Shown in pieces: positions 1 to 64,000 of a DNA stretch of 64,000 nt. A program made the position numbers and the translations under genes. Each line of letters opens with the position of its first letter. Position 1 is the first letter of the stretch. Location of the stretch: assembly GCF_011397635.1 (NCBI RefSeq), contig NC_064759.1:15644428-15708427 (forward strand). Direction: 5' to 3'. This stretch comes from Epinephelus fuscoguttatus (lineage: Eukaryota; Chordata; Actinopteri; Perciformes; Serranidae). Under the pieces are notes generated by a model. That model was not told the origin of the DNA. It searched no databases and worked only from the letters and a program-made list of their open reading frames with translations.

Positions 1-2140
1 TCTTTTTTTGGTTTACGTAATTTGCCTTGCTCTGATGCAGTGTGTATGTGTGAAGGAGCCAAGTGGTTACAAATATATTTAAATATTGATTTTTTTCTTA
101 ACGGTTAACAATAATTTTGTTTCTTTTTTTAGTTACATTTGGTGCTATTATTGTGATTTCTTTTTTTACATTTTGTTTTACACGTAAATAATAAACACTA
201 CAGCTGCCCCTAATGGTTTAACATTTCCAAGTTGTCACGATACTTTATACTATATTCACATGTACAACTACAAATTCAAGTATTTTGCTCTTACAACAGT
301 TTGGCCCTGGTTATTTTTTTGCTCCATTGTATAGTTAGTTTCTTGTGCGTAGCCTTGGAACACTAGATTTATGTTTTAAGTATATCAAGAGGGCAAAAGA
401 ACATGAAGACAAGTGCTGCATCCTGACAGTATTAGTCATCTGTAGGTAGTAAGTTAAACCATTTCATTTTAACATTTGATTGAGTGCTGTATAGAAAGTA
501 AGACATTTTGTGAAAAGTATTGTCATTTCTGTAGCTGAAACATTGGTACAGTGGAGAAGGGGTGATTGTGTTGTCAATCATTTGAATACAGCTACTACCT
601 CAAAAAACTTGGCTGTGTGGTCCTTCGTCTCTCTGTGTTTACATCATATGGTCTGATCTGGCAGCTCTAACCTTGTGCTGTAGTGTTTGTAGTTGTCCAG
701 TAGGTGGCAGTGTTGTATGAAAACCCCAGATCCTTTTAAAGGACGTCTGTTTAAACGTCAGTCCCAATTTGGAATAATAGAAGGATAATAATTAAGAGAA
801 AATCCTTTTATTGCAAAGAATGGATGGATCTGGCTTGTTATTAATTTATTAGGTAATCATGGTAGCATTTTAACATATAATACTTTTAAGGGAAATGCAA
901 TATTGTTTGTACTGACAGGCAATATAATAGTAATGAAGTCAGTTCCACAAGTAATGATTCAGTTAATTAGGGACATCCTGATCTATTCTACAGTTATTCC
1001 ACAAGAGGCTTCATTAGCTACAGGTGGTTTTAATGCAAAATGCAATAATACATTCTTAATGAGTGCTTTCACTTCCATTTGTTTCGCCATCACACTTGAA
1101 GCGAAGATACATGCTGCAAGGATACAGAATCGGAATCAGAAATACTTTAATTCCCGAGGGGAAATTATGATTTGTTACAGTTGTCCCTAAGTAAAGAATA
1201 GAGAATTAAAATAGTAAGAGTATGAAATAAAAGTGTGTAGATATAAAGCAACAAGTAAAATGAAGTAGAAATGAAATGTGCTTTAAAATAAAAATAAAAT
1301 GTGCATGATAATACAGTGTTTTAACATTAGTAATTAAGTCATGACATTTGAATATTAGAATAAAATATAGATCGTCACTGTGCTGAAGCTGTAAGTGTAA
1401 AAATTAAACTACAATATATACATCATTAGAATAAAACAATAAAATTAGAGTAAACCTAAGAAATATGTACAGCTATGCGCATTGATTCGACAGAAATTTT
1501 GCAGTTAAAATAAGAACCATTTACCACTCTTTTCCAATTCCACCCAAGGCTAAAGAAGTTCACTTTAAAGTAATGAATGAGCTTTACACATGTAATAACT
1601 TCTTAGGCCAAAGGTTTAATTTGGATTGGAATATTTGTACTTTCTGTAACTCAGATATTTAAACCCTGGAACATCTTTTCTCTGTAATGTAATTAAACTA
1701 GGACCTTTTGGGAGTTTTTTTCAATATTGGCTGACTTTAAATAATACAAATATTACGACCCTAAGTTATGAAAACATAAACTTTGGTGGAGGACAAGAAA
1801 GCAGAGTTCGGGATTCACAATTCTTTTTTTTTTCTTTTTTTCGCAAAATATTTTATTCACAAATGTCGTTTTCTGAAAACTATCCATGCATTTCCTGTGT
1901 TTTTAAGTTCGATAATTCTATTCATAAAATGTGAGAAATGCTGTAAAAGTGGAGAGGCCCTGCGGGTGTGTAAGTATATGCGCACCTAAATTCCTTAAAT
2001 GACAACTAGTATTTAGTTTTGATTTTGTTTTATCTTTCATCATTATTTATGTCGGCTTCAAATTTCATATTCCTTTTCTCGACTAAATAAAATTATTATT
2101 TGAAATAAACAAACCGAGTATTTAAACCGAGTAGGCGCAG
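1..2140. other. Upstream non-coding region
   Basis: This AT-rich stretch holds no convincing exon on either strand. In human the NCAPD2 promoter faces MRPL51; I looked for a minus-strand partner here and saw none, so it is absent or lies further upstream. The only recognisable item is the LINE fragment near 1528-1690, listed separately. The short open frames at 903-1190 and 1783-1989 are AT-rich chance frames without recognisable motifs. Confidence 0.6.
1528..1690 (+). repeat. Decayed LINE (L1/Tx1-like) ORF2 C-terminal fragment
   Basis: Read on the + strand, the sequence translates as a stretch containing KAKEVHFKVMNELYTCNNFL, then CTFCNSD, a stop, and TLEHLF. The C-x2-C followed by E-H-L-F is the typical end of L1/Tx1-type ORF2 proteins of fish. 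A stop codon interrupts the frame and no full element surrounds it, so this is an old 5'-truncated relic. The family call rests on recognition of the motif only. Confidence 0.55.
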
Positions 2141-2145
2141 GGTTA

Positions 2146-2208
2146 TGACGTCAGCGTCATCGCTTTGGCGCGATGTCCAAACAAATTTGAAAACCTGTGG
2201 CTTCAAAC
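2146..2208 (+). promoter_or_regulatory. ncapd2 promoter: CRE, E2F and CHR-type elements
   Basis: A palindromic cAMP/ATF element TGACGTCA lies at 2146-2153, an E2F-type TTTGGCGC at 2164-2171, and a CHR-type TTTGAA at 2186-2191. A second CHR core sits on the opposite strand at 2203-2208 (TTCAAA). E2F plus CHR is the known layout for DREAM/MuvB-controlled G2/M genes, which fits a condensin subunit expressed for mitosis. No TATA box is visible. The transcription start probably lies around 2215-2250. The sites are read from sequence; the regulation is inferred. Confidence 0.6.
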
Positions 2209-2224
2209 CGCCTGCTGACGGCAG

Positions 2225-2291
2225 GGAGAACAGGCTACATCTTTGTCTTCAGAGGTCGACACTGTGGCTAAAGGGACTGTAGCCGCTACAG
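2225..2291 (+). other. ncapd2 exon 1 (5' untranslated)
   Basis: The stretch after the promoter cluster ends in CTACAG followed by GTCAGT at 2292, a good 5' splice site. The next exon begins after a TGCAG acceptor at 2855 and carries the start codon three bases in. The 5' edge is estimated; the 3' edge is read directly. Confidence 0.55.
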
Positions 2292-2857
2292 GTCAGTATT
2301 GTGTCTCCAACTTAGTAAAACAGAGTTACTGGTGTAGTTTATGTCTTGTCATTTCCGTTGAATAACGTTTCAGTCAACAAGTGATGCTACGCAATGTCGC
2401 TAGCTAAGCTAACGTTAGCTTTCCTGCTAACTTCGCTAGCAGTAAATTACCTGTTTGTTAGCTAGCTTCATTCACAACAAACCTGTGCTGCTTGGATAAT
2501 AGAAAGGCTTGTTAATTTTTCTTTTATTAGAAAACATATATACTACCTCACCAATCTAATTCTGTGTCAGTTTTTTGTTTGGTGGGTATCAAATGACTAT
2601 TTCCTGAAGAATTCGCAACAGAAACATTTCTGCGACAAACTTAATCGTATTTTTCCAGACTTGTAAAACCAAACCGCTTCATTTTCTGTTTATTTGCAAA
2701 CGGTACATATGGTTTTAAGACCGAAAGAGAGTGAACTAAAGAGACAAAGTCAGTCGACTAGCATTAGTTTGCAGGTCAGTGTTGAGTCCTGTGTACTGTA
2801 GTTTCCCAGCCAGCGTTGCTGTACACTAATGTAATGTGATTGTTTATTGATGCAGGG

Positions 2858-5800
2858 ATGTCGTGGGACTTTTTTGTGCCCGTGTGCGTGGGTGACCTGG
2901 TGAAGACTGGGGGGATCAACCAGTATGTCGTTCAGGATGTGGTGCCCCCAAAACAGCTGCCACCTTATCTCAGTAGTAAGTAGTGAACTTGAATGAGTTC
3001 TGGAGTTGTTCTTTGTTCAGTATTTTCATTTCAGCTGGTGTGTTTGTGACCTAAATAATTTTTGTGTCCCCTTCTCACAGAATTCAAGTCAGCACTGAGG
3101 AGCCGAGGGCCTTTGTGTATATTGGAGCACTTTGACACAGGCTACAGCGTGCTACAGTAAGTATTGATCGCATATAGTTTGCTGTAGGTATTGTCTTTGA
3201 GAACTATGCATGTTCAAAACTAATTTCTTTACTTTTTTAGGCACTGCAACTCAGTGGAGCTGGGTGTGAAAGAGGATACCCTGGAGTTACTCATACAAGG
3301 TTAGACTTTTTTCTAATTTCTTTATCTTTAAATAGACATATGACCATAAACTGGACTTGCTTGCGTTTCTTGAAAACGTTTTGTCTTTCATCCAAGAAGC
3401 TTCTTCAGTTATAATGACTGTTACAGAGTTACAGGCTTAGTCCCTGTGTGGGTGTGAAACTTTGCAGAGTCGTAAGGGTCACATGTGAGCTTAGTTTCAG
3501 AGTCGTTAAGTTCACAATGTGAGTCAATGACCCACCTGGCTATCATTTGAGTCGTGAGGGTTGGGTGAGACCAGGGGTGAATAGGTGTGAAGTCATCTGG
3601 GAAGGGATCCCAAGACTGCATTGTAGATGGGTGATATGTGGTGTTGTAGGCCACCCCCTCTGTTTAACGATGGTCGTTCCAGTTTGAGCAAGTCCAGTTG
3701 CATACAGTATAGCACTTATGATTACCATGACCTGGATGACTGAGAATCTTCACCGAGATGTAGACATATGACCTTGATATGCTGGAGTTGATCACATATT
3801 ATCTTTATTTTTCCCTTTCAGTGGTTAGTGGCCTGGCTGCTTCCCTGCCAGCACTTCTCACCTCCACCACCGTCTCTGCTGCAGAGCGCAAAGAGAAACT
3901 TAATGCTGTTAAAATGAGTGTCTACCTGCTCTGCAAACTCACAGAGACCTTTGAGAGTGACTCCTATAGGCAGAGCATTGTCACGGCACCTGGGAAGGTA
4001 TGATCAATAGAGATATAGCAAAGAAATACATTGTTAATGGCTGTGTCAGTGACCAGTTCTGTGTTTAACCATTTTAAATGCCCGCATGATGATATCATGG
4101 CAAGTTTTATGATCCAGTCAGACCAAGAGATTATGGTCTCTAGCCTGCTGTTAGATGGGTAGTCTTGGTAGTGTGGTGGAGTTTTACTACACTGCTGTAA
4201 GGGCCCAACAACAGTCAACTTGTCACCTTCTTCAACCTCTGCCCCCCAAAGAGCAATGGGACAGGGCAGGAAGGAGATGTCAGATAATGTGTGAATGTAT
4301 GTTTGTCCTTGTGTGTGTTCTTGTATGAATGTTTATGTATCAGCTGGCAAGAGGCTATAGTCTCAATAAAGTTGGTTTGGCATATATGAACTACAGTCTT
4401 TGGTAACCTGAGGGCATGTATTGTAGGATGTTAGCTTTATTGTCTTGTGTAGGACATTTTGAGTCGAGTCAAATCTATGAATTTTAATTTATCAGGTTTT
4501 GTCTTTCTTGCACAGGGTGGTAAAAAAGGCAAAGGTGGTGGAGAAGGACTGCTGCAGTGGGACTCTGAGAGAGAGAGCGTGCTGCAGGCCCTCGTCCAGC
4601 TCTTCCAACTGGATATCCGTTCCCTCTGGAGCCTCTCCCTAGTGGAGGAAGAGTTCATCAGGTACTCTGCTGACTGGGGAGCTCTTGGCAAGAGTACAGT
4701 ATCAGACTTAGTTGTGTTAATTCAGTTAGTCTGTGTAATTTCCCGTTTTCTTCTCCCGATCTTTGAGAGTTTGTAGCCTTAATTGGGGCTTTTATGAAAA
4801 TTATCTGTCTTCCCATAAATAATGTCAAACCAAACCTAACAAGATCAGATCGTATTGGAACTGTGTTTATTGCTTCATGTAATGTTTCCGTTTTGAACAT
4901 TTCCTCACAGTCCTAGCTTTTTATGTTCAGCAGAAAGGATATGCAGTGATTGCTTCCTACAGAAGAGATTCATTTGTTTTCAGTTCTCATGTCAGTACCA
5001 GAAGTTCTTGATAGTTATGCTCATAACAAAAGATCACACATTTTAAAAAAATGTGGTTAGCTTTAAGAACCATCACAAACATATTGTCTGTACAGATCTG
5101 CAAATTTTTCTGATGAATACAGAACTTTGTGAATAGACTGTAGAATCTGATCTGAGCTTGCTTGAGTTGCTTTTCTCGCAGGTTTTCACCATACCACAAC
5201 ATGAACAAACTTAATTCTTTGCTCTGTCCCTTTCTTCTCTCAGCTGTGTGACCTGCTGCTGCTATAAACTGCTTGAGAACCCAACCATTGGCCATGTCAA
5301 GACCAAGCCCACCAGGGATTGTATAATACACCTACTGGGAGTGCTAATCAAGAAGTACAACCACCTCCTGGGTTAGTCTCACAGTTACACACTGAACCTG
5401 TGAGCAAGATTTATAACTGAGGGAGCATATCAACCCTGTCATTTTCAAGAACCTTGTGTATAAAGAGCAGAAAATAATATTACAAAACCTCCTGTTATTC
5501 AGCATACATTGTACATTTTGATTCTAGTGAAGACTCTAATTTTTTACAGGTGCAAGTGTGAAAGTGATCCAGCTGCTGCAACACTTCGAGCAGTTGTCAT
5601 CTGTGTTCGCCCAAGCAGTGTCTGTGTGGAGCACAGAATATGGAGTCAGGGCGATCATAGGAGAAGTTATAAGGTCAGTTTCCAACAAAAGGTCCTTTTT
5701 GTGAATCTGTTCATGGAAATCTGATTCTTCAGCTGCAAATGATGATGTATGGGAGGATTTTCATGCTTTTTAATTTTTCCCATTCTTTCAGGGAGATTGG

Positions 5801-8800
5801 TCAAAGGTCAAGTGAGGAGCTTGCCAGAGAGGCGTCGGGGGTCAAAGCTTTCGCCGCCTTCATTGCAGAACTCGGTGCCCTGGTGCCTGAATCAATGATC
5901 CCCAACATAAGTGTGCTCATCACACACTTGGAAGGAGAGGTACTATATGCATACTTTAATGTGTTCATCCTGCTAACATGGAATTCCTAATTTGCAGCTC
6001 CTGAATAGGAACACTAGTGTCCTTAAAGCAGTAGAAACTTGCTGCAGAATTCATCTGGCATCAGACAGGTTTATGTGATGATTTAAAGGAGTAACCCTTA
6101 ATATTAATGAGTCATCACTAAGGTGGCTGCTCATGCAAAGAATTAAGTCTCTACGAGAACATGCATACCGCTTGATTGAGTTGGGAGATTTCCTTTCTCC
6201 ACAAATCACTGCTTTTTGTGCCCTTCAAGACTTTCTGTGTGGGGTTTTATGTAGTTTTGTCAGTGTGGGACACACTGCGCTGTCAGGTACATACATTTCA
6301 GTGAAGGCCCTGTCGTCCCGGGTTGTGCGGTAATGTCAGCACATATTAAAAAAAGATTGGGTAAAAGAGAAGAAGGGTTTTTTAATTGTATCGTGTATGT
6401 TTTCTGTGACGGGAGTGCTACAATGTCTTGTGCTTCACAGGATAGCAGACTATGTGTAGCAATAATTTCACACCTGACAGGAACATTACAGCACCCAATT
6501 AAATCTTAGACAGTCTCCAAGTGCACATTTACTATGCAGTGACTCTCAAAAGGAGCAAAAAGCGATGGCCCACACTCATGTATACATTTATTTTTTTATT
6601 TGGTCAGTAAGTTGTCTTGCCCAGGTGCAAGTTTTGCTATTATAATGTTGCAATGCATCACTCCTCATTTAGGACTTGATCAGTGTTACCTATGTGTTGT
6701 TGAAATCTACACACAGAGCTCAATTTTTTTCTCTTATTCTGTTCACACTCTGCCCAATGATGAGACCAAGGCGAATACGAGCTTACTGAATGAGAGTTGG
6801 GTTCCTCTTTGCCTTGACTGGCAGGTAATCTTGGCAGTGCAGAGGAGCTTTCCTGCTCTGCTGTAAGGGCCTGCCTACAGTGACTTGGCTCAACCCAAAT
6901 TATTCGTCTAAAGTCACAGCAGAATAATTGCTGGGATGAAGCTGACAGTGTGTTTGTGTGTCTGTCTGTGTGGGTGTGGGTGGGTGTGTGTGTGTGTGTT
7001 GTGTAGGGGCAAGGAGCTCACCCAGCTCTCTTTGCTATTCGGTTAGCAATGAGTTGCTTCTTTGGTAATCTGAGGGCAGAGCTCAGAAAATTCTGAAGAT
7101 TTGGCATGAAATGCCACAATACATCAGTCCTTATTAATTGGTCCATTATTGTGTTTGACACTAAAATATTATTTTAATGACAGAAGAACAGCAGTCTGTT
7201 GTACCAACTTTGCATACATTTCCTCTTAGTTAAGGTGAAGTTAAGGGATGGAGTCCTCACTAAACAATAAGTTGAAACTAGATTGTTTCATTGTAAAGCT
7301 GTGTCAGTGTTTTGTTGCACCACAAAGACGTAAGGTTCAATTTAGATCTCTTCGTGGTACACCCCTCAAGTGTAAGATTTAAGTTTTACCTTATGATTAT
7401 GTTGAAACTGTTTCCGCTGGTGCAACCCGTACAATATAAGTAACGTGCAAACTCCAACCCAAATTAGAAATTCTTTTCAAACAATGCTGCATTTGAACTT
7501 ACACAAAGCTGGTGCAACCTATTGCAGGATCAGATTCAGACTTACTCCCTCTGTCCTACTGTTTTCCAGAGTCACACAATGCGTGTTGCTGTCTGTGAGG
7601 TGCTGGGAGAGATCCTCGTGCGGGTCCTGTGTGGCGACGGGCTTGACGAGTCTGGGAAAGCTGACCGTGACCGCTTCTTTGACACAATGCAGGAACATCT
7701 GCATGACACACATTCCCATGTCAGGGCACGTGTGTTGCAGGTCTACACACGCATTGTCAACAGCAAAGTATGTTTTTACTCACTTCTATTGTATCTGTAA
7801 ATGCATGTTATTAAACTCTCCCATGGTAATAACTACTATCTTTCTGTGTTTAGGCCCTGCCCCTGTGCAGGTACAGTGAGGTGATGGAGCTCGCTGTAGG
7901 GCGCCTGATGGACAAATCTATAAATGTGGTGAAGAGTGCCATTCAGCTGTTGGCAGCCTTCATCGCACACAACCCCTATAGCTGCAAGGTAACTGGAAGC
8001 AACATGATTTAGGCCCAGACTGGCAGACATTTTTTTTAAGAGTTAACAGTCTCACTGGACTATGTACTTGTTTCTTTCAGTTGAGCAGTGCAGATCTGAA
8101 GAAACCGCTGGAGAAAGAGACCGCTAAACTCAGAGAGATGAAAGAGAAGCTGGAGGGAAAAGCACCAGGTGAGATCGAATCCTGAGAAGTTTATTTTTCT
8201 TCCTGCTCAGTCACACTCTGCCCAATGATGAGACCAAGGCGAATACGAGCTTACTGAATGAGAGTTGGGTTCCTCTTTGCCTTGACTGGCAGGTAATCTT
8301 GGCAGTGCAGAGGAGCTTTCCTGCTCTGCTGTAAGGGCCTGCCTACAGTGATTTGGCTCAACCCAAATTATTTCTTTAAAGTTATAGTGAAGTAATCAGG
8401 GGATGAAGCTGACAATGTGTGAGACTGTGTGTGTGGTTGTATGTGCATTTGTGTGTTTGTGTAAGAGGCAAGGAGCACACCCAGCTTTCGTTGCTGTTCA
8501 GTCAGCAATGAGTTGCTTCTTTGGTAATCTGAGGGCAGAGTTTAGAGACTCATCTGAACTCAGCAGACCTGGTCTGTCCCCTTATTTAGTTGTCTGAAAT
8601 TGCACTCAAATTTCAGCCAGACCAAACAGTTAGTAAGATTTTCCTGTTTTATTAAGTGCCAGGAGTTCATTTATTTAAGTTGAAAGAGTTTTAGTCAGAA
8701 GTAATACTGTTCACAGGGTACCAAAGTTATGTAGTTTTAGATGTGAGCAAAAAAGATGCAAAAAAAAAAAAAGGTGGTTCAACAGTACCTTTATAAACGT

Positions 8801-11800
8801 GGTTGCCAGCCTGGCCCCCAGGCATCAGCTTTTGGTTGCCAAAACTGAAAACATGGTTGCCAATTTAGTCACCCTATATTTTGAGTAATTAAGGTACTAT
8901 GCAGTTACACTTGAGCTTGACAATGACACTGTGACATTAAAGAATGTTTAAAAGCTGTATTACAGTAACGGAATAACATTTTTTTGCCGTTTGCTGTGCA
9001 GCAGATGAAGTAAGGATGTAGAGGCTCCTCATTTTCAGAACACAGTGTTGAAAGGTTTTATGAGAATGGCCCAGTTGAAATCATTAGTCTTGCTAATCGC
9101 TGTGGTCATTGGCTCATCAGTGGTACAGTGGGTGTGCTGGCTTTGGCTTGTCAGTGGGTGTGCAGCCTCTACCTTATTATGCCATTTAGGTACCCGCTCA
9201 TGTTGCTTCCAGCTCCATTGTTTGTCGAGCCCTGTTGTTCCGAAGGATCTTCTGTGTTAAACTAGTAAACTTGTCACTTATCAAGGTGTATGTTGTGCTT
9301 GCAATGCAGTATAATTTACATCCATTTCGAAGATGCTGGGACACTTCTCCTCCTAAGAATTCACAAATCTCGGTTTTGTTTTTCATTTAGGTTTATTTGT
9401 TTCTTTGTAAGTTTAACCAATTTGCTCATTCGTTTTTGATGCAGACGGGGTTAGTCGAAGTTTTCTCCCCAGTCAAAGCCTCGGCCTCTAAAAGAGATGC
9501 CTGTGCACACACAAGTAAATGCATCAATGACATGCAGCATTTATGAATCCAGTTACGACCTTAATAGCAATATTCAATTATAACTAATGCAACAAATACA
9601 AAACAAGTATTTATTTTGGGGTGTACTTTTTGCTGTCCCTGTTCTTATAAGTGGAAAAAGTGGCAGCCCCTGGCAACCAGTATTGTCGAGCCCTGAAATG
9701 TCAGTATTGTAATTTCCAACATCACTTGAATGGAGCAGTAATTCTGTCATTTTAGCATTAGTGCTATGATTTTGTTTCTCCACAAATTGATGACTGGACC
9801 ACCGCTCCCGTTTTAATGCATTTTGCAGTTATTAGCTTTAAAAAAAAAACAACAAAACACAATCTCGTGTATCTAATGTCAGAGAATACTGTGGCACACC
9901 AGGAAAACAAACATGGTCAAATGGTGGTACAACATTGCCATATAGATATTTAACCCCGTCAACAATTACTATTGTCTTGGTAATTTATTTATTTTGAATT
10001 ATTTTTGTTCCTACTCATGCTCTTTGCAACTCAACTCTAACCAAAATCATCCTTATTGAATCTGAATTTTTTTTTCCCCCTTTCCCTCTGCCTCTCTGCA
10101 GTGGCGGTGATTAAAGCATCTGAGCTGTGGGCAGCTATGGAGCCTGAGCTGCTCGTCACTGTCAGGACCGAGCTGGAGCCCACAAGTGAAGCGGAGAGGG
10201 AGCAGGAGGAGGACGATGAAGGGGATGTGGAGGAAGACAAGGAGGCAGAAGACGACAGGACAACTGCGGTGAAGGTTGCTCAGTACCTGCGTGTCAACAA
10301 ATACAGGTAATGCTAATCACCAGTGCTGGCCCAATGTGTCACTACCTGAAGGATTTTTTTCCCTCTCACCCTGTCAATTAGCCAAAAATTTGATATGTGG
10401 AATTTATTTTGTTTTCCCCCTCTGCAGGAATGCCGTACGTCTTTGTATAAGAGCCCACAGCTGCTTCCCTGAATCTGAGATGTTTGCTTCTCTGTCCACT
10501 CTCAATGCTGAGACTTTAATGGACACGCTGGCTCTGATTTTCAAAGGTAAAGCCTGCGCTCGGCCCACCCAACATGTTTCTCTCCAGAGGCACTCATCAA
10601 AAGGGCTCTCCAGTGTGAATACTAATGGAAGCAAGATTGAATCTATTTAACATTCAGGCCTTTGCATTTCCTCTTGATTGGACCGCATTCATTTCACATT
10701 ATTTTTCAGTGTCAGTTCATTAAAACTGATGCGTATTTAATATGTGACTTTACAAGAGTGTGAGTAGAGGATATATTTAAGAGCATAGAACACTGCACTT
10801 CTCAATCAGCCATCTCATTTGACCTCCACCAATGCATACTGCTGCAGTTTTACAGTTATGCTAGATGCACATGTTGAGTTGCTACCAAGTGTAATCAATA
10901 CATGAAAGAAATCAACTTGTTTCAATTCAGTTGAAGAACAAGACATGAGATTTTAGCCCTTGTATTATGACTGTTTTTGGCATCACAGCTGCATCGATTT
11001 GTAAATTAATCCAGTAGTTGATCAAAAGAAAATTAAGTACCAAAAATTTCTTAATTTAATTTTATTATCATGTATTTATTTATTAATATATTTAATTTTT
11101 TTTAAATTCATTTTCTAAACAAAAATGTCAAACATTTGCTGGTCCCAGCTTCTTTAATGTGAGAAATCACTGCTTTTCTTTGTCATCATTTATGATTGTA
11201 AATGAGGATTCTTCAGGTTATAGACTGATAGTTGGACAAAAGAAGCAATTAGAAGATGTCACTTTTGGCTCTGGGAAATTGTGATGAGCATTTTTCACTT
11301 TTTTTTTTTTTATTTTATAGACAAAGGTTTACTGTGAAAGTGATCTGCAGATTAATCGATAATGAAAATTATCATTAGTTGTAGCCCTATTAGCATCTGC
11401 CAGTTCAGGCGGGGACAGCCATAAATTGCAGTCTAAATTGCAGTCTTAATTGTTTACATTACCCAGAGCCAATTTCATCATGGGGACAAAGGCTGCTGAA
11501 GACTAGACAACAACAAGTGTATTTCTTCTTTCTTGTTAATTGTATATGCACTATACCCTGTAATACTGGCAGATGGCAAAAAAAAGAGTATGTGAAGGTA
11601 ATCAGAATTGGACAGCTTATTCCTTAATATGCTGCTAATGTAAATGTAACAGTTCTGAAGCTGCCTTACATGCACTAAAAGCCTCATGGCAAAGAACAGA
11701 TTAAATTTAAGTACAGTACAGCAGCTGCAGGAAGTGTTGAGTAATTGAGCACCTATGGAAAAATTATTTATTGGTCTAATTCTTATGTGATTGCTTTAAA

Positions 11801-14800
11801 TATATACGTATATTCCAATTGACTTTACATCATAAGGCCCTTGATGTTTTTCCTCAGGTTCTGACGAGGACACCGCTGAGCTCAGTCAGAACTTGCCACC
11901 AACCCCACAGAAAGAGCCAGAAAAAGAGGGGGAGGATGCGGAGCTGAAGAAGCAGGAGATGTTGGTGCAGTACCTGAGAGACACGGAGACCTTCGCCTTA
12001 CAAGTGGAGAGAGCCATCTCTGTCATTAACACCATGCTCTACTGGAAAACCACTTCAGGTAGAAGGCAATATTCACCAGAGTGCAAACCATGTTCTAACT
12101 TGTACATTTTAGTGAAATACATGCATTCTCCCAGTAAAGAAACATTCTCACATTTGACAAATGTTTGGTTTTAGTGGTCCAGGAGGCTGTGCAGTTTTGT
12201 GTGACGGTTTGTGAGTTCAGCGTCGCCAACTCTGTGAGTGGGGTGAGGAAGATGTTGCCATTGGTTTGGTCAACTGACGCTGCCATTAAAGATGCTGTCG
12301 TTCAGGCCTACAGACGCCTGTATCTGAACCCTCAGGGAGACACCATCAAGTCCGTAAAACTGCCTCACACATGCATGACAATATGCCTTAACATTAACAA
12401 TTTAATATAAATTCTGCTGATAATACAGTTATTTTTATATAAGTTTGACTATTAGGATTCTGATTTAATCAGTTCCTGAAATCTCTTGAGGATTGCAGTA
12501 ATGCTAGGACACCTAATTTTCTGGATAACATTTATAACTATAGCGAAAAACATGCCTTGAAATGAAAAACACTAAAAACACTTGAAAAGATATTTTTCTG
12601 TGTTGTCGTCTTAAAGTAACAGTCTCATCTGTCTTTAGGATGAAAGCCCAAACTCTGGTTGACAGTCTGTCAGAGCTGATGGTGGATGCATCTCTGGGAA
12701 CAATCCAGTGTCTCGAGGAAATAGTGAGTAACTCCATTACTTTTATGTGGATCTTTTCTGTGTATGATGGTCATTTATAGTAACACACAACTATGCAGAA
12801 GTTTGAGTGATAGGTTTACCAGTACACTGTATGTTTTCTTGACTTGATGTCTACTGTATTATTGGATTTTATATATCTTGTGATAAATCATACAGGGAGT
12901 TGTAACCATCTAACCATGTTTCTGGTGGTTTCTGTAGGTGCAGGAGTTCTTTGGCAGTGGCAGCAATCTCCAGTCCACTGTAGTGCAGGTCTTGTGGGAG
13001 AGGTTTACCGGAAAACGGGAAACTTCTGGCTTACACAGACGAGCTGCAGTGTTACTGCTGGGCATGGCTGCACGGTAAGACATTAACCACTTTCAGTGTC
13101 AAACAAACTTCAATACCATGATGAGGAAAAGGGGTCATCGAAGGTGTTTTTTGTTGTTTTTTTTTAAATGAGTTTTTAAACTTCTCTTGCCTCTAACTGG
13201 TTCATAATTTTGGTTTGGAAAAAAAAGTCACTCTGCAATGACTCAGCTCCTGCTACACTTGGAGGTTGTCTATCATATTGACAAACAGTGCTGTAAAAAT
13301 GTCATAATTTATTATTACTTGTCATTTTAATTTTAATTTCATAAACCTGTCCTTGGGAAAAAAAGTGGAAAAGCATCATTCCTGTGTGCTCCAGTAGCAC
13401 CACTACACTACACCCCTGTTTACAAGGCCATGGAGAGGAAAGATGAATAGATACACTTGCCGTGCAGAAACTTTGGACATCAGCTGCCGTGACAATTTGC
13501 AATAGTGTGCAGCGATATAGCCTACCAGCAAGACAACAAGGTTATGCACTTGAGACCAGACGAGACAATAGCTAATAAATTGGCATATACCACTATCTGG
13601 ACAGGGGTGGGAATTACCCTGAGTTACAGTAGATCACCTTCAGTGTTCTAATCTGTCAGAATGACACACACCTTCAATCTCTAATGAATCAGTCTTTGAT
13701 GAAAAATATTTTGTTAAGGTGACCTCTGCTGACTCTTATGTGGAGCAGTGGTTCCCAACTGGTCCCAGCCATGGGGTCCAGATTGCTCCTTAGTCTTTAG
13801 TTCAAGGCCTGCACAGTTAAATACATTAGGTGTCGCACGTTTAGCCATATAGTCAAGCTAGTTTGCTGTTTCAGTCTAGTGGCTGTCCATTAGTCACTCA
13901 CTCTACAGCAGAAAATGGCACACAATGACCGAAAATTCACTGCACTTAAAAATAAAGGGTTTTTTTTGGTTGTTGTTGTTGTTGTTGTTGTTTTTGTTTT
14001 GTTTTTGTTGTTTTTTTTTTTTTCAAACTTGACACGTTTGCAAGTCGCTTGCGGCCCATTCAGAATGGACCTTGACTCACTTTTGGACCACGACCCACCA
14101 GTTGGGACCCACTCTTGTAGAGTGACCATCCAGGTCTGAAAAGTACAGCCATTGCAGAAGTGCCTTAAACCTGCATTATTTCTAATGGCCAGCAGGGGGC
14201 AACTCTACTGGTTGCAAAAGGAAATACTATTGTATACAAGACTATGAGAAAATGACCCCACTTCTCAATTAATTTATTACCTCAATAAGTTTATGGTCTC
14301 AATCTCCAGTTTTAAGTCTTCTCCAATACTACATGATGTTCATTCTGTAATTAAAGGTCCCATTTAGAGTAAAATAAACGATAAAGCAGATTACGGGGTG
14401 GCTACCTTGCGATTGACACGTTGTTACTGCAGCAGTGTTCTCACTTGCTCAGTCAGATTCATCCCTCACTCCTCCACAGCTTCATCCTTTTGTCCAAGTA
14501 TGGTCACTTCTGGCTCCAAAATTCCAGGATGGCAAAGACCAAAATGTCAGACTTGGGGCTTTAAAAAGGTCGTCCACAAAACCAATGGGTGACATCACAG
14601 TGGCTGCATCTACTTCTTTTTATACAGTCTATGACAGTGACATAAGGAGTAGTTTGACAAGTGGTCAAAGTGCATGCTTGCATTTGTTTAATGTTTTTTA
14701 AGACAACGTAAAATCCAGTCAGTTGTAGTGTACTCATCAAATGATTCAGCCTGTTATTTTGATCAGTATTATAATAACAGATCAATCCCAATGCAGCTCG

Positions 14801-17800
14801 TGTTTATTCATTTTCTCACTGTGTCCACGCTGTGATCTGATCTCATTTTGCACCCACTGTACAGTGCAGTAGAGTAGGTGGGAATGTCAGTCAAAACAAA
14901 TATGGCAAGTGTAGGATTAGACATGATGCTCTGCAGCCTGTATTTATTATCTAATTTTGTAGAAGGCAACAAAACAACTGTTGCTGTTACAGTTGCATGT
15001 GCTTTGCATCCTTATGACTTGTCTACTATGGATGAGGGAGAGGTGTGTTGACTGATGAGAGCAGTACTGAGCAGTCCTTTCTCATGACATGTTAATTGCT
15101 TTTACATATGGGTGATGGTAAAATCTGATTATATTTCCATTATAATTTGTGCTGCATGGGTATGAAAATACATTGCTTCTTAAAGAAACAGTGTTACTCT
15201 ATTGAGTCTGTTTACACAGCTGAACTGAGAGGGAATAAACTCAGTTTAAGTTTGCACTCACTTGCTCATATGTTCGGTCAAGTGGAAATTGCAGTAATCC
15301 CAATTATGTGGAAGTTGCAGTCACGTGGCATCTAAAAGTAAATGATTATGAATCAACATTTTTACTATTAATAGTTACTCTCAGACTAAGGAAATTTAAA
15401 TTCAGTGATAGTTTTATGACTCGGACTCGCTCTCACCTAATGTCAGTCAGCAGCAGTCCAGCACTACTGAGACTGGGACCGTTTGACCACATGTGCTACT
15501 GTCCAGTGTCTGGAATGGTTTCAAAACTTGACCCCCAAACAATCGAGTTCCAGATACGCTAAAGGAAACTGGAACAAACCTACAACAAGCTTGGCAAATC
15601 ACCAGTCGGCAAAAAAGTTCAACTTATGTCCTTGTTTCTCCCCAGCCCACTCAAAGCTTCAACTACTTGCGGATATTTCCACTGAAGCTACACTGTCTAA
15701 AAAAATGATATTTGGGACAGACCTAAAAGAGATTTTGATGATTCTGATTAACTATTACTAATTGCCAATGAAAGAAGTAACAGCTGAGATAATCTTGGCA
15801 AAATCGTACAGCTGCAACCCTTCTTTAATCCGGTTTACACCTGTATGAAAATGCTGTTCGTATCTGGATCGAAAAAGGCTCAAGTCGAATCTGTGTGCGC
15901 TCAGAATAAACCTCCGTGCTGTGTATTAAAGGGCTCTGTGTCATCCAAAGGCAGAAAAAAATCATTGTTATAGTTTTGTGGCTAGTTGAGTTGACTAAAC
16001 AGTTTTTCCAAAAAATTATGTAAAATCTGCGATATTACTCACTGCATAGAGGCGCTTCCTTTTACATTTTGGTCCTGCCTCAGCTACTTGACATTCAGCA
16101 AATCCTCTCATTAGTCAGAACACAGGCTCAGCCTCGGCTCCTCTTCATTGTAATCGAAGTCACGACTATATTACTAGGCTCCTTGCCAGTGCATTTCACT
16201 GAATATAGATATATTTTTTTTTAGTGTTCCCCCTCAATCTACCTCAAAGACTGCCACTGCTGTAGGGAAGAGCAAGCGAGTTAAGAGACTATCTGCAGTC
16301 CACCCACACTGCTGCCTCTCTTCATCCAGCCGGCAGCATTCATAACCTATTAAATCTTATGTGCTTCTCCTAACCCGTCCTCCTACACGCATTATCTGGG
16401 CAGCAGCCTAGCTCTGGCAAGGCCAGCACACAACAGTTGGGGTGATGTAGGTCAGAGATGTTATTACCTCACTTTGCATAATCACATGAACATTTGGGAA
16501 TATAAAATCTATACTTGATGCGTCTTTGTAAAAATGTCTGTTTTGTGTTTGTTTGAATCCAACAGGGCAGAGAGGGAGGTGGTACTCAGTAATCTGGATA
16601 CTCTTTGTTCCGTGGCTCTGGGGGAAAAAGTGACTGAAGACTTTCTTCTGGCAAGAGACACCGTTATCACCATCTGCAGCATCACAGACCACGTCAGGGT
16701 AAGAAGACATAAAGCATGATTGACTTTGGAGCAGCTCTTGATGACCAGAGGGCCACGTTGACTTGAGTCTGTTAATTGAGTCAGCAGGCCAAAAATCTTA
16801 TCTATAAGTAGAGTTTTAAGTGAAATGTTCAAGCCCTCTTTAATGGCTTTAAAGCATACTCAACACTCACAGTTTCATACTTGATGTATTACCCAAATTT
16901 ATTTGAATTGCTCATAAACAGAATTTCAAGCCAATGAAGTATTTCAGAAGTCCTCTACAAAAACTGACATATTTCAGTTTGGGGTTTCCAATAACCCCAG
17001 CTGTAAACATGATTACATACAATGGATTTTCATATGCCTTTTGTCTGTGCAGTGTTGCTAATCTCAAATCCCTGTGACATCTGTTTTGATTTTTGTCATT
17101 GGAGTGTTAGAGGTCTAAAGGCCCTGACACACCAAACTGTTGGCCAATGGTCAATGTCGGGCCATTGGTGAGCATCTGTTGCCCTAGATTTTGAGTGTAT
17201 CTCACACCACTGCCACTAGTCAGCCTTTGTCTACTATTCTTTGGCCAGTCCAGCATGTTGAGTTGGAGCCAGTGTAGTCCATCGGTGAGCGAAATCCCTC
17301 TGACTGGCGGTTCAGCTCAGTGTGCAAGAAGAGAAATGGAAATGAGAAAAGCAAGCAAACAAACAACTACTTTTTTTTTTTTTTTTTTTTTTCTCTGGCA
17401 CACTGTAAATATCCTTTGTTCCTACAACATCAGGTTGTGTTGATAATGTCCTTGACTAGTGTCTTGAATCCGTCCTGTCAGTCTTCTGGTTTCCCATTTG
17501 TAATGACAAATACAGACTATAGCCCATGTTATTATAGTTTGGCTATGAAGGGAGAACAAATAAGTTTCGGTTCAGCTTTATATAATGAAGTTTTAGTTCA
17601 AATGCATGTGTAATGCATATTCCTTTAATGGGGAGTTGGACCTCTCTCTGGTCAAACTGTAAGTAATGACTTTATGGCAAGAAAGGGAATATTTATTTAT
17701 TTATGCATATCCCATATCAAATATAAAACAATGAATATTTCCCTATTTTGTGTATTAGATATGCAAGTTTGTTCAGTTTGTGGCGAGGGGGAGGGTAACC

Positions 17801-20800
17801 ACTTAAATATCTTAGACAAAAAAAGGAAAAAAAAGGTTTTTGCCACTATTTGTATACACACATCAGTGGTGTCTACTTCCTACACAACAGGGAGATGAAG
17901 CCAGTGTCAACAAACCACAAGCCAAGGGTTACATAAAATATTTTTACTGTGTTAAGGAAGGTTTCCTAGAGTTGAAAATGATTAACCAATTAATATCAAA
18001 TAGCCCACATGTTCACACTCACTGTCAGCTGTTGGAAATATTCAGCCTATATATATGTTGGCAAAACAAACAGCTGTCAAACTCCTTATTTCCAGCTACA
18101 TTTATCTCACATTAGGTTTGTGTTTATTGCATTATTATTGTTTATTTATACCCTTTGGGGCATGAAGAACTGTCTTGTGGTAGATATTTTCCCTATAAAC
18201 ATTTAGAGGAATAACATGTATTAATTTAATGCACTGCATTATTTCCACCAGCAATCTAAAGGTGCTCCATTCAGACTGCCCCAAGACCATCAGCTCTTCA
18301 CCTGCCTCACACAGGCCATCGCTGAAGGTAAATGCAGACAAAGGCACCCTTATTATTATATTATGTTTGTCTTAGCCTTCACCACTCTTAGTTTCGCCGT
18401 CTGACTGCTCTCTGTCTCCAGGTGTGGTGATGGAAGACCCGTACTGGCAGAGCTTCATGGAACAGTCCGTCCGTCTCATCTACTTCCTGGCTGAATCTCC
18501 TGACCAGCTGTGCTCCCGGCTGCTCCAGCGCAGCGCTCGCCTCTTATCAGATCAGATTGCAGAAGGTGGCGACCTCAACAGGGACGCTGGCCAAATGCAA
18601 GATGGATCTCAAGAGTCCAGTGAGCAAGGTGAACAAGGTGAGTCCCTGTTGTTTCACTGTGTACACTGACACAGTGTAACCTGTCCAGCATGCTCTTAAT
18701 CACATGTGTCTTCCTCTCCTGCAGTGAACTGTATGTGTCTGGCCCAGCTGTTGGCTCTGTGTGGCTGCGTGGCTTTCTGGCAGGTGTCTCACCTTGAGCG
18801 CAGTGTGAGCGCTGAGCTGCGGAGGAGGAGAGGAGAGAACGAGGAGAGGGAGGAGAAGGAAAAGGGCCCATCCAGCAAAGCTAAGGTAATGAGGCTGTAT
18901 ATAACACTTAACCTGAATACAACACCTGTACATGCTGTGTACAAAAACAATCAAGAACTATGCCCTGAACAAGAGGAGATGAAATTGTGATTGTTCACAA
19001 ATTCATTTCAGGTTTTTATTTTTCAGTCTAGTGTATGTTGATCCATGTGAATTTGGATTTGATCAATTCTGAAAATAACTATTTGACTGTCACCTGAAGA
19101 ACAGCATCCAGCGTGGAGCCAAAACTAGTAGTTAATTATGTAATTGAACAACACTTAATTGATTAACTGTTTGAGTCAGTTTCTAGCAAAAATGCCCAAA
19201 TATCTGATGTTTCAGCCTACAGGGATTTGCTGCTCCTCTGTATGATTGTTGATAAAGTCTTTGGTTTTAGACTGTTGGTTGGACAAAAACAATTTGAATA
19301 TGTCGCCCTAGGCTCTGCAGAATTTTGATGGCTGCTTTTTACTATTTAATGGCATTTATAGACAAAACAATGTGTTAATTAAGAAAATAATCACCAGTTG
19401 CAGCCCTGTTTCTGTTCATACTATAGTTACTGCAGTTAGGGGTTTTTTTGTACCTCTGCAGATACTTTAGTGTTTCGTTGAAGCCACAACAGCCCCCTGT
19501 GTAGTGAAAATTGTTTTGACAATCAGACTGAGTCTCAGCAGGACAGCTTGACGAGTTGAGTGATGGCTCATAATTGTTCAGCCCATCAGGGAACAGGAAG
19601 ATTAATGTCTCCTTAATTAGCACTAGAAGTTTTTCATTTTTGTTAATTATTTAAATTTATTTCACATTTTTCTCTGAGAATAACGGGAGAGACAAAGAGG
19701 CATAGAACCTGTAATGTCACTACCTCATTGTATAACCTGCCAGGACGAGAGATTGTTAGTGATTATACATGCAAAATACCACAGGAATGACTTGAAAAGA
19801 CTTTCCATGGATGTTTTAATAACCTTTTCTCTCTCTTGTGAAAACATGTCACCATTAATCTTTTGTAGCCAGATTTCAAGACTTCTGGCAGTGTTTCATA
19901 CTGAACCACCTCAAGGAGCACTTTGTAGGATGTAGAAGGATCTATTCACACCATAAAACTTCAAAAACTCCAATTAAAAGCCAATTTCCATGTAGAGTCT
20001 CTTTTGTTATTCAGGTGTGGCTACATGTTTTGACAAATAAACCCAGGTTTCAATGAAACGCTGAGTTTGGATGCATTGACGCTGAGAAGCAGTTTTTCTG
20101 CCAATTTTTAATGCAAGTTCTTTAGATGCACATAGCCATTTTGCTTTAATTTAATTCTGAGATGGATACAGGCAGGGGAGAGAAAGGGGATGACATGACA
20201 AAGGGCCTGGGCTGTACTTAAAGCCAGGCTGCTGCAGGAAGGACTCTACCTGATTAGCAACTGGGTCACCCATATAAAATGTCTCGCAGCCCACTGGGTC
20301 ATCAGCTACCGTCAGACTGGGCATACAGATATAAATGTTTAAACTATTTTTAATACACATTCTTCGCAGTTCAATCTTCAGTTGATTTTATGGAAAACAT
20401 TAGCACCAAAGTGTCTGAATCTGAAGGAATTAATTCAGATTTACCAGCATGGTAAACAAGAGAGACCAAACTTGGTGGTCTCTATCTCTGAAGTGGCCAT
20501 AAAGTCAAACTATGACCGATATGTTATCCGAGAGCCTAATTTTTATACTTGTAGCATTCATACTGGTTTAAAAGACAATCTAGGGGCGTTGGTAGCTTTG
20601 TGGATAGTGCCGCCCGCATATACAGAGGTGATGCCTCGCTGCAGCGATCGCAAGATTGACTCCGGCTTGCAACCCTTTGCTGCGTGTTGTCCCCCCACAC
20701 TCTCTCTCCCTATTTCACACTGTCCTGTCCATTAGAGGCAAAAAAAAGCCCCAAAAATAATCTAAAAAAAAATACAATCTGATAGTTTTTTTCCATCTCT

Positions 20801-23800
20801 GCTTAGCAAAAGTTTCGTGTGAGAGGAATTAAAGGCTAGACGGATATAGATGCCAGTCCCAAATGTACACCAGTTGAGTTCAGTGACCGTAGCAAATGGG
20901 GCGGCAGTAGCTCAGTCCATAGGAACCTGGGTTTGGAACCGGAGGGTTCAAGGTTCAAGGGCTCAAGTCCCCATCCGGACCAAAATATGGAGCGTGGACT
21001 GGTAGCTGGAGAGGTGCCAGTTCACCCCCTGGGCACTGCAGCGAACCCCCCAACCGCTCTGAGCGCCTGTCATGGGCAGCCCCACTCTGAATCTCTCCAC
21101 TTAGTGCATGTATAGGTCCTGTTTGTGCATGTGTGTGTTCGGACCTGTGTGTCATTGACAACAGAGTGGAAAAAATTGAATTATAAAGTATATAAAATTA
21201 AATTAAATTAAATTAAAAATTAAATAACAGCCCAGATTATTATTTGAAGTTTTACCGAAATTATGTCTTCCCCAGTGTAAAGGAATCGTATAGAAATTGT
21301 TGTGTTTTAATTATCTTAGAATGAGCCCTTTATAATTGCAAAGGGAGCAGGTCCTTTTCCACAGAGCCTGCCATGTTGCACCGCAATCTATCTCTTGTAC
21401 CCCCAAACAGACAAACCAATCACTGGCTCTAGGGAGGGCCTTCTGCATTTTAATATTGACTTGCAGGCCACTGTAGGTTCTTGGAAAAGGAGAGGTATTA
21501 AAGTTGCAATTTGCAACCTCACCATGCTGAATTCTACCCACTGCACCCTTTAAGTACTATTATTTGTCACGATAAGACTTACAGTTGCAGTCAGACTGAA
21601 ATTTGCCAGATGAAATTTACTCGTGTGCTGTAGTGAGAAGCACAGAGAAGTTAATGGGCATAGAAATGTAGTCCGACTGCATCATCAGTAGAAAACACTA
21701 CAAGTCAAAGAGCTCCCACGATATCTAGTAATATGTTACAGAGAGAGAAGTGGCTGTTTTTTAAAGCTTTTCAGTTTTTCCAACAGCAGTCGGCTAATGA
21801 GAGTGCCATGGAGGAGGAGCTGGGGTTGATTGGTGCCTCTGCTGAAGATACAGAGGCTGAACTCATCCGAAAGATCTGCGAGACTGAATTACTGGCTGGT
21901 AATGAAAACCTCTATACCCCCTTTATACCATCCTCTACATTCAGTTGTTAACATGTATACATTTATATATTTTTAATAATATGTTTTCATATATTTCTTA
22001 AACCTCTTCCCTCACCCTCCTCTCTTCTGTCTATTTAGAGGAGAACCTGCTGTGTGCGTTCCTTCCCCTGCTGGTGAAAGTCTGCAGCTCCCCAGGACAC
22101 TACTCCCACCCGCAGCTCACCACTGCTGCATGTCTGGCACTCTCTCAGTACATGATGATAAGGTAAAAACACTGCTTATTCCTGTGTTCTTTATATATTT
22201 ATATCAATGAGGTAAGGCTAAAAAAAACCAAACTGTTCTCTGTACAAGGCAATACAGTTCACATGGACATTATCACCTTCATGACAGAGGTAATTATTTT
22301 AGGACTGTTGTGTTACACTACATCCAAACTATTTGTGATATGAACACGCAAACATCAGATTGTTTCAGGTTTGTCCCAATGAAGTTTTGCACACTTGCTT
22401 CATCTCCAACCCATTTTCATTGGTCAAAACCAACATGTCCTTACTGTTTCATTTTCCTCTAGTCAGCAGTCAACATGGTGGAGAGAGACTCATTTACAAG
22501 GTTGCGAAGCAGCACACCTTGTATAATCCAGTGTACGAATTTATTTAATTTTATTAAATAGGGCAGTCTCATCAACATTAAGAGACTTGAGGATGAAAAA
22601 CATTTAGAAGAACACAATGAGCAAGACAAAACAACACAAAACACACAAACATTCATCATTCTAGTTGATGAAATGATTAAAACTTGAGAAAATGACATTA
22701 GTCATGAATAAATAACATCAACACTCATTTCCAGAAGGAGAAATTACAACTCCGGAAAAGTCCTCATCTTCTTGCAATGTGACATCTCTCATAGTAAATC
22801 TGGATAGCTTTTCGCACTCCACCCACCAGGAGTTCACTTGCTTTCTGTATGTTGGGAAGAGGCATTAGATTGCATTGGTTTTAGCAAGGCGTATCAAATG
22901 AACTGTGAAATGTAGATCTGAAATGATTACTTGATTAGTTGATTAATCAGATTTTATGTGCAACCAATTTGATAAACCCAAAATGCTGGCATCTTAAGTC
23001 TTCTCTATTAAACATATTATCTGTCCTGTGCTGTTGTTCGCGCTAGTACAACCATTCGAATGTGTGACGAGAAATTAGTTACTGTTGTCTGACAAAAATA
23101 CATTTTCCTGGTTTTAGTCCTGTGTCAACTGATCATGTATCTCATTATTTGGCAAATGTATGTCAGAAATCAGTAACAGTTTTTACATCAAACTCCCTGC
23201 TTTTTCCTCTTTCTTTAAATTTGTTTCAAATGCTTGATAACTTACTCTGCACTCAGGGGTATTAACAAAAGTTTATCCAATCAAATGAGACTTTGGTCGA
23301 ATAGCTAGCCACATCGGTCATATAAATTCACGCTTCACTGTTTGTGGGCTGCAGAAGCTAACAGAGCAATATGTACAGAGATAGGAAGAGATGTGTATTT
23401 TGATATCAGTGGGCAAACCTCATGTCCAAAACAATGTGACAGAAGTCCTATTCATTCATCTCACGCAAGGGAGTGCGTGTGGAGCCAACAGTCTGCCCAG
23501 CAGCAGACTCTGCTGGAGCTCTCTATTGCGCTAAACTCTAAGCCCGCCCACCTTTTGATGGGTCAGTCATCTGTAACGGATTTGATTTGAATCACTCTTA
23601 ATTGTGCACCACTTACATAGTCTGTTTTACTGGAAAATACATCACAGTACAGAAGCTAAAGACGCCCTAATTTCCGGGACTTTAAAGACCAACTAATAAA
23701 TGACTTGATTGATAAACTAAGCAACAGATTGTTGAAAATATTAATTAGTTGCAACCCTACATATTTGACCAATCATCAGGAAAATGTCATTTTTATTGGG

Positions 23801-26800
23801 ATAAGTTTTAATGCTGTGTTTTCTTTATCTGTTACATCAGCCCATCTGTGTGTGTAGAAAACATCCGTCTCATGTTCACGGTGCTGGAGCGCTCCACTCT
23901 TCCTGTGGTCAGGGCAAATGCCATAATAGCCCTGGGAGACCTCACCGTCCGTTTCCCAAATATCTTGGAGCCCTGGACACAGAACCTCTATGCCAGGTAA
24001 TGAAATGATGTGTGTTCAATTAAACCAGCACAGTAGAATAAAATGAGTTTGTCACAGCAGCAGCTCATGCCCATCATCACCCCCACGCTAACTGACTCTC
24101 TTCCAATTAGATGCACATTATCACAATATCCGTAGATCTGTTTTGTTTTTTTTTTCCGCCCAACATTACGAGGATAACCTACGCCTGATGGCTCAGTTGA
24201 GTGGGTGTACTGTAAATGACGTTCCATCTCAGCCAACATCCCCCCTCAGCTTGTACACTTCATCCGGATCCCACCACCACATCTCAGTGTGTTGTTCCTC
24301 TCTGCCGCTGGAGTGTTGCTGCTGTCACAATGCTCCACTGAGCCACATGATGGGAAAAGTTTACTCTTTTTCCATCACGACTTTTTAACTTTGGGTTGAT
24401 CTTTGTTCGCAAACTCTGATATCTGCTTTGTGTCCTGACCTTTGCGGTTGCCATGGGAACTGGCTAGGGCTTAATGGCCAGTGGATAAACCCGCCCCCAC
24501 ACATGAACTGGGGTGGAGCCTTGGACCGCCTCAAACAAGGGCACTTTTTAGACAACGAACAGCTTAATTACTAGTGTGTAACAGATTGTGACTAGAACCA
24601 ATGACTAGTGTGTTGTAATTATACGGAGCGGCTGGGTGAGCAGAAGGGAATAATTTCGGGTGAAGTCAAAGGTTCCACAAGGGTTTACGCTTGTAGGTAC
24701 GCTTTCATTTAAAAAACACTTAACTGTTTCTTCTGCACACAGTTGCTGTTTGCCAATAGCCAACCTAGAAGCTGAAGTTTCTCTGTTTGATGAAGTGTGG
24801 TTTTAATTATAATGGTTGATTATGCTCACGCCGACTTGTTTCGGACGTGTAAAACATTCTGTTCTTTTATAATGCTTCATTGCCCTCCTTGTGTTTTCTA
24901 CCTGATAAGCATTTCATAGCATTCCCTAATTGTCTCCCACACACCAACACCTCCACTGTTCTGTAGGCTGCTGCCCTGGAGCCTCCTGATAAGCGCATTA
25001 AGAATTAATTACCCTGTTCATAGCTGTTGTGAGCTCCTGCATTGGCATGTGAATGTGCCATGAACAAGTCTCTGATCGTCTGCCAGGAGTCCTGCTCTCT
25101 GGCATAAATGAGAAATGGTTAATGAGTTTCTTTTGTTCTGTGATTTTGGGTGCGAGTGAATCTAAATTGGTCTCAGAAAGCCATCAGATTGCCCTGCCAC
25201 AGCCTGTCCAATCCCATTGTGTTCAGCCGGGGCTGTGACAGTCGTTTGGTTCCCCTAACGCTCCGCCTAATAACCTAGTCTGTACAGAAAGCTTGATTGA
25301 CTTGGACTGGGAAATAACAAATGTACATGTGGCATGAATGTTTTTACCTCCACCCACGTTTTTAGTTACGCTGGCAGCGTGGCTCCAGGACTGGCAATGA
25401 TGGTCCACCACTTTGGTTCAGATTAAAATATCTTGACAACAATTGAATGGTTTACTATTACAGACATTCATGGTGCCCAGAGGCTGAAACATACCGACTT
25501 TGGTGATCTCCTGATATTCCCTTTAGTGTCACCAGCAGGTCAAAAATTTCACTTAACCATTCTAATATGTCAACATCCACTAAATGGATTGGAAAACTTT
25601 GAGCAGATGTTCATGTTTGCCAGAGGGTGTGTCCTAAGGCTTTGTATCTAATATACTCCTGTCTGTATCTAACATACAGGTTAAAATGTGTGGTTTGGAG
25701 TGAAGTGTCTCAACAACAATTGGGTAGATTGACATGAAATTCGGCACTCATATTCACATTTTTCTCATGATGAAATGTGGTGATTTTGGTGGTGATTTTA
25801 GTGACCCCCAGGAAGGAAATTAAGGCATTGCAGCAGCACAAGCAGTACAAAGTACAGATAAATAGAGAAGCAAAAAATAAGTAAGAATCGTACTATATAA
25901 TGACAAAAACTGTCTGTGTGTGCCTGTTCCACGTCTTCTCCTCACTGACTTGGTCAATCCATGTGAAATTTGGCACAGTGGTAGAGGGTCATGGGAGGAT
26001 AGGAATGAAGCAATATTACATCAGTTGGCCAAAGGGGGGCACTATAGCAACCGATTGAAATTGCAAACTTTGAATGGGCATATCTCATGGCCCGTATGTT
26101 ATAGAGACATGAAGCTTTGCACAGAGATGTCTCTCCTCATGAGGAACAAATTTGCCTCAAGAACCCATAACTTCCGGTTACACAGATTTTCTGCTTTGAA
26201 TTTTTTTGAAGAACACTTAAAATCGACCTCTTTCTAGGAAGTTTGACCGATTTGCATGAAACTCGGTGAACATAATCTAGGAACCAATATCTAAAGTTCC
26301 CAATTGGCAAAAGTTGGAAAACTTACTAAAACTGAACTTCTATAGGACAATGACTTTAACTGTCTGCCTTTCAACGTGCTACCTCAACTACTAATGTATG
26401 GTTTTAGCCCACTAACTATCCCCCTATTGGCAATGGTACTACTGTACTTTCAATAAAGCAATCGTACTATCAAATTCACAAAAACTCTGTCTGAATACAT
26501 TGCTCTTCTTAATGGGTTCATCTGACTATTAATCACCATGTGAAACTGTACGTGGGCAACTGTGCACTCATTGGGTATGGACTAGTAAATATAATATGCA
26601 GTATAAATAAAGGTATACTAGTATAAGACTAGAACTAAAAGTGTGAACTATACAAATGGAATTAAAAACTAAGGGCCCTATTTAAACGATGTATAGTGCA
26701 TGATCTAAAGTGAGGGCACAAGTGCATCCAGGGCGTGTCCAACTCCTCTTGTGCAAATTAAATGGTGTATAGTCTGAACACAAAGAGAGGCACAAATGGC

Positions 26801-29800
26801 AAAGGGGTTGTATTTAGTCCCTTAGTTGATCATTGGTGTATTTGGACACAACATGAATTCAACCGATCAAAAAGTCAACTCCTACTCCATTTAAAAGCCA
26901 GGTGCGCCTGCACATGGCGCACTGCTATTTTACACAGCAGATGCAGCAAATAAGAGACTCAAGCTGTTTTCTACCGAGTATAATCCAACGAGAGCAGTAA
27001 AGTCACTGCAGCAAATATCATGGGACATTTAAATACCAAACTTAAAAGTGTAGTTATGAACTTGACAGAAGAAACTGAATTAAACTTTTAGCTTCTAAAA
27101 TCATCAGTGGTGTCATGCTGCTTCTCGTGCGTAAATGCGCACAGCATGTCTCTTAATGGGGAGTCGGTGCAACAACTCCACAGCTCTGTTATATTCACAT
27201 TTTAGAGAATATAATTAATATTTTCTTTATCATTTGTGTATTATTTCATCCATTTGCGACCCATCCTAGTATCACTGTTTGTGCATGCACGTTGTGAGCC
27301 CACCTATGTATGATGCACCCTTTAAATAGTGCAATGATATGGCACCAGACTGACTTTAGACCAGGTTTTTGTCGGTCAGGGGTGCAGTTGCATTCTGGTG
27401 CCTCAAAAAATGTAATCGCCACCAGTGTGCCTGACTGCACCTCATTTTTAGACCTATTCACCCATGGGCAAACAGATGGGCACAAATACATTTGTTACTT
27501 ACGCAACGACAGCACTGGCTGTGAACATGATGACAACCGTTGTGCTGCACATTGCCCTGATTTTAGCTGGGTGTAAAAGGGGGCCTAAAGTTACAAGGTA
27601 AAGTGACACAGTATGATTAATATCAGTAAGTGAAGAGCAGCAAGTCAAGTTAACATTTAAACAGCAAACACCAGAATAGTATATCCTGTGATTAAGTTGT
27701 GATATTTCATGTTGTCTGTATTAATACAGCAAAATATAATCTAGTATATGATGTAGTAAGATAGTCTAACATAATTATAATATGAAGTATAAGATATAGT
27801 CTAAGGTGCCATGTAATAGTAGTAATAATATACTATAGTACAGCAGTATAACAGAATATCAAATGTATGATGGTATAGTATGGTTAGATATAGCGCACAC
27901 AGTATACAAAAGCAAGAATCAAAGTTTGAGTTTGACAACAAAAAACCTGTTCATGAAGGACGCTGTCACTCATAGTAAGAAACTGAGTGAGGAAATAGTT
28001 CTCGTCTCATCATCAGGTTAGCCTGAAGAGATCTGACATTAATCAGCCAGTAATTTACGTCGTCTCCTCCTCTAGGCTCAGCGACGAGGTTCCTTCAGTG
28101 AGGCAGACAGCTGTGACAGTTCTAACTCAGTTGGTGCTTAAGGATGTGCTCAAGGTCAAAGGTCAAGTTAGCGAGGTGGCTGTGCTGCTAATTGACCCAG
28201 AACCTCACATCACAAGCCTGGCCCTGAACTTCTTCAATGAGCTAGCCTCCAAGGTACACACACACGCACACACACACATATCCAGAGCCCTTAATGGAGC
28301 CTGAATAATTGGGAGGGTTTTTAACTCTTGGTGTTACCCATCAGGACAATGCGATCTACAACCTGCTCCCAGATATCATCAGCCGCCTGTCTGACCCAGA
28401 GAGAGGCATGACCTCTGAGGACTTCAACACCATCATGAAGTGAGTGTCACGGCTCTTCAGTATGTGTCTTAAGTGTCATTTGCAGCCCTCGTCTACTGAG
28501 GATTCGTCCACACTGAGCAGGACTCGGCAGGCCCAGGGAAAAAATCGTGACTTGTTTAAGGAGCTTTCGATGGAAACGTTGACAGCTTTGCTATTTTGAG
28601 AGCTTTGTTTAGATGCTGTATTGTGTGTTTGTGTGTTTTCAGACAGCTATTCTCCTACATTACCAAGGAGAGGCAGACCGAGTCTCTGGTGGAGAAACTG
28701 TGTCAGCGCTTCAGGACTGCCAAGTGAGTAAATCTCCACTTCACCTCCTTCTTTCTCATCCTCACACCTTTGACCTGCATCTTGTTTTTAATGTTTACCT
28801 GCTCATTTCAAGCATCTGTGCAAGATGGAGGGGTTGACGCGTGGGTAATTAGTGGGTGTTTTAAATGCTTGAAGAAAGATTGAAATTAAAGCGAGAGGTA
28901 CTCAGAAATGAGTCCTTGCCCCACTTGTACTTTGCCCAGTGTGCCTCTTTTTCGTGTTCAGTATGGACCTTCTGCCGCGTGCAAGGGCCCTCGCTATTGC
29001 TCTTCATGTTCCCGGTCGTGTTTTGATCAGTAGTAGCAGTACTCGTGCACGATGCACTCAAATAATTATGCAAATGTATAAAATTTGATATGAATTCCTT
29101 GTCACCCGCAGTCCGTCTTCAGCCCTCAGTCACAAAAAAACCCAACCATTTAATTGGAAAAGAGTGCTTTTTACAGACTGAATTTGGCTTTATTAAACAT
29201 CAGGTCTTTGGCAGGCAAATTATTTTTAATCGACGATTCAAGCACAATTATTATGAACTGAAACTTGGCTGGACTGAGACGACAGTGCAGCAGCTCTTAT
29301 TGAGTCAGTGCATGACAAGTCTTTTTATGAGCAAAGCTAGAGAGCGTAAGAAAAGAGGTGGAGGTGACACTTAGTTTCTTATAATTCTTTCTGGTGCTTC
29401 TTTTGAACATGTCGCTCCTCCATTGAATTCTTTGTTTTGAGCTGCAGGCCAGAAATCTTGGTCTTGTCACTTAAATGTTAACATCCACATTAAGATGATA
29501 ACAAAAATTAGCCTTACGTCACCTTAACATGACACCAAGAATTTACAGACTTTTGTTTAAGAAACTTCTACATGTGATTAGCTTCAGTAGACTCAACTAC
29601 TGTGCTGTCTTTACTATCACATAGCTGCACATCTCTTCAATTTTCAGACCATTACACTGGCTTTTGTCAAAGACTGTATTTTAAAATGTAGCTTTTGGTT
29701 TATAAAGTACTGAATGTTTTAGGTCCAGAATATATTTCTGATCTATTGCTCCAATATGAACCGTCCAAACCTCTCAGATCATCAGGGGACAGGTCTTCTT

Positions 29801-32800
29801 ACTGTACCCAGAGTCAAGACTATACACAGAGAAGCAGCGTTCTGTTCTTATGCACCACATAACCAGGACAAACTCCCAACTTGAGATCTGTTACAGCTCT
29901 TTTCTTTTAAATTGGTTCTTAAAGCATCTGTTTGCCACTGCATTTCAGTAGGTTAAAAACTTGGGACTTTTTATTCATACTTTACACTGCACTGTGTTTT
30001 AATGTTTGATTTTATTTAAGCTTACTTTCTATCTTATTTGTTTGTCATTATCTTCTTATTACACTTAATAAAATTGTCAAGAACCATAAATAATACATAA
30101 CTATTACTATCATTACACAAACATACACAAGACAAATAAAATAAAGAGTAGGGCTGCCCCCTGTAAGTCAGAAATTCAGATCATCAGTCTGTGAGCCCAT
30201 TGTCGACTGAGAGTCCAGCATGTTTTGTTTCGTTTAATTCTTTGTCAGTCAGTGTGCAGTGTACTTCTGGGGACGTATTGGTCCCCAGATTTAGCTGTAG
30301 AAGGAGCGCTCCCTGCTTTCACATCGGGAGGAAGAGATTTTGCCTGGTCAAGCACCGAGGTAATCTTTGGCTTTTGTTTGATATCAACGACAAAAAATGT
30401 TGGACATTTCCGATCCGTGGTTTGCATAGTTAGCTTTTTTACTAAATTACATTAGTGTCACTGTTGCGCTAAATGTCTGCTGAACCCTGTTCAAACTCTC
30501 AAACTCTGTATGGGGGGGGGGGAACTAATAGTTGAATATTCATATGAGTCAGGCTCAGTCCTAAGAAAAACACATTACAAAATAAATAATAAATAAAATT
30601 CAAATATGTATTTTAAAAAAATGTCTACTGTAGTTACCTCAACAACATCCCACCATGCAGTCAACATTAAGCAAGGCATAAAAGGCTCTCCAAATTCACT
30701 CCGCTGACCCAGTAGATTTTCAAGTCTCTATGTTCAATATAATTGATAAAAATAATGTTTTTCTTTTTTCTTTTTTTTCCCTAAGGATACACATGCAGGC
30801 AGTTCTTTTATCCATTTACCAATACTTGGACTGTTTATAAAGCAAGCGGCACTAATATTTCCCTTGTTCAAAGATGTTACACAAACAAACTAATCTTGCC
30901 TCTACAGTTCACCTACACATCTTATTCACTCATTTTGTTATGGAAACTGTCTTCCTGTATAGTTGGGGAATGTAGACAGAACAATTGGCCCGGCCGGGCC
31001 TCAGTCTGCCTCTGACTCATGCTTTATCCATTCCCCCGGCTCAAAGGAAGGACATTTTACATTACACAATGGCAAAGTGAATTTAGATATAAGAGGTTGC
31101 TGGAAAATGAGATTTGGTCCAAATGCCAGGGCAAAGCTATATTCATGAGAAATGAGTTTTTATGTTGAGGATCGAGCATTTCTATGCATTTCACATAGTT
31201 TCTAATTAGGTTTGGTCTTTAATCCTGATGACTCTCATTCTACCTCTTAGGACGGAGCGTCAGTGGTGTGACTTGGCCATGTCTCTGTCTCTGCTGTCCA
31301 TGTGTGAGCGCGGTTTCAAGAGGCTGCAGGAATGCTGGGAGTGTTACAGCGACAAGTTAACGGAGCCTGGAGTCTACCAACCTCTGCTCTCCATCATGGC
31401 CAAGCTCCGCCGCGGGGCCAAAGCCCAGTTCAAGGTGTTGTACACATCCCAATTTCCAAGTAGATGTTTTCTTTAAATTTTGATTTAAATTTTGTGCTTA
31501 CTGATGTTCATTTGTTCCCCAGGCCCAGATAGATGAGTTTGAGAAGCGGCTGACTGCAGTTCACACACGGGGGCTGGAGAACGTGGAAAGTCCTGAGATG
31601 GATGAGGAGAACCAAAAAGAAGGAGGACCCTCTGAGAAGGCAGTCACGCACACACCTCTGCCCACCAGAGGTCGAACGAGATCAAAAAGAGGTCAGTGTT
31701 GTAGGATTTCTCTTTAAAGGGTCCTGTTGTAAGGCCGATGTTGCCTGATCAAAATACAAATGCAAGTTTGTATGGAAGCTCCAGGTTAGCTTTACATTTC
31801 CAAGGGACATTAACGAGAATTGTAGAACACAATGCCTCCGGACACAGTTGGATAGACCTACAGCCAATCAGAGCAATGAAACATGATGTAGTGTTGCGCA
31901 ACGGACAAATGTCAACAGACTATGGCGTGCAGAGATGAGCTGTGATGGTGTAGCATTAATGTGTCTGTGAGAGAGTGTTGCTGTTTTTTTGCAATCAGAA
32001 TTTGACCTGTATTTTATATTATTATTAGTTTTTTATTATCATTGTTATTAATAATATTATTTGTTGTTATTTTTGTGTGTGACCAAAAAAAAATAAATTT
32101 GTTCTGTGTTTGTTGCAGGTCAAGCAAAGCCCTCTGTTTCCAGCTGCGGCGATGACAGTTTCGTTACGCCTCAGAAATCTCGCAAGTCCAAGAAACCTGT
32201 GATTACCTTCAGTAGTGATGAAGAGGAGGATGAAGAGGGTAAGTGTAGCCACCTTTTTAAAGTGAAAATTACTTTTAAGGATTCTTCTGCCCATCAACTT
32301 ATATTCTCTTTTTTTTTTTTTTTTTTGAATTACAGTAAATTAGCTTTTATTTGGAAATAAACATGATTCTCCTTTTAATGTGTATCTTTAGCAACATATA
32401 TTTACATAATATATAAATTACATTTATTTAGGCCTGCAATTACCCACCATAACTATATTTTATTTATTAAAATGATGATGCTTCTTGTGTTTTTGTTTGG
32501 TCTATAAAATGTAAGAAAGTAGTACCTGTCACAATTTTTAAGGGCCAAGGTGACGTCGTCAAATATTTTGTCTAACCAGCTGTCCAAAACCCAAAGCCAC
32601 TTCGCTAACTGTCATGCTAAACAAATAAAAGCCACATAAGCTCACATTTTAGATGCAGGAACGAGGAAATGTATGTAATTTTTTTACTTGAAAATTACTA
32701 AACAAATAATGAATTATCTAAATAGATACTGGATACTTTTTTCTAATCTCCTTCCTCAACTAGTCATTTCAACTATTGGTGTTATTTATAGAACTGATAT

Positions 32801-33994
32801 TTGGCACAAGTCAGTGAATTAATTTTGGATCAATATGAGGTTCAGAATGTTGGGAGCACTGGGCTGAACCACACCAGGTGTCTGTCTAAGAGGATTTAGG
32901 ACTTTTGCTCTTAAAAGTAAGCGGTGCATTGCAGCAGCACTAATCCAAGATCTGGAGATAATCTCTAATGGATTTGATAGCAAACAACTTGAAAGGATTA
33001 AATCAATCTACAAATTAGGAATTAATATAATGTCAACATGTGATTAGCAAGTGGCGAGTACATGGTACATTTTTGAAGTGTTTACACAGCATAAGATTTT
33101 CTGTCACTCCTTTCCCACAGGACAGCAAACCCACTATCATCTGGCTTTTGTCATTAGTGGGGAAAGGTTACAATCAGCATTCACTTCCAGGACAGGTACT
33201 TGCAGTTGTTGGGTGTATTTATTGGCTCTAGCTCCGATTGGCAGTGATGGAAACATGACACTCAGGTGGACATGCTAATTTTCGCCCCTTTTGCAGCACC
33301 ATGCCGTCCAAGCAGCACTCGAAAATCATGCAGTTAGTCAGCATCGAGTTTGAGATAGAAAGCAAATAAACTGATTTTAAAAAAAAAAGAAGAAGTGACC
33401 ACTAAAACCTTTCCATTTTTTTTTTTTAATATAAAAGACATACTTGTCTACTGTCTGTAGAGCCATGTTCATGGGTCAGGTCTACTGGCATTGGGAAAGC
33501 ATAAAAGAAATTACACTTAAAATGTGAGTGTAGTGACGTGGAGAGAAGGTCTGTAGCCATAACTGTACAAAAAGAGCAATTACACTTGATGAATAATGAA
33601 AAGGCACCCAGGTGGTGGTGGGGAAGAAGACAAAGTGAAAACGGAAAGAAATTGAAATTATTTAAGAGGCGCTGGATTATTTACACATATTACCATATGT
33701 GTATTATGACTTTATATTATTATTATTTAATTTTTAGTAGCACTTTCTGTCATCAGTACCAGTGTATCGTACTACCACTAATTCACTGAAATAAACACTT
33801 TCCTGGACAAGTTTTATCCGTGGCTTTTTTGACAGTAATTATCCTACAGCTCGTCTGCAACAACAGCCCATCACTTGCTCGACTTCTAACCTTCATTTAT
33901 TTTCTCATCAGATGCTGTAATGGCTGAGAGTGAGACCCCGAAAGTGACGACACCCATCGCCCGCTCATCCCGACGAGCTCGCCTCAGAAACTGA
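2858..33994 (+). CDS. ncapd2: Condensin complex subunit 1 (CAP-D2), complete, 31 coding exons
   Basis: This is the non-SMC HEAT-repeat subunit D2 of condensin I, which binds chromatin and with SMC2/SMC4, CAP-H and CAP-G compacts mitotic chromosomes. Joining 31 exons gives 4203 coding bases, 1400 residues plus stop; human NCAPD2 has 1401. Vertebrate landmarks run in order: GGINQYVVQ near the N-terminus, LEHFDTGYSVLQH, CCYKLLENPTIGH, LLIDPEPHITSLA with NAIYNLLPDIISRLSDPE (Cnd1 domain, about residues 1050-1215), then ESLVEKLCQRFRTAK. An acidic stretch (about residues 496-518) comes from exon 13. The basic tail holds FVTPQK and SETPKVTTP, candidate Cdk sites also found in human. The start at 2858 gives an N-terminus that aligns with human from GGINQYVVQ. 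Codon phases agree at every junction. Exon coordinates are in the three block entries that follow. Confidence 0.97.
4078..4417 (+). ncRNA. U85/SCARNA10-type scaRNA, copy in ncapd2 intron 5
   Basis: A C box ATGATGA at 4086-4092 and a D box CTGA at 4408-4411 are closed by a perfect terminal stem ATGCCC (4078-4083) with GGGCAT (4412-4417). Just before the D box lies CTTTGGTAAC; its fifth base upstream of CTGA is a G that would pair with C45 of U5 snRNA. U85 (SCARNA10) is a composite C/D-H/ACA Cajal-body RNA of about 330 nt hosted by NCAPD2 in human. Length here is 340 nt. This copy is much more diverged from the other two than they are from each other. I did not fold the H/ACA part. Confidence 0.8.
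6748..7081 (+). ncRNA. U85/SCARNA10-type scaRNA, copy in ncapd2 intron 9
   Basis: The C box ATGATGA (6757-6763) and D box CTGA (7070-7073) are framed by an 8-bp terminal stem CTCTGCCC (6748-6755) with GGGCAGAG (7074-7081). The antisense CTTTGGTAAT directly upstream of the D box pairs with U5 snRNA loop 1 with one G-U wobble and places C45 at the fifth position, the known 2'-O-methylation target of U85. A hairpin CAAGGC...GCCTTG follows the C box. The middle holds a long GT-rich run (about 6950-7005). At 334 nt it fits the family length of about 330. Confidence 0.88.
8216..8540 (+). ncRNA. U85/SCARNA10-type scaRNA, copy in ncapd2 intron 12
   Basis: This is a near duplicate of the intron 9 copy. 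The first 145 or so bases are almost identical, the middle has diverged, and the last 50 are again alike. C box ATGATGA is at 8225-8231 and D box CTGA at 8529-8532; the terminal stem is CTCTGCCC (8216-8223) with GGGCAGAG (8533-8540). The U5-C45 antisense CTTTGGTAAT before the D box is unchanged. Conservation of both ends and the guide, with drift in the middle, suggests it is functional and not a dead copy. Confidence 0.86.
8560..10090. repeat. Remainder of ncapd2 intron 12, decayed hAT-like pieces
   Basis: No exon was found here. Two stretches end in TGTCGAGCCCTG, near 9222-9236 and 9682-9696, the kind of terminus seen on hAT-type short elements (CAGGGCTCGACA read from the other strand). A sequence about vertebrate-type 'gttgccagcctggcccc' at 8803-8820 recurs loosely as 'ggcaaccag' near 9671. 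Element boundaries could not be fixed. Confidence 0.35.
10985..11390. repeat. hAT-like short element in ncapd2 intron 14
   Basis: The right part contains GATTAATCGATAATGAAAAT and ends in GTTGTAGCCCTA, the reverse complement of a TAGGGCTAcAAC start. This AATCGATTA-rich form is common in fish genomes as a non-autonomous DNA element. Related copies occur near 19110-19408 (ending GTTGCAGCCCTG) and near 23690-23760 (ending GTTGCAACCCTA). The left edge is approximate. Confidence 0.5.
13967..14022. repeat. (GTT)n / poly-T simple repeat
   Basis: About eight consecutive GTT units pass into T-rich sequence. It is a plain microsatellite within an intron. Confidence 0.85.
14165..14645. repeat. Interspersed fish repeat in ncapd2 intron 18
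   Basis: The stretch includes GGTCCCATTTAGAGTAAAAT, ATTACGGGGTGGCTACCTTG, CACTTCTGGCTCCAAAATTC and ends in TTTTTATACAGTCTATG. I recognise this wording as a common dispersed repeat of percomorph fish, but cannot name its class. It explains two overlapping open frames in this stretch, which are not genes. Confidence 0.45.
17116..17640. repeat. Short DNA transposon with CCTGACACACCAA terminus
   Basis: The left end reads TAAAGGCCCTGACACACCAA. The reverse-complement version, TTGGTGTGTCTTGGCCTTA, closes another copy at 58078 inside the opsin gene. The match in opposite orientation at two sites marks it as a terminal inverted repeat of one short element family. Its right boundary is not clear; a poly-T run lies inside at about 17370-17391. 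Confidence 0.45.
19110..19408. repeat. hAT-like short element in ncapd2 intron 22
   Basis: It ends in CACCAGTTGCAGCCCTG and is internally similar to the copy at 10985-11390 (shared 'ttagactgttggttggacaaaa' type wording and a GTTGCAGCCC end). The left edge is approximate. Confidence 0.45.
20583..20775 (+). repeat. tRNA-derived SINE (family A)
   Basis: The head has a tRNA-like A box (TAGCTTTGTGGATAG) and a B-box-like AGATTGACTCC, followed by a pyrimidine-rich body and an A-rich tail (AAAAATAATCTAAAAAAAAA). The same family occurs reversed at 48016-48197. The partial stretch 20163-20225 looks like a minus-strand tail of the same family. It is not a tRNA gene: no clover-leaf acceptor stem closes. 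Confidence 0.65.
20898..21227 (+). repeat. tRNA-derived SINE (family B)
   Basis: It opens GGGGCGGCAGTAGCTCAGTC with a tRNA A box, has a B-box-like GGCTCAAGTCCCC, and continues with GACCAAAATATGGAGCGTGG, a body common in percomorph genomes, ending in an AAATT-rich tail. It lies about 120 bp after the family A SINE on the same strand. Confidence 0.7.
21308..21549. repeat. Truncated TTAA-MITE copy
   Basis: The internal sequence (CACAGAGCCTGCCATGTTGC, AACCAATCACTGGCTCTAGG) matches the copy at 55457-56823 (about 55610-55690). It ends in CACTGCACCCT followed by TTAA (21550-21553). The left terminus is missing. Confidence 0.6.
22163..23840. other. ncapd2 intron 24
   Basis: Non-coding. It contains a decayed hAT-like stretch, with an AATTAGTTGCAACCCTA end at 23760. 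No exon was seen. Confidence 0.5.
25370..25800. repeat. Dispersed fish repeat
   Basis: Two tandem-like modules share wording: AATATCTTGACAACAATTGA...TGGTGATCTCCTGATATTCC and GTGTCTCAACAACAATTGGG...TGGTGATTTTAGTGACCCCC. This is a widespread teleost interspersed repeat that I recognise but cannot classify. Confidence 0.45.
25905..26290. repeat. Dispersed fish repeat
   Basis: Recognised wording includes CCATGTGAAATTTGGCACAG, GGGGGGCACTATAGCAACCG and TTTGCCTCAAGAACCCATAA. It is common in teleost introns; its class is not certain. A 105-codon open frame across it is a by-product. Confidence 0.4.
26671..27590. repeat. Non-autonomous DNA element with GGGCCC-type ends
   Basis: The left end AAGGGCCCTATTTAAACGAT and the right end GGTGTAAAAGGGGGCCTAAAG are imperfect inverted repeats (right end reversed: CTTTAGGCCCCCTTTTACAC). 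The inside is rich in GTGCGCC/GGCGCAC wording. It fits a common fish short DNA transposon; the superfamily is not determined. Confidence 0.5.
28724..31250. other. ncapd2 intron 28 (2.5 kb)
   Basis: It contains a decayed LINE fragment (29540-29960) and non-coding sequence. No further exon was seen. Confidence 0.55.
29540..29960 (+). repeat. Decayed LINE fragment, RT C-terminal region
   Basis: The + strand translates in part as VYKVLNVLGPEYISDLLLQY followed by EPSKPLRSSG, a typical C-terminal region of fish LINE polyproteins, before the frame breaks near 29800. Frameshifts and lack of a 5' part mark it as a dead 5'-truncated copy. Confidence 0.65.
32239..33911. other. ncapd2 intron 31 (1.7 kb)
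   Basis: AT-rich, with poly-T (about 32311-32326) and no exon or recognised mobile element. Confidence 0.5.
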
Positions 33995-34190
33995 TGTCTT
34001 CTGTTGTTTTGTCTTTTTTTCTGTGTTTCTTCCTTTAATCTTTTGTCTGAAATGATGCGTTGCATTTTTACATGTTTTTACATTTTAATCTTTTTGTATA
34101 TTTTTTTTTTTTTTTAAAGATGTCAGTACTTGGTACCAAACTAAAGTAGCCTGATGACATATCTGATGACATAGAATCAAGCCGTCTTTT

Positions 34191-34196
34191 AATAAA
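34191..34196 (+). terminator. ncapd2: ncapd2 polyadenylation signal AATAAA
   Basis: AATAAA lies about 197 bp after the stop codon, with GT/T-rich sequence downstream. It gives a short 3' untranslated region. Confidence 0.75.
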
Positions 34197-34219
34197 CCCT
34201 CTTCTGGTTTTAATAAGAA

Positions 34220-36480
34220 CTCTGCGGCTGTCTGTCTCATTTTGAGCTGCGTCACTCACCGGCCTCTGCACGCTGAAGAAACCTCCAGAGGCTTGACACT
34301 AAGAGATGTGCGAAGGGTTGGGTGTCTGCGGGGTTATGTCAAGTAAATTTATACCATCATTACAAGCAGCTTTGAATGTCTGCTTGTATCATGTGTTTGG
34401 ACAGAGGTGTTTAATGGGTTGTCACAGCTTGCCCAGACAGTATTACAACCCCACATGCTTCTCCACTTCATTTTCCTCAATTTTCCTTTCTTATTCGTCC
34501 ATATCAGATTTCAGTCTTTATCAGACGAGAAACACAAACTGCATGTTGTTTATTTACAATCATGTTTGGTTTTTTTTCCTTCTCGTTCTGTCTGACACAT
34601 TTGCTGTTGCCTCGTTGGCCGCCTCTGTTCTCCTGTAATCAATCTCTTTTGTAGGTCTCCCTCCGCGCTCTGCCTGGTGCTTTTTCTCCCTCCCATTCTC
34701 CTCCTCCTCCACCTCCTCCTACTCTGCGTTGCCTACTTTTTCCTCTTACAGCGCTCCTCTCTTCACTGACATTGCATGCACGCTAGTTTAACCCTCCCCT
34801 CCCCTTATTGCTAATCTCTCTCCTTTTTCGCCTACTCCTTCTCCCACACGTTGTCCTCTCCGAAAAGATGAGAGGGGTGCATTTCTGTATGTGTGATTGA
34901 TATGTTATGTAAAGACACTTGCCGACAACAGGCTAACCATGTGATTGCAGCAGCACTTAGGTTTTATCTGAGGATAAATTTGAGTTAAATGTATTCAGTG
35001 GGTGCTAAGTGCAAAAACAGGAATAAATGGGCCCTGTTTATAACTTTATTTAGGGCTCTACAAAGCTGCTTGTTCATGCAGGTATGAAAACATGTTGCTC
35101 ACAGAAGCTGCTTTAATAGTTAAGAGAATATTCACTAACTGCATGCCCAGTATCTGACGTACATTTGTAACTGCTGGGGGTTTATTTACTTGAAATAATC
35201 AGAGGCTGCTGAACTTTGAGGTCAGTGTGTTGAATCGTGCAGCTCCTGCTAGTGTTGTAATTTGGCGGCGGGGGGTACAGGGAGCAGATGGCACTGACAG
35301 ACTGTAACTTACCCAACAGAGAGGGGAGGTCAGTGCATGCTGGGAAAGACCCCGGAGACAAAGAGGGAGAGAGGGAGGCTGATACGCACGAGGCGCATCG
35401 TCACAGCATAGGAAATGTATAATTCAGGTGATGTCGTGACATGAATCTTTGCAGCTAGTTCATAACTCACCGCTCTCATTGATAAGGCATTAGCGGGCAT
35501 GCCCTTTGACCTTGCTTTGTGCAGCACAGTTTGGCTCACAGAGTGCACACAGTCACCTTGGCAATGACAATCACTCTCTCCGAGGCTATGACATCACTCC
35601 AAAGAAAAAGGAGATGAGGAGGAGGAAGATGGGGTGGGAGGGGAGGGGGGGGGTCGTCTCTGGCTCTACAAAACCTCTGCAGCATCCCAGCTGATGCCCC
35701 AACATTCAGCTTCTGCCAAGAGGACAGACGCAAGAGGAAGAAAAAAAACCCCACCATCCTTTCAATTCCATCACAGAGCGAGGAGTAGGAGGAGTCAGCC
35801 GGGTGAGATAGTGATGCTCCCTGCAGGTGCCAACAAGTGAGAGGTAGCCGAGAGACCGAGAACCAGGGAGATGGAGAAGAGTCTGTGAGAGGACAAGAAG
35901 ACACACAGAGCTCTGAGACAAACCACACAACAGGTGAGCATTCTTAAACTTATCTTTTTAACTAGTCAGATATTATGTTATATTCTTTATTTTATACTTA
36001 TTATCCACTGGAATAGTTTCTCCCAGAGTGAAGGAAGGAGAATCACAGTGAAGACTGGGTATAGCTACGAATGGAGTTCTTTTAGTCATTATTATCAACA
36101 GGTTACCACCTAACTTGAGACACTTATCGACCCATAAATTCAAAATTATTACATGCAGAAGAAAATGTTCTCTTAAATGAATGAAAAAACTTGATGTAGT
36201 TATAATATATAATAAATGTATCCCGATTCTGTCTTTTCTAACTCATATGTTTTGCTGGTTTAATCTAGAAAAAAAAGCCTAACCAGAGACGGGGGCTGCA
36301 AATTAGCTCCGGTCGGATGCCCTATATACATTTCATTTGTTGCATTTCTTATCTGTGTTTAACAGTGTTTTTCTGTATGTTGAATATACAAGTATGTGTA
36401 AAAATCCAAGAAGACACCGATGGAGGATTGGTTAGTGTCTGGAAAGACTACTCACATCATTTTCCAGCAGATATTTCTTA
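34220..36480. other. Intergenic ncapd2 to natriuretic peptide gene
   Basis: It contains a pyrimidine-rich stretch with CCTCCT repeats (about 34660-34880) and a purine-rich stretch (about 35600-35660). An exon-like end ACAACAG/GTGAGC lies at 35933, which could be a 5' untranslated exon of the next gene. No coding exon is seen on either strand; the 130-codon minus frame at 35536-35928 is low complexity. Confidence 0.5.
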
Positions 36481-36492
36481 AAACTATTATTT

Positions 36493-36498
36493 TATAAA
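36493..36498 (+). promoter_or_regulatory. TATA box candidate of the natriuretic peptide gene
   Basis: TATAAA lies 138 bp before the start codon, which would put transcription start near 36525 and give a 5' leader of about 105 bases with no upstream intron. That agrees with the compact structure of vertebrate NPPC genes. A competing option is a spliced leader from the donor at 35933 to the acceptor CTTACAG ending near 36569. Confidence 0.45.
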
Positions 36499-36630
36499 GA
36501 GTGTGAATGTATTTTAGTGCTTTTGCATAAATTATTTGCATTTCTAAATTCATTTCTTTATCTTACAGTTGCAGCCAGTGCATTTTCAGTCCTCCTGCTC
36601 CAGTTTTTCCTGTCCATCCTCTCTGCTGCC

Positions 36631-37241
36631 ATGCTGTGTCCTGTGCTGCTTTGTGCCACTCTGCTCCTCCTGACACCTCTGGAGATGACCGAGGCTCGCG
36701 CTCTGCACCCCTCTCCTGATGCTGTGCAGGTATGGAGGGGGGGAGGAGGGAGGATAAAAGAGGAAGAAAAGAGTGGATTGAGGAGAATTCAGAGTGGATG
36801 ACGGAGATGAGAGAATAGTGCAGAAGGAGGGGAGGGAGAGCAGGACAGAATAAGAGGAGAGTAATGAAATGTATCGCTGATTGAATTATTCTCCTTCGTA
36901 CACTCCCTGACAATTAAATTGAATCTATTTTTCCTCCTCTGTAGTTCATGGAGCAGTTTCTGGAGCGCTACAATGACCTTTTGACCCTGGACGACCTGGA
37001 GAACCTGTTGAACAGCCAACCAGAGGAGCAGTCCACCTTCTCCTCAGGGGCCAAAGCGGCAGAGTACCCCAAATGGGCTGATGCACAAACACAGGCTGAG
37101 ACCCCCTGGCTGCGTCTGCTGAAGGGTGCTCTGGCCAATCAGAAGAGAGCAGAACCAGACCGGTCACGGAGGGGATGGAACCGAGGGTGCTTTGGCCTGA
37201 AACTGGATCGGATCGGGTCCATGAGCGGACTGGGCTGTTAG
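36631..37241 (+). CDS. nppc: C-type natriuretic peptide precursor (CNP), two coding exons
   Basis: The secreted hormone precursor acts through guanylyl cyclase receptors of the NPR-B type. Exon coordinates are 36631-36729 and 36945-37241, giving 131 residues. Residues 1-22 form a signal peptide (MLCPVLLCATLLLL...). The prosegment contains the conserved FLERYNDLLTLDDLENLL helix. A basic site DRSRR precedes the mature 22-residue peptide, residues 110-131, which opens GWNRGCFGLKLDRIG and ends at a cysteine just before the stop. Cys115 and Cys131 form the 17-residue ring. Ending exactly at the second Cys, without a tail, separates CNP from ANP, BNP and VNP. Fish have several CNP genes (CNP-1 to CNP-4); the mature peptide alone does not settle which, though the location away from the ANP/BNP cluster argues against CNP-3. 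Confidence 0.93.
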
Positions 37242-37250
37242 TGCAGAGAG

Positions 37251-37256
37251 AATAAA
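37251..37256 (+). terminator. nppc: Proximal polyadenylation signal of CNP gene
   Basis: AATAAA lies 10 bp after the stop codon, unusually close. A second AATAAA at 37728-37733 is the more usual distal choice, giving a 3' UTR of about 500 bases. Confidence 0.5.
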
Positions 37257-37727
37257 GACTGATGACATCCTTCTTAGAGTATCATAAGGAAAAACACACA
37301 TGCAAAGGCGTTCACGTGCACTGAAGGGTGTTTACATGCGTGTAGACTACATGTAGTATGGTGTAAACTTGCAGCGTTGCTAATGTGGTTTCATCCAGCG
37401 TAGATCAGATGCTTCACACTGTTGTGGCTGTTTTAACAGAGCAGCTGTAGTTTATTCCACGTGTAAGTATTAAACTGAATATTATGTGAGCTATATTTAC
37501 ATCAGATGATCATCTTTAATTGTTCAGCTTGTTTTTTTAATTCTTTTAAGTAAATTGGCACTTTATGTATTTCCAGCATTTGTCTTCGTACAGTTAATGT
37601 GATTAGACAGTTGTTAAATTTGTGGCTGGGGTTCATGTGTAAAATCGGGTCTAATGGACGTAGAAATTAAAAAATGATGGCACCTGTGATTCCTGCTGAT
37701 TATTTTTGTTTACTTATGATTTGCATG

Positions 37728-37733
37728 AATAAA
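37728..37733 (+). terminator. nppc: Distal polyadenylation signal of CNP gene
   Basis: AATAAA is followed by a GT-rich stretch (TTTGTGGTGTTCTG), a good downstream element. It is likely the main 3' end of the CNP transcript. Confidence 0.65.
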
Positions 37734-37862
37734 TGGATTTGACATTTGTGGTGTTCTGCTTTTTGCTCAGAGAAATTCACTTTCACTCTCCTAAATCCCA
37801 GTTTGCTAACTGACATGCCTCATCTCAGTGTGTCTTCAAATTCTTCTGACAGACATTTTTAA

Positions 37863-39359
37863 AGGGGTAGTTCACCCCCAAATCAAAATTACATATTTTT
37901 TCCTCTTCACTGTTGTGCATTTATCAACCTAGACTAGATTGGTTTGGTTCTGTAAATATAATATGTCATACTTTTCCTGAATATTATGGAATTGGATGGC
38001 AATTGACCCTTTGCTAAGTCCCGCCCCCAGACACAGACTAGCCAATCATAATGTAGCATTGGGCCGGCTCAGACCAGGGTCCGACAGCAACACAGCTGTG
38101 CTCCATTGACTCTAATGCGATCGTTTCAGATTTCCTTCATTTTCAGGCTGGTTTTATGGATTTGGAGCTAAATGTTGTGCCTGGGGCACGTCGTGTATTA
38201 ATGATACTCATTACCTGGAGAGGTTGGAAAAACATATATGTTTCTTCCCTGTTCCGAAACCAAAATCAAACCCTGACAAGTGTAGGGTTAGCTAGCTAGC
38301 TAGCTACTGAAGATATAGCCTACTGAATGTGCTGCTTTTTAATAATTATAACAGTGAAACAAAGACCGATCCTGCTGTACAGGAACTAGTGAAGGGAAGC
38401 AGGGCAACTTTACTGATATTCAACCAGCTCTGTGTCATCACTGTGTGCAGATGAACATTGTTTGGTGTCTGGTGGTGATGATGCCTTTTTGTGTCTGATG
38501 TCTTTTTGACCTGTTGTTGCTACTGAGTCAGTTTGACATCCTGGATATATCCTTCAAACACAGACTGTAGACCCCTCTGTCTGCTTCTCTCTGCAATCAC
38601 TGTTTCATTTTTCCAAAAAATATGATAATATTTCTTCAGGAAGCGCAGTTAGTTACACAGTGGGCTCTATGCTTACTCCGACAGCTTGTCGGATCATCAC
38701 AAAGGGGCGGGGCTTAGCAGTGGTCAATTGGCTTGTGGTGCTCAAAGCACACAAAAACACTTGATTAACTCTACAGCAATGTCTCTTTTCAGAAATCATG
38801 ACCTGGTTACTCAAGATAATCTACAGACCTTGTTGTGAGCAGTTTCCTGTAGGAACTACTTTCTCTCTACCAAACTACACCTAGTAGCCTAAGTGTATCA
38901 CTGTACAGAGGGAAGTGTGCATCTACTGCCAGTTCATCTAGCCCCACTGAGGTAGCTGATGTTACAGCTCAGCTGAGGAGGATGCCATTAATGTTTACAC
39001 CTTGCGCTGTCACAACCTTCTAATTCATGAGTAGATGCGCGCTTCCTTCTGCGTGGCGGTACGATTGACGGGTGTAATTCTGTCGAAGGAAAATAGTTCC
39101 TACATGCACCTGCTAAAACCAAGGTCTGTCAATAATCTTGAGTAACTTGGTCATGATTTCTGAAAAGAGACATTGTTATTGAGTTTTTCAGGTTTTTTGT
39201 TTGTGCGCTTTAAGCCCCACAACCCAAGTAGCATCTAGTTCCATTATCCTCGAGAGAAGGCAGACATTCAGCAACTCACACCAAAACACTCTGGATTGAT
39301 AAGTAGCACCACAAGTATGAGGAAAAACTTGTATTTTTGATTTGGGGTGAACTGTCCCT
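37863..39359. mobile_element. 1.5 kb non-autonomous TTAA transposon (Kolobok-like) with foldback half
   Basis: The left end AGGGGTAGTTCACCCCCAAA and the right end (reversed: AGGGACAGTTCACCCCAAAT) are terminal inverted repeats of about 50 bp. Both are flanked by TTAA (37859-37862 and 39360-39363), a target duplication used by Kolobok and piggyBac elements; the AGGG start favours Kolobok. The right half is itself a long foldback: 38777-38955 is inverted relative to 38995-39175, and similarity continues outward to about 38700 and 39240. There is no transposase frame inside. It is a widespread percomorph family. Confidence 0.8.
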
Positions 39360-39363
39360 TTAA

Positions 39364-42300
39364 ACTCTTATAGGATATGGCCACTTCAGAATGAAAATAC
39401 ATCATGTGGACAAGAAGTCCAGTGTAGTTTTTAATCCACAAAACTCGTCTGGGGTATCGGAGGCCATTTCCTTTAATGCTTTATTAAATCTTCTAATGCC
39501 TGTTGGAAGAAATTACATTTCTTCCCCCATTGTTCTGGAGTGTTGGTGGCCAATCTTAATAACAACTGTATGTAAGATCCTCTACTGCCTCTAAAACTGG
39601 TTTCATTCTTGCAACAAAGCCAAGTTCCTGAGGCAAAAATATTGAATCACTCTACAGGGAAACGGAAATGAATATTTTGGCATCTTTGTCAGATAATCTC
39701 ATATGTCTCACCAGATATTTATAAAATATGTATACATAAATATGATTCGGTTTAGCACTCTATGTACGAGGAATGTGCCCAGTTTGAGGACAAGACATGA
39801 ATTCCCTTAAACTAAGGGGCAATCCACAAAAGTCCACGATGAAGAAAGGATCGAACTGAGAGTCTGTAAACTGACGAAACAATTGACCTTATTTTCACTT
39901 TCCTTGTTAGTTCCATGTTAGACTCTCTGGTTACACTGGTCAGTAGGGTGTGTCCGATCTAACCCCACTTCCTTTGATCTCCATGTGTTTCTAGTGGTTT
40001 ATTTCTCCTACAGACCTTCGTTTCTGATGGCGTGAAGTATCTTCAAGATGGTTCTTACTCTCTTACTTGTTTCTGAACCATGGAGCAGAACCAACCTAAC
40101 GCTGAACATCCCGAATTTGGTGTTTTGGCATATTTCCTTCGAGTTCCAGATGGATGTCACTGTAACAAAAGCATCTGTCCCTCTGTCTTTGCCCACAACA
40201 CTTCAGAGGAAGGTGAGGGTGTAAATGTCTTCTAGCTCTGCTCCCTCTAAGAAAGCTCCAGAATAACAACTAAATGGACCTTGAGGCGATATTGTTTTTT
40301 GTCAATTGCTGCTTCCTTGTAAACTGTTTTTTTTTTAATCAGGTTTTGCAGTTTTTACAGGACATAACACAGAAACACTTTCAGAGCCATATATCATAAT
40401 TGTCATACAATGTTGCAGACATTCAAGCACAAAACTATAGGAGAACAAAATAATGTATGGATTTAAATGAGGTTACGAGGAGTTAAAAGGCAGCATTCAC
40501 TAAGTAGGCTTTCTAGGGGTCCCAAATCCTTGAGAACAGGTCTGTTTTGCCACTGAGTGAATATCGGATCCTCTCTAAGCTCAATATCAATAGGTCTCTA
40601 ACCCAGTATCTAAATGGTGGCGTGTCAGGGGATTTCTGGTTTAGCAGAATAACCCTTCCAGCATTAAGTGTAGTGAGGGCTACTGCCCCACGCTGGGATC
40701 CAGACAGTGGTGAGCTCACTGGTAAGACTCCAAAAAGAACAATACATCTATCTGGGGGTGTTTTTGTTTTGTGAAAATGCATGTGTTTGGGAAGAACTGA
40801 CCACACAACTGGACAAAAGAGACTTGGATTATACCGCACGTGTTGAAACAAATGTTTTGTTGGAGTTTTGCTGTTGTTAAACATGGTCTCCAATCAATTA
40901 ATAAATCAATATGTTTGCCGTTATCTGTAGAGGCATTCAAGAGGAAGTTTTATTCACTAATTCAAGGTAACATGGCACAGCTGATTTCCAAATGGCCATT
41001 TTGTGAGTGAAGTATTCATTTAAGTAGACAGGTGTTTCCATTGCATCACTAGATGGCAGTCTCACTCCATTATGTGTTTATTTGTTTCTCTCCCCACAGA
41101 GTCGCCCTCTGGACTTTGTTCTGGACTGAACAGGACACAAGTTGTAAAAATCTAGTGAAAGAGCAGCCATTTTATATGAAGACATGCCTGCGACTGTGCA
41201 GAGATCACCAAACTGCAACCCATACATGCTGTTAGTGCACTTCCTGATTAAACAAACTTGAATAAAGAATACAGAATTTACTGAAATGCTGCAGTGAGTT
41301 TGTTAAAATGGTGTTGTAATTATACATGTAATTGATTTCCTTTTTTTTGTTCATTTTTCAACTTCCGGTGACCCTGCTGCCGGACAAAATGATCAGTTCC
41401 AATGATATTTTATTCCATGACTGCTCGCACTCCTCTCTGTTGCTGCAGAGTTTGGCTGTCATGATAGAAAGAACATGTGATCTGTGTGAGGCAGCATTTA
41501 CAGTACTGAGAGTATAAAATGGATCGAGTGTTGATTAGCCAGCGTCTAATCTTAGCCTGACCTTTACTTCCCCTCTTTGACCTTAAGCTGCAAAGCAGAG
41601 GCCAAGACTGGCATCCACTCTGGGGTTGTGGTAGTTCAGCTATGCTCGGACAACTGGACCGTGGCCATAAAACACACCAGCACTCTCCAGTAGGTGCAGA
41701 GCTACATGTCTGTTAGCCTGCTGCAATATGTGTTATAATAGAAGCACACAATCTGCTGAGGTGGAAAATGCACGTTACTGATTGTTATCTTTGGTCCAGT
41801 TAGATTTGTAATGTGTTGCATGTCCGGTGTGTGCAGTGATGCCATGCTGTGGGTAAGGTTTCAATTCTCTGTCATGACTGCCCACGGGTGAGGCCTCAGT
41901 GTGCAGCCAGGGAGAATCTTCCTACAGGATTCAACTTAAATGGCCTCCTGGTTTAAACTGACACCCTCATTCTTCTGATTTAACATATTTATATCGTCCT
42001 CCGGAGTGCTTTCTTTTCAAATGCCAACTCTGCTGCTGGACAAAGGAGTCAAAACAAGCTCTGACATGTCCAGACCCTGTTGTATTCTGTCTACAATGGA
42101 TATTAGAAAGGAAATTTAATTTTGCAGCAAAACAAACACATTGCCAAGACTTTAAGTGTAGCGGTTTAATTCAGATTCAGACCGCCTCTTTTTTTTTTTT
42201 TGCATTCAGATTCTGTCATTTTTAAATAACCTGACATGAACTCAGACTGAAGATGCCTCCTTTGCACATGCGTAATGATCCTGTGTTCATGCTGACTAAC

Positions 42301-42730
42301 TAAAGTCCTGCTGAGGAGATGGAGAGTCAGAGGCAGAAGTGTGGCTACAGAGTGTGAAAGGGTCATGGTCTTTGGACATTAAATGTCACAGTCTGGAAGA
42401 CAGAGATTTGATCCCCTGTCCGCTCTTTCTGTGTCTCCGTGTGGCTGTATTCACTGAGAAGGTCAGCGAGGGACCCCTCTCTTTTTTCAGTCCACCATCC
42501 GAGGCCTTTAATATCTGAGTATCTATATCCAGACGGGGGAGGTGGGAACATAGGGAAGGCTTCATGATGCTGGATCTGCTTAAGTGATGTCAAACTAAAC
42601 AAAAGTATGCCAGAGCTTTTTGTTCCCACAATTAGCAGCAGAAATGGGATGAAGAGAGGGAAGTTTCTAGAGTGTTTGAAGCTGCAAAGGCCAGCTTGCA
42701 TGTCTCTGTGCAGGCTGACGACCTTGACAT
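39364..42730. other. Intergenic CNP gene to gapdh
   Basis: No exon is supported. Several short open frames (for example 40513-40893 minus) have no motif and overlap frames on the other strand. A patch about 42400-42720 is less AT-rich and directly precedes the gapdh promoter, so it may hold regulatory sequence. Confidence 0.45.
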
Positions 42731-42736
42731 TCAGAA

Positions 42737-42800
42737 GGGGCGGGGCGAGGAGCACTGGCCATTGAGGGGGGCGTGGCTTTAAACTCGGTCAATCATAAAA
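42737..42800 (+). promoter_or_regulatory. gapdh: gapdh core promoter
   Basis: A GC box GGGGCGGGGC lies at 42737-42746, and a TATA-like CATAAAA at 42794-42800. GCGTGG (42771-42776) and CCACGC (42801-42806) form an inverted pair around the TATA region. Transcription would start near 42825. Confidence 0.55.
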
Positions 42801-42824
42801 CCACGCAGCTAAACTTTGCTCTTC

Positions 42825-42872
42825 CCCACTCACACCTGGAGTCGCAAGACAGACTGAGGCTTCTCACAAACG
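42825..42872 (+). other. gapdh: gapdh exon 1 (5' untranslated)
   Basis: It ends in CACAAACG followed by the donor GTAAAT at 42873. The start is estimated from the TATA-like box. Exon 2 (from 43357 after CTCCAG) carries 23 more untranslated bases and the start codon, the usual vertebrate GAPDH arrangement. Confidence 0.6.
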
Positions 42873-43379
42873 GTAAATGCCTTGTATTACTCAGTGATTT
42901 CAGCCAGAGGGGCTCAGGGAGCTCAGCAACAGGCTGCACCACTCAATTTAGATCACCTGGGGACAGTCTGAACGAGCTTGATTGGACTTAATTTGATCAT
43001 ATACTTTAAACAAATTGCTTTATACTTTTGTTTTAAATGTAATTATTGCTGCTTCTGAAGATGCAAAGCTGATTTTCAGGTCACGCATTCAGTTTGTACA
43101 CCTGCTGGGAAAGGCCTGGTTTGTAGCTGCAGATTTACCCTGGCCTTCAGTTGGACTGTGGTCACAGATAGCTTATCAGTGGAATCAGTGGAAACTTTTG
43201 CATTAAACTTCTTTGCTTATCTCAGCGCCCAATCTTGCAGACTGTCTGTCATTAAGTGCAGGCTAATATATGGCATCATAAATGTTGGTTTATCAGTGTT
43301 TAACAGGATGCGTTATTCTCCCTCTTCCTGTCTTCTGCCCTCATTTCTCCCTCCAGAGGACTAAGACAACACAGGCAAC

Positions 43380-48675
<5,296 letters not shown>

Positions 48676-48979
48676 AGCAACCAGCCAGCCGCTCGTCACT
48701 GCACTATGCCACATCACCCACATTCTCCTGACACCTGAGTTATACATGCACAATAAGAGGTTGTGTCATTTATGACTCTGCCTGGTTCCTTCAAATAGTC
48801 GACCCTCATCAGATGCCTGAGGAAAGGTCCCACAGAGAGCAAACGAAAAAGATTTCAATTGGTGACCAATTACTTTTTTGTATTTGTTAAAATTCCCTGT
48901 TCTGTTCTTGTGTGAGATGGAGTGGAGGTGTGAGAGTCTTTGCCTGTCTGTAGTGCTGAAGTATTGCAGACAGTCGTTA

Positions 48980-48985
48980 AATAAA
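48980..48985 (+). terminator. gapdh: gapdh polyadenylation signal AATAAA
   Basis: It lies about 305 bp after the stop codon, followed by a TG-rich stretch (CTCTGTTTGTGAG). It gives a normal-length 3' UTR. Confidence 0.75.
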
Positions 48986-49464
48986 GTCCTCTGTTTGTGA
49001 GAATCACGCCATCCTTTTTCTGTTGTCACTGCACAGAACAAATCTATATCAAAACTGCTCCACTGGGGTTAAAGCCGATATATCATTATTTTCCTCCTGT
49101 GGGAATACACCGGCAGCTCTTAATTGCATGGATTCTTTAGTAGGTGGAACTGTGGAGATCATTTCTGCTCAAGTCGATTCTTGCGTCACCACATAGATTT
49201 ATAAAAAGGCCGTGGGATCTATCCTAATTTTCCCTCTATTTTTCCCCTCATGTTCAATAGCTGCTCTCTCTGTAAATGTAATGCACGGCTGACACAACCT
49301 GACAATAACACACTATGATGGTTCAGTATCAAGCTATATGAATTATGCCGGCAGATGATTGTATGCAAAGTTATTCTTCTCACCAGTCTGTCTGTGTTGA
49401 TCACGTGTTTATATCCCTGTGAGCTGCTGCATATCAAGACATGAGCGCCACTGATTGACTTTAA

Positions 49465-50052
49465 AGATCCAGTGTGTAGGATTTAGTGGCATCTAGTGGT
49501 GAGGTTGCAGAGGAGACACTTCTCCCATGTGCTAAATCTGTAGGAGAACTAAGATGGTGGACGAGAAAGTGGATGTCCCCAGCAATTTGTTTGAACAGTT
49601 TGCCTTACTGCCCATACTGTTACATGTAGGTAAAATGGTGAGACAAAAATGGATGAATAATAAATAAATAAAAATCAGAAATAAAATATATGCAAAGGGG
49701 TTCAATGGAATAAAGGAGTCTATAAATAATAAAGTTAATAGACAAACAAGACATAAATTTACAGAGAATTTAAAAGACAAATTTCAAACGTAATAAAAGA
49801 TTTTGAATACCAGTTTTACAACGACGCCCTGATGGCAACAGAAAATTCGCCTGTAAAAACATCCAGAAAAAGCTAAAATAGTGGCTTTGTTGATGTAGAT
49901 GAAGGATTTATGTGGATATAAACAGCTCATTCTAAGGTAGTAAAGACACATTGAATCTTGTTTTTAGGTGATAAAAAACAAATGAAAACATTTATGAATA
50001 TTATTTTTCCATTTCTGCCAATAGATGCCCGTAAATCCCACACACTGGACCT
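49465..50052. mobile_element. TTAA-MITE copy 1
   Basis: It is flanked by TTAA at 49461-49464 and 50053-50056. The left end is AGATCCAGTGTGTAGGATTT and the right end reads CCCACACACTGGACCT, an inverted repeat of about 16 bp. The same ends occur at 52764-53649 and in changed form at 55457-56823. It contains no coding sequence. TTAA duplication suggests mobilisation by a Kolobok or piggyBac-type transposase. Confidence 0.75.
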
Positions 50053-50089
50053 TTAAAAGAGGACTTATTGTGTGTATATGTAACACCAC

Positions 50090-51640
50090 ATTCCATACAC
50101 GCAGGAATATGCTCAACAAGAGGAAAAGCATATAGAAAGTTTAGTGGTGTTTCAAATATTTTTATTTAACAAACCCACCTTTAAATTTTCCTTAAAATAG
50201 AGGTTTTTTTGGATCTGTACCGTTCTAAAGTGTTGGGTTGTTAATGACGTCACAGCAGAAACTGTCAGATCAAGTTTTTTGCATGCAGTATAAATGTATT
50301 TTTACCTATTGTATTGAAATATTTCTGCATACTGGAGGCTCCTAAAAAGTGTACACAAATTGGGTTTGACTGGAAAGCTCAGATTCTCGTGGATTCGGTG
50401 AGCCTAGTTTTATTCATGTGTGATGATGTTAGCTCCCATAGAAGCCATTTCATTGTAGTGAGTGACTTGGAAACGAATATTGCCATATAAAATTACCTAT
50501 TGAGACCTTCAGGATAATCAGAGCCTTGTGAAACTTTACAACCACAAACTAGAGACCCCGGGCATCCAGAGGATGTGTAGCTTTCATAGGTATATTGACA
50601 AAAAAAAACTGGTTTATCGGCAGTTTTCAGAACGGAAGTACTCGCCATCGAATCTGCGAAAAATGCAATTCCTACAGAAAATCTCCAAATGGCAAAAACC
50701 TCATATACCAAATCATTAAATGGATTTTACTGTGGTTTTCCTCAAGGTCCTGGGGTCTCATTTATAAAACAATGCGAAGGATCCATACTAAGAATGTACG
50801 TATGAACAAAAGAATGGTGTGTGCTGAGGCTTCCACCTCACTATCTGTGTTGCCAATTTCCCATCTCCAAAATGTCTGTGAGCATGGTTTAAAGGTTCTC
50901 CCATCAAATGTGTTTTTATAGGTCACAACTTTTGCGTGGGAAGTGACGTAAGTCTCTTTCGGGCCTTGTTTTGTGCATATGCAGTGTTAGTGTGGTATTT
51001 TGGAGGGATTTTGGACTGCTTTTATCAATTCTCGAGTGGTAAAAACAATGCTTAAATTAGGCACCAAAGCTGTGTAACAAATGGTATCAACCCCAAAAAA
51101 TACTGCAACAACTCATGAGACTTGACAGTGCATGGGAATGTCCATCATATACTCTCATCATAATGTTCTGAGCACTTATACACTCTAAACCTTTAAAAGT
51201 TTTAATAGGCACCTAACCAAAACACAATATTTATTACGTATATGACTAGAAAAACTCGACAGACAGTGCTGAGATGCATCTTAAATTAATTTTTAGGTTC
51301 CAGTTTTCAGATGACTATTGCTTCTATTTAGCATCTACCACTGACCTGCTAACTTCCCTTAAGATCCTCTGTCCCTGCCCAAAAAAAAGGTCTATTTAAT
51401 TCAGTCAAAGTCAAGAGGAAAATCAGATACCAAAGCTCATTTGATCTACACAGATATAAGTATTTTCTGACTCTAAACTCAATTTCATCTTTAAAATTAA
51501 AGCCACAGTTCGTCCACTAACACCTGATGAGCTGACAACATGTGTGTGATGGTTCCTATTACTCCCAAACATCATCTTTCACAGAGATGCCTGCAATGTA
51601 TTCACATGTATTCACGCGGATAATATGGATTCAGTTGTCG
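50090..51640. other. Intergenic stretch between gapdh and the opsin promoter
   Basis: Mostly AT-rich non-coding DNA. A short dispersed repeat with GGGGTCTCATTTATAAAAC wording lies at about 50752-50990 and is shared by many fish loci. No exon is supported on either strand. Confidence 0.5.
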
Positions 51641-51884
51641 GCTGCAGAGGAGATACAAGGCGGGACAGCAGTTAAAGTCTCTTAAATACCCCCCACCCTC
51701 TCTCTGTCTCTCCCTCTGTCACTCACACACACACTGTTTCTCAGTTTGCGTGTCTCTCGCTGATCATTTCTAAGCCAGATTGTCAACAGCGATTTTTTTT
51801 CTCTAGCTCTCCAGAGAAATGCCACATGGATTTACAGAGAGGGGGTTTAAATTAAGATGATATTAAAAAAGAGAAGATCTTTGC

Positions 51885-51939
51885 TATAAAGGCCAGCTGA
51901 GAGCACACAGGAAGGGACTGACGAGCAGACAAGAGGAAG
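51885..51939 (+). promoter_or_regulatory. TATA box and first untranslated exon, probably of the opsin gene
   Basis: TATAAA at 51885-51890 is followed about 50 bp later by AGAGGAAG and the donor GTGAGT (51940). This is a strong promoter-plus-first-exon signature. The nearest + strand gene is the opsin, whose first coding exon has a good polypyrimidine acceptor (GTCTTTGTGCCGTCAG, ending 53835). The link between the two is inferred from spacing and splice signals only. Confidence 0.5.
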
Positions 51940-52763
51940 GTGAGTGAGGCTTGTTTTGGTGTGAATTCAACATGTTTTCCTGCAGGTGTGTGTTAGCATA
52001 AAGAGAGAGTAGGGCAGAGAAGAGAAAAATATTTGGAGAAGAATCCAGCTTGGAGGAATTTTGATGATATTAGGAGACCCCTGTTTGGTCTGTTGATATT
52101 ACTGTGCTTTTGACCTCTTGAGACTCGATTGACTGCCTGCTGGGAGACATATTAAATTCGTGCCGGGACAAATGACTGAGGAGAGAGCCATGGATTTTAC
52201 CTGTAACTGCTTATTACACAGGGTCATCAAAATAGCTGTTGCAGTTGCTCTTTTTTTTATTTCATTTTAATAGGATACTTAGTAGCTGGCATTGCTTTAC
52301 ATAAACAGACACCTCTCTGATTCCCACTTTTATCAGGATAATCCTAAAATGTAAACAATTAATGAAAATCTGTACAATATTCAAAGAAACGTCAGCTTTT
52401 CCCAATAAAGCTGCAAATGATGTTGATGCTGATCTGCATTTATTACATTAATCTTCTATGTAATTGTCAACTATTGTTGTCATCATTTACTAATCTATAA
52501 TGCTTTATGAGGAGTAACACTTCTCAGGAAGCTGGGTGATATTGAACACAAGGAGATGAGAGTTTGCATGCTGTGCAGGGTCAGTAAGCAGTGATAGAAA
52601 AACCTGATTTGTAATATGAATAATTCTTTGAAACCTAAAGCTCTGCACTGTAAAATATGCTACTGCCTCTCACTAAGTATCGTGATTTATGAGCCCCTTG
52701 TTCTTTTAAGCTGCATGTTTAAAAGGAGCTGCTGTTCTACTGTATTTATTGTCTGCACATTAA

Positions 52764-53649
52764 AGGAGCAGTGTGTAGGATTTAGGGGATTTAGTGGCAT
52801 CTAGTGGAGAGAATTGTAAATTGCAACTGGTTGAAACTTTTTCGGGTTAAAATTCCTTCAGTAATCATTGTTCAGGAGATTTTCGTCTCCAAAACATTGA
52901 GTGAAGCAGTTTCACGTTAAAAAAATCTGTATTTTTCTGACACTCTTGTCATGGAGGGGCTGCTAATTACGGTGGGTGATGCAAAAATGCAAATAACCCG
53001 AGTTTGGTTTCTCTGTTCTGGGCTGCTGCAGAAACATGGCGGTGCATCATGGTGATCTCTGTGGATGAGGAGCCCCTCCCTATATCCTCCCGAGACCCTG
53101 TGTCCTCATATGAAGACATCACATTTTGGGTTTACTGGACTTAATACTTCATTCACGTTTTTAGTGGTAGTAAGACCACAATCCACTCATCCATGTAGAA
53201 ACAAGATGGCAGCTATCTCATGCCAAGTCAGCCTGCAGCTGATCCCGTGATCCCGACACAGATGTGGACAAGGTCCAAAACCTGATCACATTTAATGGTT
53301 GAAACTTGTTAATTTATTATTAATACGTTTGTAGTTTGATGTGGCAACTAATTTGACCAATTTTAGTAAAAGTGACAAGTGAAGATGCTGTCAACTAGAA
53401 AGTACTAATTTGAAGACACTGGGACTTTACTATTGTCTCTTTTGAGTACACTGGGACTTGATTATTGGTGGTGGTGTTTTTTTTTTTTTGTTTTTTTTTT
53501 TAAATTTATCATTTCCTACTGATCCCAAATAGCTAGGAGAAATTAAAAATGCATAGCAAAATAAAGTTTTGGTCTCAGGAGGATATAGATATAAATGTCT
53601 CACTCAAAGGTAATGAAAAAAATTCCCCTACATCCCACACACTGGACCT
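52764..53649. mobile_element. TTAA-MITE copy 2, carrying a nested element
   Basis: It is flanked by TTAA (52760-52763 and 53650-53653), with AGGAGCAGTGTGTAGGATTT on the left and CCCACACACTGGACCT on the right. A second transposon, 53082-53586, has inserted into it. It lies in the proposed first intron of the opsin gene. Confidence 0.75.
53082..53586. mobile_element. Short TIR element nested inside TTAA-MITE copy 2
   Basis: The left end ATATCCTCCCGAGACC and the right end GGTCTCAGGAGGATAT are inverted repeats. A second, independent copy with the same ends and body (AAACAAGATGGCAGC..., GTCCAAAACCTGATCACATT) lies at 61902-62340. Two copies in different contexts fix the borders well. No coding sequence. 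Confidence 0.75.
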
Positions 53650-53901
53650 TTAAAGTTGAGTGAACATCTTCGGCTGGAACCATGCAGAGATCAAAACATA
53701 GCTGCCAGTATACTAATACCTGTGCTGCATGACCCTCCTCGTGAGAAAATGTTAGTTCCACATGCTGCTAATTCCATGTTGTAGTCGTCATAGTGTCTCA
53801 GAAAATTACCTTCCTCTCTGTCTTTGTGCCGTCAGTGTCTCTTTGAAGCTGCGGGCGCTGCCTCTTCTCTGTATGCTGCCGGGGGTCAGTGCAGTTCATC
53901 C

Positions 53902-56900
53902 ATGGGAGAAAGTGGTTCACAGAGGGGCTCCTGGTTTCTCCCCTCGTCCATCCACCCTCTGTTCCTCTCCCAGGTGTCCCCCTCTGCAGACCTGGCTGTT
54001 GCTGTCTTTCTTACCTTCACATGTGAGCACTTTCAGAGGACACTGTCATCAGTGTGTTCATCTCAGATTTGTTTTTGTGACTGTATGTACTGAATGCATT
54101 TTTGGTTTTGGGGGTTAACTGTGCCTTTAAAGTGACATTTTAATTGGAAAATTTGTGTTCAACTGACTATAAAAGACGTTTTGTGTCAACTCAGAGTTTA
54201 TGTGCGCTGTTTGACTGACATATTACAAATCAACACAAAATATAAATTTAAACACTCTCATTAAAGAAAAAAGTTCAGACCGTCTGAATACAAAACACCT
54301 GCATCCAGCTGAGCAGCAGAGAAACATTCTTCACCTCTGAATCTTAAACAAAACCCTCGCCGTTTGGTTTGCACAGCAAATTGATGAAACTGCAGATGGA
54401 CAGGTGCTCCGCTCTTTCAGTCACATTGGTTAATTTGTGTTGGGCTCTGTTTGAGTTAATTGGCTTGTCTGTGGAGCAGCGTGAGTGTTTGGGTGGCTGC
54501 AGAGCAGTTACTGTTGTATTGATGAATTGTCGTGGATTGATCCACCCTGACTCCCTCTGCTCTACCTCACGTTGTGCAATTATGCTCAACATATCTAATT
54601 TAAAGAGCAAACTTAAAGTGACTTCTTATATTACTCTTGCTCCAGGTGTTGTATCCGTCCTGGGGAATGGCACAGTGTTGTTAGTCTACTCCAGGAAGAG
54701 AAAGAAGCTCAGACCACCAGAGCTCATGACCGTCAACCTGGCCTTCTGCGATTTTGGCTTCAGCCTCTTTGGGGCGCCGTTTTCCATCATTTCCAGGTAT
54801 AGGAGATTTTGTTTTCAACCAATAAGTAGACAGCCATGAATCCAGGGTGATGACACTGTGAGTGTAACACAGACAACATCTAAACCAGCAGACACTGAGA
54901 CAGAAGGTGATAATCCATTAAGCAGGGAGACTAAAGCCCGTCTCTGCCTCTTTCAGCCTGTGCCACACCTGGGTGTTTGGGGAGACAGGGTGCCTTTGGT
55001 ATGGCGTTCAGGGCTTTGTGTTTGGCATCGGCTCTCTGCTCACCACCTGTCTCATCTCTCTGGACCGGTGCCTGAAGATCTGCTGCTTAAGATACGGCAA
55101 GTCTGAGATCTTTCTTATAATCCACTTATTTATGACTGCACTCTAAATCCATCTGACTCTTCCTGAATAAATGTGAGCATTTTTTGCCACACAGGTTTTT
55201 ACACAAACCTCACTTACACAACATACTGATTCCAGCCTGTAGAGGACCCTCCTCTTCTTGTGTAAATGTACTGATGTAAAGAGTTTTAAAGGCCGTTCAT
55301 TGATTGATGATTGCTTATGTAACACTAAAGGTCAGTTAAACCTGCTGATGTTTTAAGAAAAGGGTTACGTGAAATGTCAAGACTTCCCTTGAGGTTGAGG
55401 CTCATTATGCCTTGCACATGAGCACGCTGCTGAAATAGTCACACTAAGTTCATTAAGGGCCCTGTGTGTATGGTTTAGAGGGATATATTGGCAGAAATGG
55501 AACTTAATGTAATAAATATGTTTTGCTTAGTGTGTCACCTGAAAATGAGAATCATTGTGTTTTTGTTTGTTAGAATGAGCAAGTTATATCTATATAGGGA
55601 GCAAGCCTTGTCCACAGAGTCCGCCACGTTGCACTGCCATGTTTCTACAGTAGACTAGAATGGACAAACCAAACACTGGCTCTAGATAGGGCCAGTCCTT
55701 GTCGCATTTTCGCCTTAGCCACTGTAGTTAGTAGCCCCTCCGCATCGAGAGCGTCAGAAAACACATTTTTTTTAAAACTTGAAACTATGTTATTCAGTGT
55801 TTTCACCAGTTTAAATCACTGGGTCTCTTTGTTTTGGAGAGGAAGAGACCTCTGTGAATAATTTGGCTCCCAGTAAATGTCTGAACGTTGGCATGGTAGA
55901 GGCCATAGTACTCTGCCGGAAAACGGCTGATTGCCCCTTCTGGGTTGGTAGAGAGTAACTGTCTCAAGCGAAGGGGTCTTGTTCAAGAGTAAATAAGTGG
56001 TAGAGTGGTAGAATAGAGCGTGAGATGGATCACTGGTTTGGTGCAGCGTCTGCAGTGATGCGGCTGCTGCACTGGACTGTTGTGGTGAAGAGGGAACTGA
56101 GCCAGAAGGCAAAGCTTTCGATTTACTGGTCCATCTACGTCCCAACCCTCACCTATGGTCATGAGCTCTGGGTAGTGACCGAAAGATTGAGATCGCGGAT
56201 ACAAACGGCTGAAATGAGTTTCCACCATGGGGTTGCTGGGCTCAGCCTTACAGATATGTTGAGGAGCTCGAACATCTGGAGGGAGCTTGGAGTAGAGCTG
56301 CTGCTCCTTCGCGTTGAAAGGGGTCAGTTAAGGTGGTCAGGATGAATCAGGATGAATCAGGATGCTTCCTGGGCGCCTCCTGTTAGAGGTGTCCCACTGG
56401 TAGGAGGCCCCAAAGTAGACCCAGAACATGCTGGAGGGATTACATATCTCTTCTGGTTGGGGAGCACCTTAGGGTCCCCCAGGAGGAGCTGGAAAGTGTT
56501 GCTGCCCCCATGACCCAACCTCAGATAAAGGGATATAAATGGATGGATGGACATATTAGCATGTGCCGGGCTAGCTACCTAACTCTAATGAGCCATACAA
56601 CGTTGAAGATTCAGTGAATATTGAGTGCTTTGACCAGTTTTAATCACCTGGTCTGTTTGTTCTGGAGAGGAAAGACCTCTGCGGATAATCTGGCCCCACG
56701 TAAAAACCTCCTGAAGAAAGAACACTGAAGGAATTCTAACCGGGAGAAGTTTCAGCTGATTGCAATCTGCAATCTTCACAGCTAGATGCTACTAAACCCC
56801 TTTAAATTTTACACACTGCTCCTTTAAAGGTCATCCATTGATTGATGATTGCTTTTATAAGACTAAAGGTCACTTAAACCTGCTGATGCTTCAAGAAAAT

Positions 56901-59900
56901 GGTAAAGTGAAATGTCAAGACTTCCCATGATGTTAAGTGCCCATTATGCCTACACATGGACACACTACTCATATAAGTTCATTAAGTGGTTTCATGCTTC
57001 TTGGCTCTCTAGGTCAATGGATCGAGAGGCGCCATGTGTCTCTGTCCATAGCGTTGGTGTGGGTTTACACACTGTTCTGGGCTCTGCTGCCTGTGTTTGG
57101 CTTTGGAAGCTATGGACCAGAACCTTATGGGACCAGCTGCACCATCAACTGGTAGTCTCTCTGATTTCGATTACAGTGCTGCTCTATTCCCTTCTGTTCA
57201 CATGCACTAAAGTCTGCAGACACCTGTGTATTCTCTGATTTGTATTCTTCGTGCACTTGCAGACAACCATGTCATCGATAACCAGTCTGCCTGTGTCACT
57301 GTTTCAAGGTGGAGAATGAGGTCGTCTCTAAATGACCGAATCTATATTTTCCTCATCCTGGTGTTATGCTTCGGGTTTCCTACACTCACTATCATCACTT
57401 CATATGTGGCCATCCTGCTGACGGTGAGGACAACTGCTGCTTCCTGACCCTAAATGGAGGGTCTGGGAGCTGTGTGTGTATTCTGCAATTATTTTTGTTT
57501 TAATGTGTCAGACACTCCTTTAAAGCCACTTTAAATGAATGAGAAAACCGCACCTCTGGCACCCCCTAGTGATACAATTGAGAAAGACACAAAAGCAGAC
57601 AGTAATGCACTGTAAGCACTACTTCTCAGGGGTACAGGGGAGTACCAAATGAGCAACGTGAGAAAATGACCCACTGACCCAGATGTCACAATGTGTGTCA
57701 GTTGTTTTGTGGTTATTTTATGGATTGCTAATTTCTTTACAAGTATGCAGGGATACTTGGGTGAATGGGCTGACAGGAACTAAAACAAATGCCATCATGA
57801 GAAGAAAAATGGAAGTAAGGAAAGCAAACAAATGACTGGACTTGATATATTAGGTAACGTTTTTCTTTAGCTGTTGAACTTTCCTGCTGGCATGGCGAAT
57901 TATTTCCACTCACACAGGCGCAGAACATACGTGTTAGTTTGCCAGTGGCTGTAGTCTTTGTGATATGTTCAATGCAACTTTTAGCCAAGACACAGCACAC
58001 AGGCAATGTGAGGCAATGCAACAGTCGGTCTTTGTTGCCACTAGTTCTTAGATGCCGGTTTGGTGTGTCTTGGCCTTAAGTGACTAATAGGGACAACAGT
58101 ATTTGAAATTTGTCCAGCTTCCTAGTACTAAGAGCTGCTCCTAGTGACAAAATTCAAAATAAATTCTTAGATTGTGATATTTTCTTATAATTTCCCCTTA
58201 AAGTTAAGACTAGGTCCTTGTAAAGATACAGGTTATTCACAAAGCATCTCAGACCTCAAAAGAGCTCCTAAGGTGATAAACTGTTAAGAGCAGGGAGATG
58301 GACTTTTCAGAGGTTTAAGAGTTTCTTAATCAGAGGAGAAAATGGTGGAAACCAAAAGTGGTCGGAGAAATATTCGCCAAACACTGGATGACAGTGAGTA
58401 AATGAAATGCTGCAGGTAAGATCATGCTGGAATAATATGTGTGGTTGATGTCATTAGGGATAAGTACACATTTCCCACCTAACGCTATAACGCCAGAAAT
58501 AAAATGATCACATTACTAGGATATTTGTAAAACTGGAAAAATGCCACACTACAGCAGTGATGACTTGAGTCCGTCTCAACCTTCCATCATCAGAGTGATC
58601 ACACTAACAATGACAACACTTTTACAGTCAGCAGTTTATTTCATTTCCACTGGGTGTCCACACCTTGCAGGCTCACAAAAGGGCCGTGTCTCTGACAACC
58701 AATCACATCTGTTAAAAGCAAGCGTCTCACCTAGCAACAGGGTCAACCACACCTCCTCACTAAGGTCAAAGTTTCTGTCCCTTCCTTTCTCAGAGTTGCT
58801 CTGAAAACGTTCCAAAATCACTCCTAAGCTAAGACTCCTGACTAAAAGTTTTTAGGTTAAGTTAGGAGGTCTCTGAGAGGACTCTCAGGATGTTTGTTAA
58901 TACAGCCCCTGGCCTATTTGTTGTTGTCTTCCTGCAACAACTCAACTGGAACACTTCAGAGAAGACTTCTCCTTAAGTGAGACTTGGTTCGACCAGATCA
59001 AGTGAAAAGCAAAGAGAAATATTTCAAATCTCTGTAGGACCCTTTCCATAATGTTGTCATACACTTATCATAGCAGTCTGAGCACTTTTAGTGGACGCTT
59101 ATAGATGGTGAGCTATTGACATGAAAGATCACATTGCAGCCCATTTTGCTGCTGCCAGCTACAGGGCTCTCGCTCAATACTGGACCAACTTCAAAAGATT
59201 TTGTTCCTGTTAGTCTCTTAGACACAGTAACATTCAAAAATAGAGTTTCAGTTGATTGAAATATACCAGCCTGAGTGCCCCTTAAATTGTTGCTTCTGTC
59301 TTCAGGTCTACAGATCTAATCGCACTCTGGCATCTATACCGTCCTCCTCTGTCAGCCACACCAGCAAAGACCTGAGACTTGCAAAGGTAAACCTTAGTGA
59401 GGATCACTTTCAGAATCACTGATACACCTCCTGCAGGAGGAATAAAGTGGTGTGCTTATTTCAGATGGCTGCTGTGGTGTGCATCAGCTTCCTCATGGCC
59501 TGGACACCCTATGCCACTGTGTCTCTGATGTCTGCACTCATTCCCAGAGATGACCAAGAAGCATCTTTACAGACTGCGGTGGAGGAGACCACCAACATCC
59601 CATCATTACTCAACTGGACAGCTACAGAATATTACAGACAAATCTCCTACAGCACTGATAACAAGTGGAGCGATGTGAGCAACATGAATTCGGCCTCCAT
59701 CATCGGTTTGAGTGACGCCTTGCTCAGGTCCACCCTGGACAGTGAAGCTGAGCTAATGACCACGAGCCCTCAGCTACTCTCCTGTTTCCCACCTGTAGTC
59801 ACCTTGATCCCTGCTATGTTTGCCAAGTCCCACTGCATGATTAACCCTTTAATCTACCAGATCATGAACAGGGAGTTCAGGGATGACGTCTGTGTGATGG

Positions 59901-60109
59901 TGTTAGGCCAGGAGAAGGCAGAGAGGAGGCGAATGCAGGGGAGGAAGGGGAGCTCATATGAACGTAAGGACCAAGAGCAAACTGCCACTTTAATTTGGAA
60001 AAATAGTCCAAGTGTTGAGTCTCTTTTTCTTTCTCCTCTCTTGAAGGGACCATCAGCCTCTCCTACTGCCACAGTTGGAAGAGGAAAAGTTGCAAGCCCA
60101 TGTCCTTGA
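53902..60109 (+). CDS. Non-visual opsin (neuropsin-group type), 7 coding exons
   Basis: This is a retinal-binding seven-helix receptor. Exons: 53902-54022, 54646-54796, 54957-55096, 57013-57151, 57309-57423, 59306-59386, 59465-60109; together 1392 bases, 463 residues plus stop, all phases agreeing. Visible: TM1 VLGNGTVLLVY, TM2 NLAFCD, Cys103-Cys180 disulfide pair, Tyr106 at the position of rhodopsin Glu113, Glu174 at the position of Glu181, AWTPY in TM6, retinal lysine Lys370 in IPAMFAKS, and NPLIY in TM7. Tyr113/Glu181 is typical of bistable non-visual opsins. The D/ERY motif is DRC. Extracellular loop 3 is about 76 residues (277-352) with a glycosylation site at Asn299. The first ATG in the exon (53873) is out of frame, so 53902 is the first in-frame start. 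I place it with fish Opn6-Opn9 but cannot choose among them. Confidence 0.88.
55457..56823. mobile_element. TTAA-MITE copy 3, interrupted by a LINE, in opsin intron
   Basis: It is bounded by TTAA at 55453-55456 and 56824-56827. The ends GGGCCCTGTGTGTATGGTTT and (right) TTTACACACTGCTCCT resemble the other copies. The internal stretch CACAGAGTCCGCCACGTTGC matches the truncated copy at 21308-21549. A LINE has inserted near 55890-56548. A MITE-internal segment (GGTCTCTTTGTTTTGGAGAG) recurs after the LINE as GGTCTGTTTGTTCTGGAGAG, so part of the MITE is duplicated around it. Confidence 0.65.
55890..56548 (+). repeat. 5'-truncated LINE, 3' end
   Basis: The + strand frame 56025-56345 encodes KRELSQKAKLSIYWSIYVPT and LTYGHELWVV, a typical C-terminal region of fish non-LTR retrotransposons. 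The 3' end runs into GATAAAGGGATATAAATGGATGGATGG, the tail style of such elements. Upstream wording (CTCTGCCGGAAAACGGCTGA) belongs to the same ORF but is out of frame, so it is dead. Confidence 0.75.
57740..58078. repeat. Short DNA transposon, CCTGACACACCAA family, in opsin intron
   Basis: It closes with GGTTTGGTGTGTCTTGGCCTTA, the reverse complement of the start of the copy at 17116. The left boundary is approximate. Confidence 0.45.
58225..58911. repeat. Short DNA transposon in opsin intron
   Basis: The right end, reversed, reads CCAGGGGCTGTATTAACAAA followed by CATCCTGAGAGTCCTCTCAG and resembles the left stretch TTATTCACAAAGCATCTCAG. These imperfect inverted ends fit a decayed fish element of the Harbinger or hAT kind. 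The class is a guess. Confidence 0.4.
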
Positions 60110-60289
60110 CTGTTGAAAGAAAAAAAGAAATCAAAAGAAACAGAGGAACTGAGAGAGCAGGAGTGGAGGAGGAACAGACTCCTGGGCAAATGATAAGTCA
60201 GTAGGAGCCAGTGCATTGGACTTTTCCTCCTTAGACACTGAAGGCAACACAGGGAGACACTACAGCATCTGTGGATGAAAGACAAGAAC

Positions 60290-60290
<1 letters not shown>

Positions 60291-60331
<41 letters not shown>
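60291..60331. repeat. (AGAT)n microsatellite
   Basis: About ten uninterrupted AGAT units lie some 180 bp after the opsin stop codon, so probably within the 3' untranslated region or just beyond. It is a plausible polymorphic marker. Confidence 0.9.
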
Positions 60332-60339
60332 CATGTTTG

Positions 60340-61900
60340 TATGATAAACAATTGACTTTCTTTTCTTGTTGTCTTGTCATTTCTATAAAGATGTTAAAGC
60401 TAATTGTCACCGGCCTGTTTTTTGGTTGTGGTTGCTAAATTATCCTGCTAAGGGACGCAAACACACCATTAATCCCCCAGAATCCTCCACTCACACACTT
60501 CCCGTACTTGAATGCCGCCTGGTGCCATGTTTGCTGTGGGATTATTTGATTTAACACAAAGTGATTACAGAATATGCAACATAGGCTACTGTATATGCAC
60601 AGCACTGAAGGTCCTGAAGGGGGGATCAAAGTCTTCTTTCAGATATTAGACAGAAAATCCAAAATACATGATTAGGTGTGCATTTTAGTTCAGATATCTG
60701 TTCTGGAAAAATGTCATTAGAAGATACCTAACTTCATCCATTGGAAAAGAGGGTGGATCTGAGTGTCACAGGAAAATGAACAGGGCAAATACTTTTCTGA
60801 TTTGCTGGTGATTCAATCAGCTTTTAGTGCATTTTATTGATTATGTACACAGAATATTCATCTCAATGTGCTGCTTCCTGGAGATACTTCATAAATTAAG
60901 GATATTTTGAGTCGTGATGATGATAACAATGCAAAATACATATGTAAAGCGTACCATTATTTTACAGGGGTATTTTGGTGAGAATAACAGGGTTGACATG
61001 AAATCGGGGGACACAGATAAATTTACATATATTTAAAAAAATAGTATATATTTATGCCAAAAACATTGTTTAACAATAAGGTCATATATAAAACAATATG
61101 TAAATGGAAAAAAACAACTTTCCCCCCACATTTTACAAATTAAAAGACCTGCTGAAGTAAAACTATTATAGCGAGGGACAGGCCTAAAACCTCACTCTCA
61201 TCCGTATAAAGCTGTTTTAAATATTTTAAACATTATTCATTTGACTTTAATTTGATGTTATATTACAGGCAAAAGACAAAGCAAAGTTATATTTTTAAAA
61301 TTACATATTTATTAATTGTTTAAAGCTTTTTATGACTGATTACTGGCACCGATTCCGTGGAATGACCCATGAGTTATCCATTCATAAAAAATAAATAATT
61401 TCAATTGTTTTGTTTTGTTTATTGTAATTTTTTCCTATTAGGTGATTTCTGTATTAAGATCCTTCATCCATTGGAATAGACAGAGAAAAAACCCCACATA
61501 ATTAAGTATCCAAAAAAAACCCCAACAACTCACCATTACAATATTTTTTGTGTCAAGGGTTAAGCTGGCGATGACTTTCTCATCTTATCCCTGACAGAAA
61601 TTGAATAACTGTTTTTTCCAAACAGAAATGTATTTAATTTGATTTAATTCAATTTAATTCAATTTAATTTGTTTAAACTTGCCTCGAAATTTCAAAATAA
61701 AGGACGCACCACAGGGTCATTATTGTGCAAATTTATTATATATTTTTTTCTACCACATACCAGTTGAGAGACAGTTTAAATGTTTCGGTGTTTTGGGGCA
61801 GGTGCCTGAATTGTCAGGTTAGTCATCTAATTGTTGTTTTTTTAAAAAAAAATATTTTTAAATTGTAGACTGTGTTTATAATTCACGTTTGGCTCCCAAT
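60340..61900. other. Intergenic opsin to iffo1, AT-rich
   Basis: No exon and no clear polyadenylation signal for the opsin near its stop; the first AATAAA seen on the + strand is far downstream, near 61390. A (TTTAATTCAA)-like simple stretch lies at about 61630-61675. Confidence 0.5.
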
Positions 61901-61901
61901 C

Positions 61902-62340
61902 ATATCCTCCTGAGACCCTGTGTCCTCATGGGACATCCCATTATGGGTTTACTGGACCTTATACTTCATTCTACTTGACTTAGACCCGTTGTCCTCATTC
62001 ATGGACACTTTTTGTGCCATCTAGTGGCAGTAAGAGCACAATATACTAATCCATGTAAAAACAAGATGGCAGCCATCTCTGCCAAGTCAGTCTGCAGCTG
62101 ATCCCGACACAGAAGTGGACAAAGTCCAAAACCTGATCACATTTTATGGTTGCAACTTGTTTATTTATGATTAATAATGTTTGTAGTTTGATATGGCAAC
62201 TAATCTGACCAATTTTAGCAACAGTAACAAGCTGAGGTGCTGGTAATTAGGAAGTACTCCTTTGAAGACATTGAGACTTGATTATTGTTGACAGTGTTGA
62301 TGTTTTTATTCATATTTATTCTCAGGTCTCAGGAGGATAT
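61902..62340. mobile_element. Short TIR element, second copy
   Basis: It has the ends ATATCCTCCTGAGACC and GGTCTCAGGAGGATAT, a perfect 16-bp inverted repeat, and a body nearly collinear with 53082-53586. It carries small deletions relative to that copy. It lies just upstream of the iffo1 promoter region. Confidence 0.75.
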
Positions 62341-62399
62341 TAAAATCTGAATTATTTCCTCTCCAAATCAAATTCAGTGATGTCTTGTCTGGTGTTCCA

Positions 62400-62929
62400 C
62401 AGTAAACAAATAGTTAACGGATCAGCGCGCCTCTGGTCGGGTATTTACGGTAGCCGTGCTCTTCCAATCCCGCAGCACCGTCTCCTGCCTGCGGTCACGT
62501 CTTGTTGCCAGAACTTCAGTGACGCGGTGACACAGGATTTCAGTGTTATTCATCCCCCCTCTGCGTCTTTTTTCCTTCGTTTAATTGCGTTTATTTTAGC
62601 AGCACATCTCACGAGGGGCTGGTCCATCGCTGCAGCAGTTTGTACCCCTGCTTCCAGCCAGCCCCCCTGTTGGAGCCGTTACTGGATGTTTTGTCACGGA
62701 CGGTGAGAGAGCTCTGATCCATCAGCCGACGTTAAGACCTCTGAGCTTTAAGGATCAGATTCTTATTTAGAAACGGTTATATAATCTGGTAAACACTGGC
62801 GTTTTGTGCGCGGGTCTTTCTCGTTCGTTTCCCAGCTACTTATTTATTCATTTTATTCTGTTGTAGACTAGATAATTCCCGTCCGTGTTCATGCCAGATC
62901 TGCAGCGCTTTAGTTTTCCATACCATAGC
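62400..62929 (+). promoter_or_regulatory. iffo1: iffo1 promoter and 5' leader region
   Basis: GC content and CpG rise from about 62420 compared with the AT-rich sequence before it, as in a CpG-type promoter. No TATA box is evident. The transcription start cannot be fixed; the open frame at 62377-62706 lacks recognisable motifs and is probably leader or promoter sequence. Confidence 0.4.
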
Positions 62930-63882
62930 ATGAATCCTTTGTTGGGGGCCAACACGCATCTCCAACAGCATCCGCAGCAGAGTCAAGCCCTCGGACACCC
63001 AGATTCCCCCTCAGGCCTCCTGCCCGACACCGTTTTCGGTGTAGCTGACCCGACGTCCTTTTTTCTGGGTGAGCAGCCTGTGCCGGGGCCTGATCAGGGA
63101 GGGCCTGACTTCACCGCACCCTCACAGACCTCACCTTTCCTCCATCACAACCACACTCCCTTCCAGCACCGCGCTGTGCCGCACCCCCCTGCAGCCATGG
63201 CTCTCAGAAACGACTTGGGATCCAACATCAGCGTCCTCAAAACTCTCAATCTGAGGTTCAGATGCTTTTTGGCTAAAGTGCACGAGTTAGAGCGCAGGAA
63301 TAAGATCTTAGAGAAGCAGCTGCAACAGGCGCTGGATGCCAACAAGGGCTGTCAAGGTGGATGCTGTGAGGGCAGGGGGCATACACAGGAGGCGAGTGTG
63401 CAGACTGGATTTGTGGGGACCATACCGCTCAGGCCTGGCTCCCTCCCCTTCCACAACACCAACAACTCAGCCAGGAGGCCTACAACACTGTTCCCACCAC
63501 CTCTCACAACAACCCTGCAGCCTGCAACCGCTGATAACTCCAGCTCAACCCAAACAAATGCCACTTTAAACCCAGCCATCACCATCAGCCAGGCCTCTCC
63601 CTGTGTGGACTCCCCTGGCTCTGCCTCCAGAACTATCACCAACACCAGCGCAGGCCCGGGGAGCTCCACCAACCCTCCTCCACGGTTCCTCCCAGGCACC
63701 ATCTGGTCCTACAACCATGCACGCAAGTTTGGTGCTGGTGCAGAGCGTCTGACCAGCCCAGGGGTGTCCTGGATGCACCCTGATGGAGTCGGGGTCCAGA
63801 TTGACACCATCACCCCTGAGATAAGAGCCCTGTATAATGTCCTGGCCAAAGTGAAGAGGGAGAGAGACGAGTATAAACGCAG
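62930..63882 (+). CDS. iffo1: Intermediate filament family orphan 1, exon 1 (partial at window end)
   Basis: The protein is related to nuclear lamins and intermediate filaments; human IFFO1 acts in the nucleus and in DNA double-strand-break tethering. The first exon gives about 317 residues. It starts MNPLLGANTHLQQ, as the human protein starts MNPLFGPN, continues through a proline-rich head, then coil 1A MALRNDLGSNISVLKTLNLR and FRCFLAKVHELERRN, a Ser/Thr/Pro-rich linker longer than in human, and GVGVQIDTITPEIRALYNVL. It ends YKRR at donor GTAAAC (63883), where the human frame continues with W. An in-frame upstream ATG at 62891 would add 13 residues; I prefer 62930 by homology. The remaining exons lie beyond the window. 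Confidence 0.93.
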
Positions 63883-64000
63883 GTAAACCCCTTTTGCTGC
63901 ACTTGTATCAGTCAGGCCTACAGGGGCATTTCTACCAAACATTAGGTTGTTGTGTTGATTTCTTAAGTGTGTGTAATGCTCTACACTGGAGCAGTGAGCA

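Follow-up and report, generated by a model that had tools for sequence, protein, structure and literature searches.

The U85 RNA (SCARNA10; Rfam family RF01296) is a composite scaRNA that joins a C/D and an H/ACA domain. In human, SCARNA10/U85 resides in NCAPD2 and is directed to U46 and C45 of the U5 snRNA (PMC3766210); the initial annotation of the present locus had likewise named NCAPD2 as the mammalian host of one such RNA. In chicken, U85/U89 is placed in NCAPD2 intron 3 (PMC2653536), and the records given by these two sources hold one U85-type RNA for each species. Human U85 is reported to be targeted to Cajal bodies via two CAB motifs (PMC4041459). Among small RNAs differentially expressed in stickleback, PMC4041765 names SNOU85, the part concerned giving no copy number; more generally, no report on U85 copy number in fish was found among the literature matches listed, an absence that is not proof.

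Two other systems are close. The U87 and U88 scaRNAs are, like the RNAs described here, related composite scaRNAs lying in two introns of a single gene, ATG16L1 (introns 9 and 11 in chicken; PMC2653536), but host and main target (U5 U40/U41) are different. According to the same source, intragenic duplication is the main route by which new snoRNA paralogues arise in chicken. The second system comprises the UG-rich C/D scaRNAs (U90/SCARNA7, mgU2-47/SCARNA28, SCARNA2 and SCARNA9), which have no H/ACA domain and whose UG stretch forms an apical wobble stem-loop. Six UG repeats are described as sufficient for Cajal-body targeting of a C/D RNA, four as partly effective and two as ineffective (PMC4041459). 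TDP-43 is reported to bind the UG-rich scaRNAs 2, 7, 9 and 28, and its knock-down is reported to leave U85 unshifted (PMC6412121).

Here we analyse a 64-kb stretch of Epinephelus fuscoguttatus DNA (the window), in which three U85-type RNAs, carrying UG-rich tracts of unequal strength, lie within one ncapd2 gene.

Results

Three full-length U85 matches in one host gene

The whole window was compared to all Rfam families with cmscan. Three full-length matches to RF01296 (snoU85; gathering score 41) were obtained on the plus strand, at 4081-4415 (copy 1, 54.0 bits), 6752-7078 (copy 2, 54.1 bits) and 8220-8537 (copy 3, 60.9 bits), with E-values ranging from 5e-11 to 5e-13. All are above the curated gathering threshold, and no family other than RF01296 reached its gathering level in the 64 kb. 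The initial annotation had proposed a triplicated U85/SCARNA10-type RNA and named a covariance search as the check; this search scores three copies and not only one, supporting both the type of RNA and the copy number. A laxer search of bases 1-16000 added only matches below gathering level (8 of 11 listed; e.g. L31 leader and SNORD99), which were taken as chance.

Once the terminal stems are added to the model matches, the RNAs measure 325-340 nt and their outer limits are 4078 and 8540, exactly as annotated (Table 1). A C box (AUGAUGA) and a D box (CUGA) are present in each of the three, and every RNA is closed by a perfect terminal stem (6, 8 and 9 bp), also in agreement with the annotation. 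The 19-mer that covers guide, D box and stem occurs three times in the window with no mismatch, compared to a chance expectation of 0.01 even when three mismatches are allowed. We consider it highly probable that one ncapd2 pre-mRNA encodes three intronic composite C/D-H/ACA scaRNAs of the U85 (SCARNA10) family, whose expression and processing are predicted. After splicing, debranching of each intron lariat would be followed by trimming as far as the terminal stem. The trimmed RNA would then be bound by C/D and H/ACA proteins, and the U85 RNP would move to Cajal bodies.

Table 1. Location of the RNAs and of their elements in the window.
Feature	Position	Strand	Basis
Copy 1, U85-type scaRNA (340 nt, 6-bp terminal stem)	4078-4417	+	RF01296 and stem
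Copy 2, U85-type scaRNA (334 nt, 8-bp terminal stem)	6748-7081	+	RF01296 and stem
Copy 3, U85-type scaRNA (325 nt, 8-bp terminal stem plus ninth pair 8215/8541)	8216-8540	+	RF01296 and stem
Copy 1, 5' H/ACA hairpin with U46 pocket	4147-4216	+	pocket pairing; fold z -4.76; pair counts
Copy 2, 5' H/ACA hairpin with U46 pocket	6813-6882	+	pocket pairing; fold z -1.61; pair counts
Copy 3, 5' H/ACA hairpin with U46 pocket (same sequence as copy 2)	8281-8350	+	pocket pairing; fold z -1.61; pair counts
Copy 1, 3' H/ACA hairpin (AUA instead of ACA at foot)	4210-4290	+	fold z -1.98
Copy 2, 3' H/ACA hairpin (ACA at end)	6880-6947	+	fold z -2.04
Copy 3, 3' H/ACA hairpin (ACA at end)	8348-8415	+	fold z -2.38
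Copy 1, UG-rich tract (weak)	4288-4338	+	25/49 steps; next best in window 24
Copy 2, UG-rich tract	6928-7023	+	top-ranked 50-nt stretch in the 64 kb, 38/49 steps
Copy 3, UG-rich tract	8404-8475	+	second best, 30/49 steps
Copy 1, C45 antisense (12 pairs, 2 G-U), then D box CUGA 4408-4411	4395-4411	+	U5 pairing
Copy 2, C45 antisense (10 pairs, 1 G-U), then D box 7070-7073	7059-7073	+	U5 pairing
Copy 3, C45 antisense (10 pairs, 1 G-U), then D box 8529-8532	8518-8532	+	U5 pairing

That the host is ncapd2, a condensin subunit gene, is supported by matches of the joined exon translations to Cnd1_N in Pfam (E 1.4e-36) and to condensin complex subunit 1 (Ycs4) in the PDB (E 4.9e-37). With bounds read from the sequence, copies 1, 2 and 3 lie in introns 3998-4515, 5940-7569 and 8169-10101; four exons separate copies 1 and 2, and three separate copies 2 and 3. 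The placement in three different introns stands. The numbers first given to them (5, 9 and 12) would fit with one putative non-coding exon ahead of the ATG exon; by our own count from the ATG exon (near 2855), the host introns are 4, 8 and 11. The flank, substitution and UG-threshold counts given below were made with intron bounds that differ from these by a few bases.

Copies 1, 2 and 3 begin about 80, 808 and 47 nt after the 5' splice site of their introns, and about 98, 488 and 1561 nt separate them from the 3' splice site. One idea is that a strong terminal stem aids snoRNAs located far from the branch point. The shortest stem (6 bp) belongs to copy 1, near its 3' splice site, and copies 2 and 3, far away from theirs, have stems of 8 and 9 bp; this agrees with the idea, an agreement that with three copies is only suggestive.

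Downstream of ncapd2, Pfam matches were found for a GAPDH-like exon (46117-46446; glyceraldehyde-3-phosphate dehydrogenase, E 3.9e-7, 30.7 bits, just under the cut-off of 31.7), two rhodopsin-type receptor-like ORFs (54348-54836 and 59423-60106) and an intermediate filament-like ORF (62876-63883). Three of these four matches are under the curated cut-off. This is reminiscent of the human 12p13 order NCAPD2-GAPDH-IFFO1.

Both U5 guide elements are retained in every copy

Pairing was evaluated against the U5 snRNA sequence. In all three copies the fifth base before the D box pairs with U5 C45, the antisense covering U5 positions 42-53 in copy 1 and 42-51 in copies 2 and 3. Through its pocket, the 5' hairpin of every copy pairs with U5 39-45 (7 pairs, 2 G-U) and 48-53 (6 pairs), with U46 and A47 left free. 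The antisense next to the D box would guide 2'-O-methylation of C45 and the pocket pseudouridylation of U46; PMC7960923 and PMC3766210 give these two positions as the targets of U85.

Because the same C45 and U46 elements occur in each RNA, each of the three is predicted to guide both modifications. The initial annotation had suggested that the H/ACA and C/D roles might be shared out among the copies. Copies splitting the work in this way, or acquiring new targets, could account for the differences seen in their 5' C/D region and 3' hairpin, but both known guides, for the same two U5 nucleotides, are kept in all three, and we regard such a split as very improbable. Judged on its letters, each copy looks dual-function with identical targets. 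Redundancy or dosage would be the simpler reading of the copy number, and higher dosage from three copies is possible; for the extra copies, a role in dose or delivery is more likely than one in reaching new targets.

Signs of structure keeping in the U46 hairpin

When the 5' hairpin is folded, an internal loop sits at the pocket. Copy 1 differs from copies 2 and 3 at 22 of the 70 positions of this hairpin; 3 of the 17 named pairs are changed on both sides and still paired, and 91.2% of cells are paired. When partners were slid by 1-3 columns, double-changed pairs disappeared in six slides out of six. Random placement of the 22 differences gave at least three double changes with P 0.033-0.038, the corresponding values for kept pairs being 0.095-0.106. 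A shuffle control matched the observed covariation in 81 of 500 cases, because the alignment has only two distinct rows. Between copies 2 and 3, kept pairs over the whole RNA exceed random placement (P 0.017 and 0.003) under a null that ignores the wholly unchanged 5' block, double changes over the same span show no excess (P 0.48 and 0.11), and the 3' hairpin taken alone gives nothing above chance (P 0.15-0.59). The changes in the U46 hairpin keep its structure, but the covariation is thin and its statistics are weak; the structural evidence overall is supportive, not strong.

The 3' hairpin of copy 1 has no base-by-base alignment to that of copies 2 and 3, which itself fits RF01296 poorly. 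Boxes were assigned by eye. Against the H box consensus ANANNA, copy 1 reads ACAACA and copies 2 and 3 read ACAGUG, with the last base off; the ACA box is AUA in copy 1 and ACA in the other two. For the CAB box (ugAG), the 5' loop has GGAG in all copies, and the 3' loop has AGAG in copy 1 and AAAG in copies 2 and 3.

Some of these observations could indicate that only one or two copies function, the others being decaying duplicates: the AUA at the ACA place in copy 1, which has also lost most of its similarity to the other copies (55-57% identity), the off-consensus H box seen by eye in copies 2 and 3, and the lack of significant pair keeping in the 3' hairpin tests. Decay is nevertheless unlikely in our view, given that both guides, the C/D boxes and a perfect stem are found in every copy with full-model scores above gathering, and that copy 1, at about 56% identity, should not have retained all of these elements if it were decaying.

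Substitutions between copies 2 and 3 are confined to the middle of the RNA

Identity between copies 2 and 3 extends to 298 of 332 columns (90%), whereas copy 1 matches copy 2 at 184 of 323 and copy 3 at 175 of 316 columns (55-57%). This suggests at least two duplications: an old one within the host gene would have separated copy 1 from the ancestor of 2 and 3, and a younger one would have separated 2 from 3. The aligned stretch of copies 2 and 3 contains 34 substitutions and has 10 gap columns. All 32 substitutions inside 6749-7081 lie in the central 161 nt, the 135 nt before and the 37 nt after being free of them, and even placement would put all 32 in the middle with a chance of about 8e-11. 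The unchanged ends mean that guides, boxes and stem were kept. Selection on these elements explains the middle-only substitutions, with gene conversion of the 5' block as a rival for part of the pattern. Gene conversion keeping copies 2 and 3 alike, the copy number being neutral, would fit 135 nt of uninterrupted identity next to a middle with 32 of 161 positions changed. Against this, the identical block is where guide-bearing and stem parts lie, and the 37 nt of the 3' end, which hold the other guide, are unchanged as well; we hold this explanation to be possible yet clearly the less probable one.

Homology between copies 2 and 3 ends near the RNA edges (6743-7097 versus 8211-8558). Past 10 nt, flank identity is 16/50 and 14/50, near chance, and remaining intron-intron matches outside the RNAs are at most 23 nt long with E 0.008 or worse. 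Segmental duplication of whole introns is therefore not supported. Seen by eye, copy 2 is flanked by a short direct repeat, ATTCTG (6736-6741 and 7090-7096), with AAAA before the 3' one; these repeats are too short to claim a trace of retroposition (RNA-mediated insertion).

The UG-rich tract

Separate 50-nt stretches of the 64-kb window were ranked by their UG/GU steps, with CA/AC steps counted for the opposite strand. The three highest are those at 6955 (38/49), 8416 (30) and 4289 (25); all lie within the RNAs and on their strand, and the runners-up have 24, 24 and 23 steps. With the threshold set to 0.5, nothing but the three RNAs passes; lowering it to 0.46 yields 6 UG and 2 CA tracts, and lowering it to 0.42 yields 10 and 3. 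Perfect UG runs reach 9, 16 and 10 nt in copies 1, 2 and 3. Copies 2 and 3 have a striking tract, and that of copy 1 hardly rises above background. Folded alone, the tract was no better than shuffles (z +0.79 to +0.93).

The tract could serve as a second Cajal-body address or be an ordinary microsatellite, harmless because its loop tolerates it. By analogy with U90 and mgU2-47, U85 in this fish lineage might have gained such an address, with the UG tract binding WDR79/TDP-43 beside the CAB boxes or partly replacing them; copies 2 and 3, whose 3' CAB box reads AAAG, carry the strongest tracts. We view this gain as rather unlikely. It is at odds with the lack of stable folding of the tract on its own. 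The fish tract differs from that of the UG-rich C/D scaRNAs in lying 3' of an H/ACA domain.

Discussion

The RNAs described here share with U85/SCARNA10 the composite C/D-H/ACA architecture, matched over the full length of the model, as well as the NCAPD2 host and the guides for U5 C45 and U46. They differ from it in number, three copies versus one, and in the UG-rich tract, which the RF01296 consensus does not have. Since intragenic duplication of snoRNAs is known and U87/U88 provide a precedent, three copies in one host gene appear as a stronger case of a known process.

This locus represents a clean natural case in which a dual-function guide RNA was amplified in one host gene with both guides intact, and the triplication allows asking whether dose limits the modification of U5 in fish. 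With a functional UG tract, these would be scaRNAs joining both known vertebrate Cajal-body signals, and the independence of U85 from TDP-43 reported for human cells would become testable in another lineage. Should the second address prove true, U5 modification in this fish would come under TDP-43 control, combined with a triple dosage.
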